Part shown: positions 1 through 57,742 of the stretch, piece after piece
Numbering within the stretch: the stretch's first letter is position 1
Layout of the letters: the number at the start of each line of letters is the position of its first letter
Source: a virus
DNA length: 57,742 nt
IMG/VR virus record: IMGVR_UViG_3300042484_002226
Location: 1 to 57,742 of that record
Direction: 5' to 3' (one strand)
The notes under the pieces: generated by a model
Told to the model about the DNA's origin: nothing
Databases searched by the model: none
What the model saw: the letters and a program-made list of their open reading frames with translations, nothing else
Program-made: the position numbers and the translations under genes

Positions 1-2
1 TT

Positions 3-377
3 GCTGAGTACGGAGAAGAAAACATCAAGGGCTACTTCCTAAGTGATCCTCAACAAAGCGTATCCCGGAGAACACGCAAGGGCTTTAACACCACACACAA
101 GCCCAAGCTTGCTGCTTGTGCTAAGTTAAAGAATCTAGTCGAGACTGATAGAATGAAGATCAACAGCCCGTCTCTTATATCCGAGCTCAAGAACTTTGTT
201 GCTGTGGGCACTAGTTATCAGGCCAAGATAGGGGAAACCGACGATCTTGTAATGTCCACCATACTAGCGGTACGCATGTTGCAGGTGCTGCAAAGTTACC
301 ACCAAAATCTTGACGAGCAAATGCGGGATCACCAGGATGTTTCTATCGAACCGTTGCCGTTCATTGCTACGTTCTAA
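3..377 (+). CDS. gp17: Terminase large subunit, C-terminal part (gp17-like)
   Basis: The open frame runs in from the left edge, so only the last 124 codons are present. The product would be the ATPase-nuclease motor that packages DNA into the prohead. The visible part is the end of the nuclease domain: a conserved block around 'INSPSLISELKNFV' followed by 'YQAKIGETDDLVMSTILAVRML', where the GETDD acidic cluster matches the metal-binding C-terminal region of T4-type terminases. An internal ATG at 153 is not the start, because the frame stays open upstream with matching family sequence. The next gene starts 27 bases later behind its own late promoter. Confidence 0.85.
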   Translation, partial: AEYGEENIKGYFLSDPQQSVSRRTRKGFNTTHKPKLAACAKLKNLVETDRMKINSPSLISELKNFVAVGTSYQAKIGETDDLVMSTILAVRMLQVLQSYHQNLDEQMRDHQDVSIEPLPFIATF

Positions 378-391
378 CAAGCATAGTATGG

Positions 392-404
392 CATAAATAT
401 TATT
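392..404 (+). promoter_or_regulatory. Late promoter CATAAATA, predicted leaderless start
   Basis: CATAAATATTATT closely matches the T4 late consensus TATAAATACTATT. The 8-mer ends at 399. With T4 geometry (8-mer at -13 to -6) the +1 is base 405, which is the A of the next gene's ATG. There is no Shine-Dalgarno between promoter and start. Confidence 0.7.
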
Positions 405-1811
405 ATGCAAAATTCTTCTTCACAAACACTTTATGATTTGCTGATAACGCACGACTTTGAGCCCGAGGCACTAGATGCTGCGGGCAAGTCTACTGGCGAC
501 ATTGAAAATGCAAAGATGTTCAGCTTTGATTTCAAAACTCCCAATAAGAATTACGGTACCGTGGTAATTCTTATTGGCCCAGAGAACGATCTTCAGATGT
601 TTGCCTCTGACAATATCGGCAAGACCATGGAAGGTGATGACAAGAAGCAGTGGTTTGATTTTATTCAACAACTGAAACCGTTTGCTATACGTAACAACTT
701 TTCTGGCTTTAGTATCCAAAACATCAATCGATTAAAGTACACCATGCAAGGCATGGCTGCAATCAAGGAAGGCCTGTTTGAGGGCTACTACGGCAATCGT
801 TCGTTTAGCTACAGTGACCAACCTAAACAAACTAGATTGGTTATCAAGCACAGCCGGCCCTTGGGCGAAACTGACGCACGTCATCACAATATCGACAGCC
901 TGTATGTTGAAACTGAAGACGGAAGCCGATACAGATTACCTCACCGCAACTTGTCTGCTGGCAAGGCCATGGCACGCCACTGTGCCGAAGGCGGCAATCC
1001 GCATGACGCTTTTGGTCAGCACATCAATAGCCTGGTAACTGAGCTTGCTACACTGGGTAGATTTATACGTGCTGCTCGCGGACGCGAGTTTGATGGCCCT
1101 GCTGCTGAGTTGGTCGAGACAGCAATACGGCATTATGGTGCACTCAAGAACAAGGCCAAGCAAATGATCAGCCAGCGCGGCTACTACGAATCTAGGGACA
1201 GCTTTGACCCTGCTGCTATTTCTGATCGTGAACTGGCGGTCGAATCAATCCGTAACATGTTTATTGAACAGTCTGTGGATCAGCGTATCGAAGAAGCACT
1301 ACCGATTCTAGCACGCCTACAAAAACCTGCCGAGCCTGCAATGCGAGAAGCAGACGAGTTCGAAAGCTGGGCCGCTGGCATCACTGAAGGAACCTGGGCC
1401 TTGCCCGATGCTCCAGACACCCAGCAGCAGCTTAAAAAACTGATGAGCGAGCCGCTGATTGTTGGCCCTGACGCAACCAATGCAACAGAACAACTGTACA
1501 ATCTTGTTGGTGATGATGAGTTGTTTGACATTCTATCTGATATTGCTGCCCAAAATCCCAACGCCAATGCTTGGGAAAATCCGGAAGTCATGAACCGTTT
1601 GGCTGAACTGGGTGTTGATGTACCTGGTGGCGATGAGCAGAATCCTGACCAACCAATTGATCCCAAGGCAGCTGACACTCCGCCCGAGGACGCTATGGGA
1701 GAAGACCTGGATACTGACGGGGTCATGATGACCCAACCCAGCAATATGAGCAGCGAAAGCAGAGAAGTTAATTCAGAATTCACCCGCTTGATGGAGTTGC
1801 TCAAACACTAA
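405..1811 (+). CDS. Conserved phage protein of unknown function, 468 aa, late
   Basis: I do not recognise a domain. The protein is soluble-looking with no signal peptide or membrane segment. The N-terminal 110 residues look like an alpha/beta domain, the middle (about 200-330) is helical and rich in charged residues, and the C-terminus (about 400-450) is an acidic, Pro/Asp-rich linker followed by a short helix. It directly follows the terminase and has its own T4-type late promoter, so a virion or head-assembly role is plausible but is inference. The ATG sits exactly at the predicted transcription start, so the mRNA is probably leaderless. Confidence 0.75.
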   Translation: MQNSSSQTLYDLLITHDFEPEALDAAGKSTGDIENAKMFSFDFKTPNKNYGTVVILIGPENDLQMFASDNIGKTMEGDDKKQWFDFIQQLKPFAIRNNFSGFSIQNINRLKYTMQGMAAIKEGLFEGYYGNRSFSYSDQPKQTRLVIKHSRPLGETDARHHNIDSLYVETEDGSRYRLPHRNLSAGKAMARHCAEGGNPHDAFGQHINSLVTELATLGRFIRAARGREFDGPAAELVETAIRHYGALKNKAKQMISQRGYYESRDSFDPAAISDRELAVESIRNMFIEQSVDQRIEEALPILARLQKPAEPAMREADEFESWAAGITEGTWALPDAPDTQQQLKKLMSEPLIVGPDATNATEQLYNLVGDDELFDILSDIAAQNPNANAWENPEVMNRLAELGVDVPGGDEQNPDQPIDPKAADTPPEDAMGEDLDTDGVMMTQPSNMSSESREVNSEFTRLMELLKH

Positions 1812-1848
1812 GATTTAGAGCAATAAAAGTTCCTTTCAGTCTTGTAAT

Positions 1849-1856
1849 ACTAAATA
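1849..1856 (+). promoter_or_regulatory. Late-type promoter ACTAAATA upstream of gp32
   Basis: ACTAAATA matches the CTAAATA variant seen at other late genes in this window. Predicted +1 is near 1862, giving an 80-base leader with AAAGGA at 1930-1935 before the ATG at 1943. A short hairpin, TGTAC-TCA-GTACA, lies in the leader near 1870-1882. T4 gene 32 is translationally autoregulated through its leader, so this hairpin is a candidate element, but that is speculative. Confidence 0.45.
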
Positions 1857-1942
1857 AAATCGCATATACTGTACTCAGTACATGCACTTAGGCATTTACT
1901 AGGCAACTTAAAGCTAATATAGGCACATGAAAGGAAAATATT

Positions 1943-2941
1943 ATGGCATCTCTAGCTGATATCCGCGCACGTCTTCAATCCGCTGAACAAAACAAAGGCG
2001 GTCAATCCCAAGGAGGCGGTGACAACGCAATTTACGCACACTGGAACATGGATGAGGGACAATCGGCAAACGTTCGATTCCTCGCTGATGGTAATCCCAA
2101 GAACACATTCTTCTGGGTTGAACGTGCAATGATCAAACTGCCCTTTAACGGCGTCAAAGGTGAAACGGACAATAAGCAGGTTATGGTCCAAGTCCCTTGC
2201 GTTGAAATGTATGGTGACTCGTGTCCAATTCTGGCCGAAGTCCGTACTTGGTTCAAGGACAAGAGTCTCGAGGACATGGGTCGTAAGTATTGGAAGAAGC
2301 GTAGTTACTTGTTCCAGGGCTTTGTTCGTGAAAATCCCATCTTTGATGACAAGACTCCCGAGAATCCGATTCGCCGTTTCATTATCGGACCACAAATCTT
2401 TACTGGTATCAAATCCGCACTGATGGATCCTGAACTGGAAGAATTGCCCACTGACACTATGCGCGGTCTGGACTACCGCATTGCCAAGACTGGCAAGGGC
2501 GGCTATGCTGACTACAGCACTAGCAAGTGGGCACGTAAAGAGTCTGCACTTACGCAAGCAGAGATGGACGCAATCGAGAAGCATGGCTTGTTCGACCTGT
2601 CTGAGTTCTTGCCCAAGAAGCCCAGTGATGTTGATCTCAAGGTCATGAAGGAAATGTTCGAAGCAAGCGTCGATGGTAAGCCATACGATCTTGCTCGTTG
2701 GGGACAGTACTTCCGTCCAGCTGGCATGAATGCTCCTCAAGGTTCTGCACAACCGGCTGCTGCAACTGAGTCCGCAGCACCGGCAAGCCGACCTGCCCCT
2801 GCAGCTGATCCTTCTCCCTGGGAAGATGATGTAGCTGCGGCTGAACAGTCGTTCTCTGCGCCTGTCTCTAAGCCTGCGCCAGCAGCAGGTGGGCAAAGTG
2901 CTCAAGACATTCTTGCAATGATCCGAGCACGGCAAAAATAA
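1943..2941 (+). CDS. gp32: Single-stranded DNA-binding protein, gp32-like
   Basis: Coats ssDNA during phage replication and recombination, together with UvsX, UvsY and the gp41 helicase. The core (about 28-230) carries the gp32 OB-fold signature: 'ANVRFLADG', the Cys-containing stretch 'VPCVEMYGDSCPIL' (C86, C94; two candidate zinc ligands) and 'YLFQGFVRENP'. Residues 235-332 form an Ala/Pro-rich linker with a short acidic patch (SPWEDD), in place of the strongly acidic T4 tail. The length of 332 aa is near T4 gp32 (301). The ATG is preceded by AAAGGA. Oddity: the N-terminus (ADIRARLQ) and C-terminus (AMIRARQK) end in similar short basic helices. Confidence 0.88.
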   Translation: MASLADIRARLQSAEQNKGGQSQGGGDNAIYAHWNMDEGQSANVRFLADGNPKNTFFWVERAMIKLPFNGVKGETDNKQVMVQVPCVEMYGDSCPILAEVRTWFKDKSLEDMGRKYWKKRSYLFQGFVRENPIFDDKTPENPIRRFIIGPQIFTGIKSALMDPELEELPTDTMRGLDYRIAKTGKGGYADYSTSKWARKESALTQAEMDAIEKHGLFDLSEFLPKKPSDVDLKVMKEMFEASVDGKPYDLARWGQYFRPAGMNAPQGSAQPAAATESAAPASRPAPAADPSPWEDDVAAAEQSFSAPVSKPAPAAGGQSAQDILAMIRARQK

Positions 2942-2947
2942 TACCTA

Positions 2948-3562
2948 ATGAAGATATTAGTAGTTGGTGATAGTTTTGCAGCAGATTGGTCAGTTAAGCA
3001 TAAAAATAGTGTTGGCTGGCCAAATCTGCTTGCAAAAGATTTTGATATTACTAACTTAGCACAGGCTGGTGTAAGCGAATATAAGATCTATCGACAAGTT
3101 TTATCTGTTGATACCTGTCAATTTGATTTGGTCTTAATCGCTCATACTAGCCCGTACCGAGTTGTTACACGTGAGCATCCAATTCACTGCGGCGATCCAC
3201 TACATGATCAATCTGATCTGATTAGTGAAGATGTTGCTTTTCATGCCAGCCGAGTAAGGAACTGGTTAACTCCAGGAATTCAATCAGCAAATGCATATTT
3301 CAAGCATCACTTTGATATTGAATACCACGAAACAATCTACAAGCTATTGCGTAAAACAGTAGAAGACTCTGTTGTTGACGCAAAGAAGATTGTAATTGAT
3401 AACTATCGATTTGATTTTAAAATTGAGAAAACTATAGATTGCATGGACTTTTGTGATATACGAGACCAGCATCCCGGACTACTCAATCATTTATCGTCTC
3501 AAGGAAACGAAATAGCACATGCTCGAGTTCTTGCTGCAATACGTAACCGTCAAAAACAGTAA
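2948..3562 (+). CDS. SGNH/GDSL-type hydrolase-like protein
   Basis: A 204-aa protein that starts with the SGNH block I motif (VVGDSFAADW, nucleophile Ser at about residue 9) and ends with a DxxH-like block (IRDQHPGLLNH). This is the arrangement of SGNH esterases/acyl hydrolases, which often deacetylate glycans. Blocks II and III (Gly, Asn) are not clear. It begins 7 bases after gp32 and is markedly AT-richer than gp32 and uvsX, so it looks like later-acquired cargo. Two more SGNH-like proteins occur at 17220 and 34113. The substrate is unknown. Confidence 0.65.
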   Translation: MKILVVGDSFAADWSVKHKNSVGWPNLLAKDFDITNLAQAGVSEYKIYRQVLSVDTCQFDLVLIAHTSPYRVVTREHPIHCGDPLHDQSDLISEDVAFHASRVRNWLTPGIQSANAYFKHHFDIEYHETIYKLLRKTVEDSVVDAKKIVIDNYRFDFKIEKTIDCMDFCDIRDQHPGLLNHLSSQGNEIAHARVLAAIRNRQKQ

Positions 3563-3568
3563 CTGTGA

Positions 3569-4465
3569 ATGTTAGCCACATCGGGATATAAAAACAATGA
3601 TTTACATGTTTTTGTATTCTGTTGTGCCGAATACAAAGATATTGTTAACGATTGTATCAGTTCGATTGATCAATATGTATTAGATCCAGTTGCATCTTAT
3701 AACATTGTTTCGAACACAGAAATCCATATCGATGGGTATAACTTAGTTAAGGATAGAGATTTCTGGTCCTTGATTGATCCAGATTTAAAATATCGAAACT
3801 TGTACAATCATAATTGGATTAAACAACAACTATTTAAATTAAATCTGGATCAAATTGTATCTGGAAATATACTAATCATTGATGCAGAAGTAAGGTTTCA
3901 AAAACCAACTCGTTGGTTTAACAACAATCGACATACAGTATTTTACACTCCTCAAAGATGGAAACAGCTTAGTAGTGTTGCAGAGTTTGTTAAGCAACTG
4001 TTAGGTCTCGATATTGATCTGACAAAAAATTTTATCGTTGAAGCAACAGTGTTTTCAACAGATATATTAAAAGAAATACGAACTCAAATTGAAAACATGC
4101 ACGGAGTAGATCAACTAACAGCATATCAACAAATATTATTTGATGATCCGACATCGTTGCATCCGATGCCAAAATTTTTTATGTCTGAGTATGAGATGTA
4201 CATGAATTACTTAATAACAGCTCATCCAGAAAAAGTAAACAAACTGATAGATATCGACGAGGACAATTCATTCTTAAGTATCGAGCATACGATAAAAAGT
4301 AATTCCATGAATAATCAAACTAAATGGATTACATTTTATGAACAAGTTAGAGATAACTCGTGGCCGGACTGCTGCTGTGAAGAAGACTTTTATAAATTAC
4401 CTAACCATATACAAGATGAGTGCATTACTGTATTTGGGTACAACCCAAAATTTGTCAGGGATTGA
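3569..4465 (+). CDS. Glycosyltransferase-like protein with C-terminal WP/LP/IQxEC module
   Basis: A 298-aa AT-rich gene between gp32 and uvsX. The N-terminal 200 residues have the feel of a GT-A fold protein: an early hydrophobic strand (HVFVFCCAEY), a conserved Lys/Gln-containing helix (WIKQQLFKL) and 'ILIIDAEVRFQKP' in the place of a DxD motif; the DUF6492 type is my best guess. The last 45 residues ('VRDNSWPD..EDFYKLPNHIQDECITVFG') recur in the proteins at 24456 and 29847. It starts 6 bases after the preceding stop. Function is inferred only. Confidence 0.55.
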   Translation: MLATSGYKNNDLHVFVFCCAEYKDIVNDCISSIDQYVLDPVASYNIVSNTEIHIDGYNLVKDRDFWSLIDPDLKYRNLYNHNWIKQQLFKLNLDQIVSGNILIIDAEVRFQKPTRWFNNNRHTVFYTPQRWKQLSSVAEFVKQLLGLDIDLTKNFIVEATVFSTDILKEIRTQIENMHGVDQLTAYQQILFDDPTSLHPMPKFFMSEYEMYMNYLITAHPEKVNKLIDIDEDNSFLSIEHTIKSNSMNNQTKWITFYEQVRDNSWPDCCCEEDFYKLPNHIQDECITVFGYNPKFVRD

Positions 4466-4535
4466 TAATTTTAATAAAACTTTGTTAGCACAGCATTGCA
4501 CATCATAAACATAATTTTTACACAAGGAAATAAAC

Positions 4536-5597
4536 ATGGGAAAACCGTTTGACGTAAGCAAGTTCCGCAAGGAAATCACCAAAAGTATCGATGGCTTGAG
4601 CATCGGTTTCAATGATCCCACTGATTGGATCTCAACTGGCAACTACGCCCTAAACTATCTAATCTCTGGAGACTTTAACAGAGGCGTCCCATTGGGCAAG
4701 GTTACTGTGTTTGCAGGCGAGTCTGGTGCAGGAAAAAGTTACATCTGCAGCGGCAACATTATTAAGAACGCACAGGAACAGGGCATCTATGTGGTGCTGA
4801 TTGATAGTGAAAATGCGCTAGATGAAAAGTGGCTGCATGATCTCGGAGTTGACACTAGCGACAGCAAATTGCTCAAGCTGTCAATGGCCATGATTGATGA
4901 CGTTGCTAAGACCATTAGCACCTTCATGGGCGATTACAAGGCATTGCCCGACGGCGAGCGCCCCAAGGTTCTGTTTGTGATTGATAGCCTGGGCATGTTG
5001 TTGACCCCAACTGATGTGAACCAGTTCGACGCAGGCGACATGAAGGGCGACATGGGCCGCAAGCCTAAAGCACTTACAAGTCTTGTCCGTAACTGTGTCA
5101 ACATGTTTGGCAGCTACAATGTAGGGCTGGTGTGCACTAACCACACTTATGCCAGTCAAGACATGTTTGACCCCGACGACAAAATCAGCGGCGGTCAAGG
5201 TTTCGTGTACGCAAGCAGCATTGTGGTTGCTATGAAAAAGCTCAAGCTCAAAGAGGACGAGGATGGCAACAAGATCACTGACGTCATGGGCATTCGAGCT
5301 GCTTGCAAGGTAATGAAAACTCGTTATGCCAAGCCGTTTGAAGGTGTGCAGGTCAAGATCCCGTACGAGTCGGGGATGAGTCCTTACTCGGGTCTTACTG
5401 ACTTGATTGAAAAGAAAAACATGCTCAAGAAAGAGGGCAATAGCTTGGTGTTTACCACAGGCGATGGCGAAATCATCAAGAAGTTCCGCAAGGCCTGGGA
5501 AGCAAACACAGACGGATGCCTGGACAAGGTCATGGCTGATTTTGAAAATCAGATTAAAAAGGTAAGTACACCAGAAATAGAATCTGAAGAGGAATAA
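4536..5597 (+). CDS. uvsX: UvsX, RecA-like recombinase
   Basis: Strand-exchange recombinase that forms filaments on ssDNA, displacing gp32 with the help of UvsY, and drives recombination-dependent replication. Walker A is GESGAGKS at residues 61-68; the Walker B-like strand is 'KVLFVIDSLGML' (about 144-155). The DNA-binding L2 region follows near 'NHTYASQDMF'. The C-terminus is acidic (ESEEE), as in RecA/UvsX. The length of 353 aa is slightly shorter than T4 UvsX (391). The leader has AAGGAAATAAAC before the ATG. A TTGTTA...TAAACA sequence upstream is too weak to call a promoter. Confidence 0.93.
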   Translation: MGKPFDVSKFRKEITKSIDGLSIGFNDPTDWISTGNYALNYLISGDFNRGVPLGKVTVFAGESGAGKSYICSGNIIKNAQEQGIYVVLIDSENALDEKWLHDLGVDTSDSKLLKLSMAMIDDVAKTISTFMGDYKALPDGERPKVLFVIDSLGMLLTPTDVNQFDAGDMKGDMGRKPKALTSLVRNCVNMFGSYNVGLVCTNHTYASQDMFDPDDKISGGQGFVYASSIVVAMKKLKLKEDEDGNKITDVMGIRAACKVMKTRYAKPFEGVQVKIPYESGMSPYSGLTDLIEKKNMLKKEGNSLVFTTGDGEIIKKFRKAWEANTDGCLDKVMADFENQIKKVSTPEIESEEE

Positions 5598-5603
5598 CAT
5601 TAG

Positions 5604-5849
5604 ATGTCAGTAGAACTAACACACGATCTTTGGCAAGAGCTCAAGCGTTATATCAGCGTGGTTGACAGAGACGAAGCAGCTGATATTGTTGTCAACATGT
5701 TGATCGACAACGACTATGATATCACCGATATTCGTCAAGCATTCAAAAGCGACAGTGATGTCAAGCGAGCATTACAGCATCATGTTGACGATGCCGACGA
5801 TGACGAAGAAGAATTTGACGATCACGACAGCGACGAATACGAGGAATAA
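5604..5849 (+). CDS. Small acidic protein downstream of uvsX
   Basis: An 81-aa protein whose last 20 residues are almost all Asp/Glu/His (DDADDDEEEFDDHDSDEYEE). The N-terminal 60 residues look helical. It lies 6 bases after uvsX and 2 bases before the uvsY-like gene, so it is translated with the recombination genes. The acidic tail could mimic DNA or bind a basic surface of a recombination protein, but this is inference. No family recognised. Confidence 0.7.
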   Translation: MSVELTHDLWQELKRYISVVDRDEAADIVVNMLIDNDYDITDIRQAFKSDSDVKRALQHHVDDADDDEEEFDDHDSDEYEE

Positions 5850-5851
5850 GA

Positions 5852-6304
5852 ATGTGGTATAATCGCGTAGTAGCGAGTCTTGCCAACATTCCTGACTTTG
5901 TTGCTCATTATGAAAATGAGCTAGAGTCAGCTAAACGCGAATGTCACATCAGCGGATTAGTTGAGACCAACATCAAACAGCTTCCCGGTAATACCGAGCA
6001 CCGCTTTAATCAGCTACAAGAGATCGAAGCGGTGCTTAATTTTCTTGGCATTCAGTTGAGGAAAATACGCCGCCGCCACTTTCAGAAGTATCTAGAAAGC
6101 TATGCTAGAGCATTGACATCCAGGGATGCCGAAAAGTATGTGGATGGCGAAGACGAAGTCATTGACTTTGAAACTTTGATTAACGAGGTTGCGTTGCTAC
6201 GCAATCGTTGGTTGGGTATCATGAAAGGTCTCGAAAGTAAGAATTTCATGATGGGACATATCGTAAGATTGCGCACAGCAGGAATGGAAGACGTACAAGT
6301 ATGA
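5852..6304 (+). CDS. uvsY: UvsY-like recombination mediator
   Basis: A 150-aa helical protein encoded just after uvsX. The C-terminus 'MKGLESKNFMMGHIVRLRTAGME' aligns in pattern with the end of T4 UvsY, which reads 'AIKSRGFAIKHIQDMRAFEAG': a Ser-(K/R)-x-Phe turn, a His-Ile, then an Arg-rich helix. UvsY (137 aa in T4) loads UvsX on gp32-coated ssDNA, so the position fits. The central segment, with 'IQLRKIRRRHFQKYLESYARAL', is strongly basic and could bind DNA. The call rests on pattern, length and context. It ends in ATGA overlap with the next gene. Confidence 0.65.
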   Translation: MWYNRVVASLANIPDFVAHYENELESAKRECHISGLVETNIKQLPGNTEHRFNQLQEIEAVLNFLGIQLRKIRRRHFQKYLESYARALTSRDAEKYVDGEDEVIDFETLINEVALLRNRWLGIMKGLESKNFMMGHIVRLRTAGMEDVQV

Positions 6305-7065
6305 TACATCGCGGATTTCGAAATCCACAAGAGAGCCACCAACACAGCCTGAAGACACTGGACTTGCTGTACGAGTTTGACGACTTCATGCTCAGTATCA
6401 GCACACTTGCAGACATGGGGTGTGGGGACGGCATGGACTTAGCCTGGTGGGCATCAAGAACCACTCGGGGAGATAACCCGGTACCACTAAACATTCAGTG
6501 TACTGGGGTAGATACTGCACCAAGACTGGCTGTTGCCGAACAAACACGCAACATACAGTACAAGTCTCAGAATTTCGAAGATCCAATCTTGCTGCATAAA
6601 ATCAAGTATGATATTATTTGGTGTCACGATGCATTTCAGTATGTGTTGAACCCATTTGAAACCTTGCGTAGTTGGAGATCAGTTGTTAGTGACAGCGGAA
6701 TGCTGATTCTGGCAATACCGCAAACTACTGTTATGGAGTTTAACGATCAGGAGTATGATCAACCGGACTTCCACTACTACAACTGGACCATGGTAAGTCT
6801 AATACACGTCCTTGCAGTTACTGGCTGGGATACCCGCAGCGGGTTCTTTAAAAAGGAACAAAATGATCCTTGGCTCTATGCAATTGTCTATAAAAGTGAA
6901 CAAGAGCCACTAGACCCTAGAACAACCAAGTGGTATGACTTGGTTGAAAAGAACCTAGTACCCGAGACCGCAATTGCAAGCATACACCGCTATGGCTACT
7001 TGCGGCAGCGTGATCTTGTGGTGCCCTGGTTAGATGGCAGCTTAACCTGGATGGGACATCAATAG
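6301..7065 (+). CDS. SAM-dependent methyltransferase (class I)
   Basis: A 254-aa protein. Motif I is 'LADMGCGDGMDLAWW' near residues 36-50, the classic SAM-binding GxGxG loop. Motif II, 'CTGVDTAP', follows with its ribose-binding acid, and 'YDIIWCHDAFQYVLNPFETLRSW' is the motif IV region of the Methyltransf_11/23 group. The substrate is unknown; the location at the left end of the glyco-island suggests a sugar or a small molecule. The start ATG overlaps the stop of the uvsY-like gene (ATGA), so it is translationally coupled to the recombination operon. Confidence 0.8.
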   Translation: MIHRGFRNPQESHQHSLKTLDLLYEFDDFMLSISTLADMGCGDGMDLAWWASRTTRGDNPVPLNIQCTGVDTAPRLAVAEQTRNIQYKSQNFEDPILLHKIKYDIIWCHDAFQYVLNPFETLRSWRSVVSDSGMLILAIPQTTVMEFNDQEYDQPDFHYYNWTMVSLIHVLAVTGWDTRSGFFKKEQNDPWLYAIVYKSEQEPLDPRTTKWYDLVEKNLVPETAIASIHRYGYLRQRDLVVPWLDGSLTWMGHQ

Positions 7066-7067
7066 AT

Positions 7068-7250
7068 ATGGGTACTCTTAAATCTGATACAAACGTAGTT
7101 AGCTGGAAAATCGACGCAAGACTTGCGGAGCTAGTGGATAACATGCTGTGGAATGATATTCGTCAAGCAGCACAGGTCAACCCTGTATTACAAGAAATGC
7201 TCGATCGAGTCGTAATATTATACCGACTCAGTGACAAGAATCCAAAATAA
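7068..7250 (+). CDS. Small protein of unknown function, 60 aa
   Basis: A short, mostly helical, soluble protein starting 2 bases after the methyltransferase stop in the same operon. It has no recognised motif. It ends 5 bases before the 3' end of the convergent gene at 7256-8101, with no clear terminator between them. It is kept because of tight operon spacing and normal codon use. Confidence 0.55.
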   Translation: MGTLKSDTNVVSWKIDARLAELVDNMLWNDIRQAAQVNPVLQEMLDRVVILYRLSDKNPK

Positions 7251-7255
7251 GTTGC

Positions 7256-8101
7256 TTACTTAAACTGTAATCCAGGCAGTAATCGTTTGATTGGGTAACC
7301 AGTAGCAATCTCCTCTACTGTCCATTCAGTATGTGCAATATCAACCAGCCAGTTAGCTCTATCGGGGCACACTGGCTTTTCTATTTGTGATAGATCTAGA
7401 TTGCCCACAGGTGCCGCTAGGCTACTAGCACCAACAAACACCGGAACTCCGGCTATAGCAGCTTGTACCCCAGGGCCGCTATTCCAGTTAATCACAGCCC
7501 AAGCGTCTTGCAAGCATTGATCAAAATCAAAATCATCATAACTGTTGGCCAACTTTTGTGGCACTTGATATGTGCATCCTGGCGGAGGTACAACACGTTG
7601 TCTAGGATGTGTGCGTAGTATAATGGGCCGATTGCTGCGGGTTTGCACTTGTTTCACTGTATCGGCTACCCAGGTAGCTGCGTCTGGTTGGTCTCGCCAT
7701 TGCTCGCTATCAGATCTTTGAGTAGCAATTACAATGTTTCTGCCAGTGCTGCGCCAGGGCGTTAACGCAAGTCCTAACTGGGTAACTCTGTTAGCATCTA
7801 GTCCTTGCCCCCAGTACGCAGTATTACCGGTACCGTTGATTCCTACCTTCCAGGTTTTTCCTCGATCAAGCAACCCTACTTCGAGCACGACGACAGGGCG
7901 ATGATTGTTTCTAAAGTATTGCCAAACTTGTTGGTTGCCCTGCATTCTACCTGCCCAAACTTGACTCCAGATGACTGCAACATCGGCATTAACATCGTGC
8001 GACTGGTATTCTAGCCCTAATTGTTTTAATCCGTGTTCAAATGCCTCAAATACAGGCTGACTGTTTAGTGCACCAAATTTATTAAAAATACCAAATCGCA
8101 T
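7256..8101 (-). CDS. Capsule-synthesis-like glycosyltransferase paralog A
   Basis: A 281-aa member of a four-paralog family in this window (also 8945, 17905, 18797). It resembles the capsule polysaccharide synthesis (KpsC/KpsS-type) fold. Shared features are 'LTPWRSTGRNIVIATQ' (about 111-126), 'NRPIILRTHPRQR', the donor-site loop 'VINWNSGPGVQAAIAGVPVFV', and an ending with paired Asp/Glu and Trp ('DLSQIEKP...ANWLVDIAHTEWT'). It is read divergently from 8127. In bacteria such enzymes transfer Kdo or related sugars to a lipid acceptor; here the acceptor is unknown. Confidence 0.6.
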   Translation of the reverse strand: MRFGIFNKFGALNSQPVFEAFEHGLKQLGLEYQSHDVNADVAVIWSQVWAGRMQGNQQVWQYFRNNHRPVVVLEVGLLDRGKTWKVGINGTGNTAYWGQGLDANRVTQLGLALTPWRSTGRNIVIATQRSDSEQWRDQPDAATWVADTVKQVQTRSNRPIILRTHPRQRVVPPPGCTYQVPQKLANSYDDFDFDQCLQDAWAVINWNSGPGVQAAIAGVPVFVGASSLAAPVGNLDLSQIEKPVCPDRANWLVDIAHTEWTVEEIATGYPIKRLLPGLQFK

Positions 8102-8126
8102 ATGTTAAATACCTTGCACTTTAATT

Positions 8127-8948
8127 ATGGTAAACAACATGGTTCGTAAATTTGCAGTAGTCACTACGTTTAATCAATCAGGATACAGCCATTACGGTAG
8201 TAAAATGATTGATACTTTTCTAGCCACATGGCCGCAAGAGGTTGATTTATATGTATATGCAGAAGATTGTGTGGTACTGCAACTTGACCCTAGATTGCAT
8301 GTGATTGATCTCAACAGCGCAGCACCGGACTTGGTTGCATTTAAAAAACAATGGAGTCAAGTGCCCAAAGCCGTTGGGCAGGTACCAAAAGGGCCGATTG
8401 ATTCCAGGGGTAAACAGCACGGAATTGGATTCAAATGGGATGCTGTACGTTTTTCTCACAAGGTATATGCAATATTTCATTGCGCCGGTACACAGCCAGC
8501 CGATTGGTTATTGTGGATGGATGGCGATACTGTGTGCCACAGCACAATTAGCCTTGCCCAATTGGGTAAGCTTTGTCCACAGGATAGAGACCTGTGCTTT
8601 TTGGGACGTAATCAAAAGTACTCTGAATGTGGTTTGTATGCAATGAATCTTGCTAGGCCGGTTGTGGGAACTTTCTTGAAACTGTTTCAACGCTATTATG
8701 ATGATGCCGAAAACGGAATATTCACCCTGGATGAATGGCACGACTCATTTGTGTTTGACGCTGTGAGAAAACAATGCACCCTGAACGAATTAGATTGGTC
8801 CGGTAATCTGATCACCGGAGAAGGCCATCCCTTGATCAACTCGGAATGGGGTGCATATTTGGATCATCTCAAAGGTGCCAGGAAAGATTTAAAACGTAGT
8901 AAACTTACAGATCTTAAAATAAAACGTACAGAAGAGTATTGGCAATGA
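8127..8948 (+). CDS. GT-A type glycosyltransferase
   Basis: A 273-aa protein with 'PADWLLWMDGDTVCH' near residue 130, a DxD metal-nucleotide-sugar motif of GT-A enzymes, preceded by a Lys-x-x-(A/S)-x-x-x-Ala helix (RFSHKVYAIFH) that usually contacts the donor. A second ATG at 8139 is an alternative start. A GTTAAATA late-promoter-like sequence lies at 8104-8111. It overlaps the following gene by 4 bases (ATGA), and the block 8127-16401 reads as one long unit. Probably decorates a phage or host surface glycan. Confidence 0.7.
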   Translation: MVNNMVRKFAVVTTFNQSGYSHYGSKMIDTFLATWPQEVDLYVYAEDCVVLQLDPRLHVIDLNSAAPDLVAFKKQWSQVPKAVGQVPKGPIDSRGKQHGIGFKWDAVRFSHKVYAIFHCAGTQPADWLLWMDGDTVCHSTISLAQLGKLCPQDRDLCFLGRNQKYSECGLYAMNLARPVVGTFLKLFQRYYDDAENGIFTLDEWHDSFVFDAVRKQCTLNELDWSGNLITGEGHPLINSEWGAYLDHLKGARKDLKRSKLTDLKIKRTEEYWQ

Positions 8949-9751
8949 CCTGGACATTTTTAAGCAAGAATAACCAGGACGAGTATATAGAAATGTTTGC
9001 TCGAGGATCTGGGTCTGTGCCCACTGCACTAGAAACCTGGCAGTACGAGCATGACCAAAATACAATTGTGGTACGTGGCATAATGAAGCATAAGATTATC
9101 AAGAAATGTTGGCAGGATCAACGCCCATTTTTGTACATGGATTCAGGTTACATGGGGAATCGTGCAAGTATTAACAATCCCAGTGGATGGAAACACTATC
9201 ATCGAATTGTATTCAATGACTTGCAGCACGATAAAATTATACCACGTTCGGCTGATCGGTGGGAACGACTACGAATTAAAATACAACCCTGGCGCCGTAC
9301 CGGTAACAAGATATTGATTGCAGCACCAGATGAAAAACCTTGCATATTCTACGGCATTGACCTTGAACAATGGATATCACAAACTGTAGCCACAATAAAA
9401 CAACACACTGATCGTCCAGTAGAAATACGTCAACGTAATTCAGATAGAAAAGTTAGAGTTAAAAATAACTTAGAGTCTGCGCTGGACGATGTGCATGCTG
9501 TGGTCACATTCAACTCAATTGCTGCCACTGAAAGCATACTAGCAGGCGTGCCGGCGTTTGTCATAGCACCTGCGGCCAATGCTGCAAAACCAGTCTGCAA
9601 TACAGATTTAAGTAAAATAGAAACACCCTGGTTACCCGACAGCGATCTGATATATAAGTGGGCTTGCCACCTGGCATATGGACAATTCCATACTACAGAA
9701 CTAGCCAATGGCACAGCCACCCGAATACTTAAGGAGACTCTTAGTGCGTGA
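8945..9751 (+). CDS. Capsule-synthesis-like glycosyltransferase paralog B
   Basis: I chose the ATG at 8945, which overlaps the previous stop as ATGA. The protein is 268 aa. It shares with the paralog at 18797 a segment 'YMDSGYMGN...HYHRIVFNDLQ', then 'QPWRRTGNKILIAAP', 'HTDRPVEIRQRNSDRK', 'AVVTFNSIAATESILAGVPAFV', and the tail 'CHLAYGQFHTTELANGTATRIL'. These correspond to the acceptor, donor and closing helix segments of the capsule-synthesis family. It differs from bacterial KpsS in being short. Function in surface glycan building is inferred. Confidence 0.6.
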   Translation: MTWTFLSKNNQDEYIEMFARGSGSVPTALETWQYEHDQNTIVVRGIMKHKIIKKCWQDQRPFLYMDSGYMGNRASINNPSGWKHYHRIVFNDLQHDKIIPRSADRWERLRIKIQPWRRTGNKILIAAPDEKPCIFYGIDLEQWISQTVATIKQHTDRPVEIRQRNSDRKVRVKNNLESALDDVHAVVTFNSIAATESILAGVPAFVIAPAANAAKPVCNTDLSKIETPWLPDSDLIYKWACHLAYGQFHTTELANGTATRILKETLSA

Positions 9752-10391
9752 ACAATATGGATGGTACTTTCCGGACATTGAAACACATTTCCCAGAAATG
9801 TTAGGCAAGAATATCAAAAAGGGCGGACCCGCTGAGTATCAACAACCGGTACGACTGCTCAGTTTACAACATGTGAAGAACAAACGAACTGCCCTGGACA
9901 TTGGTGCTAACGTAGGGTTGTGGTCACGTGACTTAACGCAACATTTTGATCAAGTGATTGCATTTGAACCTGTGGCAATGTTTAGAGAATGTTTACAACG
10001 CAATGTCACTGCATCAAATATCACAATAGAGACTGTGGCCTTGGGTGATTCGGAAGGACAGGTGCGCATGATAATTACAGAGGGCAATACAGGCCACACA
10101 CATGTGGATCCCACTAGTAACGGTGGTGATACTCGTATTATCCGACTTGACAGTTTAATCTTGCAGAATGTTGACTACATCAAGATCGACTGCGAAGGTT
10201 TTGAATATCGTGTGCTACAAGGTGCCCGGCAAACTATACAGCGATGCAGGCCTGTTGTTGTGATAGAACAAAAGCCGCATGATATGTATTCGAAGGAGTA
10301 TGGTCAGTTTGCTGCAATTGGCCTGTTGGAAGATTGGGGCATGATCAAACTAGATCAAGTTAAAGACGATTGGATCATGGGCTGGCAATGA
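9744..10391 (+). CDS. FkbM-family methyltransferase
   Basis: I chose the GTG at 9744 because AAGGAG lies at 9731-9736 and the start overlaps the previous stop by 8 bases. An ATG at 9708 has no such site. Motif I is 'ALDIGANVGLWSRDL'; 'VIAFEPVAMFRECLQRNV' carries the ribose-binding Glu; 'RLDSLILQNVDYIKIDCEGFEYRVLQGA' is the FkbM hallmark (KIDxEGxE). FkbM enzymes O-methylate sugars or macrolides. In this block the likely target is a hydroxyl on the glycan made by the neighbours. Confidence 0.85.
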   Translation: MREQYGWYFPDIETHFPEMLGKNIKKGGPAEYQQPVRLLSLQHVKNKRTALDIGANVGLWSRDLTQHFDQVIAFEPVAMFRECLQRNVTASNITIETVALGDSEGQVRMIITEGNTGHTHVDPTSNGGDTRIIRLDSLILQNVDYIKIDCEGFEYRVLQGARQTIQRCRPVVVIEQKPHDMYSKEYGQFAAIGLLEDWGMIKLDQVKDDWIMGWQ

Positions 10392-11341
10392 AAATTAGAT
10401 TTTTCAGTGATGCATATAAAAGCAAACGTGCTAGTCATAGACTACGTGGAGATGTGACATGTCAAGCTCTGATGGAACAAGGCTATGATGCAAAGATACT
10501 CACCGACTGGAGTGAGGTTGATTCAGATACTGTTGTTATCTTTTTAAAACGTAGTTCAGTAGCCAGTATACAACGTGCTCGAGACCAAGGTGCCAAAACC
10601 ATTTACGATCTATGCGATAACAAATTTGAAGAAAAAGGTGAATACGAGCCGTGTTGTCGCCTGGCTGATTTGGTATCTGTTAACAGTGTTAACATGGGAA
10701 TTAGTACTAAAAATTTCACAGGCAAAGACAGTATTGTGATGCCAGATCCGTTTGAGCGTCCTAAACTGTCTCCAAAATTTTCACCTGGCAGTGATATCAG
10801 TTTGTTATGGTTTGGTTCTCAAAGTAGTTTTAAATTTTTACCTCTATTAGAAATATGGCAACGGTTAGAAAAAGAAGTATGCAATTACTCTTATACCATG
10901 ATCAGTGCCAAGACTGACAGAGTACTTAGTAAATTCAAATTAAGACAAGCCAAAGATGCAGTAAGCGGTATCAACTTTGATCGCCTGGACATGCGAGAGT
11001 GGACCTGGGAGTTGCAAGGAAAGTTGCTGGAGCAAACAGACATTGTGTTAATGCCGGTATTGACCGAGAATCCACGCACTGATACCAAAAGTGCCAATCG
11101 ATTAATTGACAGCTTAATCTCCGGACGTTTTGTTATTACTACCTCTTTGCACAGTTACCTAGAGTTTGCACCTTACACCTGGCAAGGAGATTACATTGAA
11201 GGTATTCGATGGGCCAGAGCCAATCCTGAGCAAGTGTTGGATATGATCACGCAAGGACAAAAATATGTTGAAGAAAATTACTCAGCACGAGTGTTATCTA
11301 AACGATTTATAGACGAAATTATTAAACAACTTAGGAAATAA
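10388..11341 (+). CDS. GT-B-like glycosyltransferase
   Basis: The ATG at 10388 overlaps the FkbM stop (ATGA). The 317-aa product starts 'MKIRFFSDAYKSKRASHRLRGD', a GT-B entry, and has the second Rossmann half beginning 'DISLLWFGSQSSFKFLPLLEIW'. Late in the protein come 'IVLMPVLTENPRTDTKSANRLIDSLISGRFVITT' (donor-binding region with a Lys-x-x-Asn-Arg) and a terminal helix 'SKRFIDEIIKQL'. This layout is that of GT4-like retaining enzymes. The sugar is unknown. Confidence 0.65.
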   Translation: MKIRFFSDAYKSKRASHRLRGDVTCQALMEQGYDAKILTDWSEVDSDTVVIFLKRSSVASIQRARDQGAKTIYDLCDNKFEEKGEYEPCCRLADLVSVNSVNMGISTKNFTGKDSIVMPDPFERPKLSPKFSPGSDISLLWFGSQSSFKFLPLLEIWQRLEKEVCNYSYTMISAKTDRVLSKFKLRQAKDAVSGINFDRLDMREWTWELQGKLLEQTDIVLMPVLTENPRTDTKSANRLIDSLISGRFVITTSLHSYLEFAPYTWQGDYIEGIRWARANPEQVLDMITQGQKYVEENYSARVLSKRFIDEIIKQLRK

Positions 11342-11342
11342 T

Positions 11343-11945
11343 ATGGGAAGTCCAAACGATTTAATTTACATTAAGACAGTGTGTCCAACATTTACAGGTT
11401 CGGTGTTGGAAATTGGGGCCAGAGAAAACTCCACAGGGTTTCGAGGACATTTTGTCCCTACTAAAGGTCAGCCTCGCCTAGCCACAGAATACATTGGCAC
11501 TGATATAGAGCCCGGTACAGACGTTGATGTTGTGTGTGATTTAACAGCTCCTGAAAATCCCTTGCCTAAAAATCATTTTGATCTTGTGATCTGTTGCAGT
11601 GTAATGGAGCATGTGCCAAATCCCTGGGTCATGGCTGAAAAAATATCAGAGCTGGTAAAGCCGGGCGGTAAACTATACATTGCAGTTCCGTGGGTTTGGA
11701 AATATCACGGATACCCCAAAGACTATTATAGATTTACACATACTGCTATAGAATATCTATATCCAAATTTTACCTGGGGCAATTTTGCCTGGTCCAGCAC
11801 CTCTGCAGATGATATTCAATTTCAAGAGATGGATCGAATTAGTGAACGTAAAATGATAATTGCTGATTACGATGAGGCTGGACGAAAAACTAAGAAATAT
11901 ATTAAATATTTGTCTATCAATATGCTCGGAACAAAAAATGCTTAA
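11343..11945 (+). CDS. SAM-dependent methyltransferase (Methyltransf_11 type)
   Basis: A 200-aa protein. 'GSVLEIGARENSTGF' is motif I, 'YIGTDIEPGTDVDVVCDL' motif II/III, 'FDLVICCSVMEHVPNPWVMAEKISELVKPGGKLYIAVPWVW' covers motifs IV to VI with the Glu-His typical of UbiE/Methyltransf_11. Followed by 'DYYRFTH', a substrate-side block common in surface-polysaccharide-linked methyltransferases. It starts 1 base after the previous stop and overlaps the next gene by 8 bases. Confidence 0.8.
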   Translation: MGSPNDLIYIKTVCPTFTGSVLEIGARENSTGFRGHFVPTKGQPRLATEYIGTDIEPGTDVDVVCDLTAPENPLPKNHFDLVICCSVMEHVPNPWVMAEKISELVKPGGKLYIAVPWVWKYHGYPKDYYRFTHTAIEYLYPNFTWGNFAWSSTSADDIQFQEMDRISERKMIIADYDEAGRKTKKYIKYLSINMLGTKNA

Positions 11946-12495
11946 TGAGAAGATAACCGAACTAATAAACAGCGGACAAAAAGTAAAATTGCATCTTGGC
12001 TGTGGTAGCCGGTTATTCGACGGATACCTAAATGTAGACGGCGACTACATGGCGCATGATCCCAATGTCATGATTCATGATATAACTCAACCATTTTCAC
12101 TACCAGACAGTTGTGTAGATGAAATTTTATTAGTGCATGTAATAGAACATATTAGTAGGCAGCACATTCAACCTATGTTCACGGAATTTTTGAGAATTTG
12201 CAAACCCGGGGGTTTTGTTGCGATAGAGTGGCCAGACCTGTTGAAAATGTGTCAGGAGGTTATAAAAAATCCTGATTGTTTTTGGACCCATGACAAACGT
12301 TTAATCAAACGAACAATATCGGGCATCTATGGAGATAGTGCCCGATATCCGGACCCAACAATGCTACACAAGTGGGGGTACAGTGCCGAAAGCATGTGCA
12401 AAATATTTGAACAGGTGAGATTTGCCCGTACCGAAATTCAAGGCAACCATCATGGTAAATCATCAATCGACAGCAGAGTAGTAGCATACAAATAA
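11938..12495 (+). CDS. SAM-dependent methyltransferase, 185 aa
   Basis: The ATG at 11938 (MLNEKITELI) overlaps the previous stop by 8 bases. The earlier in-frame ATGs at 11860 and after would lie wholly inside the upstream gene. 'VKLHLGCGSRLFDGYLNVDGD' is motif I-II, and 'VDEILLVHVIEHISRQHIQPMFTEFLRICKPGGFVAIEWPDL' is the catalytic/Gly-Gly block. Close to small methyltransferases that sit next to glycosyltransferases in O-antigen loci. The tandem with 11343 suggests two separate methylations or subunits of one step. Confidence 0.8.
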   Translation: MLNEKITELINSGQKVKLHLGCGSRLFDGYLNVDGDYMAHDPNVMIHDITQPFSLPDSCVDEILLVHVIEHISRQHIQPMFTEFLRICKPGGFVAIEWPDLLKMCQEVIKNPDCFWTHDKRLIKRTISGIYGDSARYPDPTMLHKWGYSAESMCKIFEQVRFARTEIQGNHHGKSSIDSRVVAYK

Positions 12496-12496
12496 C

Positions 12497-13240
12497 ATGG
12501 CCGCCAAAGTAGTTAAAGAGCTCTATGGTTTTTCTGGCAATCAAATATTGTTGATGCAAAAACACAATAGACTTTTTGTGCGCAAGATCGGAAATATCAC
12601 ACGGAACATAGAGCGCATGCAAGCATTGACTGGAGAGTATCCACTTCCTCAATTGTACACAGTTTCAAAAAAAATGATTGATATGGAGTACTTGCACGGG
12701 CTAGATATAAAATCGTATCTTAGAACAAACAACTATGAAAAGTTGTTGGAGTTTTTATTGTGTATATTAGAAAAATTTTCTACTGGCTCTGTGAACAAAG
12801 ATTATACAGAAATCTATATCAAAAAATTACAAGAAATTAACTTTGATGACTTGCCATTCACTTGTGAACAACTGTTGGATCGATTGCCCCGGAACTTGCC
12901 CAGTTCAAACTATCATGGAGATCTAACACTAGAGAACATTATCTGGACCACGGATAGAGGATTTTTTCTAATAGATTGTGCAACAATAGAATACGATTCA
13001 TACATATTTGATATTGCAAAATTAAGACAGGATTTAGAACTGGGGTGGTTTACTAGAAAAGACAATGCCAGGCTGAATGTCAAAACAAAACATATACAGC
13101 AAAAAATATTGCAACAACATCCAACCGCAAACAATGACTACTTGTTGATTCTGATGTTGTTGAGAGTGTATCGACACAGTCTGCCTGATACACTTGAGAG
13201 AAATTTTTTATTAGAAGGAATTACATCGCTATGGAAATAA
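12497..13240 (+). CDS. Aminoglycoside/choline-kinase-like phosphotransferase
   Basis: A 247-aa protein of the APH/ChoK protein-kinase-like fold. 'NYHGDLTLENIIW' (139-150) carries the catalytic Asp (D142) and metal Asn, and 'FFLIDCATIEYDSYIFDIAKL' (157-175) the metal Asp (D160) and the family's C-terminal motif. 'MEYLHGLDI' near 63-71 is the hinge. It is directly followed, with 10 bases of overlap, by the nucleotidyltransferase-HAD fusion; kinase plus nucleotidyltransferase recalls the LicA-LicC phosphocholine pathway, though the substrate could equally be a sugar. Confidence 0.7.
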   Translation: MAAKVVKELYGFSGNQILLMQKHNRLFVRKIGNITRNIERMQALTGEYPLPQLYTVSKKMIDMEYLHGLDIKSYLRTNNYEKLLEFLLCILEKFSTGSVNKDYTEIYIKKLQEINFDDLPFTCEQLLDRLPRNLPSSNYHGDLTLENIIWTTDRGFFLIDCATIEYDSYIFDIAKLRQDLELGWFTRKDNARLNVKTKHIQQKILQQHPTANNDYLLILMLLRVYRHSLPDTLERNFLLEGITSLWK

Positions 13241-14253
13241 TAATGCCAGCAGCTGGCTTGTCAGCAAGATTTCCTAACATGCGGCCAAAATATATTTTGT
13301 CCGATTTCAAGGGCCGGATGATGTTTGAGCGATCCTTAGAGTCCTTTATCGGCAAGCACAACATTACCATTGGTATTTTAAAAGAGCACAACGACACCTA
13401 CAATACCTCGGAATACATCAAACGCGAATACGGAGATTCTATACAAGTAGTAGTGTTAGCAGCACGAACCACCGGTCCTGCAGATACTGTTTATCAAATT
13501 TTGAAACAAACAGGATTAACCACTGAAGAGTTCCTGATCAAAGACTGTGACAGTTTCTTTGATCACGCGCACCAAGAAGGAAATTATATTTGCGTTTCTA
13601 GTGTAAAAGATCACGAAATACTAAAAAGATTAGCGTCTAAAAGTTTTATAGTGTCCAATGATCAAGGAATCATCACCAGCATCATTGAAAAGCAAGTTGT
13701 GTCGGATAAGTTCTGTGTGGGCGGTTACAAGTTTGAATCTGCTGATTTGTTTATATCTGCATTCGATAAACTACAAAATTATCACGTGAAGGAAATATTT
13801 GTCAGTCATGTTATTGAGGAATGTTTAAATTCTGGAGTAGTTTTTAAAGAAAGTACAGTGCATAATTATGTTGATGTGGGCACTGCCGAAGACTGGTTTG
13901 AGTACAACGACAAGGCTGTGATTTTTTGTGACATAGATGGAACTATTATCAAAGCACAATCTAGAACAGAAATAGGATCCAGACCAGTAGCATTAGAACA
14001 AAATATATTAGCAATTAAAAAATTAATAGCAACAGGCAGTGAGGTTGTTTTTACAACAGCTCGACCTGCTCAGCATCATGCTATTACAGAAAAAATGTTA
14101 ACTGAATTAGGATTTGTTAATTTTAAATTACTATCTGGGTTATCAAATGCTAAACGCATCTTGATTAACGACTACAACGAGGCAAATCCTTACCCTAGAG
14201 CAGTGTCTATAAATATCAAACGCGATCACGATAATCTTCAAGATTTTTTATGA
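13231..14253 (+). CDS. Nucleotidyltransferase fused to HAD phosphatase
   Basis: A 340-aa two-domain protein. Residues 1-220 are a sugar/choline-phosphate nucleotidyltransferase: 'MPAAGLSARFPNMRPKYIL' (the GxG-x-R-x-PK signature, P19-K20), with 'LIKDCDSFF' (102-110) as the DxD-like metal site and 'GGYKFES' later. Residues 228-340 are a HAD domain: DIDGT (234-238), 'VVFTTARP' (motif II, 272-279), K308 (motif III) and 'LINDY' (motif IV, 311-315). It would activate a phosphorylated precursor and hydrolyse a phosphate in the same pathway. Overlaps the kinase upstream and the next gene (ATGA). Confidence 0.78.
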   Translation: MEIIMPAAGLSARFPNMRPKYILSDFKGRMMFERSLESFIGKHNITIGILKEHNDTYNTSEYIKREYGDSIQVVVLAARTTGPADTVYQILKQTGLTTEEFLIKDCDSFFDHAHQEGNYICVSSVKDHEILKRLASKSFIVSNDQGIITSIIEKQVVSDKFCVGGYKFESADLFISAFDKLQNYHVKEIFVSHVIEECLNSGVVFKESTVHNYVDVGTAEDWFEYNDKAVIFCDIDGTIIKAQSRTEIGSRPVALEQNILAIKKLIATGSEVVFTTARPAQHHAITEKMLTELGFVNFKLLSGLSNAKRILINDYNEANPYPRAVSINIKRDHDNLQDFL

Positions 14254-15110
14254 AACAAAAAATAGCAATATTCTACACAGGTGATCGACGACACAACCTA
14301 GAAATTACCAAACAGAATCATCAACGACTGTTTGATCAAATTGAACAAATTGCAGACATCAATATCTATTGGTTTACAAAAGATGACTCTGCTCGTGGCG
14401 TATGTCCGTACGAGGAAGGAGACCCTAACCTGGATACTGCTTATCGCCGGGGCCAAGGCGGAGGGATACAAGTTTGGGATTTTGTAAGAGGTTGCGAACG
14501 CACTACTGAACCTTACGTAATGAGGTTACGTACCGATGTTTGGTTCACTGATTCTAGCATAGATATAATTTGCGAAGAGATTAAAAATATCCTAGCAGGT
14601 CGAACAGACATTGCTTATTTTGGCAGTGACTGGATTCACGAAAATGCCGGAAAAGTTTATCAAAAACTAGTCGTAATTGACAGAATCGCTGGCGGTGTAC
14701 AAGACTTTGTTATCATTGCCAATCGGACTCGAATGAAACCGGGTCCGGAAGTAATAGACTATATCACAAGTCTTGCAGCAAAAAAACGTCGTAGTGGCAA
14801 CAATCTTTTTAAGTTGTTGATTCCCATGCGAGTCACAGAAGACGGACTGTACTTTCAAGAGATTGATGCTTTTAGAATACTATGTCAAACCTGGCTGGTT
14901 CGCAAAACCTATAGTGAGTATCCACAAGACCTGGAGGTTTGCAAGGACTATATACAAAGTTATATACTTGACGATAAATCAGAAATAGGTAAAAAAACAT
15001 TTATAATTCCACACCCTATGCAAGATGCTGTCAATTGGTGGCGCAGTCAACACGGATGGGAACCACAAGATCTAGACATACAGGATTTTAAAAGATGGCA
15101 ATTGCTGTAG
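14250..15110 (+). CDS. WavE-like lipopolysaccharide synthesis protein, paralog 1
   Basis: A 286-aa protein. It has an early strand 'KIAIFYTGDRRHNLEITKQNHQRLFD', then 'GGGIQVWDFVRGCERT' and 'YVMRLRTDVWFTDSSI', the RxRxD motif typical of WavE-type putative glycosyltransferases. It shares this architecture with the next gene and looks like a tandem duplicate that has diverged. It overlaps the preceding gene as ATGA and the following one by 16 bases. In Vibrio, wavE belongs to the LPS core cluster; the role here is inferred from that. Confidence 0.6.
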   Translation: MKQKIAIFYTGDRRHNLEITKQNHQRLFDQIEQIADINIYWFTKDDSARGVCPYEEGDPNLDTAYRRGQGGGIQVWDFVRGCERTTEPYVMRLRTDVWFTDSSIDIICEEIKNILAGRTDIAYFGSDWIHENAGKVYQKLVVIDRIAGGVQDFVIIANRTRMKPGPEVIDYITSLAAKKRRSGNNLFKLLIPMRVTEDGLYFQEIDAFRILCQTWLVRKTYSEYPQDLEVCKDYIQSYILDDKSEIGKKTFIIPHPMQDAVNWWRSQHGWEPQDLDIQDFKRWQLL

Positions 15111-15769
15111 TATATATCGGCCAACGAAAATTTGACGCAACTTCTAAAAAAAATCACACAGCATTGTTTGATTTGTTAAGCGCCAGGTCCAAAATAAATG
15201 TCTATGATTTTACCCGGTCCGGCCCCAGTACCGACGGTCCATTTATGTCTAGTGGTGGAGTGCAGGTATGGGACTTCTTGCAAGCACTAAAACAAACACA
15301 AGAAGACATTATTATTAAACTCAGAACCGACACATGGTTTACCCCGAGCTCTATGCTGGCAGTGTCAAGTGAACTGGGTGCTATACTAGACAACAGTAAT
15401 GATGTAGCATTCATGGGCGTGGACTTTACCAATCATTATGATAAAACTCACGAACGAATCGATGCCGGCACAACAAAAAAAGTAACAGACTTTGTGGTGA
15501 TTGCAAAAAGATCCAGTATAGACAACCAGGAATCTGTTGTGACTCGACTGAGTGGTCCCAAACACAAAAGTGGCAATGTGATGTTCAAGTACATTTTGGC
15601 ACCCGATGCCAGAGCAGTCAGTGTTAGTTGTCAAATGTATTTGTTGAGGAAAGACTACACAGCGCCATCAAATTGGCAAATATATAGCGACTGGACTAGC
15701 GAATATTACAAATCAGAAACTGCTCAACAGTGGGTAGCAAACAATAAACAACTTATAGAAGAACTGTAA
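15095..15769 (+). CDS. WavE-like lipopolysaccharide synthesis protein, paralog 2
   Basis: A 224-aa protein with the same landmarks as the upstream paralog: 'AVVYIGQRKFDATSKKNHTALFDLL', 'SGGVQVWDFLQAL', 'IIKLRTDTWFTPSSM', then 'DFVVIAKRSSI' and 'KSGNVMFKYIL'. It is about 60 residues shorter and lacks the C-terminal extension that paralog 1 has after the last shared strand. The start ATG lies inside the end of the preceding gene, with the stop of that gene 16 bases in. Confidence 0.6.
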   Translation: MAIAVVYIGQRKFDATSKKNHTALFDLLSARSKINVYDFTRSGPSTDGPFMSSGGVQVWDFLQALKQTQEDIIIKLRTDTWFTPSSMLAVSSELGAILDNSNDVAFMGVDFTNHYDKTHERIDAGTTKKVTDFVVIAKRSSIDNQESVVTRLSGPKHKSGNVMFKYILAPDARAVSVSCQMYLLRKDYTAPSNWQIYSDWTSEYYKSETAQQWVANNKQLIEEL

Positions 15770-16401
15770 TGCCAAGTGCGTATTATCTAGAAAGTGTAGA
15801 AATAGGTAAACGATTTCAAACAGAGAATTCTAGTTGGGGCGGCGATGATTGTAAAAATTATCACAATCAAATCCGGGTACTGATGGACAAGTATGATGCT
15901 AAAACAGTACTAGACTACGGATGTGGCAAGGGTAGACAATACACAAATCTTGTGCCATACGGATTGCCCGGAGATCAAGTGACACAACCAATGACTTTTC
16001 AGACCAGAATCAACGCAGAAAGTGTTTATAAATTTGATCCTTGTGTCCCGGAGTTTGATACAGAACCCGCAGAACAAACGTTTGATGCGGTTATTTGTAC
16101 ACAGGTGCTGGGCAGCATTCCGGATATTGATATGCCTTGGTTGCGTGATAAGTTGATGAGTTATGCTACAAAATTTGTATTCATAGGTCTACACAATCCT
16201 GTGAAACCGATAAAAGCCAAAAAAAGAATGTATGATTATACCCGAGTAACCTATCCCAGAAGCATAGAATGGTACCAAGAACAATTTGCTGGCTGGACCG
16301 GGTCTGATTTGTACTGGTGGTTTAGAGAGACTGAACATTCAGTCAACAACTGGTATTCTATATCCTCCGGCGGCATCAACCCTGACAGGCCCAGGTCTTG
16401 A
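15769..16401 (+). CDS. SAM-dependent methyltransferase, 210 aa
   Basis: Motif I is 'AKTVLDYGCGKGRQYTNL' (about 44-61). 'YKFDPCVPEFDTEP' follows, with the acidic residue after strand 2, and 'FDAVICTQVLGSIPDIDMPWLRDKLM' is the motif IV region. The N-terminus 'YYLESVEIGKRFQTENSSWGG' is a typical lead-in for phage methyltransferases of this type. Starts at a TAATG overlap with the WavE-like gene. It is the last gene of the rightward glyco-block; the next gene, terC, is convergent, with a 69-base gap that has only a weak T-run. Confidence 0.75.
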   Translation: MPSAYYLESVEIGKRFQTENSSWGGDDCKNYHNQIRVLMDKYDAKTVLDYGCGKGRQYTNLVPYGLPGDQVTQPMTFQTRINAESVYKFDPCVPEFDTEPAEQTFDAVICTQVLGSIPDIDMPWLRDKLMSYATKFVFIGLHNPVKPIKAKKRMYDYTRVTYPRSIEWYQEQFAGWTGSDLYWWFRETEHSVNNWYSISSGGINPDRPRS

Positions 16402-16470
16402 TCAGCCCGGCATCAAAAACAAACTATACACGTTAGATCCCTCAGTGATGAGTAGACCGACGGGGATTTT

Positions 16471-17160
16471 TTATGACTTAAACAAATATCGTTTATGCAG
16501 GTGCAGTCGTGCTTGATTATACTGAACAGCAGTAACAACCAAGGCAAATGCCCACGGCATAACAACTGCTGCCCAAGGTACTAGTCCTGCCCACCATGTG
16601 GCCATTAATGGTTCTTTCATCAACATCAACATAGCAACAGCAAACAACACAAACGATCCTGTAAACACTGTGTCGGGCCAGCGTTGAAGAATCTTGCTGA
16701 CCATGGTAGCACCGAACAAAATGATAGGCACACTGATTAACAAGCCAGCAATCACCAACACAAAATTTCCATCAGCGGCTGCAGCAATGCCTAGTGCATT
16801 GTCAATGCCCATGACAGCATCAGCAACTATAATGGTAGACAGGGCGCCCCAAAAAGTGTCCCGGGCGTTTACATTGTGTTCGCCTGCATCAAATACTAAC
16901 TTCCAACCAATCCAGACCAGTGCTGCTGCACCGATGGCTCGGAGTCCCGGAATCAGTAACAAGTAAGTCAATGCCGCAACTGAAACAAAGCGTATGGCAA
17001 TGGCACCAAAGGTACCCCAGAAGATCGCCTTCTTGCGTAGGTGTTCTGGTAATTTGTTAGCCGCCATTCCGATAACAAGAGCGTTATCGCCGGCTAATAC
17101 AATGTCTATCAAGATGATAGCTAAAAATGCCCAAAGGGCTTGGATCGTAAAGAGTTCCAT
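16471..17160 (-). CDS. terC: TerC-family integral membrane protein
   Basis: A 229-aa protein with about seven hydrophobic segments. Signature acidic residues lie inside membrane helices: 'IIDIVLAGDNALVIGMAA'-type block near residues 15-32 (LIDIVLAGDNA) and 'VADAVMGIDNALGIAAAA' near 110-127. These two repeated xGDNA/GIDNA blocks define the TerC/Alx family, linked to manganese efflux and tellurium resistance and, in some bacteria, to metal loading of secreted proteins. It has its own TATAAATA late promoter and an AAGGA site before the ATG, so it is expressed late. A phage copy is unusual. Confidence 0.88.
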   Translation of the reverse strand: MELFTIQALWAFLAIILIDIVLAGDNALVIGMAANKLPEHLRKKAIFWGTFGAIAIRFVSVAALTYLLLIPGLRAIGAAALVWIGWKLVFDAGEHNVNARDTFWGALSTIIVADAVMGIDNALGIAAAADGNFVLVIAGLLISVPIILFGATMVSKILQRWPDTVFTGSFVLFAVAMLMLMKEPLMATWWAGLVPWAAVVMPWAFALVVTAVQYNQARLHLHKRYLFKS

Positions 17161-17216
17161 ATATTCCTTAAAAGTTATGGTATCACAGTTTTGTCTATAG
17201 CCTGTTGAACAAAACG

Positions 17217-17224
17217 TATTTATA
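17217..17224 (-). promoter_or_regulatory. Late promoter TATAAATA for terC
   Basis: On the minus strand the sequence reads AAATTATAAATACG, a perfect T4 late octamer. Its TAA is also the stop codon of the gene at 17220-17903. Predicted +1 is near 17211, giving a leader of about 50 bases with AAGGA just before the terC ATG at 17160. Confidence 0.75.
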
Positions 17225-17903
17225 ATTTCAATTTGTCAACAACCCAGTTTGAAATCCATTGGGCACCGTCGATACCAAAGTGAAATCCTTTGTCTATAAC
17301 TAGATCTAAAAATTTTTCAGTGCCTAATAACTTTTCTACACAGGGTACATTTTCTAGCCCCGGAACTTCTCTATATAGTTTTCTGTGAAAGAATACTAGA
17401 TCGGATAACGATCTTGCTCTGTGAGAAAATGCTCTGTACTCAGGATCAAAATGATTTTGATCTTCATGCATGACCATAAGATTTTTTAGGAATTGAAATT
17501 TTTCTGCCGTTACAGGATTAGACAAATTTTCCTTGGTTTGTCTTTTTCCGCTGAGACCATTGAACGGCCAAATGCCTTTGATGCTCATCGGTAACACCGA
17601 ATAATTATCTGAAATTTGTAATAGGTCTTGTTCTAGATTTAATTTAAATCCTGGATCATAAAACGTCATTCTTGTTGGTTCGGTAAGTTGTGTTATCACT
17701 AAATCTGATTTTAATTGTTCAGACACTTGATCAATCATGTTTAACGAAAATAATACGCTGGTTGCTTGTCTTCCAAAATTATAAACTTTTAAATCTGGTC
17801 TTGCCAATGACAATTGATATGGCCAAGACTGTCTTGGTTCACAAGAATCAAACACACCCCCTGTAAAACTACAACCAAAACAAGCAATAACTTTTTGTGA
17901 CAT
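17220..17903 (-). CDS. SGNH-hydrolase-like protein
   Basis: A 227-aa protein from the ATG at 17903 (MSQKVIACFGCSF). The first block 'CFGCSFTGG' puts Ser in the nucleophile position with Cys instead of the usual Asp before it, as in the GSCFS/GCSFT branch of SGNH proteins. A candidate Asp/His pair is 'DKGFHFGIDGAQWI' near the end. It sits 1 base after paralog C of the capsule-like family and reads in the same operon. Possibly acts on acylated sugars; the activity is uncertain. Confidence 0.6.
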   Translation of the reverse strand: MSQKVIACFGCSFTGGVFDSCEPRQSWPYQLSLARPDLKVYNFGRQATSVLFSLNMIDQVSEQLKSDLVITQLTEPTRMTFYDPGFKLNLEQDLLQISDNYSVLPMSIKGIWPFNGLSGKRQTKENLSNPVTAEKFQFLKNLMVMHEDQNHFDPEYRAFSHRARSLSDLVFFHRKLYREVPGLENVPCVEKLLGTEKFLDLVIDKGFHFGIDGAQWISNWVVDKLKL

Positions 17904-17904
17904 A

Positions 17905-18804
17905 TTAAACAAGATAAGGTAAGAATTTTTTGTAGATCAATCCTTGACGGCTTTCCTCGTCGGTCCAGTGGCATGCACTTAAATCATTTAACCATTGTGC
18001 ACGATCGAGCATAGTCGGATTGTGAATTGTTTTGACATCAGTGTTGGCCACCGGCCAACACACACTACTGGGATCATCTACCCACAACGGAACTCCTGTC
18101 AGTGTTGCAGCAACACCACTGCTGCTGTTAAACACAAAAGCGCCGGCAGCATGTTTTAAATCTTTCAATAACGAGTGTTGGATTGGATCACTTACTGTGA
18201 CTCCGGGTCGTATCAACGCAGTTGGATCGGCCATTTTTCCCGGATGCGGGCGTAACACGATGGGCATGTCAGTGTGTTGCTGTATGAGTTTTATTTTTTG
18301 TTCGGTCCAGTCTAGTGGATGCAGGCCTTTCATGGTAAACCCACCGTCCCGTTGCATCAGCAACAGTATGTAATTTCCAGTTGAGCGCCACCCATGCACA
18401 GCAATTCCAAGATCTTTTGACAATTGCTTCCATCTGGAAGAGTCTGAATTTTTATTAGCATAGTTGCCGGTGTCGTAAAACGGACTGCCTATACTGTACC
18501 GTAGATACCGACTGTCATGGTCTGCAAATTTAAAACAATTTGCATCAATACACATTGTGTGATTGCCCGACTGCTGCTGCTGCTGTATTATGTGTGCTCG
18601 TAGTTTTATGTTGGGTGTGTGTTGTTCAGGACTGGCCCACCCTAATATTACGGCCAACTTTGAAGGAGTATATGTATTTTGTTTTTCTACGTGTACTGTG
18701 GCACCGTGAGATCGTGCGCCATCCGCAAACGCTGTCAAGGTATCAACTTTTCTACCGGGACTTTGTTTTTGTAAGGAACTTAGATAAACAACAACATCAT
18801 GCAT
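17905..18804 (-). CDS. Capsule-synthesis-like glycosyltransferase paralog C
   Basis: A 299-aa protein. It shares with paralog A the order 'AVHGWRSTGNYILLLMQRDGG', 'HTDMPIVLRPHPGKMADP' (a His-Pro-Gly that matches KpsS-type donor loops), 'AAGAFVFNSSSGVAATLTGVPLWV' and 'MLDRAQWLNDLSACHWTDEESRQG'. It overlaps the upstream gene (18797) by 8 bases. Of the four paralogs, A and C keep the RTHPR/RPHPG loop while B and D have Arg/Gln-rich loops there, suggesting two subfamilies with different donors. Confidence 0.62.
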   Translation of the reverse strand: MHDVVVYLSSLQKQSPGRKVDTLTAFADGARSHGATVHVEKQNTYTPSKLAVILGWASPEQHTPNIKLRAHIIQQQQQSGNHTMCIDANCFKFADHDSRYLRYSIGSPFYDTGNYANKNSDSSRWKQLSKDLGIAVHGWRSTGNYILLLMQRDGGFTMKGLHPLDWTEQKIKLIQQHTDMPIVLRPHPGKMADPTALIRPGVTVSDPIQHSLLKDLKHAAGAFVFNSSSGVAATLTGVPLWVDDPSSVCWPVANTDVKTIHNPTMLDRAQWLNDLSACHWTDEESRQGLIYKKFLPYLV

Positions 18805-19807
18805 GTTCGTTCAGTATACGCCAGGCTGTGCCATCGCGCATGTCTACTTCAGTAAATTGGCAATAGGCCATGTGTCGCGCCCAGGCGTCTACTTCGTCCA
18901 GTGTGGGTATTTTTAAATTTTCAATCTCCGCAACTGATTGACTGCACAGCGCAGCAGCAGCATTGGGACCAAGTGTGATAGCCGGTTTACCGTGCAATAA
19001 TGCTTCGCCGGCAGCAATGCTGGAGAATGTCACAAGGCAATGCACGTCGCGGTCCAGGGCCATTTCCATGGTATCATCATTAACCCTGGTACTACGACCC
19101 TGTTTGGTTCTGAACACAATAGGTCGATCTGTAACTGATTCAATCTCTGTTTTTACTTGTTCTAGCCATTCTTCAAGATTGATGTTGTAGATATTCAATA
19201 GTTTTTGACTGGGCGGGGCCAACAATATGTTAGAGCCGCCTCTAAATTTTCTTAATTTTACACCAGTGGCACCAAACCTATCACCGGGTCGTTCAATTAT
19301 AGGGCCAAAGTTTTGTACATCGTTGTGCGTAATTCTATGATAGGTTTTTTTGCGACCATTACCAAAATATCCTGTGTCTATGTAGTAAAAGTCGCGGCCA
19401 ACAGAACGACAGATCTCCATTTCTTTGCGTTTGGTTATGCCTCTAAATACCGCTGGAACCATGCTGGCACTGTGTTTTTCCCAGTCAGAAATTTGTCCGC
19501 CAGATCCCAGTATAAAACTTTGCAAAAATGGATCGTACATTTTGCCCTTCCTCTCAAATTTTGTATCTTTTTCGTCTGTTCCGATTGCCGCGGCCGCACT
19601 GTTGTCTAACTGTGTTAGCTGATTAACTAAAACGTCTAGTGTTATACCATAATATGTGCCGGCCGGGTCAACTCGATATTTGAGAATGTCATCGAATAAT
19701 GTTTTAACTGTTGGCGGTATCATGTCAAACACATGCGGTGGCGGAGGTGGAGGCGGTGGCGGAGGTGGAGGCGGAACATACGATGATCCTACCTGTTCCC
19801 AGTTCAT
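18797..19807 (-). CDS. Capsule-synthesis-like glycosyltransferase paralog D with N-terminal polyproline
   Basis: I chose the ATG at 19807, whose TCAT overlap with the upstream stop gives an ATGA junction; the ATG at 19858 lies 55 bases inside the upstream gene. The 336-aa protein begins MNWEQVGSSYV, then 13 consecutive prolines (residues 12-24), then a domain like paralog B: 'YYIDTGYFGN..KTYHRITHNDVQ', 'KFRGGSNILLAPP', 'VTDRPIVFRTKQGRST', 'CLVTFSSIAAGEALLHGKPAITL' and 'ARHMAYCQFTEVDMRDGTAWRIL'. Translation through the proline run would normally need EF-P. Confidence 0.62.
   Translation of the reverse strand: MNWEQVGSSYVPPPPPPPPPPPPPHVFDMIPPTVKTLFDDILKYRVDPAGTYYGITLDVLVNQLTQLDNSAAAAIGTDEKDTKFERKGKMYDPFLQSFILGSGGQISDWEKHSASMVPAVFRGITKRKEMEICRSVGRDFYYIDTGYFGNGRKKTYHRITHNDVQNFGPIIERPGDRFGATGVKLRKFRGGSNILLAPPSQKLLNIYNINLEEWLEQVKTEIESVTDRPIVFRTKQGRSTRVNDDTMEMALDRDVHCLVTFSSIAAGEALLHGKPAITLGPNAAAALCSQSVAEIENLKIPTLDEVDAWARHMAYCQFTEVDMRDGTAWRILNEHA
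19737..19774. repeat. 18-bp tandem duplication encoding polyproline
   Basis: The plus strand carries GGTGGCGGAGGTGGAGGC twice in perfect tandem (19737-19754 and 19755-19772), then GG. On the minus strand it encodes six prolines per unit. The exact repeat points to recent slippage or duplication. Confidence 0.85.
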
Positions 19808-20490
19808 TCGATTGATCTTTGCTGACAATACTCTGTTAGCATACGTTCCCGGTGCCATTCACTGCCTTGATTAGTAGTGGCAAATTCGTGGAAGCAAGGC
19901 GTGCCTAGGGTATAATGCAACAGTTTGGCATCCTCATTTGGGCCGTACTCATCTGGCAACCAGTTCCACTCCGGGGGCAGCTCTCCGATACGCTCGTCTT
20001 GTAGCCAGGTAAAACGGTGTAGTTCTGCGCCAGTAGACTTCTGAATAAACTCTGGTGTAAGCTTACGGTTAGGGAAGCTGTTACAGTTCCATAAAATTAC
20101 CGAGCTCCAGTTCTTGCGCGGATAGTCCTCATTCTTGGCGCCTAGGTATTTCTCTGACATGCGTGTTTTATAGTCATGCATGACCACTTGAACATCTAGC
20201 TCCAACCGACGCAAGTCCCATAACTTGATAATATCGTCACAGACAACCATATCGCCATCAATAAAGATTGCATGCCCTTGAAAGTTCATAAGGTGAGGAA
20301 CAAGGAATCTACTGTAGATAAATTGATTGCTGCCGTCGGTGTGTGTTTCTTTGTAGTCGTCGAACAAGTTCAGGGCCAAGGGGATGATGGCCACTGGCCG
20401 ACTGGCGTACCTAATGATAGAGTTTGCGCATACGTGGAATGCAATTGCTTCACGTGGGTCGTATCCGATGAAAATTGGAATAGGTTTCAT
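19804..20490 (-). CDS. Glycosyltransferase family 8-like protein
   Basis: I chose the ATG at 20490 (MKPIPIFIGYDPREAIAFHV), which lies 4 bases inside the upstream gene (ATGA-type junction). The 228-aa protein has the N-terminal 'IGYDPRE' block and the DxD motif 'HAIFIDGDMVVCDDI' near residue 90, as in GT8-like enzymes, then 'WSSVILWNC' and 'WNWLPDEY'. GT8 enzymes are retaining and use UDP-sugars with a divalent metal. It belongs to the leftward operon of five genes running 21251 to 17220. Confidence 0.7.
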   Translation of the reverse strand: MKPIPIFIGYDPREAIAFHVCANSIIRYASRPVAIIPLALNLFDDYKETHTDGSNQFIYSRFLVPHLMNFQGHAIFIDGDMVVCDDIIKLWDLRRLELDVQVVMHDYKTRMSEKYLGAKNEDYPRKNWSSVILWNCNSFPNRKLTPEFIQKSTGAELHRFTWLQDERIGELPPEWNWLPDEYGPNEDAKLLHYTLGTPCFHEFATTNQGSEWHRERMLTEYCQQRSIE

Positions 20491-21251
20491 AATCTTCTTT
20501 CTACATCTTCTTCTGCACAACGACTACCGTATTGAATTTCAATAAGAGTCAATGGATTCGAAGTTTCATTGACCAACTGATGCCAACAATGTAGTCCAAT
20601 ATGCAAGTATTGATGCTGGGTGTACCGTCCCTGTAGTTCTAGATCAGTACCAGCATCGAGCGTGTATATGCTAGCCTCGCCTTTGGTCACAAGCCAGAAT
20701 TCGGCGCGATCCTGGTGTCTTTGCATACTTAGTGCGGCCCCGGGCTCTACTGTAAGTTCTTTAACCTTGGACCCGGGCGAATCATGAACTACGCAATAAT
20801 GTCCCCACATGCGGCGCGTTTTGGGCGCACGCCATTCTTCCAGTAGCCAACTACTGGAGTTTTTCTCGATGACACCACCCACGTTAAACTTAAATTCTAA
20901 ATTAGCGTCTATTAATCTCAGCTCGGACATATTTTTGTCTGTGCGCTGATTACCATCGGCCACGATAATCTTATCCTGTGGATAGCTCTGACGAACCATT
21001 TCAATGGCATGCCGTGCACTGTCGTCACGATCGTCAAATGTGATTACAAAATCTACACCTTTGATATTCTGGACGAGCTCGGTGCGTTCTAAGATTGGCA
21101 TGAATGCTCGTCCCTTTCTGCGAGCTACCCACTCATCTGAGTTTACGCCAACTACAAGAATGTCGCCCAATTGACGTGCGGCTTTAAGATATGCAATGTG
21201 TCCCGAGTGGATGGGGTCAAATCCACCGGTTGCAAGAACGATAGTTTTCAT
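20487..21251 (-). CDS. Cytidylyltransferase fused to a cupin domain
   Basis: The ATG at 21251 gives 254 aa. Residues 1-140 are a nucleotidyltransferase of the RfaE/TagD class: 'GGFDPIHSGHIAYL' (9-22, GxFDxxHxGH), and 'DGNQRTDKNMSEL' in the place of the KxxxRTxGISTT region. Residues 150-254 are a cupin resembling the mannose-6-phosphate isomerase half of bifunctional GMP enzymes: 'VKELTVEPGAALSMQRHQDRAEFWLVTKG...HCWHQLVNET'. The fusion suggests activation of a sugar and isomerisation or regulation in one polypeptide. An exact late promoter lies 5 bases upstream. Confidence 0.8.
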   Translation of the reverse strand: MKTIVLATGGFDPIHSGHIAYLKAARQLGDILVVGVNSDEWVARRKGRAFMPILERTELVQNIKGVDFVITFDDRDDSARHAIEMVRQSYPQDKIIVADGNQRTDKNMSELRLIDANLEFKFNVGGVIEKNSSSWLLEEWRAPKTRRMWGHYCVVHDSPGSKVKELTVEPGAALSMQRHQDRAEFWLVTKGEASIYTLDAGTDLELQGRYTQHQYLHIGLHCWHQLVNETSNPLTLIEIQYGSRCAEEDVERRL

Positions 21252-21256
21252 TGTTC

Positions 21257-21264
21257 TATTTATA
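21257..21264 (-). promoter_or_regulatory. Late promoter TATAAATA, predicted leaderless start
   Basis: On the minus strand TATAAATA is followed by GAACA and then the ATG at 21251. With T4 spacing the +1 is exactly the A of the ATG, and no ribosome binding site fits between. Divergent to the plus-strand site at 21279. Confidence 0.75.
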
Positions 21265-21278
21265 TGTGTACTTTTTGA

Positions 21279-21286
21279 TGTAAATA
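21279..21286 (+). promoter_or_regulatory. Late-type promoter TGTAAATA, predicted near-leaderless start
   Basis: TGTAAATA is followed by CAAA and the ATG at 21291. Predicted +1 is 21292, within one base of the start codon. With the site at 21257-21264 it forms a divergent pair in a 39-base intergenic region. Confidence 0.5.
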
Positions 21287-21290
21287 CAAA

Positions 21291-22040
21291 ATGAAGAAAC
21301 ATAAGAATCATGCTGACCAAAAGAATTTTGCCTGCGTGATACACGGAAACATGTATGACTGGCGGTATGTTGAAAACTTGTACAATATGCTGCAAGCTAA
21401 CACCCAGCACAAAATAAAGTTTCATGTGTTTACTGAACCATCGAGACCGGTGCCGGCACCGATGATCAAGCACGACTTAATAAACTGGCCTGGTATCAGT
21501 GGTCCAAAAAAGGCCTGGTGGTACAAGATGCAGATGTTTGATCCAGCGCACATACCCGGGAATCTGCTGTACATGGATCTTGACGTGGTGATCACCGGCA
21601 ACATTGATTGGATCTGGGGACTGAGCCCTCACCACTTTTGGGCCGTACGGGATTTTAGACACCTCTGGAGACCCTCCTGGGCCGGTCTAAACTCCAGCAT
21701 AATGTACTGGGACACAGAACGGTGGAAACGTATCTGGGCCAACTTTCAGACTCGTAATGTCCTGGACACTGCCCGGCAATTCCACGGTGATCAGGATTTT
21801 TTAAATGTAGCTGTTGACTTTAAAGACCGTAGATTCTTTGATAGTGATGCTGTGCAAAGCTGGCGCTGGCAAATCAAAGATGGCGGACTTGACATAAAAA
21901 CACGTACATATCGTTTGCCTGGCACCGGTACTGTGCTAGATCCCAAAACCCGTGTGATGATTTTTCACGGCAGCCCTAAACCACATGAAGTAACAGATTC
22001 TGTTGTATCTGGCTACTGGAACACTACGCCGACTAAATAA
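21291..22040 (+). CDS. GT-A type glycosyltransferase
   Basis: A 249-aa protein. 'NFACVIHGNMYDWRYVENLYNML' is the first strand-loop-helix. 'KKAWWYKMQMFDPAHIPGNLLYMDLDVVITGNIDWIWG' contains the Lys helix and DxD motif (DLD near residue 99) typical of GT-A enzymes found in many T4-like marine phages. 'SWAGLNSSIMYWD' is the conserved Gly-x-Asn-Ser acceptor block, and 'VMIFHGSPKPHEV' the closing His motif. It stands alone, read rightward from a late-type promoter. Confidence 0.75.
   Translation: MKKHKNHADQKNFACVIHGNMYDWRYVENLYNMLQANTQHKIKFHVFTEPSRPVPAPMIKHDLINWPGISGPKKAWWYKMQMFDPAHIPGNLLYMDLDVVITGNIDWIWGLSPHHFWAVRDFRHLWRPSWAGLNSSIMYWDTERWKRIWANFQTRNVLDTARQFHGDQDFLNVAVDFKDRRFFDSDAVQSWRWQIKDGGLDIKTRTYRLPGTGTVLDPKTRVMIFHGSPKPHEVTDSVVSGYWNTTPTK
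22032..22039 (+). promoter_or_regulatory. Late-type promoter ACTAAATA overlapping a stop codon
   Basis: ACTAAATA contains the first two bases of the TAA stop (22038-22040) of the preceding glycosyltransferase. Predicted +1 is near 22045, just before GGAGAA (22049-22054) and the ATG at 22059. Confidence 0.55.
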
Positions 22041-22058
22041 AGCATATTGGAGAACTGT

Positions 22059-22628
22059 ATGGCAACGACACTAGAATCGACTATCACTCGAACTTTTAAA
22101 CAACTAGGACTAGGATACGATGTGGTGCCCGGCACAACCGGAGTAATCTCGGTATCACTTGATGGACAAGTAATTTATAATGGACCAGTGCCCGGAGTAC
22201 CTGACCCGGTACCTGACCCAGTACTCGAACTAGTAGAGTCGGGTAGTTCCGTTAACCTTGCACTTGTTCCCTCAGACCCACACCAGGAGTTGTTTACATG
22301 GCCGTTGGATATTGATGACATGGGTCCCATGGAAATGAAGATTGAGGTCTGGGACTGTACGTTACAGTTGGGTGCCACAATGTCGAATTACACATCGCCT
22401 GTAGTCGGCGAGCATTCAGAATTTAATCGAATAGCGTATGAACAAACGGTAAACGGGTTAGAATGCCAGGACCCGTTTACTAACGTTCGGCTTAATGGTA
22501 CTCCTATACAACGTAATACTAGTCCGCCTGGCGCGCCGGCAATCCTATTACCTGGACAATGTTGGTGGGTAATCACAGAAGGCTGTATTTTTGAAGCAAC
22601 CCTTAACGTAGAGCCAGGCTGGCTTTAA
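22059..22628 (+). CDS. Probable late virion-associated protein, 189 aa
   Basis: The ATG at 22059 is chosen over the upstream TTG because GGAGAA precedes it by 4 bases. The protein starts with 'TLESTITRTFKQLGLGYDVVPG', followed by a beta-rich sequence with a Pro-Asp-Val repeat (GVPDPVPDPVLE) near residues 50-61. No family recognised. The late promoter and a terminator at 22649 isolate it as a single-gene unit, typical for a structural or surface component. Confidence 0.65.
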   Translation: MATTLESTITRTFKQLGLGYDVVPGTTGVISVSLDGQVIYNGPVPGVPDPVPDPVLELVESGSSVNLALVPSDPHQELFTWPLDIDDMGPMEMKIEVWDCTLQLGATMSNYTSPVVGEHSEFNRIAYEQTVNGLECQDPFTNVRLNGTPIQRNTSPPGAPAILLPGQCWWVITEGCIFEATLNVEPGWL

Positions 22629-22648
22629 TTCAACTAAACTCCAATCAC

Positions 22649-22674
22649 AAACCCACCTCGTTGTGGGTTTTCCT
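22649..22674 (+). terminator. Rho-independent terminator
   Basis: AAACCCAC and GTGGGTTT pair perfectly (8 bp, 22649-22656 with 22663-22670) around the loop CTCGTT, followed by TTCC and TTT. It ends the late gene at 22059 and insulates the early promoter at 22679. Confidence 0.8.
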
Positions 22675-22678
22675 TTGG

Positions 22679-22707
22679 TCGACCAGAAATGGCACCCGTG
22701 CTATAAT
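22679..22707 (+). promoter_or_regulatory. Sigma70-type promoter TCGACC-N17-TATAAT
   Basis: TCGACC (22679-22684), 17-base spacer ending in TGC, TATAAT (22702-22707). A perfect 10-bp palindrome GTATGCATAC follows at 22708-22717, on the expected start site, and GGTCGACC at 22677-22684 is itself palindromic; both could be operator sites. Confidence 0.7.
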
Positions 22708-22739
22708 GTATGCATACGGTAAGGAACAAGGAGCAAGCA

Positions 22740-22937
22740 ATGAGCTGGAACAAAGAAGGCAAGCAGATCACTGCAATGTACCAAGGGCAACAGGTTACTG
22801 GCACTGTGGAGTCTAGCCGTGTAAAGTACGGTGCGGGCAAAGTTGAACACTTGCTGATTCTGGACCGGCCCATCCAGTTGCGGTGGCGCACGGAACCCAC
22901 AGATCGCTTGCTGATCAACGAGGACGAGGTCGGTTGA
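22740..22937 (+). CDS. Small early protein, 65 aa
   Basis: I chose the ATG at 22740 (MSWNKEGKQIT), preceded by AAGGAGCAAGCA. The protein looks like a small beta-barrel: 'ITAMYQGQQVTGTVESSRVKYG...HLLILDRPIQLRWRTEPTDRLLINEDEV'. Similar short proteins are common in the early regions of phages of Proteobacteria, with no known function. It has its own sigma70 promoter, and the next promoter begins inside its last codon, so each gene of this block is controlled separately. Confidence 0.7.
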   Translation: MSWNKEGKQITAMYQGQQVTGTVESSRVKYGAGKVEHLLILDRPIQLRWRTEPTDRLLINEDEVG

Positions 22938-22962
22938 CCAATAATTCCCGTTCTGCTATAAT
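22934..22962 (+). promoter_or_regulatory. Sigma70-type promoter TTGACC-N17-TATAAT
   Basis: TTGACC (22934-22939), spacer of 17, TATAAT (22957-22962) with an upstream TGC extended -10. The -35 box overlaps the stop codon of the preceding gene. CGGTTGACCAATAA here is repeated exactly at 23269-23282. Confidence 0.85.
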
Positions 22963-22982
22963 ACACGCTTACTAGGAGATTT

Positions 22983-23219
22983 ATGAGATTTGAAGTCAAA
23001 GTGTGCGACAGCATCTACAATGTAATGTTCATTGCCCAGGTCGATGACATATACGTGTCGGTTTTCTCTCCTCTGGTCAAGTCCTTTACGAGTTCCATCA
23101 AGAGGGTTCACCCGGGCGAAGGCAACTGCGGTGAGCAGAACGAATACGAAGCGACTTACTCGGGAATCTGTATCAAGTACCCGGACTTTGTCAAACTGAT
23201 GAACAACATAGACATTTAG
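22983..23219 (+). CDS. Small early protein, 78 aa
   Basis: The ATG is preceded by AGGAGATTT. The product has a beta-rich N-terminus (MRFEVKVCDSIYNVMFIAQ) and a C-terminal helix, with three cysteines. I do not recognise it. The strong promoter and ribosome binding site suggest an early host-takeover or regulatory peptide. No membrane segment. Confidence 0.65.
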   Translation: MRFEVKVCDSIYNVMFIAQVDDIYVSVFSPLVKSFTSSIKRVHPGEGNCGEQNEYEATYSGICIKYPDFVKLMNNIDI

Positions 23220-23271
23220 TTCGACGCTCGTTATCCAGGGCGTATCATGGTGCTTTGCGGAACCGAAGCGG

Positions 23272-23300
23272 TTGACCAATAAATCAGCTTGTGCTATAAT
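23272..23300 (+). promoter_or_regulatory. Sigma70-type promoter TTGACC-N17-TATAAT
   Basis: TTGACC (23272-23277), spacer of 17 ending TGC, TATAAT (23295-23300). It drives the AAA+ gene at 23330 through a short leader with GGAGCAAGAA before the ATG. The rest of the 110-base gap before it shows nothing else I can support. Confidence 0.85.
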
Positions 23301-23329
23301 GTATTTACTGTAGCAAAACGGAGCAAGAA

Positions 23330-24358
23330 ATGACCCAAGTTCAAGTGATTAAAGGTACATACCGTAATACCCCGGTGCAGAATGCATCGTTTGAGCTAGT
23401 CAAGGATTTTACTGTTGGCGCCCGCGGAAACGGGTTCGTTACAGTCAAGAGCGACGGGTATTTTGGTCCCGATTTTGATGTTGTGCGTATTAAAGTGAAC
23501 GGAATTGAAGACGTGATTATTACCGGATCCTCTACTCCTGTTGCAGGCATTACTGTGACTCCCATGTCGGCTGTGCTGCAAGAAACTGACGACGAAGTCA
23601 TGGCGCGTATTGAAACGCGGTTTAACATGCTTGACGAGATGACACTGGCTGCAATTGCCGGCGACATTCGTGCTATGATCGTTGTGGGTCCCCCGGGCGT
23701 GGGCAAGAGCTACGGTGTTGAGCATCAGCTAGAGAAGTCTGGGCTGTTTGACGTTGTGGGTAATCGCAAACCCAAGTACGAAGTCATCAAGGGTGCAATG
23801 ACCCCAATTGGCCTGTACTGCACTCTGTATAAACACAGTGATGCCAAGAACGTGCTAGTGTTTGACGACTGCGACAGCATCCTGCTTGACGATGTTGCGC
23901 TGAACATTCTTAAGGCTGCATTGGATTCAGGCAAGAAGCGTCGCATACATTGGAACGCTGACAGCAACATGTTGCGCCGCGAGGGAGTGCCAGATCAGTT
24001 TGACTTCAAGGGTTCTGTGATCTTTATTACCAACTTGAAGTTTGATCACCTCAAGAGCAAACGACTGCAAGATCACTTGGAAGCTTTGCAGAGTCGTTGT
24101 CACTTTCTTGATCTTACGCTGAACACCATGCGTGACAAGATCTTGCGCATCAAACAGATCTTCCGTAGGGGTAGCTTGTTTCAAGACTACGATTTTACCC
24201 CGGAACTGGGCGACTCTATTATCGAGTTCATGACTGACAATCACATGCGCCTGCGCGAAGTGAGCTTGCGCATGGCGTTGAAGATTGCTGACTTGACCAA
24301 AGTGTCCCCGAGCAATTGGAAGTCGCTTGCTGAATGTACTTGCATGCGTAACGCATAA
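23330..24358 (+). CDS. AAA+ ATPase
   Basis: A 342-aa protein. Residues 1-80 form a beta-rich domain of unknown role. The ATPase core starts near residue 95: Walker A GPPGVGKS (120-127), Walker B 'NVLVFDDCD' near 175-183, sensor-1 'GSVIFITNLKFD' and an Arg-rich helical lid ('LRIKQIFRRG'). Similarity is to MoxR/RuvB-like loaders rather than to T4 gp44, as no clamp-loader signature is seen. Expressed from a strong sigma70 promoter as the last and largest gene of the early block, and followed by a terminator. Confidence 0.8.
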   Translation: MTQVQVIKGTYRNTPVQNASFELVKDFTVGARGNGFVTVKSDGYFGPDFDVVRIKVNGIEDVIITGSSTPVAGITVTPMSAVLQETDDEVMARIETRFNMLDEMTLAAIAGDIRAMIVVGPPGVGKSYGVEHQLEKSGLFDVVGNRKPKYEVIKGAMTPIGLYCTLYKHSDAKNVLVFDDCDSILLDDVALNILKAALDSGKKRRIHWNADSNMLRREGVPDQFDFKGSVIFITNLKFDHLKSKRLQDHLEALQSRCHFLDLTLNTMRDKILRIKQIFRRGSLFQDYDFTPELGDSIIEFMTDNHMRLREVSLRMALKIADLTKVSPSNWKSLAECTCMRNA

Positions 24359-24390
24359 GAATCATGCTGCCCCTGTCGGGGCAATCCTTT

Positions 24391-24423
24391 GTGGGACACC
24401 CGTAAAACGGTGTCTCTTTTTTT
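24391..24423 (+). terminator. Rho-independent terminator
   Basis: GGGACACC-CGTAAAACG-GTGTCTC folds into a stem with one bulged C, followed by a run of seven T. A second small hairpin, GCCCC-TGTC-GGGGC, lies just upstream at 24369-24382. Confidence 0.8.
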
Positions 24424-24450
24424 GACTTTACTTGGCCAATGCTATATAAT
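24422..24450 (+). promoter_or_regulatory. Sigma70-type promoter TTGACT-N17-TATAAT, near-leaderless
   Basis: TTGACT (24422-24427) overlaps the terminator T-run; spacer 17; TATAAT (24445-24450). The ATG of the next gene starts at 24456, six bases after the -10 box, so the transcript is predicted to begin at the start codon. Confidence 0.8.
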
Positions 24451-24455
24451 TAACT

Positions 24456-25706
24456 ATGATTGTTAAACACATTGTCTGTATTGATCGTAAAAGAAATCCG
24501 TTTTTACCATTGACGCAAGCGCACCATCTACTAGATCAATACACAGCCGCAGACAATGTTGTTATACTTTTAGATCATCTTTGGGAAGATCGGTTAGTGC
24601 CTGCTTTAATAAAAACTTTTGTTGCTGTCATTAAGGAAAGATGTCCTTGGAAAATATTGCTGATAGCAAATTCATGGGAAAGACCTAATGCAGGATTTAT
24701 ACAAGAAACAGGAGTCGACGATGTGTTGTATGTTGACTTTTTTTTGTATCGCGTGTTTAAAGAAATTGTAGTGAATAAAAAAAGTGCATTTAGGCAAATA
24801 GAAAATTCACTGACATTCGATAAACAAAAATTTTTATTTTTAACTGGGAAAGCAGCTAAAGTTAATCGCATAGGACTACTGAAAAAATTTGTAGATGCTG
24901 GATTAATGACTCATGCAGAGTGGTCTTTTTATTATTTTGAATTAACTAAAAAATACAATCAGTCGGTTAAAAATCAACTACCAGAATTAACTGATGAAGA
25001 ATTTGAAGAATTTGTAAAAACATGGTTGCGTAACCCAGACAACATTGACATTGCTCTATCTTCCGATGGATTAAGTTACGAATACAATGGCATTCCATAT
25101 GATATTGGTCTGTATATGCAGACTGACTTTTCAGTAATAAGTGAAACCAGTTTTTGCCAAACTAACAACCCGTGGATAACTGAAAAAATATGGATCCCAA
25201 TACTTAACAGGCATCCATTTATCATAGCAGGGGACACAAACATCTTACAAAAATTAGAACAAATGGGATTTGAAACTTTTAGAAATTTCTTAAAAATACC
25301 CAACTATGATCAAATTGTAGATACTGCTGATCGATTGGCAGCAGTTGTAGAGAATACTCGATATTTTTTAGACAACATAAAGAAAAATTCTGCATGGATA
25401 AATCAAGATGTAAACTGTAATTTCTCAAGACTCTCTACACTATATTTTTTGAATAACGAACGCATTTTAAATTTTATGTATACTCATAAGTTGACAGAAT
25501 TTACAATTGATGATATAGTTCCCACAGTTGGGCGGAAGAACAATATAAACAAACAAGAAAAAGATCGTGCCTTTGTTATATTTTACAATAATGTCAAAGA
25601 TTCTACCTGGCCGGACGCAAAATCAATTGATGAGTTTTATAAACTGCCAAAACATATACAACACGAATGCATTAACACTTTTGGTCTTATGCTACCTACA
25701 AAATGA
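24456..25706 (+). CDS. GT10/exostosin-like glycosyltransferase with C-terminal WP/LP/IQxEC module
   Basis: A 416-aa AT-rich gene. The middle region 'FSVISETSFCQTNNPWITEKIWIPILNRHPFIIAGDTNILQKLEQMGFETF' follows the fucosyltransferase/exostosin pattern (E-T-x-F, TEK, PF-x-x-AG, L-x-x-MGFETF); the same block occurs at 48905. The last 45 residues ('VKDSTWPDAKSIDEFYKLP' then KHIQHECINTFG) match the modules at 3569 and 29847. It has its own promoter and no ribosome binding site, and overlaps uvsW by 4 bases. Low GC relative to neighbours suggests acquisition. Confidence 0.6.
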   Translation: MIVKHIVCIDRKRNPFLPLTQAHHLLDQYTAADNVVILLDHLWEDRLVPALIKTFVAVIKERCPWKILLIANSWERPNAGFIQETGVDDVLYVDFFLYRVFKEIVVNKKSAFRQIENSLTFDKQKFLFLTGKAAKVNRIGLLKKFVDAGLMTHAEWSFYYFELTKKYNQSVKNQLPELTDEEFEEFVKTWLRNPDNIDIALSSDGLSYEYNGIPYDIGLYMQTDFSVISETSFCQTNNPWITEKIWIPILNRHPFIIAGDTNILQKLEQMGFETFRNFLKIPNYDQIVDTADRLAAVVENTRYFLDNIKKNSAWINQDVNCNFSRLSTLYFLNNERILNFMYTHKLTEFTIDDIVPTVGRKNNINKQEKDRAFVIFYNNVKDSTWPDAKSIDEFYKLPKHIQHECINTFGLMLPTK

Positions 25707-27160
25707 AAAACGCCAAGATAATAATTCAAGACGAAGTAAATATCAAGATTGATGGACTAGACTTGGATGCCCGCAAAGCTCTAGTTAAAAAATTCAAATA
25801 TGATGTTCCGTATGCACGATATCTACCAGCGGTGAGACTGGGTCGATGGGACGGCAAAGTTAGTTATTTCCAACTCGGCGGTAGCACTTATACTAATTTA
25901 CTACCCGAGATTCTCCCCATACTCGACGACTACAATTATGAAATTGAACTTGACGATCGTCGCGAGTACACTAGAACTTTTGAGTTTGCACTAGCCACAG
26001 AAGATACCTTTAAGGATCGGTGTTGGCCCAAAGGGCACCCACAGGCTGGAGTGCCGATTCAGCTGCGAGATTATCAAGTTGAGATCATCAACAACTTTCT
26101 TAGCAACCCACAGTGCATCCAAGAGGTTGCTACCGGCGCCGGTAAGACTATCATGACTGCTGCGCTAAGTTGCCTGGTTGGACCCTACGGTCGCAGCATT
26201 GTTATTGTGCCCAACAAGAGCTTGGTGACACAGACCGAGAAGGATTATATCAATATTGGATTAGATGTTGGTGTATACTTTGGGGATCGAAAGGAGTTTG
26301 GTCGTCAGCACACTATCTGCACTTGGCAAAGCCTTAATGTTCTATTGAAAAACACCCGATCGGGCACCGCCGACTGTACCATACAAGACTTTATTGAAGG
26401 CGTGGTGTGTGTCATGGTAGACGAAGTGCATATGGCCAAAGCCGATGCACTCAAGACTTTGCTCACAGGGGTAATGAGTCAAATCCCGATTCGGTGGGGA
26501 CTTACAGGCACTGTTCCTAAGGAAGCATTTGAATTTCAGGCCTTGCATGTAAGCCTAGGACCTGTAGTGAGCCGTCTTGCAGCTAGCGAGTTACAGGAGC
26601 GTGGTGTACTAGCACAATGTCATGTAAACGTGGTACAGTTAGTAGATCATGTAGAGTTTAAAGAATATCAAGCCGAGCTTAAATACTTACTAGAGGAACC
26701 AGGTAGACTTGATACAATTGCTGCCTTAGTTGCTCGGGTAAATGAGACTGGCAACACCTTGGTACTTGTAGACCGGGTGGCTGCCGGGAAAGCACTAGTT
26801 GAAAGGTTAGGAGAGAGTGCAGTATTTGTATCAGGTGCAACCAAGGCAAAAGATCGTCAGGATGAATACGACGAAGTAGCCGACGCAACCGGTAAGATCA
26901 TTGTAGCCACATACGGAGTTGCTGCTGTGGGTATTAATATTCCGCGTATTTTCAATCTAGTTATGTTAGAACCTGGCAAAAGTTTTGTTCGAGTTATACA
27001 GAGCATAGGCCGTGGTATACGTAAGGCAGAGGATAAGGATCATGTTCAAATCTGGGACATAACATCCACTTGCAAATTTGCCAAACGACATTTGACCAAA
27101 CGCAAAGTATTTTATAAAGAAGCCAATTATCCGTATACTCAGGAAAAACTAGAATGGTGA
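25703..27160 (+). CDS. uvsW: UvsW, ATP-dependent DNA/RNA helicase
   Basis: Superfamily 2 helicase that unwinds R-loops and branched DNA and helps T4-type phages switch from origin- to recombination-dependent replication. Walker A is ATGAGKT (143-149), the DExH box is DEVH (240-243), motif III 'LTGTVP', and motif VI 'QSIGRGIRK' lies near the C-terminus. The N-terminal about 110 residues, with 'VRLGRWDGKVSYFQ', match the UvsW DNA-binding domain. The length of 485 aa is close to T4 (503). Starts at an ATGA overlap. Confidence 0.93.
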   Translation: MKNAKIIIQDEVNIKIDGLDLDARKALVKKFKYDVPYARYLPAVRLGRWDGKVSYFQLGGSTYTNLLPEILPILDDYNYEIELDDRREYTRTFEFALATEDTFKDRCWPKGHPQAGVPIQLRDYQVEIINNFLSNPQCIQEVATGAGKTIMTAALSCLVGPYGRSIVIVPNKSLVTQTEKDYINIGLDVGVYFGDRKEFGRQHTICTWQSLNVLLKNTRSGTADCTIQDFIEGVVCVMVDEVHMAKADALKTLLTGVMSQIPIRWGLTGTVPKEAFEFQALHVSLGPVVSRLAASELQERGVLAQCHVNVVQLVDHVEFKEYQAELKYLLEEPGRLDTIAALVARVNETGNTLVLVDRVAAGKALVERLGESAVFVSGATKAKDRQDEYDEVADATGKIIVATYGVAAVGINIPRIFNLVMLEPGKSFVRVIQSIGRGIRKAEDKDHVQIWDITSTCKFAKRHLTKRKVFYKEANYPYTQEKLEW

Positions 27161-27996
27161 TGTTAACCTCTGAACAATTTGCCACAGACAGAATAATTAT
27201 TGTTGCATATCCCAACGGCGCAGGTGGAAAATTCTTGATAAACAGCCTGGCATTGAGTAATCAGGCAGTGCTTCAACACTGTTCCCTTACAGCACTTAAC
27301 TCGTCACAAAAGATAGAGTTATTGTGTCACAGATACAATAATCGGAAAGGGGAAAGATGGGGCGACATTGGCTTGGGCTGTTTCCAATTATTTGGGGTCA
27401 ATCAGATCCCCCATTCACAAACAGATCTAGAATATCGAGACGTAATTGCTAGATTAATCAATCAACAAAAATATTTCTTTCTTGTGGTACATAATCCCGA
27501 CCATCTAGCCCATGTGGTAAGAATATGGTCGAATGCCAAGGTAATACATTTTACAAACTATCAAGATTTTATGTTAACACACCGTTGGTTACCTGGTCAT
27601 CATCAGTTAAGTAATCGATTACGGGCTTTTAAAACCTGGTGGAAAAGTCGCAGGCAACCCGACTGGCCGGACCGGCCACCGTCTACTTTCATAGAATATC
27701 AACGGCCAGAGTATCAACGGATTGCCGAACATATTAAATCGATTGAACCGCTAATGATCCGTAATTTGCCAGAATATCCAAATGTAGATTTTCAATCAAT
27801 GTTGGGACCAGAAAATTGGCACCACCAGTGGGATGCATCGTGGTACCTAGACTGGGAGCAATACCGATCACATATACAAATGTTGTATGCCCAACTTGGA
27901 TTTGATGATTTTGATGCTGATAAGATACAGAGGTTATACAATTGTTGGATCTCGGCAATGCAACGGCATTTACACTATCTGATAGATCACTGTTGA
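27154..27996 (+). CDS. Glycine-rich-loop (sulfotransferase-like) phage protein
   Basis: A 280-aa protein starting inside the uvsW stop. It opens with a hydrophobic strand and glycine loop, 'DRIIIVAYPNGAGGKFLINSL', a pattern shared with the proteins at 29847, 31380, 32147 and 35763 and reminiscent of the PAPS-binding loop of sulfotransferases. Middle: 'FFLVVHNPDHLAHVV' with a His reminiscent of the substrate helix. It contains a 'PDWPDRP' stretch that weakly recalls the WP module. Function unproven. Confidence 0.5.
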   Translation: MVMLTSEQFATDRIIIVAYPNGAGGKFLINSLALSNQAVLQHCSLTALNSSQKIELLCHRYNNRKGERWGDIGLGCFQLFGVNQIPHSQTDLEYRDVIARLINQQKYFFLVVHNPDHLAHVVRIWSNAKVIHFTNYQDFMLTHRWLPGHHQLSNRLRAFKTWWKSRRQPDWPDRPPSTFIEYQRPEYQRIAEHIKSIEPLMIRNLPEYPNVDFQSMLGPENWHHQWDASWYLDWEQYRSHIQMLYAQLGFDDFDADKIQRLYNCWISAMQRHLHYLIDHC

Positions 27997-28021
27997 CTTT
28001 GCGTCACTAAGTGTGTATAAT
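27993..28021 (+). promoter_or_regulatory. Sigma70-type promoter TTGACT-N17-TATAAT, leaderless
   Basis: TTGACT (27993-27998), spacer 17, TATAAT (28016-28021). The expected +1, seven bases after the -10 box, is 28028, the A of the next ATG. The -35 box overlaps the stop codon of the preceding gene. Confidence 0.85.
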
Positions 28022-28027
28022 AAAAAT

Positions 28028-28528
28028 ATGAGAATCCTAACCCTTGAGAATCAGCACTACGACCTGGACACACTTCCTGATGAAGTCGACGACATGCGTT
28101 TTGCTATTCTAGACAACTCAGACCCTAACAGTCCTGACTACTATTATATTCCGTTGATTTTTTTAGAAAGCTTCAGCGCCCCTGCCCTAGTGCTGCGTAT
28201 CGGTGACAAGACTATTAAAATGCCAGTGGATTGGCAAATCCTAATAGGGGAGCCGGATCTAGGAGACTTAGAAATGCTACCGTTGACCAGTATCAATGAT
28301 CGTGGGTTCAAGGCGTTTGAGTTTAACCCGCTAAGTAGTTTTAGGCCCAGTTTTCCTGATATTGAAATTGTAGATGTGTATCATGAAGTAACCTGGTATG
28401 CTCCCAAACTTAAAAATGGGCAAATTTTATCGGTACCCATTGACGATGGCCCGAAACCTCGATGCGTGTACTTTGTAAAAGACATTAGTCGAAACTGTGA
28501 AGTTGTACAATATGACAAGGCATGGTAG
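28028..28528 (+). CDS. Conserved phage protein of unknown function, 166 aa
   Basis: The ATG at 28028 fits the promoter; an upstream GTG would lie within the -10 region. The protein is a compact alpha/beta fold with 'YYYIPLIFLESFSAPALVLRIG' (about 40-61), 'MPVDWQILIGEPDLGDLEMLPLTSINDRGF' and 'PRCVYFVKDISRNCEVV', an unusually conserved-looking sequence without catalytic motifs that I can name. I believe relatives exist in T4-like marine phages near uvsW. It may be a regulator or virion component; no basis to choose. Confidence 0.65.
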   Translation: MRILTLENQHYDLDTLPDEVDDMRFAILDNSDPNSPDYYYIPLIFLESFSAPALVLRIGDKTIKMPVDWQILIGEPDLGDLEMLPLTSINDRGFKAFEFNPLSSFRPSFPDIEIVDVYHEVTWYAPKLKNGQILSVPIDDGPKPRCVYFVKDISRNCEVVQYDKAW

Positions 28529-28529
28529 T

Positions 28530-28736
28530 ATGGAACAATACGAAAAAAGTGGACCCAGAGTTGATGCACTGCCCCAGGCACCTGAACAAAAGCAAGTTGG
28601 CTCGAAGATTGATTTGTTAGATCAACGGCTGCAAGATCAATCCCGCACTATTGCTATCATGCAACGCGAAATGCGACGCATGCAAAATCAACTTGACGAA
28701 GCAACCGGCGCAATCAACAGTATACGTCGTGGATAA
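28530..28736 (+). CDS. Small coiled-coil protein, 68 aa
   Basis: The ATG at 28530 follows the previous stop by 1 base. Residues 1-25 are Pro/Gly-rich and disordered-looking; residues 28-62 ('KIDLLDQRLQDQSRTIAIM', then QREMRRMQNQL) form a heptad pattern typical of a coiled coil. Probably an oligomerising adaptor. It overlaps the start of the next gene by 8 bases. Confidence 0.55.
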   Translation: MEQYEKSGPRVDALPQAPEQKQVGSKIDLLDQRLQDQSRTIAIMQREMRRMQNQLDEATGAINSIRRG

Positions 28737-29175
28737 ACTTAGCATTCAAAATGAGATGAATTGTTTCGATCTCAAGGATCGAGAGTTTTATAACAGTCTC
28801 ACAGATGAGGAACGTAAAAAGTTCTCCAACTATCTTATGATACGGTGGGGATCGGCGGTGCATGGTAGTCGAGAACTGCAAGAGTTTTATCTAATCTCAT
28901 GCAACGAGCGCCTCAACAAACACTTCTTTGCTATAAACCGTCACCCTAAGTTACAGTGGTTGTGCGCTACATCTGTAAGTCCGGGCATGGGTACACACCG
29001 GCATCAGTGGATCTCGCCCAAGAAGAAGGAAGCAGGATCCAACGAGATCAAGAAAACTCTCATGGAGCTTATGCCTAATGCCAAGCTGTCGGACATTGAC
29101 ACACTGTCTAAACTCATCAACAAGAAAGATTTGAAAGAGTATTTGCGTGAACACGGCTACACTGACAAAGACTGA
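28729..29175 (+). CDS. Possible clamp-loader small subunit (gp62-like)
   Basis: I chose the GTG at 28729, which overlaps the previous stop. The 148-aa product has 'DREFYNSLTDEERKKFSNYLMIRW' (a pattern like the N-terminus of T4-like gp62 proteins), 'NRHPKLQWLCATSV' and a terminal helix with 'IDTLSKLINKKDLKEYLREHG'. gp62 partners gp44 to load the gp45 clamp; gp44 and gp45 are not in this window. The identification rests on pattern only. It ends in a 29-base overlap with the next gene. Confidence 0.4.
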   Translation: MDKLSIQNEMNCFDLKDREFYNSLTDEERKKFSNYLMIRWGSAVHGSRELQEFYLISCNERLNKHFFAINRHPKLQWLCATSVSPGMGTHRHQWISPKKKEAGSNEIKKTLMELMPNAKLSDIDTLSKLINKKDLKEYLREHGYTDKD

Positions 29176-29845
29176 ATACACTTGCAACCATTGTGCCCGT
29201 GCATTCAAGCGGGAACCAAGCTTGGCCACACATGTGTGTGAATCCAAACGTCGTTATCTTGAGCGGGACGAAGTAGGTGTTACGATTGCTCTCCAAGCAT
29301 ACTTGAGATTTTACGAGATTACCCAAGGCACAGCAAAGAACAAAAGGTTCAAGGATTTTTCTGCCAGCCCCTACTACAGGGCATTTGTTAAATTTGGACG
29401 TTACTGTCAAGAGATCCGAGCAGTCAATGTGCCCCAGTTTGTGAACTGGGTGGTTAAGAAAAATAAAAAGATTGATCACTGGTGTCACGAATCTGTATAC
29501 TATGAATACTTGATGGAGTACTTGCGCACTGAATCTGTAGGTGATGCCTTGACCCGATCAATTGAATCTAGTATCGACTGGCAGGAAAAAACCGGCAATG
29601 CAGCACACGACTATCTTCGATATGGCAACGCCAACACACTGTGCTATGCGATTTCGACCGGGCGGGTATCAGCCTGGACTGTATACAACTGTGATTCTGG
29701 ACATGAGTTGTTAGCAAGACTTAACTCCGAGCAGTTGACTATGATTTGGCCCATGGTTGAGACTGGTGTTTGGAGTCAACGACTTCGTGACCACCCCGAA
29801 GATCGTGACTATGCACGGACAATTTTAAAACAAGCAGGCTGGTAG
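29147..29845 (+). CDS. Conserved phage protein with N-terminal zinc-finger-like motif
   Basis: Start at the GTG 29147 (MNTATLTKTEYTC), inside the end of the preceding gene. Residues 12-31, 'CNHC' then 'LATHVC', look like a C2H2/C2HC zinc finger, followed by 'ESKRRYLERDEVGV' and a long helical domain (about 40-232) with many aromatic residues. Nucleic-acid or protein binding is likely. I recall relatives in T4-like marine phages beside the putative clamp-loader gene, but no named function. Confidence 0.6.
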   Translation: MNTATLTKTEYTCNHCARAFKREPSLATHVCESKRRYLERDEVGVTIALQAYLRFYEITQGTAKNKRFKDFSASPYYRAFVKFGRYCQEIRAVNVPQFVNWVVKKNKKIDHWCHESVYYEYLMEYLRTESVGDALTRSIESSIDWQEKTGNAAHDYLRYGNANTLCYAISTGRVSAWTVYNCDSGHELLARLNSEQLTMIWPMVETGVWSQRLRDHPEDRDYARTILKQAGW

Positions 29846-29846
29846 C

Positions 29847-30827
29847 ATGGTATGTATAGACTTTCAAGGCGGCAGCCACGGTAACTATTTAGAGTTTATT
29901 TGTAACAAATTTCTAGCATGTGTACCTACCGCAGGGCCGACCCCATTTAATCACCTTGGGGCGTCACACCAACAAAATTATCTCGGCTCCCGGATATTTC
30001 AAGGCGGTCACTATTCATTTTGGCCAGAAATTACCCACGTACTTGAGAAGAATCAAGTAGTATCTATACAGATTGATATAGATGATCTTCTCCCGTTAAC
30101 ATCAGTAAGTTTGCTGCGCGCCGGAAATTATAACTATGCCAATAACGAACTAGAGTTGGATACCTATAATAAATTGAATAATCGAGATTATAAGTGGGTA
30201 CTTGACAATATTGTTACTAACTTTTTTAGCAATCAAATTCAAGGTAGTTACAATGCAGTAAAGGACGACACATGGCCTTGCGTAAATAACCTACATGAGT
30301 TTAATCAATTGCCAATTTGGATCCAAGATGAATGTTATAACATTCATGGATTAGTCTTGTTGCAGCTTGATAAAGAGCACCCAGATTGTCCAAGACATGT
30401 ACTCCGAGAATTTTTTAAACTAGGGTTTAAATATCCACTCCAATCGGGTTTTATTCAGCAACAGAAAAAAATGGTGTACTCCGAGTCGATCTCAGTATAC
30501 TCGATGCCATTTTCTGCATTTTATAATATTGAAACATTTGTAACACATTTGCACGCCATTGCTAGTATGGCTGGTTACACAGTGCATAATCTACCCGACT
30601 TGTTAGTAGTGCACCAACAGTTCCTAGATTTACAAATTTACAAAACATCTAAACTCCGGTGTGACCAACTGATTAGTGATATTCAGTTAGGGCAATCTTT
30701 TGCATTGCCTAAATTAACACTATTAGAAGAAAGTTATGTTAGTGCACAGCTTGAACTATGCTATAATAAAGAATTAACCCACTGGTTTAATAATAGCCAG
30801 GACATATTGGATTATTTGACCACATGA
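29847..30827 (+). CDS. Glycine-rich-loop protein with an internal WP/LP/IQxEC module
   Basis: A 326-aa protein that begins 'MVCIDFQGGSHGNYLEFICNKF' with the same strand-Gly-loop-helix as 27154 and 35763. Unlike the other two proteins with the module, this one carries it internally (about 135-168): 'YNAVKDDTWPCVNNLHEFNQLP' split by W, then IWIQDECYNIHG. The C-terminal half is helical. It starts 1 base after the previous stop and overlaps the DnaE-like gene by ATGA. Sulfotransferase-like is the nearest guess. Confidence 0.5.
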   Translation: MVCIDFQGGSHGNYLEFICNKFLACVPTAGPTPFNHLGASHQQNYLGSRIFQGGHYSFWPEITHVLEKNQVVSIQIDIDDLLPLTSVSLLRAGNYNYANNELELDTYNKLNNRDYKWVLDNIVTNFFSNQIQGSYNAVKDDTWPCVNNLHEFNQLPIWIQDECYNIHGLVLLQLDKEHPDCPRHVLREFFKLGFKYPLQSGFIQQQKKMVYSESISVYSMPFSAFYNIETFVTHLHAIASMAGYTVHNLPDLLVVHQQFLDLQIYKTSKLRCDQLISDIQLGQSFALPKLTLLEESYVSAQLELCYNKELTHWFNNSQDILDYLTT

Positions 30828-31387
30828 GCGCAGACATTGATATTGACTTTGCAGATCGATCACTGGTATTAAAGTTGATTGACCATATCCCGGCTATGCA
30901 ACGGGTAGACAGCACAGTCCGTAAGCATAACTCGGGAGTATACGTCACCGATATTCCCGTAGATCCTGTGCATGGATGTGCTGCGATTGATTACGCTATA
31001 GCCGATCAGCGCGGATATTTCAAGATTGACTTCTTGAACATGAGTGTGTATCAACTGATTCAAAGTCCCGACCACTATGCAACTATGTTAGCAGCGGCTC
31101 CGCCTTGGGATCGAATTTGGAATGACATAGCTTGGGCTAAACAGTTGGTGCACGTGGGAAATTATGCAGAGTTGTTGGCATCAATGCGACCAGATTCTAT
31201 ACCCAAGATGGCTGCGTTCATTTCGATTATCCGTCCAGGCAAAGCACACCTGCAAAACTGTTCCTGGGTAGAAGTGTTCGAATCAGTCTGGAATGGGGAT
31301 GATAGTCGGGGTTACACCTTTAAAAAGGCACATGCACTTTCGTATGCAATGCTAGTGACACTACACATGAACTTGCTTACTACTTAA
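30824..31387 (+). CDS. Miniature DnaE-like (Pol III alpha) protein, 187 aa
   Basis: Motifs of C-family replicative polymerases appear in the right order but compressed. 'ADIDIDFADR' (3-12) matches PDxDIDF, with the two palm metal-binding aspartates (D4, D6); 'HNSGVYV' (35-41) matches HAAGV; 'GYFKIDFLNMSVYQLI' (64-79) matches GLxKFDFLGLxxLxxI, with the third catalytic Asp (D69); 'MRPDSIPKMAAFISIIRPGK' (121-140) matches the LKPxxFEDLIALxALYRPGP block; and 'FKKAHALSYAML' (166-177) matches FNKSHAxxYAL. DnaE itself exceeds 1100 aa. No PHP, fingers or clamp-binding regions are present. Activity unknown. Confidence 0.7.
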   Translation: MSADIDIDFADRSLVLKLIDHIPAMQRVDSTVRKHNSGVYVTDIPVDPVHGCAAIDYAIADQRGYFKIDFLNMSVYQLIQSPDHYATMLAAAPPWDRIWNDIAWAKQLVHVGNYAELLASMRPDSIPKMAAFISIIRPGKAHLQNCSWVEVFESVWNGDDSRGYTFKKAHALSYAMLVTLHMNLLTT

Positions 31388-32153
31388 AGTAGTCAGATTT
31401 GTTCCAGGTCTCTCCCCAGACAACAAGAGAATCGGGACTTGTTGCTAACGGTAACTGACAGTCCCAAAAATTATGATATCTTTCAGAGACTTCCGGGAGA
31501 CCCAGTATGTTACAAAGATATCTACTACCTCCGGGTTGAAATAATAGATTATAGTCTGCTTTCTTATGCGGAATTGGTAGAGCAAGAGGCGGCATACCGC
31601 CGTAGAGTCGATTTATTCCTCTGAGTAAATATTCTTTAACTAGTGAAATGCGATCGGAGTTTGTCACTCCACTGTTATCACTATCTGGTGTTGTGCTATA
31701 TTTAATAATACGTCCATCGACTTGCCATGTTCTCCTCCAAAGATTAAATGCCTCCCGAGTTCTGAGTTGCGATAGATATGTTTTAACTGTGCACTCCCAG
31801 TGAATATGACTAAAGCACACAGCGGATGTATCTATTATTAAAAGTTCAGCTTGCTCTGAATTAACTGCGCCCAGGATATTTTCTGGCATGTTTACATGTA
31901 ACGCACCAGCATACCAAAAATCTGCTGCGGGATTCAGAGTGAAATGCTCTTCAAATAAATCTGAAAATCGATCAAATTTTTTGTGATCGAGCATTTTACT
32001 GTGCCGCATGAATCCATAACTTTGCCCTGTTAATGGGTCGATATGCCATTCATTATCGAGAAATTGCGGCAAGGTTCCTAACCATCCAGCCACAAAGTCT
32101 ATTCTGGCACCACCTTCGCCGGCTACTAAAATAACTTTTTTAATTTCTACCAT
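31380..32153 (-). CDS. Glycine-rich-loop paralog, leftward copy 2
   Basis: A 257-aa protein, paralog of the upstream 32147 gene: both start 'EIKKVILVAG.GGAR.DFVAGWL' and share 'IDPLTGQSYG', 'NPAADF.YAG.LH', and a C-terminal 'YNLLFQPGGS.YLC', ending 'SPDSLVVWGETWNK'. The N-terminal strand-loop resembles the sulfotransferase/P-loop entry. Its start overlaps the stop of the paralog (ATGA-type). Its 3' end overlaps the 3' end of the DnaE-like gene by 8 bases, with no terminator seen. Confidence 0.6.
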   Translation of the reverse strand: MVEIKKVILVAGEGGARIDFVAGWLGTLPQFLDNEWHIDPLTGQSYGFMRHSKMLDHKKFDRFSDLFEEHFTLNPAADFWYAGALHVNMPENILGAVNSEQAELLIIDTSAVCFSHIHWECTVKTYLSQLRTREAFNLWRRTWQVDGRIIKYSTTPDSDNSGVTNSDRISLVKEYLLRGINRLYGGMPPLALPIPHKKADYNLLFQPGGSRYLCNILGLPEVSERYHNFWDCQLPLATSPDSLVVWGETWNKSDYFK

Positions 32154-32905
32154 GAGTTGATCTGTTCATTGAAGTAATCCGCTTTGTTCCAAGTTCGCCC
32201 CCATACGACGAGCGAAGTGGGGCTTACAGTTAGTGGTAGATAACAGTCCCATGCTGCATGATATCTGCTATCGATCGCTGGCAGATTTAGTTGTTTACAC
32301 AGATACTTGCTACCACCTGGTTGAAACAATAGATTATAGGCTACCGTTTTATGTGGCAGTTGAATAGCTCCCGGCCGTACAAGCGGCTGATTCTTTAGAC
32401 TCTGCAACTGCTGCTCGACTAATGTAATACGATCCTGATTTGTTATTTCAGATTTCTTAATGTTCCTGTCAATCTGCTGCCAAGTCATGTTTGTTTCGAT
32501 TGCGCCTCGAGTTCTGAATTGTGGGAAATATGTTTTAACTACAAACTCCCATGCCAAGTGATCGGTACTAACACTTGATGTATCGATAGACACTAGTTCT
32601 GCTAGGCCAGATTCAATAGCGCCTTGGATATTTTCTGGTTTATGACCGTGCAAGGTACCGGCATAATATAAATCTGCTGCAGGATTTATAATGAAAAACT
32701 CTTTAAAGAAATCGGAGAAACTGTCAATTTTTACGTAATCGAGCATTTTAGTGAACATCATGGATCCGTGACTTAGCCCAGTTTGTGGATCTATGCGCCA
32801 AGTAGTGTCAAGGAACAACGGCAGAGTACTTAGCCATCCGGCAACAAAGTCCATTCTAGCTCCGCCTGCACCGGCTACTAAAATAACTTTTTTAATTTCT
32901 AACAT
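32147..32905 (-). CDS. Glycine-rich-loop paralog, leftward copy 1
   Basis: I chose the ATG at 32905 (MLEIKKVILVAGAGG), which overlaps the upstream stop as TAATG. It is 252 aa and clearly related to 31380-32153, including the terminal block 'YNLLFQPGGSKYLCKQLNLP' and 'SPTSLVVWGRTWNKADYF'. This looks like a tandem duplication in which both copies were kept intact. Function unknown. Confidence 0.6.
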   Translation of the reverse strand: MLEIKKVILVAGAGGARMDFVAGWLSTLPLFLDTTWRIDPQTGLSHGSMMFTKMLDYVKIDSFSDFFKEFFIINPAADLYYAGTLHGHKPENIQGAIESGLAELVSIDTSSVSTDHLAWEFVVKTYFPQFRTRGAIETNMTWQQIDRNIKKSEITNQDRITLVEQQLQSLKNQPLVRPGAIQLPHKTVAYNLLFQPGGSKYLCKQLNLPAIDSRYHAAWDCYLPLTVSPTSLVVWGRTWNKADYFNEQINSW

Positions 32906-33282
32906 TAGTTGATTCGTCTGACCAGGGTTATACTCTTGCGTTTGGACTTTTTGCGTCCGAGGTCGTTTAAGCTGCATACAGGGCCGTGGATGATCTCAAG
33001 ATCTCGGTTACTGAATGTGCGTAGATAAGGACGGAACAGGTCCCACTCGTGCTTGAGGAAGATATTGATGGGGATACTGCGGTTGCTTTCCCACCACCAA
33101 GTGTTGGCCAACTCAATGAATACTCGCTTAAGAGCAGCATCTAGTATGTTACCAAAGTCGTAAATGGTGGTGATGGCGTCGTCACGATTTTGAATGATAC
33201 CGACATACTCCACGCCGGCGTATGAACACAGGGTGATAAAAGGGTACTTAGAAGTTAGAGTTTGGAATATGTTTTCACCCAT
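32905..33282 (-). CDS. Conserved T4-like phage protein of unknown function, 125 aa
   Basis: Start ATG at 33282 (MGENIFQTLTSKYPFITLC); a TTG at 33291 would add only three residues. The protein has an alpha/beta look with 'YVGIIQNRDDAIT.IYD', 'WWWESNRSIPINIFLK.EW' and a basic tail 'GRKKSKRKSITLVRRI'. I recall very similar proteins in T4-like marine phages, always unannotated. It is the first gene of a three-gene leftward operon. The Arg/Lys tail might bind nucleic acid. Confidence 0.65.
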   Translation of the reverse strand: MGENIFQTLTSKYPFITLCSYAGVEYVGIIQNRDDAITTIYDFGNILDAALKRVFIELANTWWWESNRSIPINIFLKHEWDLFRPYLRTFSNRDLEIIHGPVCSLNDLGRKKSKRKSITLVRRIN

Positions 33283-33287
33283 AAATA
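33280..33287 (+). promoter_or_regulatory. Late promoter CATAAATA for gene 33304
   Basis: CATAAATA with T4 spacing gives +1 at 33293, leaving the 11-base leader GGAGACAGCGA, which starts with the ribosome binding site itself. The octamer also covers the ATG of the leftward gene at 33282. Confidence 0.65.
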
Positions 33288-33303
33288 TCAATGGAGACAG
33301 CGA

Positions 33304-34089
33304 ATGTACGCAACCACAGCCTATTTATATCAGCAAATTCAGACAGTTTTATTGATTGATATCAGTGGGGCTTACTTTGACCGGAGATGGCAACCAGTGT
33401 ATGCAAAGAACTTAAAACTCAACTTGGGTGTGGATAACGTGATCCTATTCCAATTTCAAAATCAAGATCAGAAACCCGTAAACATTTCTGGTTGCACGTT
33501 TACCTTCCGCATTATTAGTCAAAACGGTGAGGACTTGCTATATGCAACTGAATTAGTTGCACTTAGTACCGCACTGGGCCGAGCCAAGGTTACAGTTCCT
33601 GCCGCCGACACTGCATATTTCCAAGCACAACCTGCAAGCTGGAGCTTGGAGATATCATCGGGTAACCTGGATCAAGCTGTGCTAGTTGATGCATATTCAA
33701 ACGCCCGGGGAGATATTGATATTGTTAATTCTGTGTTCCCGACTTTTGTTGCCAGTCAAGTCTTGACTATCCCTAGTCAGGCAGCCCAAAATAATGTATT
33801 CTATTCTAGTACCGTAACAACTGATGGCTGGGCCATGACTACATTCCAAGTTGACACTGTTGGCTTAACAGGTAACTTGACAGTGCAAGGTAGTACTGGC
33901 GGAACTGCCAACACGGTAGAGTGGTATAATATTGCCTTTGAAGATCTCAAGGCCGGAAACATTGCTAACTCAGTTTCGTTTACTAACTCTACAGAGCGGT
34001 TGGGGTTCGATGTCGAAGGTTACCACCCACAACTACGCCTGGCAGTACAAGTTCAATCAGGAGCACTACCAGTTATTGTCTACCGGTGA
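33304..34089 (+). CDS. Late virion protein, probable baseplate/tail-associated, 261 aa
   Basis: The ATG at 33304 is chosen because it follows the late promoter and GGAGACAGCGA. The sequence is beta-rich throughout. The first part has 'LLIDISGAYFDRRWQPVYAKNLKLNLGVDNVILFQFQNQDQKPVN', a phrase like those of small baseplate or upper-spike proteins in marine phages. The second half (after about 165) resembles a jelly-roll-like domain ('WAMTTFQVDTVGLTGNLTVQGST'). A structural role is inferred from composition and the promoter. Confidence 0.6.
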   Translation: MYATTAYLYQQIQTVLLIDISGAYFDRRWQPVYAKNLKLNLGVDNVILFQFQNQDQKPVNISGCTFTFRIISQNGEDLLYATELVALSTALGRAKVTVPAADTAYFQAQPASWSLEISSGNLDQAVLVDAYSNARGDIDIVNSVFPTFVASQVLTIPSQAAQNNVFYSSTVTTDGWAMTTFQVDTVGLTGNLTVQGSTGGTANTVEWYNIAFEDLKAGNIANSVSFTNSTERLGFDVEGYHPQLRLAVQVQSGALPVIVYR

Positions 34090-34112
34090 CCGCTTAGTGT
34101 GCTAATTACTTG

Positions 34113-34802
34113 ATGAGTAAGATTAAAAAACTGGTTGTATTTGGGGATAGTTGGACCTTTGGTGACGAATTAATGGCACCGGGGTTGGCGAGTCGCCTAG
34201 ATTCGTATAATGCGATGCCCGAGAATGATCAATATCGACTACAGCATTGTTGGGCACGTCATGTAGCTGACCACTTTGGGTTAGAGCTAGTTAACTTGGC
34301 CTTTAATGGCATGAGCTTGCAGAGCATGATTTGGACGGCGTTATGGTGGATTAACAATCACGATGTGTCTGACAGTGTAGCAATAGCGGCACTTACGCTA
34401 GATCATAGGACCAGTTGGTACCAAGACAATGTACCTGGTCGAACCCCCGAATGGAACATGCACACGCACTCGGCGTGGGAACAAACATTTGGGCCCTGGA
34501 GGGAAGTAAAACAAAATTATTTCCAACATAGCCAAGGAGATATGCTGGATCAATATCAACGACAGCAAGCGGTGTTATGTTTTGATAGCATTGCTGATCG
34601 CCACCAGATCCCAGTAGTCCAATTTGATATACACCCCGATCAAACTCCTTACTACGGTAAACAACATGCTTATGTTGGCGAAGCTGCTTGGAACTGGATC
34701 GAAGATAATCGGGCCAAGGACAAACACCCTAACGAACAAGGACATGTTTTGATTGCCAACAGGTTGATTTCTTGGATAGAATCTGTTAAACTTATGAAGT
34801 GA
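34113..34802 (+). CDS. SGNH-hydrolase-like protein
   Basis: The ATG at 34113 follows an in-frame TTG that I rejected. Block I is 'KLVVFGDSWTFGDEL' (Ser near residue 13), and block V is 'NRAKDKHPNEQGHVLIANRL' near the end (Asp and His three apart, DKxHP). The central 'LVNLAFNGMSLQSMIW' provides the Gly/Asn of blocks II-III, so all catalytic elements seem present, unlike the other two SGNH-like proteins in the window. Overlaps the primase start (GTGA). Could modify glycan or lipid on the host surface. Confidence 0.7.
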   Translation: MSKIKKLVVFGDSWTFGDELMAPGLASRLDSYNAMPENDQYRLQHCWARHVADHFGLELVNLAFNGMSLQSMIWTALWWINNHDVSDSVAIAALTLDHRTSWYQDNVPGRTPEWNMHTHSAWEQTFGPWREVKQNYFQHSQGDMLDQYQRQQAVLCFDSIADRHQIPVVQFDIHPDQTPYYGKQHAYVGEAAWNWIEDNRAKDKHPNEQGHVLIANRLISWIESVKLMK

Positions 34803-35782
34803 TAGATCTACTTGCTTATTTGCCAGCGCGCCGAAAACAAACCTCTTCGGGCTGGCTCAGTTTCAACTCGCCCTGTTGTGTACACAACGGGCAGTCGGCC
34901 GATCGTAGGCAGCGAGGCGGGATCAAAGCAACCCCAGATGGCTGGAGCTTTCATTGCTTTAATTGCCGATTTACTGCTAGTTGGCAATTGGGCCGAAATC
35001 TAAGCATCAAAGCTCGTAAGTTTTTGGGATGGGTAGGGGTGTCGGAACATGATATTGAAATGCTTAATATCGAAAGCTTACGACATCGAAGTATACATGG
35101 AATCATCCAGGATCGACAGCGAACGGCCGAACTGCTGTTAGGTGTCGAGTTTAAAGAACGCGACTTACCGCCAGCTGCTGAACTAATTGCACCTGAGCAT
35201 AGTGAGTTTTGGCAGTATGCTCGTAAGCGATGCGTACCTGAAGACTTTCCCTTGATGACACAGATACGCAATGATGGCGTCCACTGGACTAGGCCACACG
35301 TGATTGTGCCATTTACCTATGACAACAAGATTGTAGGTTCTGCCTGCAGGTTCATAGATAACAAGCAACCAAAGTTCATAAACGATACCCAACCAGGTTA
35401 CGTATTTGGCACAGACTTACAGCACGATGACTGGCAACATGTACTGGTCATGGAAGGCGTGTTTGATGCAATCTGTATTGGGGGGGTCGCGGTATTGCAC
35501 AACGATATTAACGATGCACAGGCCAGGCTGATACGAAACCTAGGGAAAGAAATCACAGTAGTCCCTGATCATGACAGTGCAGGTATGGCCCTAGTTGATC
35601 GTGCAGTGGAACTAGGGTGGGCTGTGAGCATGCCCGATTGGCCCCCGGAGATCAAAGACGTCAACGATGCAGTGGTCACATTTGGCCGTTTGGCTACACT
35701 GCTAACCATAATGCAAGCTAGGGAAACTAGTCGAATCAAAATAGAACTAAGGAAGAAACAACTTGTTAAACACCTACGTTAA
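34799..35782 (+). CDS. gp61: DNA primase, gp61-like, with Toprim domain
   Basis: The GTG at 34799 overlaps the previous stop. The 327-aa protein has an N-terminal zinc-ribbon region (C26/C27, H29, C53, C56), a linker helix, and a Toprim domain with 'VMEGVFDAICI' (E219) and 'VPDHDSAGMALVDRA' (D257, D259), the metal-binding acids. Synthesises RNA primers for the lagging strand with the gp41 helicase, whose gene lies 2 kb downstream. T4 gp61 is 342 aa. It lacks a helicase domain. Confidence 0.85.
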   Translation: MIDLLAYLPARRKQTSSGWLSFNSPCCVHNGQSADRRQRGGIKATPDGWSFHCFNCRFTASWQLGRNLSIKARKFLGWVGVSEHDIEMLNIESLRHRSIHGIIQDRQRTAELLLGVEFKERDLPPAAELIAPEHSEFWQYARKRCVPEDFPLMTQIRNDGVHWTRPHVIVPFTYDNKIVGSACRFIDNKQPKFINDTQPGYVFGTDLQHDDWQHVLVMEGVFDAICIGGVAVLHNDINDAQARLIRNLGKEITVVPDHDSAGMALVDRAVELGWAVSMPDWPPEIKDVNDAVVTFGRLATLLTIMQARETSRIKIELRKKQLVKHLR

Positions 35783-36566
35783 AAAGGTCATATTATTTCC
35801 GGCAGGTGCGAGCGGGCATTTCTTAGCTAGCTTTTTGTGCGCAAACCCGAATGTAATCCCCCCAGCATTTAGACTTGATATGAATCAGGACTTTGGGGGT
35901 GTATCTAAATTTTGTAAGACCTATGACGATATCGTAAGTGAGCTAGACAACAGCACAACTCGTATCATAGTAAGTCACTTTCAAGAAGTAACTAAGCTTC
36001 GATCTCATAAAAACGCACCGCAGCTATATAAAATATATCCCAAGACAAACGTGTTTGGGTGGATTAAGAATGTATTTGCTAAAAAGCAGCTATTGGAAAC
36101 TGTGGATTATTCCGGGGCAGATTTTGTAATGCAAATAGATATACATTTCATGCACATACATGATTTTTATACACAACTTAAATTAGATCAAGATTTGCCC
36201 GATGATGTGGTTATAGACTTTGGTCAATTATACGATATAGAGTACTTAACAGAGTTGTACACTGTAGTTAATCGGCATCCTCCGGCCCAGGAGACATTAG
36301 ATTTTGCAAGACAGTACATTGACAAGCAATTCCCTCCAATGGATGACTGCGTGTCCTTGGATCTTCAGGAGATTATAAGTCATGTTAACCCGCAAGATAA
36401 CTTTGATCTTGCAACTTTGATTTTTATATATGAGAAAAATCATAACACTGTGGACAGAAATAGATTATGGAGCATTGACGATCTACCGACTACTATAGAA
36501 GGTAGCATTGAGTTTTTGTTAAAAAACGAAAAAAATTACACAATCTTCAGGAACACTGTACGATGA
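35763..36566 (+). CDS. Glycine-rich-loop (sulfotransferase-like) protein, TTG start
   Basis: The first ATG would be near residue 38 and cut the conserved N-terminus, so I take the TTG at 35763, which has AAGGAAG 9 bases upstream. The 267-aa protein begins 'YVKKVILFPAGASGHFLASFLCANP', the strand-Gly-loop-helix seen in the other members of the group. The rest is AT-rich and helical with no motif I can name. Sits between primase and the amidinotransferase, coupled to both by overlaps. Confidence 0.5.
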   Translation: MLNTYVKKVILFPAGASGHFLASFLCANPNVIPPAFRLDMNQDFGGVSKFCKTYDDIVSELDNSTTRIIVSHFQEVTKLRSHKNAPQLYKIYPKTNVFGWIKNVFAKKQLLETVDYSGADFVMQIDIHFMHIHDFYTQLKLDQDLPDDVVIDFGQLYDIEYLTELYTVVNRHPPAQETLDFARQYIDKQFPPMDDCVSLDLQEIISHVNPQDNFDLATLIFIYEKNHNTVDRNRLWSIDDLPTTIEGSIEFLLKNEKNYTIFRNTVR

Positions 36567-37597
36567 AAGAGTACCGGCCAAGAGTTAGCAGTCATACAGG
36601 ATTTCAACCCTTAAAGGAAGTTTGGGTCGGAGATTGTTATCCTGCAGCATTTGCTGATGCAGTTGACTCCAAACATAAGGAATTATTTTACAAGATTACT
36701 GAATCTACCCAGCGAGATCTTGATCAATTGGTAAAAAAAATACAAGAATTTGATATTGTGGTCAGGCGGCCTGAGTTTAACGATATTTCTACTTTCCTTG
36801 ATGACCGTGACAAATTGATCAAGCCACCAATTACACCAAGGGATTGGGCAATAACATTAGATGATACCTTGTATATTACACCGCAGTATCCTGACTCATT
36901 TACTGCGTTCGAGTCCACAATTAATCTTTATAAGAACAACAATCAAAAAGTTAGAATTTTAGATCGAACCATAAACGAACCCATGTGCTATATGGTATTC
37001 CCGGCGGTGGTGCGGGTAGGGGATGATTTGTTTGTTGATATCCCTCTAGAATCAAATATATTAGAAATAATACATCCGGTGTTAGAAGAACTATCTACAA
37101 AATACCGAGTTCACGTGACTCGTAACGGTGACCACTCCGACGGAGTATTCTGTCCAGTTGCAGCCGGGCAGATTTTTAGCACTCACTATCGACAAAAATA
37201 TAAAAGTACATTCCCCGAGTGGGATGTATTCTTTTTAACAGATACTACTGCCCTAAGAGACAATAATCATAATGGAAAATGGTGGCTACCGGGGATTGAT
37301 TATCCACAGTTCGGCGAAGAAGTATTTTCCCAATGGATTGGTGATTCTAGGGAAACGGTGTTTGAAGTTAACATGCTAGTGATAGATGAACACAATATTA
37401 TTTGTATAGCCGAGGACGACTTGGCTTGCAAAAAATTAGAGTCATTGGGAATCACACCGCATGTAGTAGATTTCAAAACACGAGGATTTTGGGACGGCGG
37501 CGTACATTGTTTAACATTGGATATTCATCGAGCAGGTGATAAAATTAATTACTGGCCTGGCCTGCGCACCAGGAATGGAATTTATTATCATGAATAG
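36563..37597 (+). CDS. Amidinotransferase-family protein (guanidino-group-modifying fold)
   Basis: A 344-aa protein. Landmarks match the arginine:glycine/inosamine amidinotransferase and arginine deiminase superfamily: 'ITPRDWAITLDD' (90-101) with the first Asp, 'NGDHSDGVF' (188-196) with the catalytic His (H191), and 'RGFWDGGVHCLTLDIHR' (307-323) with the nucleophile Cys (C316). Such enzymes use arginine to move or release amidino groups. Known in some marine viruses as a metabolic gene. Start overlaps the previous stop (ATGA). Confidence 0.78.
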   Translation: MKEYRPRVSSHTGFQPLKEVWVGDCYPAAFADAVDSKHKELFYKITESTQRDLDQLVKKIQEFDIVVRRPEFNDISTFLDDRDKLIKPPITPRDWAITLDDTLYITPQYPDSFTAFESTINLYKNNNQKVRILDRTINEPMCYMVFPAVVRVGDDLFVDIPLESNILEIIHPVLEELSTKYRVHVTRNGDHSDGVFCPVAAGQIFSTHYRQKYKSTFPEWDVFFLTDTTALRDNNHNGKWWLPGIDYPQFGEEVFSQWIGDSRETVFEVNMLVIDEHNIICIAEDDLACKKLESLGITPHVVDFKTRGFWDGGVHCLTLDIHRAGDKINYWPGLRTRNGIYYHE

Positions 37598-37605
37598 TAT
37601 GCCAT

Positions 37606-37634
37606 TTGAATTTACTAACATAATCTGTTATAAT
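37606..37634 (+). promoter_or_regulatory. Sigma70-type promoter TTGAAT-N17-TATAAT, near-leaderless
   Basis: TTGAAT (37606-37611), 17-base spacer, TATAAT (37629-37634). The helicase ATG at 37640 begins six bases after the -10 box, so the +1 is predicted at or next to the start codon. Confidence 0.75.
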
Positions 37635-37639
37635 AAACT

Positions 37640-39067
37640 ATGATTAAAGAATACGGAATCGACGTTCAGAAGTTATTTTTGGAGATGATGTTAGAGGATG
37701 CATCTAGCTATGTTCGCGTCCAAAATATCTACAATCCCGAGAACTTTGATAAGAGTCTACGCCCTGCGGCTGTGTTCATCAAGGAGCACAGCGATAAACA
37801 CAAGACCATGCCGGATCGACTGCAGATCTCTGCCACAACGGGTATCAAGCTACAAGCTGTGCCGGACTTGAATGAGGGACACTTTGAATGGTTCATGGAA
37901 GAGTTCGAGTCCTTTACACGTCGACAAGAACTTGAACGGGCAATTTTAAAAGCAGCAGACTTGTTGGAAAAGGGCGATTACGATCCGGTTGAGAAACTGA
38001 TCAAGGACGCAGTGCAAATCAGCTTGACCAAAGACTTAGGCACAGATTACTTTGCAGACCCGGCTGCACGGATCAACAAGTACTTTAACAGCGGAGGCCA
38101 GGTCAGTACAGGTTGGCCACAGCTGGATAGATTGCTGTACGGTGGGTTTAGCCGCGGAGAATTGAACATCTTTGCAGGTGGATCAGGGTCGGGCAAGAGC
38201 TTGGTCATGATGAACATTGCACTAAGCTGGGTGCAGGCCGGCCTTAGTGGAGTGTATGTCACACTGGAACTAAGTGAAGAGTTGACCAGCTTGCGTACAG
38301 ATGCCATGCTGACCAGCATGAGTACCAAGGACATTCGCAAGGATATTGGTACAACTGAGCTCAGAGTCAAGATGATAGGCAAAAAATCTGGCAACTATCA
38401 AGTCAAAGGACTTCCGGCACAAAGCAACATCAATGACATTCGTAGTTTCTTGAAAGAGTATCAAATCCAAACTAACAAGCGTGTGGACTTTGTCATGATT
38501 GATTACCTGGACTTGCTGATGCCAGTCAGTGCCAAAGTTAGTCCCAATGACTTGTTTGTCAAGGACAAGTACGTGAGTGAAGAACTGCGTAACTTGGCCA
38601 AGGAACTAGGTGTACTGATGGTAACTGCAAGTCAGTTGAATCGTAGTGCTGTGGAAGAGAATGAGTTTGATCACAGTCATATTAGTGGGGGCATTAGTAA
38701 GATCAACACAGCAGACAACGTGTTTGGTATCTTCACCAGCCGCAGCATGCGCGAGCGCGGCAAGTATCAGATCCAGTGCATGAAGTCGCGCAGTTCAACC
38801 GGAGTAGGACAAAAGATCGATCTTGAGTACAACATTGAAACCATGCGTATCACTGATGAGGGCGGGGATAGTGCCAGTGACCGCCCAACCAGTTCAATTA
38901 TGGATGCGATCAAGACCCGTAGTCAAGCACAGGCGGCCGACAAGCTTGAGAGTAGCGATACTGTAAAGTTTGAACGTGCACCCAGGACCGACGACGTACC
39001 AAAGATCTCGGCTGAAATTCAATCAACCAAGCTCAAGCAATTACTAGGGCAGATTAAGAAATCTTAA
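37640..39067 (+). CDS. gp41: Replicative DNA helicase, gp41/DnaB-like
   Basis: Hexameric 5'-3' helicase of the phage replisome, working with the gp61-like primase. The N-terminal 130 residues form the helical dimerisation domain. Walker A is GGSGSGKS (180-187); 'GVYVTLELSEELTSLR' and 'VDFVMIDYLDLLMP' follow as H1a and Walker B/H2; 'VMVTASQLNRS' and 'HISGGISKINTADNVFGIF' are H3-H4. The length of 475 aa equals the T4 protein. The C-terminal 60 residues are low-complexity and polar. Confidence 0.92.
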   Translation: MIKEYGIDVQKLFLEMMLEDASSYVRVQNIYNPENFDKSLRPAAVFIKEHSDKHKTMPDRLQISATTGIKLQAVPDLNEGHFEWFMEEFESFTRRQELERAILKAADLLEKGDYDPVEKLIKDAVQISLTKDLGTDYFADPAARINKYFNSGGQVSTGWPQLDRLLYGGFSRGELNIFAGGSGSGKSLVMMNIALSWVQAGLSGVYVTLELSEELTSLRTDAMLTSMSTKDIRKDIGTTELRVKMIGKKSGNYQVKGLPAQSNINDIRSFLKEYQIQTNKRVDFVMIDYLDLLMPVSAKVSPNDLFVKDKYVSEELRNLAKELGVLMVTASQLNRSAVEENEFDHSHISGGISKINTADNVFGIFTSRSMRERGKYQIQCMKSRSSTGVGQKIDLEYNIETMRITDEGGDSASDRPTSSIMDAIKTRSQAQAADKLESSDTVKFERAPRTDDVPKISAEIQSTKLKQLLGQIKKS

Positions 39068-39089
39068 TCACTCTACGTACAGGCAGTAA

Positions 39090-39101
39090 TTTAAATAAAT
39101 A
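39090..39101 (+). promoter_or_regulatory. Late-type promoter TTTAAATAAATA
   Basis: Two overlapping octamers (TTTAAATA and AATAAATA) fit the late consensus. +1 is expected near 39103-39107, followed by AAAGG at 39106-39110 and the ATG at 39121. Confidence 0.45.
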
Positions 39102-39120
39102 ATTCAAAGGCCATGTGAGC

Positions 39121-39378
39121 ATGCAGAAAAAGACACGCAGCATATTAGAAGAATTAGACACGCTGTACCAAGAAAAGCATTCTGATCAAGATCGCCGGTA
39201 CATCATTGAATCTCGCGCAGCTAATGTGATTGCCAGTGCTATCCGTCTGGTGGAACAAATTGAGTCCAGCTACACACCGGAACAGGCAGATAACCTGGTG
39301 CGCAAGTTGTTTAATGCAATACGCACCAAGGATCAAAGTAAATTTACACGAACAATGAGGAGAACCGATGCTAACTGA
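39121..39378 (+). CDS. Small helical protein, 85 aa
   Basis: I chose the ATG at 39121, 10 bases after AAAGG; a GTG at 39115 is too close. The protein is helical and highly charged: 'TRSILEELDTLYQEKHSDQDRRYIIESRAANVIASAIRLVEQIE', with 'NLVRKLFNAIRTKD' at the end. No family named. It overlaps the next gene by 11 bases, pointing to translation coupling with the nucleotidyltransferase fusion. Confidence 0.6.
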   Translation: MQKKTRSILEELDTLYQEKHSDQDRRYIIESRAANVIASAIRLVEQIESSYTPEQADNLVRKLFNAIRTKDQSKFTRTMRRTDAN

Positions 39379-41302
39379 AGGCGGGAACGTATTCAAAGGT
39401 GCCGATGGTACGATTTTAACACAGCGTATCAACCAGGCCGATGTCATGCCTACAGTGAAGTGGCTGGAACAGATCACCGGTGTTGATTTTACACAAGACA
39501 AAGCTGCAGACGGCAAGCCAGCCAAGTGGTTGGGCAGTACCGGGCGCAAGGCCACCTCGGGTGACCTGGACCTGTTGGTGCACGATGCTGACATTAGCAA
39601 AGAGCAGCTGGCCGCCAAGCTACAAGCATGGTGTGTGGCACAGCGTGTAGATCCTAAACAGTACATCAAGAAGACTGGCATCTCGGTGCATTTTTTCACA
39701 GCAATCGACGGCGACCCCAGTCATGGATTTGTACAAACAGACTTTATGTTTACTGCAAACCCATCATGGACTGTGTTCTTCTTGAGCAGTGATCCTACGT
39801 CGGCATACAAGGGCATGAGTCGTAACATCTTGTTGAGTTCTGTGGCCAAGGCCATGGGATACAGAATCAACTCCAACATTGGTCTAGTAGATCGCACCAC
39901 TAACCAATTGGTTCCCGGGGGAGACAATCCTGAAACTGTTGCCAAAATCCTGCTGACCCCGCAAGCCACTACAGAAGACATGTACAGTGTAGAGCGTATT
40001 GTTGCTGCACTCAAGAATGATCCCAAGAAGGATGCCAAGTTATCGGACTTCCGTGAGTTCATGCTCAAGTCTGGCACTCCGCTAGATGAGAATGTCAACT
40101 ACACAGATGTGGACTGGATGGCACGACTACGTGACAGGATCATGGTTCAGGGCATGCAGCCCTTGATTGAATCCTCGCTCAAAGAAGCCGAGGAAGCAGG
40201 CATTGGCGGCAAGGCCAAGGGTATTGAGCACTTGGAAGATTATGTGTTTCGTTTCGGGACACCGGGTATTCAACGCGCCCTGGACATTGTTAACGCAGCG
40301 GCTGCATCGCCTGGCAAAACTACCACAGTCAAGTGGGACGGCAAACCGGCTGTTATATTTGGTCGCAAGCCTGCCACAGGCGAGTTTGTACTCACAGACG
40401 GATCCGGGTTCGAAGCAAAGGGATACGATGGTTTGGCCACAAGTCCTAAAATGATGGCACAGATCCAGAACATGCGCAAGGGAGACCGCGAAGTGCTGAT
40501 CAGCATCTATGCCGGGCTGTTTCCTGCGCTCGAAGCTGCCCTTCCGGACAACTTCCGTGGCTATGTCAAGGGAGACTTGCTGTACTATCCACAAAACCCC
40601 TGGAAAGAAGAAGCCGGCAACTATGTATTCACACCCAACACTGTAACATACCGCATTCCGGCAAATAGTGCGCTGGGACAAAAGATCAAGCAAAGTCAAA
40701 CAGGCGTTGCTATGCACACACGGTACGATGATGTGGGTGCACCCCGCCAGCCACTAGGGGATATTAAATTCAAACCTGTGCAGGGATTGCTGCTAGTTGA
40801 CCCCAGCACAAGCGTCCCCCAACAAATTACCCCAGATGCACAATCAGCAGCCGCATTACAGCAAATTATCAAAACACAAGGGGCAAACATCACAGCCTTG
40901 TTCAATCCCGATGATTTAAGAGCAAGCAAGATCACTGACCTTGCTCGGTTATGCGTGGACTTTGTTAACACCAAGGTGGGACAAACTTTGCCTGATGCTC
41001 GGACACTAGTAGCCGACTTTGGCAAGTGGCTGCAAAGTAAAGTGTCTCCGCAGAAGTTCAGTAACATTGTGACTTACCTTAAGAGCAAGCCGGGTAACTT
41101 GTCGGGCATGGCCGCCGCTTTCCAAGCATTCTTGCTGCTGCACAACATCAAAGAGAATATCCGTGCACAGTTAGATGCACAACACCCCGGACAAGAGGGA
41201 TGGGTCATGGCTACACCTTCCGGCTATGCCAAGGCAGTGGGTCGCTTTACCCCAGATGCGTTTGCTGCGAAGAATCGTGAACAGAATAATCCAACTGCAT
41301 GA
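39368..41302 (+). CDS. Pol-beta-type nucleotidyltransferase fused to KxDG ligase-like domain
   Basis: A 644-aa protein, DUF6267-like in my judgement. N-terminal domain: 'WLGSTGRKATSGDLDLLV' (54-71) is the hG[GS]x8DhDh signature of minimal nucleotidyltransferases (D66, D68), with a third Asp in 'FVQTDFMF' (D125). C-terminal: 'TTVKWDGKPAVIFGRK' (319-334) is a KxDG motif (K322) like the AMP-binding lysine of DNA/RNA ligases, with 'GYVKGDLLYY' and 'GDIKFKPVQGLLLV' as possible motifs III-V. This suggests end-healing plus ligation of nucleic acid, perhaps tRNA repair. Confidence 0.65.
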   Translation: MLTEGGNVFKGADGTILTQRINQADVMPTVKWLEQITGVDFTQDKAADGKPAKWLGSTGRKATSGDLDLLVHDADISKEQLAAKLQAWCVAQRVDPKQYIKKTGISVHFFTAIDGDPSHGFVQTDFMFTANPSWTVFFLSSDPTSAYKGMSRNILLSSVAKAMGYRINSNIGLVDRTTNQLVPGGDNPETVAKILLTPQATTEDMYSVERIVAALKNDPKKDAKLSDFREFMLKSGTPLDENVNYTDVDWMARLRDRIMVQGMQPLIESSLKEAEEAGIGGKAKGIEHLEDYVFRFGTPGIQRALDIVNAAAASPGKTTTVKWDGKPAVIFGRKPATGEFVLTDGSGFEAKGYDGLATSPKMMAQIQNMRKGDREVLISIYAGLFPALEAALPDNFRGYVKGDLLYYPQNPWKEEAGNYVFTPNTVTYRIPANSALGQKIKQSQTGVAMHTRYDDVGAPRQPLGDIKFKPVQGLLLVDPSTSVPQQITPDAQSAAALQQIIKTQGANITALFNPDDLRASKITDLARLCVDFVNTKVGQTLPDARTLVADFGKWLQSKVSPQKFSNIVTYLKSKPGNLSGMAAAFQAFLLLHNIKENIRAQLDAQHPGQEGWVMATPSGYAKAVGRFTPDAFAAKNREQNNPTA

Positions 41303-41323
41303 TCGCCGTTTTTTATCATCTTG

Positions 41324-41331
41324 TATAAATA
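41324..41331 (+). promoter_or_regulatory. Late promoter TATAAATA for gene 41371
   Basis: An exact TATAAATA. +1 near 41337, leader about 34 bases with AGGAG before the ATG. This is the classic arrangement with a ribosome binding site, unlike the leaderless sites elsewhere. Confidence 0.85.
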
Positions 41332-41370
41332 AAGTTAGGGATTCGATTCCCATAAATTAGGAGATTTAAA

Positions 41371-41832
41371 ATGGCATTTTTCCCCCCAGCAAATGGTGAC
41401 TCACAACCGGTATTCGCGTTAGACATCAACAATGGCGCACAAACAGGTGATATTAGTTCAGCTGCATTGGTGCAGATGGCAGGCCCCAAGCTTGAGTTCT
41501 TCAAGATTATTGTTCAAGATGGATCACAATCAAACATCGACCTAACTAACGAGTTAGGTAATGTCACAGCCGGTGTGTTTACACCAGGGCTTGTTAACCA
41601 AATCAATCAGTGCATTCAGTTGAAGACCACGATTGCTATGTATCAAGTCGAAGCAACATCTGCGGGCCAGATCAGCATTGCTGTGTACCCGCAAGCTGCT
41701 TGGACCGCTGCTGATTTACAAGTTGCTCTTCGCGCCCTGGGCAACGTTCAGATCACAGCCAGCAATGGTACAGTGACTGGTGTTGACGTGGCTGGTACAG
41801 ACGTTACTAACGTTGGCTTCAAGATAGCTTAA
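41371..41832 (+). CDS. Late virion protein, probably highly expressed, 153 aa
   Basis: The gene has a perfect late promoter, an AGGAG ribosome binding site and a terminator directly after its stop, so it forms its own transcription unit. The protein is beta-rich with small residues: 'FALDINNGAQTGDISSAALVQM', 'LEFFKIIVQDGSQSNIDL', 'AMYQVEATSAGQISIAVYPQAAW'. No cysteine-rich or catalytic motifs. A decoration or tail component made in large amounts is the likeliest role, but this is inference from expression signals. Confidence 0.7.
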   Translation: MAFFPPANGDSQPVFALDINNGAQTGDISSAALVQMAGPKLEFFKIIVQDGSQSNIDLTNELGNVTAGVFTPGLVNQINQCIQLKTTIAMYQVEATSAGQISIAVYPQAAWTAADLQVALRALGNVQITASNGTVTGVDVAGTDVTNVGFKIA

Positions 41833-41852
41833 TAGTTTTTGTGTTATCACAG

Positions 41853-41878
41853 ACCCCGGTTATTATCCGGGGTTTTTT
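41853..41878 (+). terminator. Rho-independent terminator
   Basis: ACCCCGG-TTATTAT-CCGGGGT (41853-41873) followed by TTTTT. Perfect 7-bp GC-rich stem. Confidence 0.9.
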
Positions 41879-41884
41879 CTTGGC

Positions 41885-41892
41885 CTTAAATA
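41885..41892 (+). promoter_or_regulatory. Late-type promoter CTTAAATA, near-leaderless
   Basis: CTTAAATA then CCCCGGT and the ATG at 41900; predicted +1 is near 41898, leaving a two-base leader. Confidence 0.5.
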
Positions 41893-41899
41893 CCCCGGT

Positions 41900-42313
41900 A
41901 TGCGTATACGTTGCCGTGCCTTTTTTGATATCACCCGGACTGAAGTTAAACACAACTTCCACAAAAACAGAATCCCGTTCACTGATGCAACCGGCCGGCT
42001 GATTGAAGATGTAGCCGGCTGGCACCGTGCTAGGAATCAGCAACGCAATTGGGAAACTGTAAACCAGGTTATATCGTTGCGTACACTGCCAGAGGAAATT
42101 GTTCCCTCTAAGTGCATTGAACAAGACGGGCAACGTGCCTGGCAGTTTGACTTTGTTGTGAACAACCCTGCGTCAATCGAGCTTGACGGGAACCCTGTGG
42201 GTGTTTTTGAATCAGACTCTAGAGATGTGCCCATGCTAGTTGGACTTGATGAAACACACCAGTTAGCCGACCGCTTGCTGCCCGGCGTCAACATTATGTT
42301 TGAAGTTATTTAA
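41900..42313 (+). CDS. Late protein of unknown function, 137 aa
   Basis: A 137-aa alpha/beta protein with a basic N-terminus ('MRIRCRAFFDITRTEVKHNFHKNRIPF') and an acidic C-terminal half. I do not recognise it. It follows the terminator by about 20 bases and has its own late-type promoter with no ribosome binding site before the ATG. Confidence 0.6.
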   Translation: MRIRCRAFFDITRTEVKHNFHKNRIPFTDATGRLIEDVAGWHRARNQQRNWETVNQVISLRTLPEEIVPSKCIEQDGQRAWQFDFVVNNPASIELDGNPVGVFESDSRDVPMLVGLDETHQLADRLLPGVNIMFEVI

Positions 42314-42321
42314 GCTAAATA
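42314..42321 (+). promoter_or_regulatory. Late-type promoter GCTAAATA for gene 42347
   Basis: GCTAAATA directly follows the TAA stop of the preceding gene. +1 near 42327, leader of about 20 bases with AAAGG before the ATG at 42347. Confidence 0.5.
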
Positions 42322-42346
42322 TTGTCACTATAACAAAGGCAGCGCA

Positions 42347-42607
42347 ATGGACTCCAAAGATATCGAAAAGAAAAATCTCGAAGCACATGTTGAATTATGC
42401 GCTGTGCGTTATAAATTCATAGAAGAAAAATTAGATGCAGTAGACGACCAATTAGTCAAGTTGGCTACTGCAATCGGCGATGTTAAAACAATGATGCAGC
42501 ACATGACAGAAAAGCGTAATACTCAACTTATCAGTTGGGGCCTGGGGATCATGGCTGTAAAGGTCTCAATCATTGGATATTTGTTGGCTACTTACGTTAT
42601 TAAATGA
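42347..42607 (+). CDS. Small membrane-anchored coiled-coil protein, 86 aa
   Basis: Residues 5-55 are a polar helix with heptads ('FIEEKLDAVDDQLVKLATAIGDVKTMMQHM'), and residues 62-84 ('LISWGLGIMAVKVSIIGYLL') are a single transmembrane segment. This resembles XhlA-type holin partners, but single-span coiled-coil proteins have other roles too. Late-type promoter upstream. Overlaps the next gene by 4 bases. Confidence 0.6.
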   Translation: MDSKDIEKKNLEAHVELCAVRYKFIEEKLDAVDDQLVKLATAIGDVKTMMQHMTEKRNTQLISWGLGIMAVKVSIIGYLLATYVIK

Positions 42608-43104
42608 AACCACAAGTACTTGAAAGATTGAAACGTATTGTTGAGCCCGACTTATCGGAACTGGAAAAGAATTTAATTTTTCCCGAGTCTGATGGATATC
42701 GAGTTTTTAAGCAGTATTTTATGACTCCCGAAGAAGGGGCTATTAAAGTATTTAAAAATGAAAGTGCACAGGCTGTATTCTCCAGTGTTAAGACTGCGCT
42801 GAGCTGGTGTGTATCTGACAAGTACAGCCAACGCAGATTGCGGGACGAGATTGAACGCTTGGATGCCAAGAAGATGCTGCTGCAGGCAGATCTTGCAGTG
42901 CGGTCAGCATCGCTGGGTAAAGGCACAAAACGAGAGCTGCGTGCCATAGCCGAAGACAAGATAAATGAAAGAAAATATCGTTTAAAACGATTAGACCTTC
43001 AATTAGCCAAATGTATTAATTTGGCTAAATATTGGCAATTAAGAGGATTTAACAATGAAACTTCACGAACTGGGCAGCAGCCGTCCCACCGAACAAGTCG
43101 CTAA
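42604..43104 (+). CDS. Late protein of unknown function, 166 aa, with basic helical middle
   Basis: A 166-aa protein; residues 70-140 are a strongly charged helical stretch ('RRLRDEIERLDAKKMLLQADLA') rich in Arg/Lys/Glu. Its C-terminal 17 codons overlap the start of gene 43055 in another frame, and the late promoter for that gene lies inside it. No family recognised. Starts at ATGA overlap. Confidence 0.55.
   Translation: MKPQVLERLKRIVEPDLSELEKNLIFPESDGYRVFKQYFMTPEEGAIKVFKNESAQAVFSSVKTALSWCVSDKYSQRRLRDEIERLDAKKMLLQADLAVRSASLGKGTKRELRAIAEDKINERKYRLKRLDLQLAKCINLAKYWQLRGFNNETSRTGQQPSHRTSR
43024..43031 (+). promoter_or_regulatory. Late-type promoter GCTAAATA for gene 43055
   Basis: GCTAAATATTGG within the end of the preceding gene; +1 near 43037, followed by AAGAGG and the ATG at 43055. 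Confidence 0.5.
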
Positions 43105-44278
43105 GGTATTCGAAAGTATACTAGGGGACCGCGTTGATTTCTCCGGCATCAACCGTGCAAAAGCACGTCGTATGCTTGATAAAGTTCAGGCCTTGGTGCG
43201 CGAACACAAAAACAGTCCCAGCCGCCATTACAGCGAACGTAATCCGGACTACATGCGTTTGGTCATGATGGGTCAGGCATTGACTAGCGTCATTACAGAA
43301 GGCAAAGTCAAAGAACTTATGGCTGATATTGCAGATAGCAAAATGTCAGCTGCTGACTTCCTGGCCAAGTACAAGAAGACCAAGGCCGAGGCCAAGAAAG
43401 AGATTTCTGGCAAGAAGGAAGAAGTCAAAGAAGCCGCCGACGTTACTGACTTTAATCCAAAAAGCCAAGGCGGATCAAGAAAAGAGCTGCTGGCAAAGTA
43501 TGCCAAGTCCGGAAGTGCAAAGCATGCTGAGGCTGCTCGTCGTGCCGGCGCTACACAGGCTGAATTGAAAAGTGCTAAATCTAAAGCATTAGGCGAAGCT
43601 ATCATTCCTGGCTCAACCGCAGTCCCTGGCACCGCTCCCGGAACACCACAAACACCCCAGCAAGCTGATGCTGCCAAAAAAGCACAAGCTGCACAATCAG
43701 CTCAAGCAATAGCAGCAACCAAAGATCCTAAACTAAAGATGGCACTAGGCAAGGCTGCTAAGGGACAAAATCTCAACCCCGACGAACAAAAGCAAGTGGC
43801 AGGTGCTGCTCTTATGAAGACAGAAGCCCGTTTACGTCGTCGTCTGCGGGAAGAAAACGAGCTGCAAAAGAGCCAAACAATCCTGGCCATGCAAGACATG
43901 GTTGATCGTATTCAGAAAATGACCGAAGATGTTTCTGAAATGCAATTCAAGGACTTGCCGGCTATTGTTCAGACGCTCAAGAACGAAGGCAACCAAGACC
44001 AAGCTACTCAGCTGCAAACCAGCACTTCTGCTGCGCTGACCCAACTGCTGCAATCGCTGCAAGAAGGTAAGACACAGATGGAACAGTCCCAGGGTATCTT
44101 GACTGGACAAGCTTCACAGATCCCAGGCATGGATGCAGGCGCAGCCCCGGGCGCCCTGCCTTCCCCTGATGAGCTAGACGGTGCTGATGGTATGGGCGGT
44201 GCGCCTGAATTACCACTCATGCCAGACGATGACGAAGACGAACTGCCAGCAGTCAAGCTGGGCCGTGAGCGTCGATAA
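43055..44278 (+). CDS. Late virion-associated or scaffold-like protein, 407 aa
   Basis: The ATG at 43055 has AAGAGG 8 bases upstream. Residues 1-130 contain 'HELGSSRPTEQVAKVFESILGDRVDFSGINRAKARRML', a helical N-terminus I believe is shared with T4-like marine phage virion proteins. Residues 130-330 are Ala/Lys/Gln-rich and helical, like a scaffold or internal head protein; the C-terminus is Gly/Pro/Asp-rich and acidic before a basic end (KLGRERR). The low-complexity middle is typical of prohead core or assembly proteins. Inference only. Confidence 0.6.
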   Translation: MKLHELGSSRPTEQVAKVFESILGDRVDFSGINRAKARRMLDKVQALVREHKNSPSRHYSERNPDYMRLVMMGQALTSVITEGKVKELMADIADSKMSAADFLAKYKKTKAEAKKEISGKKEEVKEAADVTDFNPKSQGGSRKELLAKYAKSGSAKHAEAARRAGATQAELKSAKSKALGEAIIPGSTAVPGTAPGTPQTPQQADAAKKAQAAQSAQAIAATKDPKLKMALGKAAKGQNLNPDEQKQVAGAALMKTEARLRRRLREENELQKSQTILAMQDMVDRIQKMTEDVSEMQFKDLPAIVQTLKNEGNQDQATQLQTSTSAALTQLLQSLQEGKTQMEQSQGILTGQASQIPGMDAGAAPGALPSPDELDGADGMGGAPELPLMPDDDEDELPAVKLGRERR

Positions 44279-44619
44279 TGTTCTTATTTGAACTTGGTGA
44301 GTTTGATCCCGACACAGCAAAGCTGGCAGCACTAAGCCAGTTTTTGTTGGGTCGCGCCGACGATACCGATGCTAAAAAAACAATTTCAGTCAAGAGCTTT
44401 TTGCAATTGGCTGCAAATCAAGGCATTAGTCTAACTCAACAACGTTTGCAGGAACTATCCCAACAACCTCCCTTGAGCAACATAATTGCCGCAGTCGAAG
44501 ACGACACTGGCAATGTGGTATTCAAGGGCGGCGATACTGAAAAGCCAGAAATGACTGTGGACAAAGCACAGGACACTGTCGATCGACTAGCCAAACGCGC
44601 TGCATCTCGCAGCATGTAA
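44278..44619 (+). CDS. Small late protein, 113 aa
   Basis: Starts one base into the previous stop (TAATG). 'FLFELGEFDPDTAKLAALSQFLL' is followed by 'TISVKSFLQLAANQGISLTQQRL', then an acidic segment and a helical C-terminus. No family named. It ends about 25 bases before a strong terminator. Confidence 0.6.
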   Translation: MFLFELGEFDPDTAKLAALSQFLLGRADDTDAKKTISVKSFLQLAANQGISLTQQRLQELSQQPPLSNIIAAVEDDTGNVVFKGGDTEKPEMTVDKAQDTVDRLAKRAASRSM

Positions 44620-44643
44620 CCAAACTTACTTGTTTTTTATCTC

Positions 44644-44676
44644 AAGTTCTAGTAAACTCCTTACTAGAACTTTTTT
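44644..44676 (+). terminator. Rho-independent terminator with a 12-bp perfect stem
   Basis: AAGTTCTAGTAA and TTACTAGAACTT pair over 12 bp (44644-44655, 44661-44672) around ACTCC, followed by TTTT. It ends the late block 42347-44619. The start codon of the radical SAM gene is only 5 bases beyond. Confidence 0.85.
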
Positions 44677-44681
44677 AACCT

Positions 44682-45581
44682 ATGACACGACTTTTACTTA
44701 GTAGGCTCGAATTCTACATCACCAACGTATGCAACTTGACCTGCAGCGGATGTAATCGGTACAACAATTATAACTTCAAAGGCGCACAGAACTGGAATGA
44801 TTATAGCGAGAATCTAGCCAAATGGGCAGAGAAAATTGAAATCAATCATCCGGTAATTTTAGGTGGCGAACCCTTGCTTAATGCAACTATTAATCAATGG
44901 GTTGTAGGACTTCGTAAGCTATGGCCTAGACTAGGTGCAGTACAGATACAAAGCAATGGTACACGTATTGATCAAGTGGCCGGGCTGTACGATGCACTTG
45001 ATAACGGTAATAATGGCTGGATTGGAGTCAGTGCACATAGTCCAGATGATCTTGAAGAACTATCTCGACGGATCAGACGATTCCTTCGAGGTACTATAAC
45101 TGAAACCGCTGATCCTAACCATATCACTGGGTCTAAATATCAATTTGCCGACAGTAACGGTACAAAAGTCAATATATGGATGAATGACCACTTTGTACAG
45201 AGCAATATCATTGAGCAGCCTAATGGAAGATTTGGATTATACAATAGTGATCCCGATGCAGCTCATGCCAACTGCACATTTGTTAAATTTAAAAATTATC
45301 ATTGGATACGTGGAAAAATTTATAAGTGCGGCCCTGCTGCGTTGATGCCTGAATTTGATCGACAACACAATTTTGATATCAGTGACGAGGATCGAATTTT
45401 GTTAAATAGCTATGATGCATTAAGTGTTGATGAGTTCGATCAGCGAGGCGAAGAATTTTTTCGAACAATTGACAATGTCATCCCCCAGTGCAAATTTTGT
45501 CCAGAGCAGTTTACATACGATCCCATAAAATTTTCCGATCGAAAGAAAGATTGGAAACTAGTAGTTAACAAGGAACAGTAA
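44682..45581 (+). CDS. Radical SAM protein 1
   Basis: A 299-aa radical SAM enzyme: CNLTCSGC (C17, C21, C24) binds the 4Fe-4S cluster, 'ILGGEPLLNATIN' is the GGE motif that holds SAM, and 'IQSNGTRI' is a core strand. A C-terminal cysteine set (the 'KCGPAAL' region and 'CKFCPEQ' near residue 270) resembles a SPASM/twitch auxiliary-cluster site. The reaction is unknown. It opens the Fe-S block that includes iscU and an A-type carrier. Confidence 0.85.
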   Translation: MTRLLLSRLEFYITNVCNLTCSGCNRYNNYNFKGAQNWNDYSENLAKWAEKIEINHPVILGGEPLLNATINQWVVGLRKLWPRLGAVQIQSNGTRIDQVAGLYDALDNGNNGWIGVSAHSPDDLEELSRRIRRFLRGTITETADPNHITGSKYQFADSNGTKVNIWMNDHFVQSNIIEQPNGRFGLYNSDPDAAHANCTFVKFKNYHWIRGKIYKCGPAALMPEFDRQHNFDISDEDRILLNSYDALSVDEFDQRGEEFFRTIDNVIPQCKFCPEQFTYDPIKFSDRKKDWKLVVNKEQ

Positions 45582-45582
45582 C

Positions 45583-45939
45583 ATGAAACAAGGTAAAGTG
45601 TGGGGACAAACAGAATTGCTAGAAGCCAACGGTGTTTTAGAATTTCATCGCATTGAAGCCAAAGCCGGCGGAGTGTGTAGCAAGCACAAACATAAATTTA
45701 AATGGAATGGATTCTTTGTTGAATCTGGAAAAATGATAATTCGTGTTTGGAAAAACAATTACGATTTAGTCGATGAAACTATTTTAGAAGCAGGTCAATA
45801 TACCAAAGTTGCACCGGGAGAATATCATCAATTTGAAGCTGTCACAGACTGTGTTGCATTTGAATTGTATTGGGCAGAATTTGATCACGATGATATCGCA
45901 AGAGAAACTGTGGGGTTCAATAAACATGGGACAACTTAA
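45583..45939 (+). CDS. Cupin-fold protein, 118 aa
   Basis: A compact beta-barrel: 'GVCSKHKHKFKWNGFFVESGKMIIRVW' carries the first cupin motif (His-x-His, with Lys/Trp), and 'TKVAPGEYHQFEAVTDCVAFELYW' the second (Pro-Gly, His). The metal ligands appear conserved, so it may be a metal-dependent isomerase or a sugar-binding regulator. It sits 1 base after radical SAM 1 and might act on the same substrate. Confidence 0.75.
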   Translation: MKQGKVWGQTELLEANGVLEFHRIEAKAGGVCSKHKHKFKWNGFFVESGKMIIRVWKNNYDLVDETILEAGQYTKVAPGEYHQFEAVTDCVAFELYWAEFDHDDIARETVGFNKHGTT

Positions 45940-45999
45940 TAGTGTATTTTTATTGGTCTGCGCACTCCCTACAGCAGATTCATCGGAGGGTCAGATATC

Positions 46000-46050
46000 A
46001 TGACAGAAATTTACGAGCCTGGCGAATTACAACAATTATTAAAGGATTAA
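46000..46050 (+). CDS. Possible 16-aa leader peptide before iscU
   Basis: ATG-to-TAA frame 'MTEIYEPGELQQLLKD', preceded by GGAGGG at spacing 9 and ending one base before the iscU ATG. A 25-codon frame from 45926 ends at 46003 and overlaps it by ATGA. These could be a translational coupling device or a remnant; no evidence of expression. Confidence 0.2.
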   Translation: MTEIYEPGELQQLLKD

Positions 46051-46051
46051 C

Positions 46052-46459
46052 ATGGCATATTCATCCCAAGTGATTGATCACTACGAAAATCCACGTAACG
46101 TGGGTAGCTTTGCCAAGGACGACGAGGATGTCGGCACCGGCATGGTCGGAGCCCCGGCTTGTGGCGATGTGATGAAATTACAAATCAAAGTCAACCCCGT
46201 AACAGGACTAATCGAAGATGCGAAATTTAAAACGTATGGCTGCGGGTCGGCGATTGCAAGCAGTTCTCTTGTTACAGAATGGATCAAGGGTAAAACGCTT
46301 GCCGAGGCAGGTAGCATTAAGAATACACAGATTGCAGAAGAACTCGCACTCCCTCCGGTTAAAATACATTGTAGCATTTTGGCCGAGGATGCCATTAAAG
46401 CGGCAGTAGCAGATTACCGTAAACGACATGACCAGACGGTTACATCTACTAGCTCATGA
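46052..46459 (+). CDS. iscU: IscU-like Fe-S cluster scaffold
   Basis: A 135-aa protein with the IscU hallmarks in order: 'GAPACGDVMKLQIKV' (C37, D39), 'FKTYGCGSAIASSSL' (C64), and 'LPPVKIHCSILAEDAIKAA' (LPPVK 100-104, C107). The three cysteines and Asp hold the nascent 2Fe-2S cluster; LPPVK is the site bound by the host HscA chaperone, so the phage protein is built to use the host ISC pathway. No iscS, hscA or hscB is nearby. Overlaps the next gene by 4 bases (ATGA). Confidence 0.93.
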   Translation: MAYSSQVIDHYENPRNVGSFAKDDEDVGTGMVGAPACGDVMKLQIKVNPVTGLIEDAKFKTYGCGSAIASSSLVTEWIKGKTLAEAGSIKNTQIAEELALPPVKIHCSILAEDAIKAAVADYRKRHDQTVTSTSS

Positions 46460-47481
46460 CACCATCAGACATTCAGATTCTTCAATTTGAACCTACTAGT
46501 TTTTGCAATGCCAGTTGCCCGCACTGCGGAAGATTTGATGAAGAAGGTAATCTACATCCCGATCTTACATTATCACATTTAGATACCGATCAAATTATAA
46601 AAAATTTACAATTGTTAACATTGACATCCTTGTCTTATGTAATATTTGAAGGAGACAAAGGTGATCCGGTTATGCATCCAGGGATCGAAAAGTTTGTCAA
46701 ATGCTTTTATGATTTGCCATCTCGCCCCATCATTGAGTTAACAACAAATGGCAGCATTCGAGATACTAAGTGGTGGAAAAAATTAGGACAAACTTATCCA
46801 AATTTAAAAGTAATTTTTAGTCTTGATGGATTAGCCGACACCAATCATCTGTATAGGGTAGGTGTAAATTATAGTAAAGCTATGAATAACGCTATTGCTT
46901 TCATTGAAGGCGGCGGGCATGCTATCTGGAAATGTTTGATATTTAAACACAACGAACATCAACTCGATGAGATTAAATCATTGTCGAAAACTTTAGGATT
47001 TGCTGAATTACGTTATGGGCCAGGGGATCGAAATAGATTTAACGGAGTAAGTAAGTGGCCAGTTAGAGTAAACGGGACAGTAAATCACTATATAGAACCT
47101 GCTTCCCCGGGTATTGAAGAAATGTGTCATATTCACTACAAAGAATATGCTTTTTCCAAATCTGATAGTCAACCAGGCAACAAGATTTGTCCTAATTTAA
47201 GCGTCGGGCGAATATATATTAACCACCAAGGCTATGTAGTTCCTTGCTGTATGATGCATTTTGATACCGAACTAAATTATTTTGGGAAGGATCATATGGT
47301 ACAGTTAACTGAAGGGTTAGACAACCAATCACTGCTAATTAACACCCTGTCGACTGTGTTAAATAATAAATTCTTTAATAATAATTTAGTCGATTCCCTA
47401 CTAGGGCCCGAAGAACAATGGCATTTTAATTGTCAAAGATCTTGTAAACAACTTATTATTAAGAATAAAAATAAACTATGA
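46456..47481 (+). CDS. Radical SAM/SPASM protein 2
   Basis: A 341-aa protein: CNASCPHC (C17, C21, C24), 'VIFEGDKGDPVMHPG' in the place of GGEP, 'IELTTNGSI' and 'VIFSLDGLAD' core strands, then a SPASM-like C-terminus with 'CPNLSVGRIYINHQGYVVPCCMMHFD'. SPASM proteins often modify peptides or sugars. It lies between iscU and the A-type carrier with ATGA overlaps at both ends, so the three are made together. AT-rich compared with iscU. Confidence 0.85.
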   Translation: MTPSDIQILQFEPTSFCNASCPHCGRFDEEGNLHPDLTLSHLDTDQIIKNLQLLTLTSLSYVIFEGDKGDPVMHPGIEKFVKCFYDLPSRPIIELTTNGSIRDTKWWKKLGQTYPNLKVIFSLDGLADTNHLYRVGVNYSKAMNNAIAFIEGGGHAIWKCLIFKHNEHQLDEIKSLSKTLGFAELRYGPGDRNRFNGVSKWPVRVNGTVNHYIEPASPGIEEMCHIHYKEYAFSKSDSQPGNKICPNLSVGRIYINHQGYVVPCCMMHFDTELNYFGKDHMVQLTEGLDNQSLLINTLSTVLNNKFFNNNLVDSLLGPEEQWHFNCQRSCKQLIIKNKNKL

Positions 47482-47795
47482 TAACACTTACCGAAGCAGC
47501 AACTAATAAAATACAAAAACTTTTATCAACTAGGGGAGGAGTTGGTGTTCGCCTTGGGGTCCGCACCACTGGTTGCAGCGGACTTGCATATGTGTTAGAA
47601 TATGTAGATAGGCCAGCACCTGATGATCAATGCTTTAACTGTCAAGGATGCAGTTTGTTTCTAGATCCTAAAAGTAGTGTATATTTAACAGGTATGACAG
47701 TAGACTATGTGCGCAACGGTCTCAACGAGGGGTTTGAGTTTCGTAATCCAAATGAAAAGGATCGCTGCGGTTGCGGTGAGAGTTTTAGAGTATGA
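47478..47795 (+). CDS. iscA: A-type Fe-S carrier (IscA/ErpA-like)
   Basis: A 105-aa protein with the three conserved cysteines of the HesB/IscA family: 'TTGCSGLAYVL' (C33) and 'DRCGCGESF' (C97, C99). It carries clusters from the scaffold to target enzymes. Three additional Cys (C52, C55, C58 in 'QCFNCQGCSLF') form a C-x2-C-x2-C pattern not seen in E. coli IscA, which may be an extra metal site. Coupled to radical SAM 2 (ATGA overlap). Confidence 0.9.
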   Translation: MITLTEAATNKIQKLLSTRGGVGVRLGVRTTGCSGLAYVLEYVDRPAPDDQCFNCQGCSLFLDPKSSVYLTGMTVDYVRNGLNEGFEFRNPNEKDRCGCGESFRV

Positions 47796-48001
47796 CCGAG
47801 CGTGAGCTGGGACAGCTAATCAAACAACAACTTGTAGACCTTAACGAGACTATACGGCACTTGGCGTTACTGGGTGTTACTTGTGAATTAAAATTAACCA
47901 ACACCCGTTACGGTGACGATCAAGTGCAGCATGTGTATTCCTCAATTGAGGTTGACTCTTTTCGCAAAGTATCGGTCGGTCGTAAGCCCATTGAAGATTA
48001 G
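47792..48001 (+). CDS. Small protein of unknown function, 69 aa
   Basis: Starts in an ATGA overlap with the iscA-like gene. One N-terminal helix ('LGQLIKQQLVDLNETIRHLALLG') and a beta-like C-terminus. No family recognised. Seven bases separate it from the next ATG. Confidence 0.5.
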   Translation: MTERELGQLIKQQLVDLNETIRHLALLGVTCELKLTNTRYGDDQVQHVYSSIEVDSFRKVSVGRKPIED

Positions 48002-48008
48002 TAGTACA

Positions 48009-48485
48009 ATGGACGAAGAAAAATCCAACGTTGCCAAGGGCAGGCACAGTTTTGATGCAAAAGTAGATGGCATGTTGGTGCCATTTTTTAATAGAAATGT
48101 TACACCTTATCCCACCGAAGCAGGCGGCCACAAATTTGATCTAGTCCCGGTTACACAACAAAAAGACATAATGATCAATCATGCCAGGATGTATGCCCAG
48201 CAAGAGTATGATCGTATTGTAGAACTAGTGGCGGTATTAGAAAAACAAGCACAGCAAATTAGGCGACGCTTAGAGGTTACAGATGCTGTGCACGCAGCCG
48301 AGTATCAGTTTCAAATTGTAATGGGCAATTGCTACTGGTTGGCCTGGGACAGCAGAAAAGAAATAATGATACTGACCCATCATGGTCCAAACGACTGGAG
48401 CAGCGGTACTCCGGTTGACTTGGTGTATCAAATCAAAGTAAAATACATGGGCGACCATACTTGGCTAGAAATCAATGAAGAATAA
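48009..48485 (+). CDS. DUF2452-like protein, 158 aa
   Basis: The ATG at 48009 is chosen over upstream candidates because the family N-terminus begins here. Signature: 'RNVTPYPTEAGGHKFDLVPV' (about 29-48), then helices 'MINHARMYAQQEYDRIVELVAVLEKQAQQI' and a beta C-terminus with 'YQFQIVMGNCYWLAWDS', 'MILTHHGPNDWSSG' and 'MGDHTWLEI'. DUF2452 proteins occur in bacteria and phages without a proven function. It overlaps the deaminase start by 11 bases. Confidence 0.65.
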   Translation: MDEEKSNVAKGRHSFDAKVDGMLVPFFNRNVTPYPTEAGGHKFDLVPVTQQKDIMINHARMYAQQEYDRIVELVAVLEKQAQQIRRRLEVTDAVHAAEYQFQIVMGNCYWLAWDSRKEIMILTHHGPNDWSSGTPVDLVYQIKVKYMGDHTWLEINEE

Positions 48486-48915
48486 ATTTATACAGTTGTA
48501 CAGTGACATTGCGTTAAGGGTCTCGAAACTTAGCCATGCTAGGCGACTACAGGTGGGTGCTATTGTGGTCAAAGATGACCGTATCATCAGCATTGGCTAT
48601 AACGGCATGCCTGCAGGATGGGATAACAACTGCGAAGACGAAATTCGTTATCCTGATGCACACGGTGTTACATTAAAAACTAAACCAGAGGCGTTGCATG
48701 CAGAGTCTAACGCGATTTCGAAACTGGCTCGATCTACAGAGTCCGGACTGGGGGGAGAGTTATTCATTACCCATAGTCCTTGCCTTCAGTGTGCTAAACT
48801 TATTCTACAGTCTGGGATTTGTCGTGTTTATTTTGGTAAACAGTATCGAGATGATCTTGGGGTAGAGTTCCTTAAAAAATCTGGCGTTGAAGTACACCAA
48901 GTAAATGCTGAATAA
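48475..48915 (+). CDS. dCMP/deoxycytidylate deaminase
   Basis: A 146-aa zinc deaminase that turns dCMP into dUMP, feeding dTMP synthesis. Zinc motifs: 'LHAESNAIS' (His and catalytic Glu) and 'THSPCLQCAKLI' (PCxxC). The N-terminal 'SHARRLQVGAIVVKDDRIISIGYNGMP' is the family signature. Matches the pattern of phage nucleotide-metabolism genes such as nrdA/nrdB here. Overlaps the DUF2452-like gene and the following gene. Confidence 0.9.
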   Translation: MKNKFIQLYSDIALRVSKLSHARRLQVGAIVVKDDRIISIGYNGMPAGWDNNCEDEIRYPDAHGVTLKTKPEALHAESNAISKLARSTESGLGGELFITHSPCLQCAKLILQSGICRVYFGKQYRDDLGVEFLKKSGVEVHQVNAE

Positions 48916-49903
48916 AAAAATTCAATTCTTTCCAGGTCGAATAGAAATTAACACGCAATTTCTAAGACAAGGTCTTTCTCTTGACCATAAAGAATTGTTT
49001 CATGACATATTTGCTAACTATTACACTGATCAAAACATCAACATACTAGCAGTCGACGGAGAAGATGTAACGTCAATCGGTCTAGTAGAATTTTTTATTG
49101 ATATTTGTAAATTGTATAATATTCCGTTTAAAAAAATTAAGTTTATAAGCCCTGCAACTAATATTGATGATCGATTCAGTAGCCAACTACAAAAATTAAA
49201 CATATTTTGGACTACTTTAGATTCGTTAAACTCATCAATGCCAATGGAGATCAACACTGATGCAGTGTTTGTAGGATATACAGTTGGGAGATTTAGTCCC
49301 TTAAGACTGAGACTAATGTACGAGTTAGATCAAATTTTCCCTAACGATGCATATTTAATACATCGGTTTAAACCATTCCGTATAGAAAACTTATACGAGG
49401 GAGTATTGGCATATCAACCCGAGCTAGACTGGATTAAAAATCGAGTGTTCCAGGTTGATTCACATATAGACCCAATTTGGGATGAGAGGAACGCTCTGCA
49501 CTGGTCACTTAGTATTAAATTTTATCATAGTATTTTTTCAAAATTTTATATTGAAGTAGTTCCCGAAACTGATCCCTTTAGCAATTGGTGGTTTACTGAA
49601 AAAACAGCTAGATGTTTGTGTACTGGTAAACCTTTTGTACTACTGGCCGGGCAACACAGTTTAACAAACTTAAAGAAGATGGGGTTTGAAACATATTCTA
49701 CAGTTATCGATGAAAGTTATGACTCGGCTGCGACTCCATCCTTGCGCACAAAAGCAATATTAAAATCACTTAAAGAGTTATATGATAGTCCAAATCGTCA
49801 ATCTCTAATCGACCAAATGTACAGTATAGCACAACGAAACATGGTAAATTTTCGCAAGCTTGATCCTAAACATAAACAAACAAATGATCCCACAACGATA
49901 TAA
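48905..49903 (+). CDS. GT10/exostosin-like glycosyltransferase
   Basis: A 332-aa AT-rich protein. The core 'YIEVVPETDPFSNWWFTEKTARCLCTGKPFVLLAGQHSLTNLKKMGFETYSTVIDESYD' follows the same pattern as 24456: E-T, TEK, a PF-x-x-AG loop, L-x-x-MGFET and ESYD. These positions match the donor-site of GDP-fucose-type transferases. It has no WP module. Placed between dCMP deaminase and the nuclease, it looks like inserted cargo. It overlaps the deaminase end by 11 bases. Confidence 0.6.
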   Translation: MLNKKIQFFPGRIEINTQFLRQGLSLDHKELFHDIFANYYTDQNINILAVDGEDVTSIGLVEFFIDICKLYNIPFKKIKFISPATNIDDRFSSQLQKLNIFWTTLDSLNSSMPMEINTDAVFVGYTVGRFSPLRLRLMYELDQIFPNDAYLIHRFKPFRIENLYEGVLAYQPELDWIKNRVFQVDSHIDPIWDERNALHWSLSIKFYHSIFSKFYIEVVPETDPFSNWWFTEKTARCLCTGKPFVLLAGQHSLTNLKKMGFETYSTVIDESYDSAATPSLRTKAILKSLKELYDSPNRQSLIDQMYSIAQRNMVNFRKLDPKHKQTNDPTTI

Positions 49904-50594
49904 TTACACTCCTATTGACCGCACAACCATCAATGGCAAGCGGCACTACTGTTTGCCCGACGGTACCAAGGTCCCTAGTGTTACAACAATCCTGGACAAA
50001 ACCAAGCCACAAGAATCTCGCGATGCACTGGCTAACTGGAAAAAGCGGGTAGGCGAACAACGAGCACAAGAGATTACTACAGAGGCAGCCGGCCGTGGTA
50101 CCCGCATGCACTCTTACCTTGAGCATTATGTGTTGCAGGATGACATGAAACCGTTGCCAGCTAATCCTTTTGCACAACCCAGCTGGTTCATGGCAGCGCA
50201 GGTTATTTTGGAGGGCTTGTGTCACGTGGATGAATATTGGGGTGTAGAGGTACCTGTATATTACAGCGGTTTATATGCAGGTACTACAGACTGTGCGGGA
50301 GTGTGGAAAGGGCAGCCTGCAATCATGGACTTTAAACAAACCAACCGGCCTAAAAAACGTGAGTGGATCGGAGATTATTTCATACAACTTGCAGCTTATG
50401 CCGCAGCGCACAACAACATGCACGGCACTAACATACGCGATGGTGTTATTTTGATGTGTGCTCAACCCACCTTGCTCGAAGACAGCAGCTATACCAAACC
50501 TCAGTACCAAGAATTCCATATTAGCGGGGATGAATTTGATCACTGGCATGATCAATGGTTACGCAGAGTAGACATGTACTACGCAACCAACTAA
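49884..50594 (+). CDS. RecB-like PD-(D/E)xK exonuclease
   Basis: I chose the ATG at 49884 (MIPQRYNY). The 236-aa protein has the RecB/Cas4-type layout: 'GRGTRMHSYLE' (70-80, the His of motif I), E122 ('GVEVPVY'), 'GTTDCAG' (133-139, D136) and 'AIMDFKQTN' (146-154, D149, K151), then the Gln/Tyr helix 'FIQLAAYAAAH'. It likely degrades or processes DNA ends in recombination or host-DNA breakdown. The gene overlaps the end of the glycosyltransferase by 20 bases; its own stop lies within a late promoter. Confidence 0.8.
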   Translation: MIPQRYNYTPIDRTTINGKRHYCLPDGTKVPSVTTILDKTKPQESRDALANWKKRVGEQRAQEITTEAAGRGTRMHSYLEHYVLQDDMKPLPANPFAQPSWFMAAQVILEGLCHVDEYWGVEVPVYYSGLYAGTTDCAGVWKGQPAIMDFKQTNRPKKREWIGDYFIQLAAYAAAHNNMHGTNIRDGVILMCAQPTLLEDSSYTKPQYQEFHISGDEFDHWHDQWLRRVDMYYATN

Positions 50595-50597
50595 ATA
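50590..50597 (+). promoter_or_regulatory. Late-type promoter ACTAAATA overlapping a stop codon
   Basis: ACTAAATACTGG, in which TAA (50592-50594) is the stop codon of the nuclease. Predicted +1 near 50603, then AAGGAA and the GTG start at 50622. Confidence 0.6.
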
Positions 50598-50621
50598 CTG
50601 GATCACACAAGGAATCCAGTC

Positions 50622-52205
50622 GTGGCCATAGTCCAAGTATCCAGAATAACCAACCGTAAAGGTCTTACGGAAAATCTCCCCCAGTTAGCCGGTGCCGAAC
50701 TGGGATGGTGCCTGGACAGTCGTAGACTGTTCATTGGCAATGGCACCTTAGAAGAAGGTGCGCCGGCAATTGGTAATACTGAAATTGTTACACAATTTTC
50801 AGATATTGCTGTTCTAAGCCCGTACACCTATCAGGACAGCGCAGTTGGTTATACAGCACAAACGGGCCTGACACCATCAGATCCCGTAGTGCGAACCATT
50901 CAACAGCGCCTTGACGATTACGTGAACGTACGGGACTATGGTGCTGTAGGTGACGGCACAACGGATGACTACTCTGCTATTAACCAGGCATTGGCCGACT
51001 TGTACTGTCGGGCCACCAACACACAAGTACGCCGCGTCTTGTTCTTTCCTGCCGGCACATATCTAATTACCGAAACATTAGTCATCCCTACCTATGCTAG
51101 TTTAGTTGGTGAAGGTGCCCAGTCAACTATTATTGTACTGGGGGACAACGAAGATAACAGCACAATAACTGCTGTTTACGTGGCACAGTACGGCGATAGT
51201 AAACAACAAACTGGGGTTAATATTGGCAACAACGGTGCCATTGCTCCTAGAAACATTACAATCTCGTCGATTGCATTACAGAGCAACAAGGTTACTGACT
51301 TGTTCCTAGTCGAACAAGCAACAGAGTGTTGGTTCGACAGTGTTGATTTCATCGGAGTATTATCGGCAGCAGACATAACTGCTAATTTAGACACAGACGA
51401 TATTGCTGGAATTCGATTCACCAACACCAACGGTGCTAGTAATATTTGTAACTATATCACGTTCGACAAGTGCAGATTTTCGAACTTGACATATGGACTC
51501 GACACAGATGAACAAGTTCAATCTGTAACTATAAGCAATGGCAAGTTTGATACCCTGTATCAAGGTGTTGTGCTGGGTGCCGGAACACCCCTTAACGGTG
51601 GACCTACCGGATTCCGCACTGTGCAGAACATGTTCGACAACATCTATGCCGAGGGCATTGTGTACGACGACGTAAGCTTAAACGCCAGTGCATACAACGT
51701 ATTTTACAATGTCGGTAACAGCTTTGGTGGCAGCAATCCCACTGGACCTTGTATTAGATTTGGATCCGATAACAACGTATCAATTAATGATATGTTTGAG
51801 CGGTCAGACGCAGCCGCCACAACTTACTATCCTAGAATTTTTGTCACTAGCACCGGCACAGTGACTGGAGGTACGCAACAGCAGCTGGGTCGATTTGTTC
51901 GCGAGAATGGCCGGTACATGTTGTTGACCGATGATGATTCCGGCACAGTGTTTACTTTTAATAAAACCCAAACCAGTGCAATTAGTATAGATTATACTGT
52001 AACACGCGGAACCTCCGCGCGGCACGGAGTAATGTTTGTCTCGGCCGGCGCAACAGCGTCGTATAGTGATGACTTTACCCAAACTGATGACACTGGAGTG
52101 ACATTAGCAGCTTCTTTGGCAACTAACACTGTGAGTATAATATTTGCTACGACTAGTACCGGCACCGACGCCGAACTAACTTACTCAGTTAACCACCTTG
52201 CTTGA
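50622..52205 (+). CDS. Tail fibre/tailspike-like protein with pectate-lyase-type beta-helix
   Basis: GTG start at 50622 with AAGGAA upstream; 527 aa. The first 65 residues ('RKGLTENLPQLAGAELGWCLDSRRLFIGNG') are a virion-attachment phrase common in marine phage fibres. 'VNVRDYGAVGDGTTDDYSAINQAL' (101-124) is the hallmark start of the pectate-lyase-3/right-handed beta-helix superfamily. The remainder to about residue 460 is beta-helix-like, with a small C-terminal beta domain. It may bind or cleave a host surface polysaccharide; catalytic residues cannot be picked from sequence alone. Confidence 0.8.
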   Translation: MAIVQVSRITNRKGLTENLPQLAGAELGWCLDSRRLFIGNGTLEEGAPAIGNTEIVTQFSDIAVLSPYTYQDSAVGYTAQTGLTPSDPVVRTIQQRLDDYVNVRDYGAVGDGTTDDYSAINQALADLYCRATNTQVRRVLFFPAGTYLITETLVIPTYASLVGEGAQSTIIVLGDNEDNSTITAVYVAQYGDSKQQTGVNIGNNGAIAPRNITISSIALQSNKVTDLFLVEQATECWFDSVDFIGVLSAADITANLDTDDIAGIRFTNTNGASNICNYITFDKCRFSNLTYGLDTDEQVQSVTISNGKFDTLYQGVVLGAGTPLNGGPTGFRTVQNMFDNIYAEGIVYDDVSLNASAYNVFYNVGNSFGGSNPTGPCIRFGSDNNVSINDMFERSDAAATTYYPRIFVTSTGTVTGGTQQQLGRFVRENGRYMLLTDDDSGTVFTFNKTQTSAISIDYTVTRGTSARHGVMFVSAGATASYSDDFTQTDDTGVTLAASLATNTVSIIFATTSTGTDAELTYSVNHLA

Positions 52206-52630
52206 TGTGGCCAAACACAGTCGACCAACGCCTACAATCTTGGTACGAGTTAAGGCAACAGGCCTCTACGGTCGATCTTGAATCTGCACTAGATCTTGTT
52301 AACGTCTGGTGGTTCAACGCGCCCTGGCGGCCCTACCATCTTCATTGGGACGATCGGCAAAATTGGCCAGATCCCTGGCAATTATTAAGCGATAACATGT
52401 TCTGTCCACTTGCTCGCGGGCTTGGTATACTGTATACTATAACAATGCTAAACCGCCCAGATATTCAGGATGCCGAATTGACCGACTCCGACAATGACAA
52501 TTTAGTCCTGATCAGCAACGGGAAATATATACTGAATTGGGACCCAAAACAGATCGTAAATACCAGCCTACCTGTGCTGGTAGGACAAAACAATTTTACT
52601 CAAGCAGTAGCAAAAATCAAAGTCGGATAA
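52205..52630 (+). CDS. Conserved phage protein of unknown function, 141 aa
   Basis: Start ATG at 52205, overlapping the fibre stop by one base. Trp-rich: 'VNVWWFNAPWRPYHLHWDDRQNWPDPWQLLSDNMFCPLARGLGILYTI' is a conserved-looking core. I recall relatives next to fibre genes in T4-like marine phages. Could be a fibre assembly or adaptor protein; no motif proves this. Ends 2 bases before nrdA. Confidence 0.6.
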   Translation: MWPNTVDQRLQSWYELRQQASTVDLESALDLVNVWWFNAPWRPYHLHWDDRQNWPDPWQLLSDNMFCPLARGLGILYTITMLNRPDIQDAELTDSDNDNLVLISNGKYILNWDPKQIVNTSLPVLVGQNNFTQAVAKIKVG

Positions 52631-52632
52631 CA

Positions 52633-54957
52633 ATGAAATCAATTACCGTTTTAAAACGCGATGGTAATCGCGAAGACCTGTCCTTGGAAAAATGGCAGAA
52701 TCAGATTGCGAAAATCTGCCAAGGTATAGCTGACGTAAGTCAAAGCATGATCGAGATCAAAGCGCAGGTACACTTTTATGACGGTATCACCACCCGCGAC
52801 ATCGACAACTTGACCTTGCGGGCCATCGTTGACTTAATCGATGTAGAAAGCAATCCCGATGTTGGTCATACTAACTATCAGTACGTGGCAGGCAAACAAC
52901 GACTGAGCATGTTGAGGAAAGATGTGTATGGCTCCTACGAGCCTCCTCACCTGTACGAGATTGTGAAACGAAATGTAGAAACTGGATTATACACTCCGGA
53001 ACTGTTGGAGTGGTATACCCGCGAAGACTGGAACAAGATGGAAGCAATCATCGACCACGAAAAGGATGAGCTATATGGTTATGCTGCGGTTGAACAACTG
53101 ATTGAAAAGTATCTAGTTAAGAATCGTGCTACCAAGGAAACATATGAAACTCCACAAGTTCGATACATGGTCGCGGCCGCTACTGTATTTCACAAAGAAG
53201 AACCGAACAGCGCGAGAATGCGCTACATCAAGGAGTACTACCAAGCGGCCAGTGATGGTTTATTCACTCTCGCTACTCCTGTTCTTGCTGGGCTTGGGAC
53301 CCCTACAAAGCAGTTCTCTAGTTGTGTGCTCATTCGCAGTGATGATGATCTTGACAGTATATTTGCTAGTGGGGAAATGATGGCCAAGTATGCCAGCAAA
53401 CGTGCTGGCATTGGTTTAGAAATTGGACGACTACGACCACTTGGTAGTCCCATTCGTGGTGGTGAAATCATGCACACAGGAATGATCCCGTTTCTGAAGA
53501 AGTGGTTCGGCGACCTGCGTAGTTGCAGCCAAGGCGGCATACGCAATGCTAGTGCTACTGTATTCTATCCTATTTGGCATCATCAGTTTGATGATCTTAT
53601 TGTACTTAAAAACAATCAAGGTACTGACGAGACCCGGGTGCGACATATGGATTATGGGGTCGTGCTGTCCGCTTTCTTTTGGCGCAGATTTAAAAACAAA
53701 GAGGCTATCACCTTCTTTGACCCAAACGAGGTACCCGATTTGTATGAGGCATTTTACACTAACACCCAGCGGTTTGAAGACTTGTATGTAAAGTACGAGA
53801 AACAAGCGGGCCTGCGTAAAAAGACCATGAATGCAGAAGATGTGTTCAAGGGCGGCATTCTTAAAGAGCGCACCGATACTGGACGTATCTATCTTGTATT
53901 CATTGACAATGTTATGAATCAAGGTCCATTTGATCCTGAGTATCATACCATATACCAGAGTAACTTATGTTGTGAAATTCTATTACCTACTAAATCTTTC
54001 AAGCGCCTCGACGATGATGCTGGCCGTATTGCTCTTTGCACACTCGGAAGTATCAACTGGGGTGCGTTCCGTAATCCTGAAGACATGCGCCGGGCTTGCC
54101 GCATCTTACAGCGTAGCCTCTGTAATATACTGGATTATCAAGATTTCTTGAGCATTCAGAGTAAACTAAGCAATGATGAGATTCAACCCCTGGGCATTGG
54201 TGTTACTAATCTGGCCTACTGGCATGCCAAACGCGGCCACAAGTATGGGGAGAAAGATGCACTCCAAGAAGTCAAATCCTGGATGGAGCACTTGGCGTAC
54301 TACTTGACCGAAGCCACTGTGGAACTGGCTCGGGAACGTGGCCCTTGCCTGCACAGCGATAAAACACGGTACGGACAAGGCACCTTCCCCTGGGAACTAC
54401 GTGCCGCAGGAGTCAATGAGTTGGCAAACTTTGCACCCGAGCTTGACTGGGAGACACTGCGCAGCAACATGAAGCAGTACGGTGTACGCAATGCTACACT
54501 TATGGCCATTGCTCCTGTGGAATCTAGCAGTGTGGTTATCAACAGCACCAATGGCATTGAAATGCCCATGAGCTTGATTAGTGTAAAAGAAAGCAAAGCG
54601 GGATCGTTTACACAAGTGGTTCCGGAGTACCACAAATTAAAAAACAAATACCAACTGATGTGGGATCAAACTGACTGCGACGGGTACTTGAAAACTGCTG
54701 CGGTACTTGCAGCATATGTGGATCAAAGCATAAGTACTAATACATTTTATTCGCCAAAGCATTTCCCGGATCGCAAAGTGCCATCTACTTTAATTGCTAA
54801 GAATTTAATGCAAGCACATTTATGGGGGTTGAAGACAATGTACTACTCACTTCTCGATAAACAAGGTAGCAAAATGGATGCAGAAACGCCTCCAAATATG
54901 CCACTTGAACAAATTGATTTTGATGACGAGGAAGATTGTTTGGCCTGCAAATTATAA
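52633..54957 (+). CDS. nrdA: Ribonucleotide reductase class Ia, large subunit
   Basis: Start ATG at 52633 (MKSITVLKRDG). 774 aa, near the E. coli size (761). N-terminal ATP-cone-like region (1-95), then the barrel with 'SSCVLIRSDDDLDSI', the active-site loop 'SNLCCEILLPT' (Asn, Cys, Glu of the radical mechanism), the second active-site cysteine in 'ALCTLGSINWGAF', and the C-terminal 'EDCLACKL' pair that receives electrons, here from the phage glutaredoxin. Makes dNTPs for replication with NrdB. Only a weak -10-like site lies between nrdA and the next gene. Confidence 0.95.
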   Translation: MKSITVLKRDGNREDLSLEKWQNQIAKICQGIADVSQSMIEIKAQVHFYDGITTRDIDNLTLRAIVDLIDVESNPDVGHTNYQYVAGKQRLSMLRKDVYGSYEPPHLYEIVKRNVETGLYTPELLEWYTREDWNKMEAIIDHEKDELYGYAAVEQLIEKYLVKNRATKETYETPQVRYMVAAATVFHKEEPNSARMRYIKEYYQAASDGLFTLATPVLAGLGTPTKQFSSCVLIRSDDDLDSIFASGEMMAKYASKRAGIGLEIGRLRPLGSPIRGGEIMHTGMIPFLKKWFGDLRSCSQGGIRNASATVFYPIWHHQFDDLIVLKNNQGTDETRVRHMDYGVVLSAFFWRRFKNKEAITFFDPNEVPDLYEAFYTNTQRFEDLYVKYEKQAGLRKKTMNAEDVFKGGILKERTDTGRIYLVFIDNVMNQGPFDPEYHTIYQSNLCCEILLPTKSFKRLDDDAGRIALCTLGSINWGAFRNPEDMRRACRILQRSLCNILDYQDFLSIQSKLSNDEIQPLGIGVTNLAYWHAKRGHKYGEKDALQEVKSWMEHLAYYLTEATVELARERGPCLHSDKTRYGQGTFPWELRAAGVNELANFAPELDWETLRSNMKQYGVRNATLMAIAPVESSSVVINSTNGIEMPMSLISVKESKAGSFTQVVPEYHKLKNKYQLMWDQTDCDGYLKTAAVLAAYVDQSISTNTFYSPKHFPDRKVPSTLIAKNLMQAHLWGLKTMYYSLLDKQGSKMDAETPPNMPLEQIDFDDEEDCLACKL

Positions 54958-55002
54958 TGGACTATCAAAAAATATATAATAATTTAACAAAGGAAAATTG
55001 AA

Positions 55003-55566
55003 ATGAAAAAATTATTAGTTATATTAGGATTTATTTTAGCGTTTAATGCACAAGCACAAACCAAAGGCATTACCATCTGTGACGGGCACTATGCATTGTG
55101 TGCAGCATCAACTTGCAAGCCCACCGGAAAAACAATTACCGGCACCTCTGGCATAACCTATCCAGAGGTAGAATGCCGTTGCCCAATACTTAAAGGACGT
55201 GCAATTGCCGACACCACAGCAGGTAATATGCAAGGGTCTTGCACCGCTACAGATGATAAGCACGTTTGGAGTTTATTTGCTCCTAAACTTGTCTACCCAC
55301 AAGAGGCTAGTGACTTTAGCAAAAAGCCAAAAGATATGAAAGCAACGCTACAAAAATGTGATGCTAGTTTGAATCTTGGGAATAAATCTAGCAACTGTTT
55401 TAGTTGGAATTGCCTTAAAGGGGCTGATGGTATAGCAGTATGTTCATGCCCGACCGGGCAAGTACCTGCAGCAACCACATTCTTAACCGAAGCAGGACAG
55501 GGCAATCCCGATGCTTGCTCGAAATACCCAGTAAGTCTGCCCATCCAAAACCCACCCGGCAACTAA
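55003..55566 (+). CDS. Secreted Cys-rich protein
   Basis: A 187-aa protein with a Sec signal peptide: KK then a hydrophobic core (residues 4-14) and 'NAQA' before the cleavage site after about residue 18. The mature part has 12 cysteines, an even number suited to disulfides, in short clusters ('ECRC', 'VCSC', 'NCFSWNC'). It is preceded by AAAGGA. It looks host-like and sits as a moron between nrdA and nrdB. Function unknown; exported to the periplasm or beyond by inference. Confidence 0.7.
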   Translation: MKKLLVILGFILAFNAQAQTKGITICDGHYALCAASTCKPTGKTITGTSGITYPEVECRCPILKGRAIADTTAGNMQGSCTATDDKHVWSLFAPKLVYPQEASDFSKKPKDMKATLQKCDASLNLGNKSSNCFSWNCLKGADGIAVCSCPTGQVPAATTFLTEAGQGNPDACSKYPVSLPIQNPPGN

Positions 55567-55574
55567 GATAAAAC

Positions 55575-55766
55575 ATGAACAGTCTTGAAAAAATCTGGGC
55601 ACGAGCCACCGGGCATTTGATGGGCGAGTCAGACCATGATCGTCCGGGTGTGCCTATATTAACTCTTCGGGAAGCCCGAATAGCCTTGTTTTTCAAGACG
55701 TTTTGGGTTATAATACATGTTATAACTTGTGGCTTTATTATAGCCAACACAATCAGGCACTGGTAA
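55575..55766 (+). CDS. Small membrane protein, 63 aa
   Basis: Residues 1-35 are polar ('SLEKIWARATGHLMG'); residues 38-58 ('ALFFKTFWVIIHVITCGFII') form one transmembrane helix. It lies 8 bases after the Cys-rich protein and one base before nrdB, so it is probably co-expressed. Candidate roles are a lysis accessory or a membrane anchor; neither can be shown. Confidence 0.55.
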   Translation: MNSLEKIWARATGHLMGESDHDRPGVPILTLREARIALFFKTFWVIIHVITCGFIIANTIRHW

Positions 55767-55767
55767 A

Positions 55768-56868
55768 ATGTCAAGACAACAATATGATTTAAAAACTAAA
55801 ACAGACTATCTTAATCGGACGATGTTCCTGGACCCGGCTGGCCCTGTGACTATACAGAGGTTTGAAGAAGTCAAGTATCCCAAGATTGCCAAGTTCGAAG
55901 AAACTGCACGTGGGTTCTTTTGGCAACCTGAAGAGATTAGTCTAAGCAAGGATGCCAACGACTTCAAAGACGCTAGCGAATCAGTAAAGCATATTTTCAC
56001 CAGCAACTTACTCAGGCAAACGGCATTGGATAGCTTGCAGGGTCGAGCACCTAGCCAGGTATTCATGCCTGTTGTTAGTTTGCCCGAGTTAGAGGCCCTG
56101 ATCTACAACTGGACATTCTTTGAAACCAACATCCATAGCAAGAGCTACAGTCACATTATTCGTAACATCTATAATGTGCCCAAGGATGTGTTTAATACAA
56201 TCCACGACACCCAAGCCATCATAGACATGGCTAGCAGTGTGGGACGGTACTACAACGACTTGCACCGTGTAAACTGTGCAAAGGAGCTAGGACAGCCAGT
56301 CGACGAAACTGAACATGTCAGGGCAATTTGGATGGCCCTGCATGCCAGCTACGCACTGGAAGCATTCAGGTTTATGGTGTCGTTTGCTACCAGCCTGGCC
56401 ATGGTAGAGAACAAGATCTTTATCGGTAACGGTAACATCATTGGCCTCATCCTACAGGACGAGCTGCTGCACAAGGGCTGGACTGCGTACATTATCAATC
56501 AAGTGATCAAGGAAGATCCCAGGTTTGCTGCTATCAAAGCTGAATGCGAGCATGATGTGTACCAGTTGTACCTGGATGTGGTAAGAGAAGAAAAAGAATG
56601 GGCTGACTACTTGTTTAATCGCGGCCCGGTGATTGGGCTCAACGCAAACATCCTTAAGGACTTTGTGGACTATACCGCAGTCGGTGCCTTGAAGGATATT
56701 GGCATCAAGTATCTTGAGTCAGCACCTAGGTCGACCCCGATCCCTTGGTTCAACAAGCACAGCGATACATCTAAGAAACAAACAGCACTACAAGAATCTG
56801 AAAGTACCAACTACGTGATAGGTATTATGTCTGACTCGATAGATTACGATCAGTTACCCAATTTATAA
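55768..56868 (+). CDS. nrdB: Ribonucleotide reductase class Ia, small subunit
   Basis: A 366-aa di-iron/tyrosyl radical subunit. D88 ('TALDSLQGR'), E119 and H123 ('FETNIHSKSY'), Y127 (radical tyrosine), E198 ('LEAFRFMVSF'), E232 and H235 ('DELLHKGW') match the E. coli ligands D84, E115, H118, Y122, E204, E238, H241. Distances match, except one extra residue between the second Glu and its His (spacing 4 rather than 3). The C-terminus 'DYDQLPNL' would bind NrdA. Reading direction and spacing agree with an nrdA-nrdB-grx operon with two inserted genes. Confidence 0.93.
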   Translation: MSRQQYDLKTKTDYLNRTMFLDPAGPVTIQRFEEVKYPKIAKFEETARGFFWQPEEISLSKDANDFKDASESVKHIFTSNLLRQTALDSLQGRAPSQVFMPVVSLPELEALIYNWTFFETNIHSKSYSHIIRNIYNVPKDVFNTIHDTQAIIDMASSVGRYYNDLHRVNCAKELGQPVDETEHVRAIWMALHASYALEAFRFMVSFATSLAMVENKIFIGNGNIIGLILQDELLHKGWTAYIINQVIKEDPRFAAIKAECEHDVYQLYLDVVREEKEWADYLFNRGPVIGLNANILKDFVDYTAVGALKDIGIKYLESAPRSTPIPWFNKHSDTSKKQTALQESESTNYVIGIMSDSIDYDQLPNL

Positions 56869-56881
56869 TAAGGAAAAACAA

Positions 56882-57103
56882 ATGCAAGCTATTGTATGGA
56901 GCAAAGACCAATGCACTTATTGTGTACAAGCCAAGGCGCTGTTGGAAGCCCGTGGAATTGATTATGAAGAACGCAACATCATGCAAGACTGGACGCGGGA
57001 ACAACTGTTAGAGGCGGTACCAACAGCCCGCACCCTACCACAAATCTTTTTGGACAATGAATACGTGGGCGGTTTTACAGAGCTACGGCAACGATTGAAC
57101 TAA
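56882..57103 (+). CDS. Glutaredoxin
   Basis: A 73-aa thiol-disulfide oxidoreductase: active site CTYC (C11-C14), cis-Pro loop 'TLPQIF', and 'GGFTEL' after it, the glutathione-binding pattern. It reduces the NrdA C-terminal cysteines during dNTP synthesis. Preceded by AAGGAAAAACA. It lies 13 bases after nrdB, as in T4-type nrd operons. Confidence 0.93.
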   Translation: MQAIVWSKDQCTYCVQAKALLEARGIDYEERNIMQDWTREQLLEAVPTARTLPQIFLDNEYVGGFTELRQRLN

Positions 57104-57111
57104 ATTAATAC

Positions 57112-57414
57112 ATGACTACACCATCAGCAAACCAAATTTATACATTCAAGATGACCACAGGCGAGGAAATTGTCGCTAAGATTGTTTCCATCTCCGACGA
57201 TCACTTGATTGTTTCTCACCCTATCTTGTGCGCTCTTAGCCCTAATGGCTTGCAAATGATGCCAGGCCTGTTTAGTGCAAAAATGGAGCAAGATGTACGG
57301 CTAAATACTAACAACATAGTAATGATCGCCGAAACACGCGAGGATGTTCGCACCAACTGGTACCAGGCCACAACAGGTATTGTGCCAATTTCAAGATCGA
57401 TTATTACTGGATAA
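57112..57414 (+). CDS. Small Sm-like phage protein, 100 aa
   Basis: The N-terminal half ('IYTFKMTTGEEIVAKIVSISDDHLIVSHPILCAL') has the strand order of an Sm/LSm-type barrel: 'TTGEEIVAKI' matches the Sm1-like motif of LSm-related phage proteins. The rest is less conserved. Possibly a structural or RNA-related factor. Contains an internal GCTAAATA sequence (57300-57307), which may serve as a late promoter for the PAAR gene. Confidence 0.55.
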   Translation: MTTPSANQIYTFKMTTGEEIVAKIVSISDDHLIVSHPILCALSPNGLQMMPGLFSAKMEQDVRLNTNNIVMIAETREDVRTNWYQATTGIVPISRSIITG

Positions 57415-57429
57415 TCAAAGGATCATATA

Positions 57430-57708
57430 ATGAGGCCAGTTGCATCTGTTGGAGACGTAGGAGTCATACATCCTGGAATGCCAGTAATTCTAACAGGGAA
57501 TCCAACAGTATTAGTAAATGGCCGACCTGTTGCTACTGTGGGCAGCCGTTGCTGCCCACATTTGATCGGTAAAAAAATCCATGTTTGTGGAGTTATCTCT
57601 GGTAATCCCACAGTATTGATTGGTGGGTTACCGGTGGCTCGTGTAGGCGATGTCCTTGGCCCACTATGCACAACCATAACAACTGGTAGTTTTAATGTAT
57701 TTGCATAA
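57430..57708 (+). CDS. PAAR-repeat baseplate spike tip protein
   Basis: A 92-aa protein of the T4 gp5.4 type. It has the repeated PAAR-like strands: 'PVASVGDVGVIHPG', 'NPTVLVNGRPVATVGSRCCPH', 'NPTVLIGGLPVARVGD', with Cys/His residues (CCPH) that can bind the metal at the tip. It caps the central spike and pierces the host membrane. The ATG follows the previous stop by 15 bases. Confidence 0.9.
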   Translation: MRPVASVGDVGVIHPGMPVILTGNPTVLVNGRPVATVGSRCCPHLIGKKIHVCGVISGNPTVLIGGLPVARVGDVLGPLCTTITTGSFNVFA

Positions 57709-57711
57709 TCT

Positions 57712-57742
57712 ATGAGTTACGGTGCATATAGTCCATTGATGT
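57712..57742 (+). CDS. Next gene, first 10 codons only
   Basis: An ATG at 57712 opens a frame 'MSYGAYSPLM' that runs off the right edge. By position after the PAAR gene it is likely a baseplate wedge or hub component, for example gp25-like. Too short to identify. Confidence 0.4.
   Translation, partial: MSYGAYSPLM

What the first reader, a model, noticed from the sequence alone, without database searches (positions are those of the whole stretch)
30824..31387. A 187-aa protein that keeps the conserved blocks of DnaE, including all three catalytic aspartates
The order PDxDIDF-like (D4, D6), HAAGV-like (35-41), GLxKFDFLGL-like (D69), KP...RPG-like (121-140) and FNKSHAxxYA-like (166-177) follows bacterial Pol III alpha over its palm and adjoining parts, but at about one sixth of the length, with PHP, fingers, beta-binding and OB regions missing. 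T4-like phages use a family B polymerase, so this is not an obvious replacement. It could be a minimal polymerase, a primer-extending factor, or a decoy that binds host replication partners. It sits in an operon with otherwise unidentified phage proteins.
Basis: partly seen in the sequence, partly recalled or inferred. Interest (0 to 1): 0.88.

Follow-up and report, generated by a model that had tools for sequence, protein, structure and literature searches.

The report
Half of a split phage polymerase
The gene encodes the catalytic half of a stripped-down bacterial-type DNA polymerase that giant phages make as two separate proteins; the kind was described computationally in 2021, but I found no laboratory test of whether it copies DNA.

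Summary
The 187-aa ORF at 30824-31387 keeps the DnaE motifs in order. Asp4, Asp6 (and Asp8) and Asp69 are invariant in 64 relatives. Its AlphaFold model (pLDDT 92) matches bacterial Pol III alpha chains above everything else in the PDB.

It is not a whole mini-polymerase. It is the C-terminal half (phrog_11778) of a Pol III alpha core split across two genes. The other half (phrog_11127, ~175 aa) lies elsewhere in the genome. It carries the GRGS nucleotide-binding motif, aligns to E. coli DnaE 319-393 and stops there; our ORF resumes at D401. All nine phage genomes examined and all eight contigs of 280 kb or more carry both halves plus a family B polymerase. The window is a 57.7-kb fragment, so its own N-half is unseen, but its two closest long relatives have it.

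Iyer et al. 2021 (PMC7824862) described exactly this split minimal Pol III alpha in "group 2.2" jumbo phages. This is a new member of a known, apparently untested kind. Most likely the two proteins assemble one shared active site and act as an accessory polymerase beside the family B replicase. Assembly, activity and role are inferred.

The parts
30824..31387 (+). Split minimal Pol III alpha, C-terminal (Mg2+/template-binding) half, 187 aa, phrog_11778
30833..30847 (+). D4-I-D6-I-D8: equivalent of DnaE D401-x-D403-x-D405 (first two catalytic aspartates)
   Evidence: invariant in 64 sequences; E. coli numbering
30926..30937 (+). H35-N-S-G38: equivalent of the DnaE KHAGGV block (510-515)
   Evidence: H35 and G38 invariant
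31022..31030 (+). K67-I-D69: equivalent of DnaE K553-F-D555 (third catalytic aspartate)
   Evidence: invariant
31232..31243 (+). R137-P138-G-K140: fingers RPG block (DnaE LFRPGP 637-642)
31322..31333 (+). K167-K-A-H170: fingers FNKSHA block (DnaE 756-761)
29847..30827 (+). Upstream 326-aa ORF overlapping the start of the polymerase half by 4 bases (ATGA); absent at this place in relatives L015, L031 and L072, so probably an insertion
29147..29845 (+). phrog_11058 protein with a weak N-terminal C2H2 zinc-finger match; directly upstream of the polymerase half in relatives
32905..33282 (-). phrog_11637, small convergent gene next to the polymerase half in most relatives; function unknown
25703..27160 (+). 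UvsW-type helicase, upstream context
34799..35782 (+). DNA primase, downstream context
37640..39067 (+). DnaB-like replicative helicase, downstream context
1943..2941 (+). Single-strand DNA-binding protein (phrog_1192)
4536..5597 (+). UvsX/RecA recombinase

Best explanation
The ORF is the C-terminal half of a two-gene, minimal C-family (Pol III alpha / DnaE-type) DNA polymerase of a jumbo phage of the RaK2/PA5oct/Atu_ph07/Phosso kind. The partner, half A (phrog_11127), supplies the GRGS dNTP-binding part of the palm. This protein, half B, supplies the three metal-binding aspartates, the conserved Lys and a shortened fingers region. The two most likely assemble into one shared active site and form an accessory DNA polymerase beside the phage's own family B replicase, for example extending primers, filling gaps or repairing. 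Shown here: homology, intact active-site residues, clean division of the Pol III alpha core between two genes, their co-occurrence in relatives, location in the replication module and purifying selection. Inferred: presence of half A in the window's own genome, physical assembly, catalysis, substrate and role.
For: B: phrog_11778 E 3.8e-51. AlphaFold pLDDT 92; 14 of the 15 best Foldseek hits are Pol III alpha chains and the other is titled only 'DNA polymerase with inhibitor', E 1.5e-3 to 0.18; next hit E 1.4. Profile hits to Pol III alpha with collinear motifs. D4, D6, D8, K67, D69 invariant in 64 relatives. A: PF07733 above cut-off for RaK2, Phosso and G001; aligns to E. coli DnaE 319-393 at E 3e-9, ending at FLN393, while B starts at D401; GRGS invariant. 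Pairing: A and B in all 9 phage genomes examined and 8 of 8 contigs of 280 kb or more; 90 records each in the phage collection with near-identical genus tallies. No fused A-B frame (frames 164-218 aa). PolB in all of these. B lies between UvsW and primase-DnaB, A near the clamp-loader gene. dN/dS 0.03. Described by Iyer et al. 2021.
Against: No biochemical or interaction data were found. The window is a fragment without half A or PolB. Thumb, PHP, beta-binding and OB parts are missing, so DNA grip and processivity would be poor unless other proteins help. Foldseek E-values are modest, with query TM 0.34-0.48. The model of A is only moderately confident (pLDDT 83, pTM 0.66) and its Foldseek hits, though mostly Pol III alpha/PolC, have E above 0.3. 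No complex could be modelled.
Confidence: 0.82

Rival explanations
1. The two halves assemble, but the enzyme is a nucleotidyltransferase with a non-polymerase job, for example adding one or a few nucleotides to a DNA end, RNA or protein, since the thumb and much of the fingers are lost.
For: About 105 DnaE residues between D405 and H511, including the thumb, are replaced by about 26 residues between D8 and H35, and the fingers are shortened. The catalytic domain has the pol beta nucleotidyltransferase fold (PMC7824862). A family B replicase is already present.
Against: The DNA-polymerase fingers blocks RPG and FNKSHA are invariant or nearly so, and the genes sit in replication modules.
Confidence: 0.1
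2. This ORF alone is a complete minimal polymerase or primer extender.
For: It holds all three catalytic aspartates.
Against: It lacks the GRGS part of the palm, which is encoded by a separate gene in all 17 complete or long genomes checked.
Confidence: 0.03
3. A catalytically dead decoy or regulator that mimics DnaE and titrates host replication partners.
For: A short fragment of a host-type protein in a phage; beta-, tau- and epsilon-binding activities were not tested.
Against: Active-site residues are absolutely conserved and purifying selection is strong. The regions by which DnaE binds beta, tau and epsilon are among those missing (established knowledge). A complementary catalytic half co-occurs.
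Confidence: 0.03

Closest known systems
Split minimal DNA polymerase III alpha of group 2.2 jumbo phages (Iyer et al. 2021, PMC7824862; phrog_11778 + phrog_11127)
   Same: Same C-terminal half, same Asp triad and motifs, presence beside a family B polymerase in relatives, distant N-half gene; the window also shares the terminase-SSB-UvsX-UvsW-B-primase-DnaB order with RaK2.
   Different: The window's own N-half and PolB are not on this 57.7-kb fragment. Window-specific genes sit immediately before and after the polymerase half.
Bacterial DnaE / Pol III alpha (E. coli, Thermus, Mycobacterium)
   Same: Palm aspartates (D401, D403, D555), K553, HAGGV, RPG and FNKSHA blocks in the same order; fold match.
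   Different: 187 aa versus 1160; no PHP, thumb, beta-binding or OB parts; GRGS segment in another protein.
Single-chain phage DnaE-like polymerases (phrog_405, e.g. Streptomyces phage Zemlya)
   Same: Same superfamily and motifs.
   Different: One chain holding both halves and a fuller fingers domain.

Membership tests
Split minimal Pol III alpha of jumbo phages | C-terminal half homologous to phrog_11778 over its full length | tested here: met
   E 3.8e-51, residues 3-186
Split minimal Pol III alpha of jumbo phages | Mg2+-binding Asp triad present in the C-half | tested here: met
   D4, D6, D69, invariant in 64 relatives
Split minimal Pol III alpha of jumbo phages | Separate N-half (GRGS) encoded elsewhere in the same genome | tested here: inconclusive
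   Not on this fragment; present in long relatives G001 and G002, and in all 9 phage genomes and 8 of 8 contigs >=280 kb
Split minimal Pol III alpha of jumbo phages | Family B DNA polymerase in the same genome | tested here: inconclusive
   Not on this fragment; present in G001, G002, the 9 phage genomes and all 8 contigs >=280 kb
Split minimal Pol III alpha of jumbo phages | Other Pol III alpha domains absent from the genome | tested here: inconclusive
   For the fingers model PF17657, 13 records showed only the half-B gene; PHP, OB and beta-binding domains were not searched
Split minimal Pol III alpha of jumbo phages | Two halves assemble into an active polymerase | not testable with these tools
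   Needs biochemistry or complex modelling; predicted, not shown, in PMC7824862
Bacterial DnaE / Pol III alpha proper | Single chain with PHP, complete palm, thumb, fingers, beta-binding and OB domains | tested here: not met
   187 aa, no GRGS segment, no Pfam match at all
C-family palm fold | Structural match to the Pol III alpha catalytic core | tested here: met
   Foldseek's best hits are Pol III alpha chains, probability up to 1.00, though E-values are modest (1.5e-3 at best)

The most novel reading that the evidence does not exclude
The phage runs a two-polymerase replisome in which a split, thumb-less C-family enzyme, active only when its two halves meet, extends primers made by the neighbouring primase before the family B enzyme takes over.
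Probability: 0.2. Interest if true: 0.7.

Novelty: new member of a known kind. Interest (0 to 1): 0.42.

Why it matters
If active, an enzyme of about 360 residues in two chains would be the smallest C-family polymerase core known to me and would show which parts of bacterial replicases are dispensable. It would also help explain why many jumbo phages keep a second polymerase of bacterial type beside a T4-like one. The gene pair is small, highly conserved and present in culturable phages (RaK2, PA5oct, 121Q), so the question is directly testable.

Tried and rejected
Pfam with the single window sequence gave nothing, and phmmer of it against the PDB gave only chance hits; profiles and folds were needed. 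A search for half A with the Phosso sequence in viral contigs found none; an alignment-based query found 80 loci. I considered that the split polymerase might be the main replicase with a dead PolB; not supported, because PolB motif A is intact in all 11 genomes inspected and motif C (DTDS) in 10; in SCTP-2 motif C was not found in the piece read. Contigs lacking A, B or PolB (G019, G021, G023, G030) are 154-262 kb and are treated as fragments. A weak half-A hit on contig G012 was a separate single-chain mini-DnaE, not a fusion of the two halves. Cellular origin: only 11 hits in about 85,000 species genomes, in metagenome bins, probably phage contigs binned with hosts (the last point is inference). 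The MIJ3 'split DNA polymerase' paper concerns its family B gene with an intein, not this pair.

Full report
Observation. The ORF at 30824-31387 (+) encodes 187 residues. Its ATG overlaps the stop of the upstream ORF (ATGA). PHROG 11778 ('DNA polymerase') matches residues 3-186 at E 3.8e-51, and 90 phage records encode a homologue.

Conservation. In 64 sequences from viral contigs (relatives 35-77% identical to the window protein) D4, D6, D8, H35, G38, K67, D69, P123, R137, P138, K140, H170 and Y174 are invariant. In 12 more diverse sequences including RaK2, Phosso, Atu_ph07, PA5oct, SCTP-2, RAS14, XacN1 and Slicko01 the aspartates and K67 also never vary. dN/dS to L015 (96% protein identity) is 0.03 at dS 0.73. 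These residues correspond to E. coli DnaE D401, D403, D405, the H of KHAGGV, K553 and D555.

Fold. AlphaFold2 with the 64-sequence alignment gives pLDDT 92.1 and pTM 0.83. Of the 15 best Foldseek matches in the PDB, 14 are bacterial Pol III alpha chains and one is titled only 'DNA polymerase with inhibitor' (E 1.5e-3 to 0.18); the next hit is at E 1.4. A profile search of PDB sequences gives Pol III alpha for 9 of 10 hits, with the motif blocks in order in the alignments shown.

The missing half. In RaK2 and Phosso a different gene matches PF07733 positions 19-96 and phrog_405 positions 357-436, while the homologue of our ORF matches from about 580 onwards. RaK2 ORF162 (172 aa) ends ...GLGRGSSVSSYCLFLIGLHLVDSLKYDLDVNEFLKY. 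A profile of 11 such proteins aligns to E. coli DnaE 319-393 at E 3e-9, ending at FLN393. Our ORF resumes at the PDFDVDF motif (400-406). So the Pol III alpha core is cut between FLN393 and D401, and the roughly 105 residues between D405 and H511, including the thumb, are reduced to about 26.

Pairing. Half A and half B occur together in all nine phage genomes examined: Phosso, RaK2, Atu_ph07, SCTP-2, PA5oct, Vibrio 2.275.O (labelled partial), RAS14, Slicko01 and XacN1. They also occur together in 8 of 8 viral contigs of at least 280 kb (G001, G017, G022, G024-G028). In the phage collection each half is found in 90 records with nearly matching genus tallies. The genes lie from about 11 kb (Slicko01) to over 200 kb (Phosso) apart and are not fused in any genome examined. 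Two long relatives of the window, G001 and G002, have A. The window, a 57,742-base fragment, does not.

Other polymerases. A family B polymerase is present in all nine phage genomes and all eight long contigs. Motif A is intact in all 11 genomes inspected and motif C (DTDS) in 10; in SCTP-2 motif C was not found in the piece read. Searching the fingers model PF17657 against 13 records found nothing beyond the half-B gene itself.

Neighbourhood. In the window the order is terminase end (3-377), SSB (1943), UvsX (4536), UvsW (25703), zinc-finger protein (29147), half B (30824), primase (34799), DnaB (37640). RaK2 has the same core order. Half A lies close to the clamp-loader gene in RaK2, Atu_ph07, SCTP-2 and XacN1, and next to a GroES-like gene in Phosso, PA5oct and the Vibrio phage. 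Directly after half B most relatives have a small convergent gene, phrog_11637. In the window two minus-strand paralogues are inserted between them.

Interpretation. Homology, active-site conservation and the clean division of the core between two co-occurring genes make a composite active site the best explanation. The intact PolB argues that the pair is a second, accessory polymerase. Loss of thumb, beta-binding and OB regions implies weak DNA binding without helpers. The location next to primase and helicase fits primer extension or gap filling, but this is inference only.

Prior knowledge. Iyer et al. 2021 (PMC7824862; [quoted passage not shown] I found no experimental follow-up in the library searched, which lacks most subscription papers. 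The finding is therefore a new member of a described kind.

Noticed in passing
L072:12860-14659 (minus strand; contig IMGVR_UViG_3300046007_012848): A close relative of the window carries, next to DnaB and on the opposite strand, a single-chain DnaE-like polymerase of about 570-600 aa without a detected PHP domain (PF07733 E 9.8e-41, PF17657 E 2.6e-13), in addition to half B. Its best phage match is an uncultured 484-kb phage at 37% identity.
   Followed up: partly
window 32905-33282 (-): phrog_11637, a small gene convergent with half B in most relatives; function unknown, a candidate partner.
   Followed up: partly
window 31380-32153 and 32147-32977 (-): Two tandem paralogues without any Pfam match inserted after half B; the 96%-identical relative L015 has one copy, and L031 and L072 have none there.
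   Followed up: partly
window 44682-47795 (+): A cluster of two radical-SAM proteins with an IscU/NifU-type scaffold (PF01592 E 1e-52) and an IscA-type Fe-S protein (PF01521 E 1.1e-20), unusual in a phage.
   Followed up: partly
window 16471-17160 (-): TerC-family membrane protein (PF03741 E 2.6e-39) in a phage.
   Followed up: no
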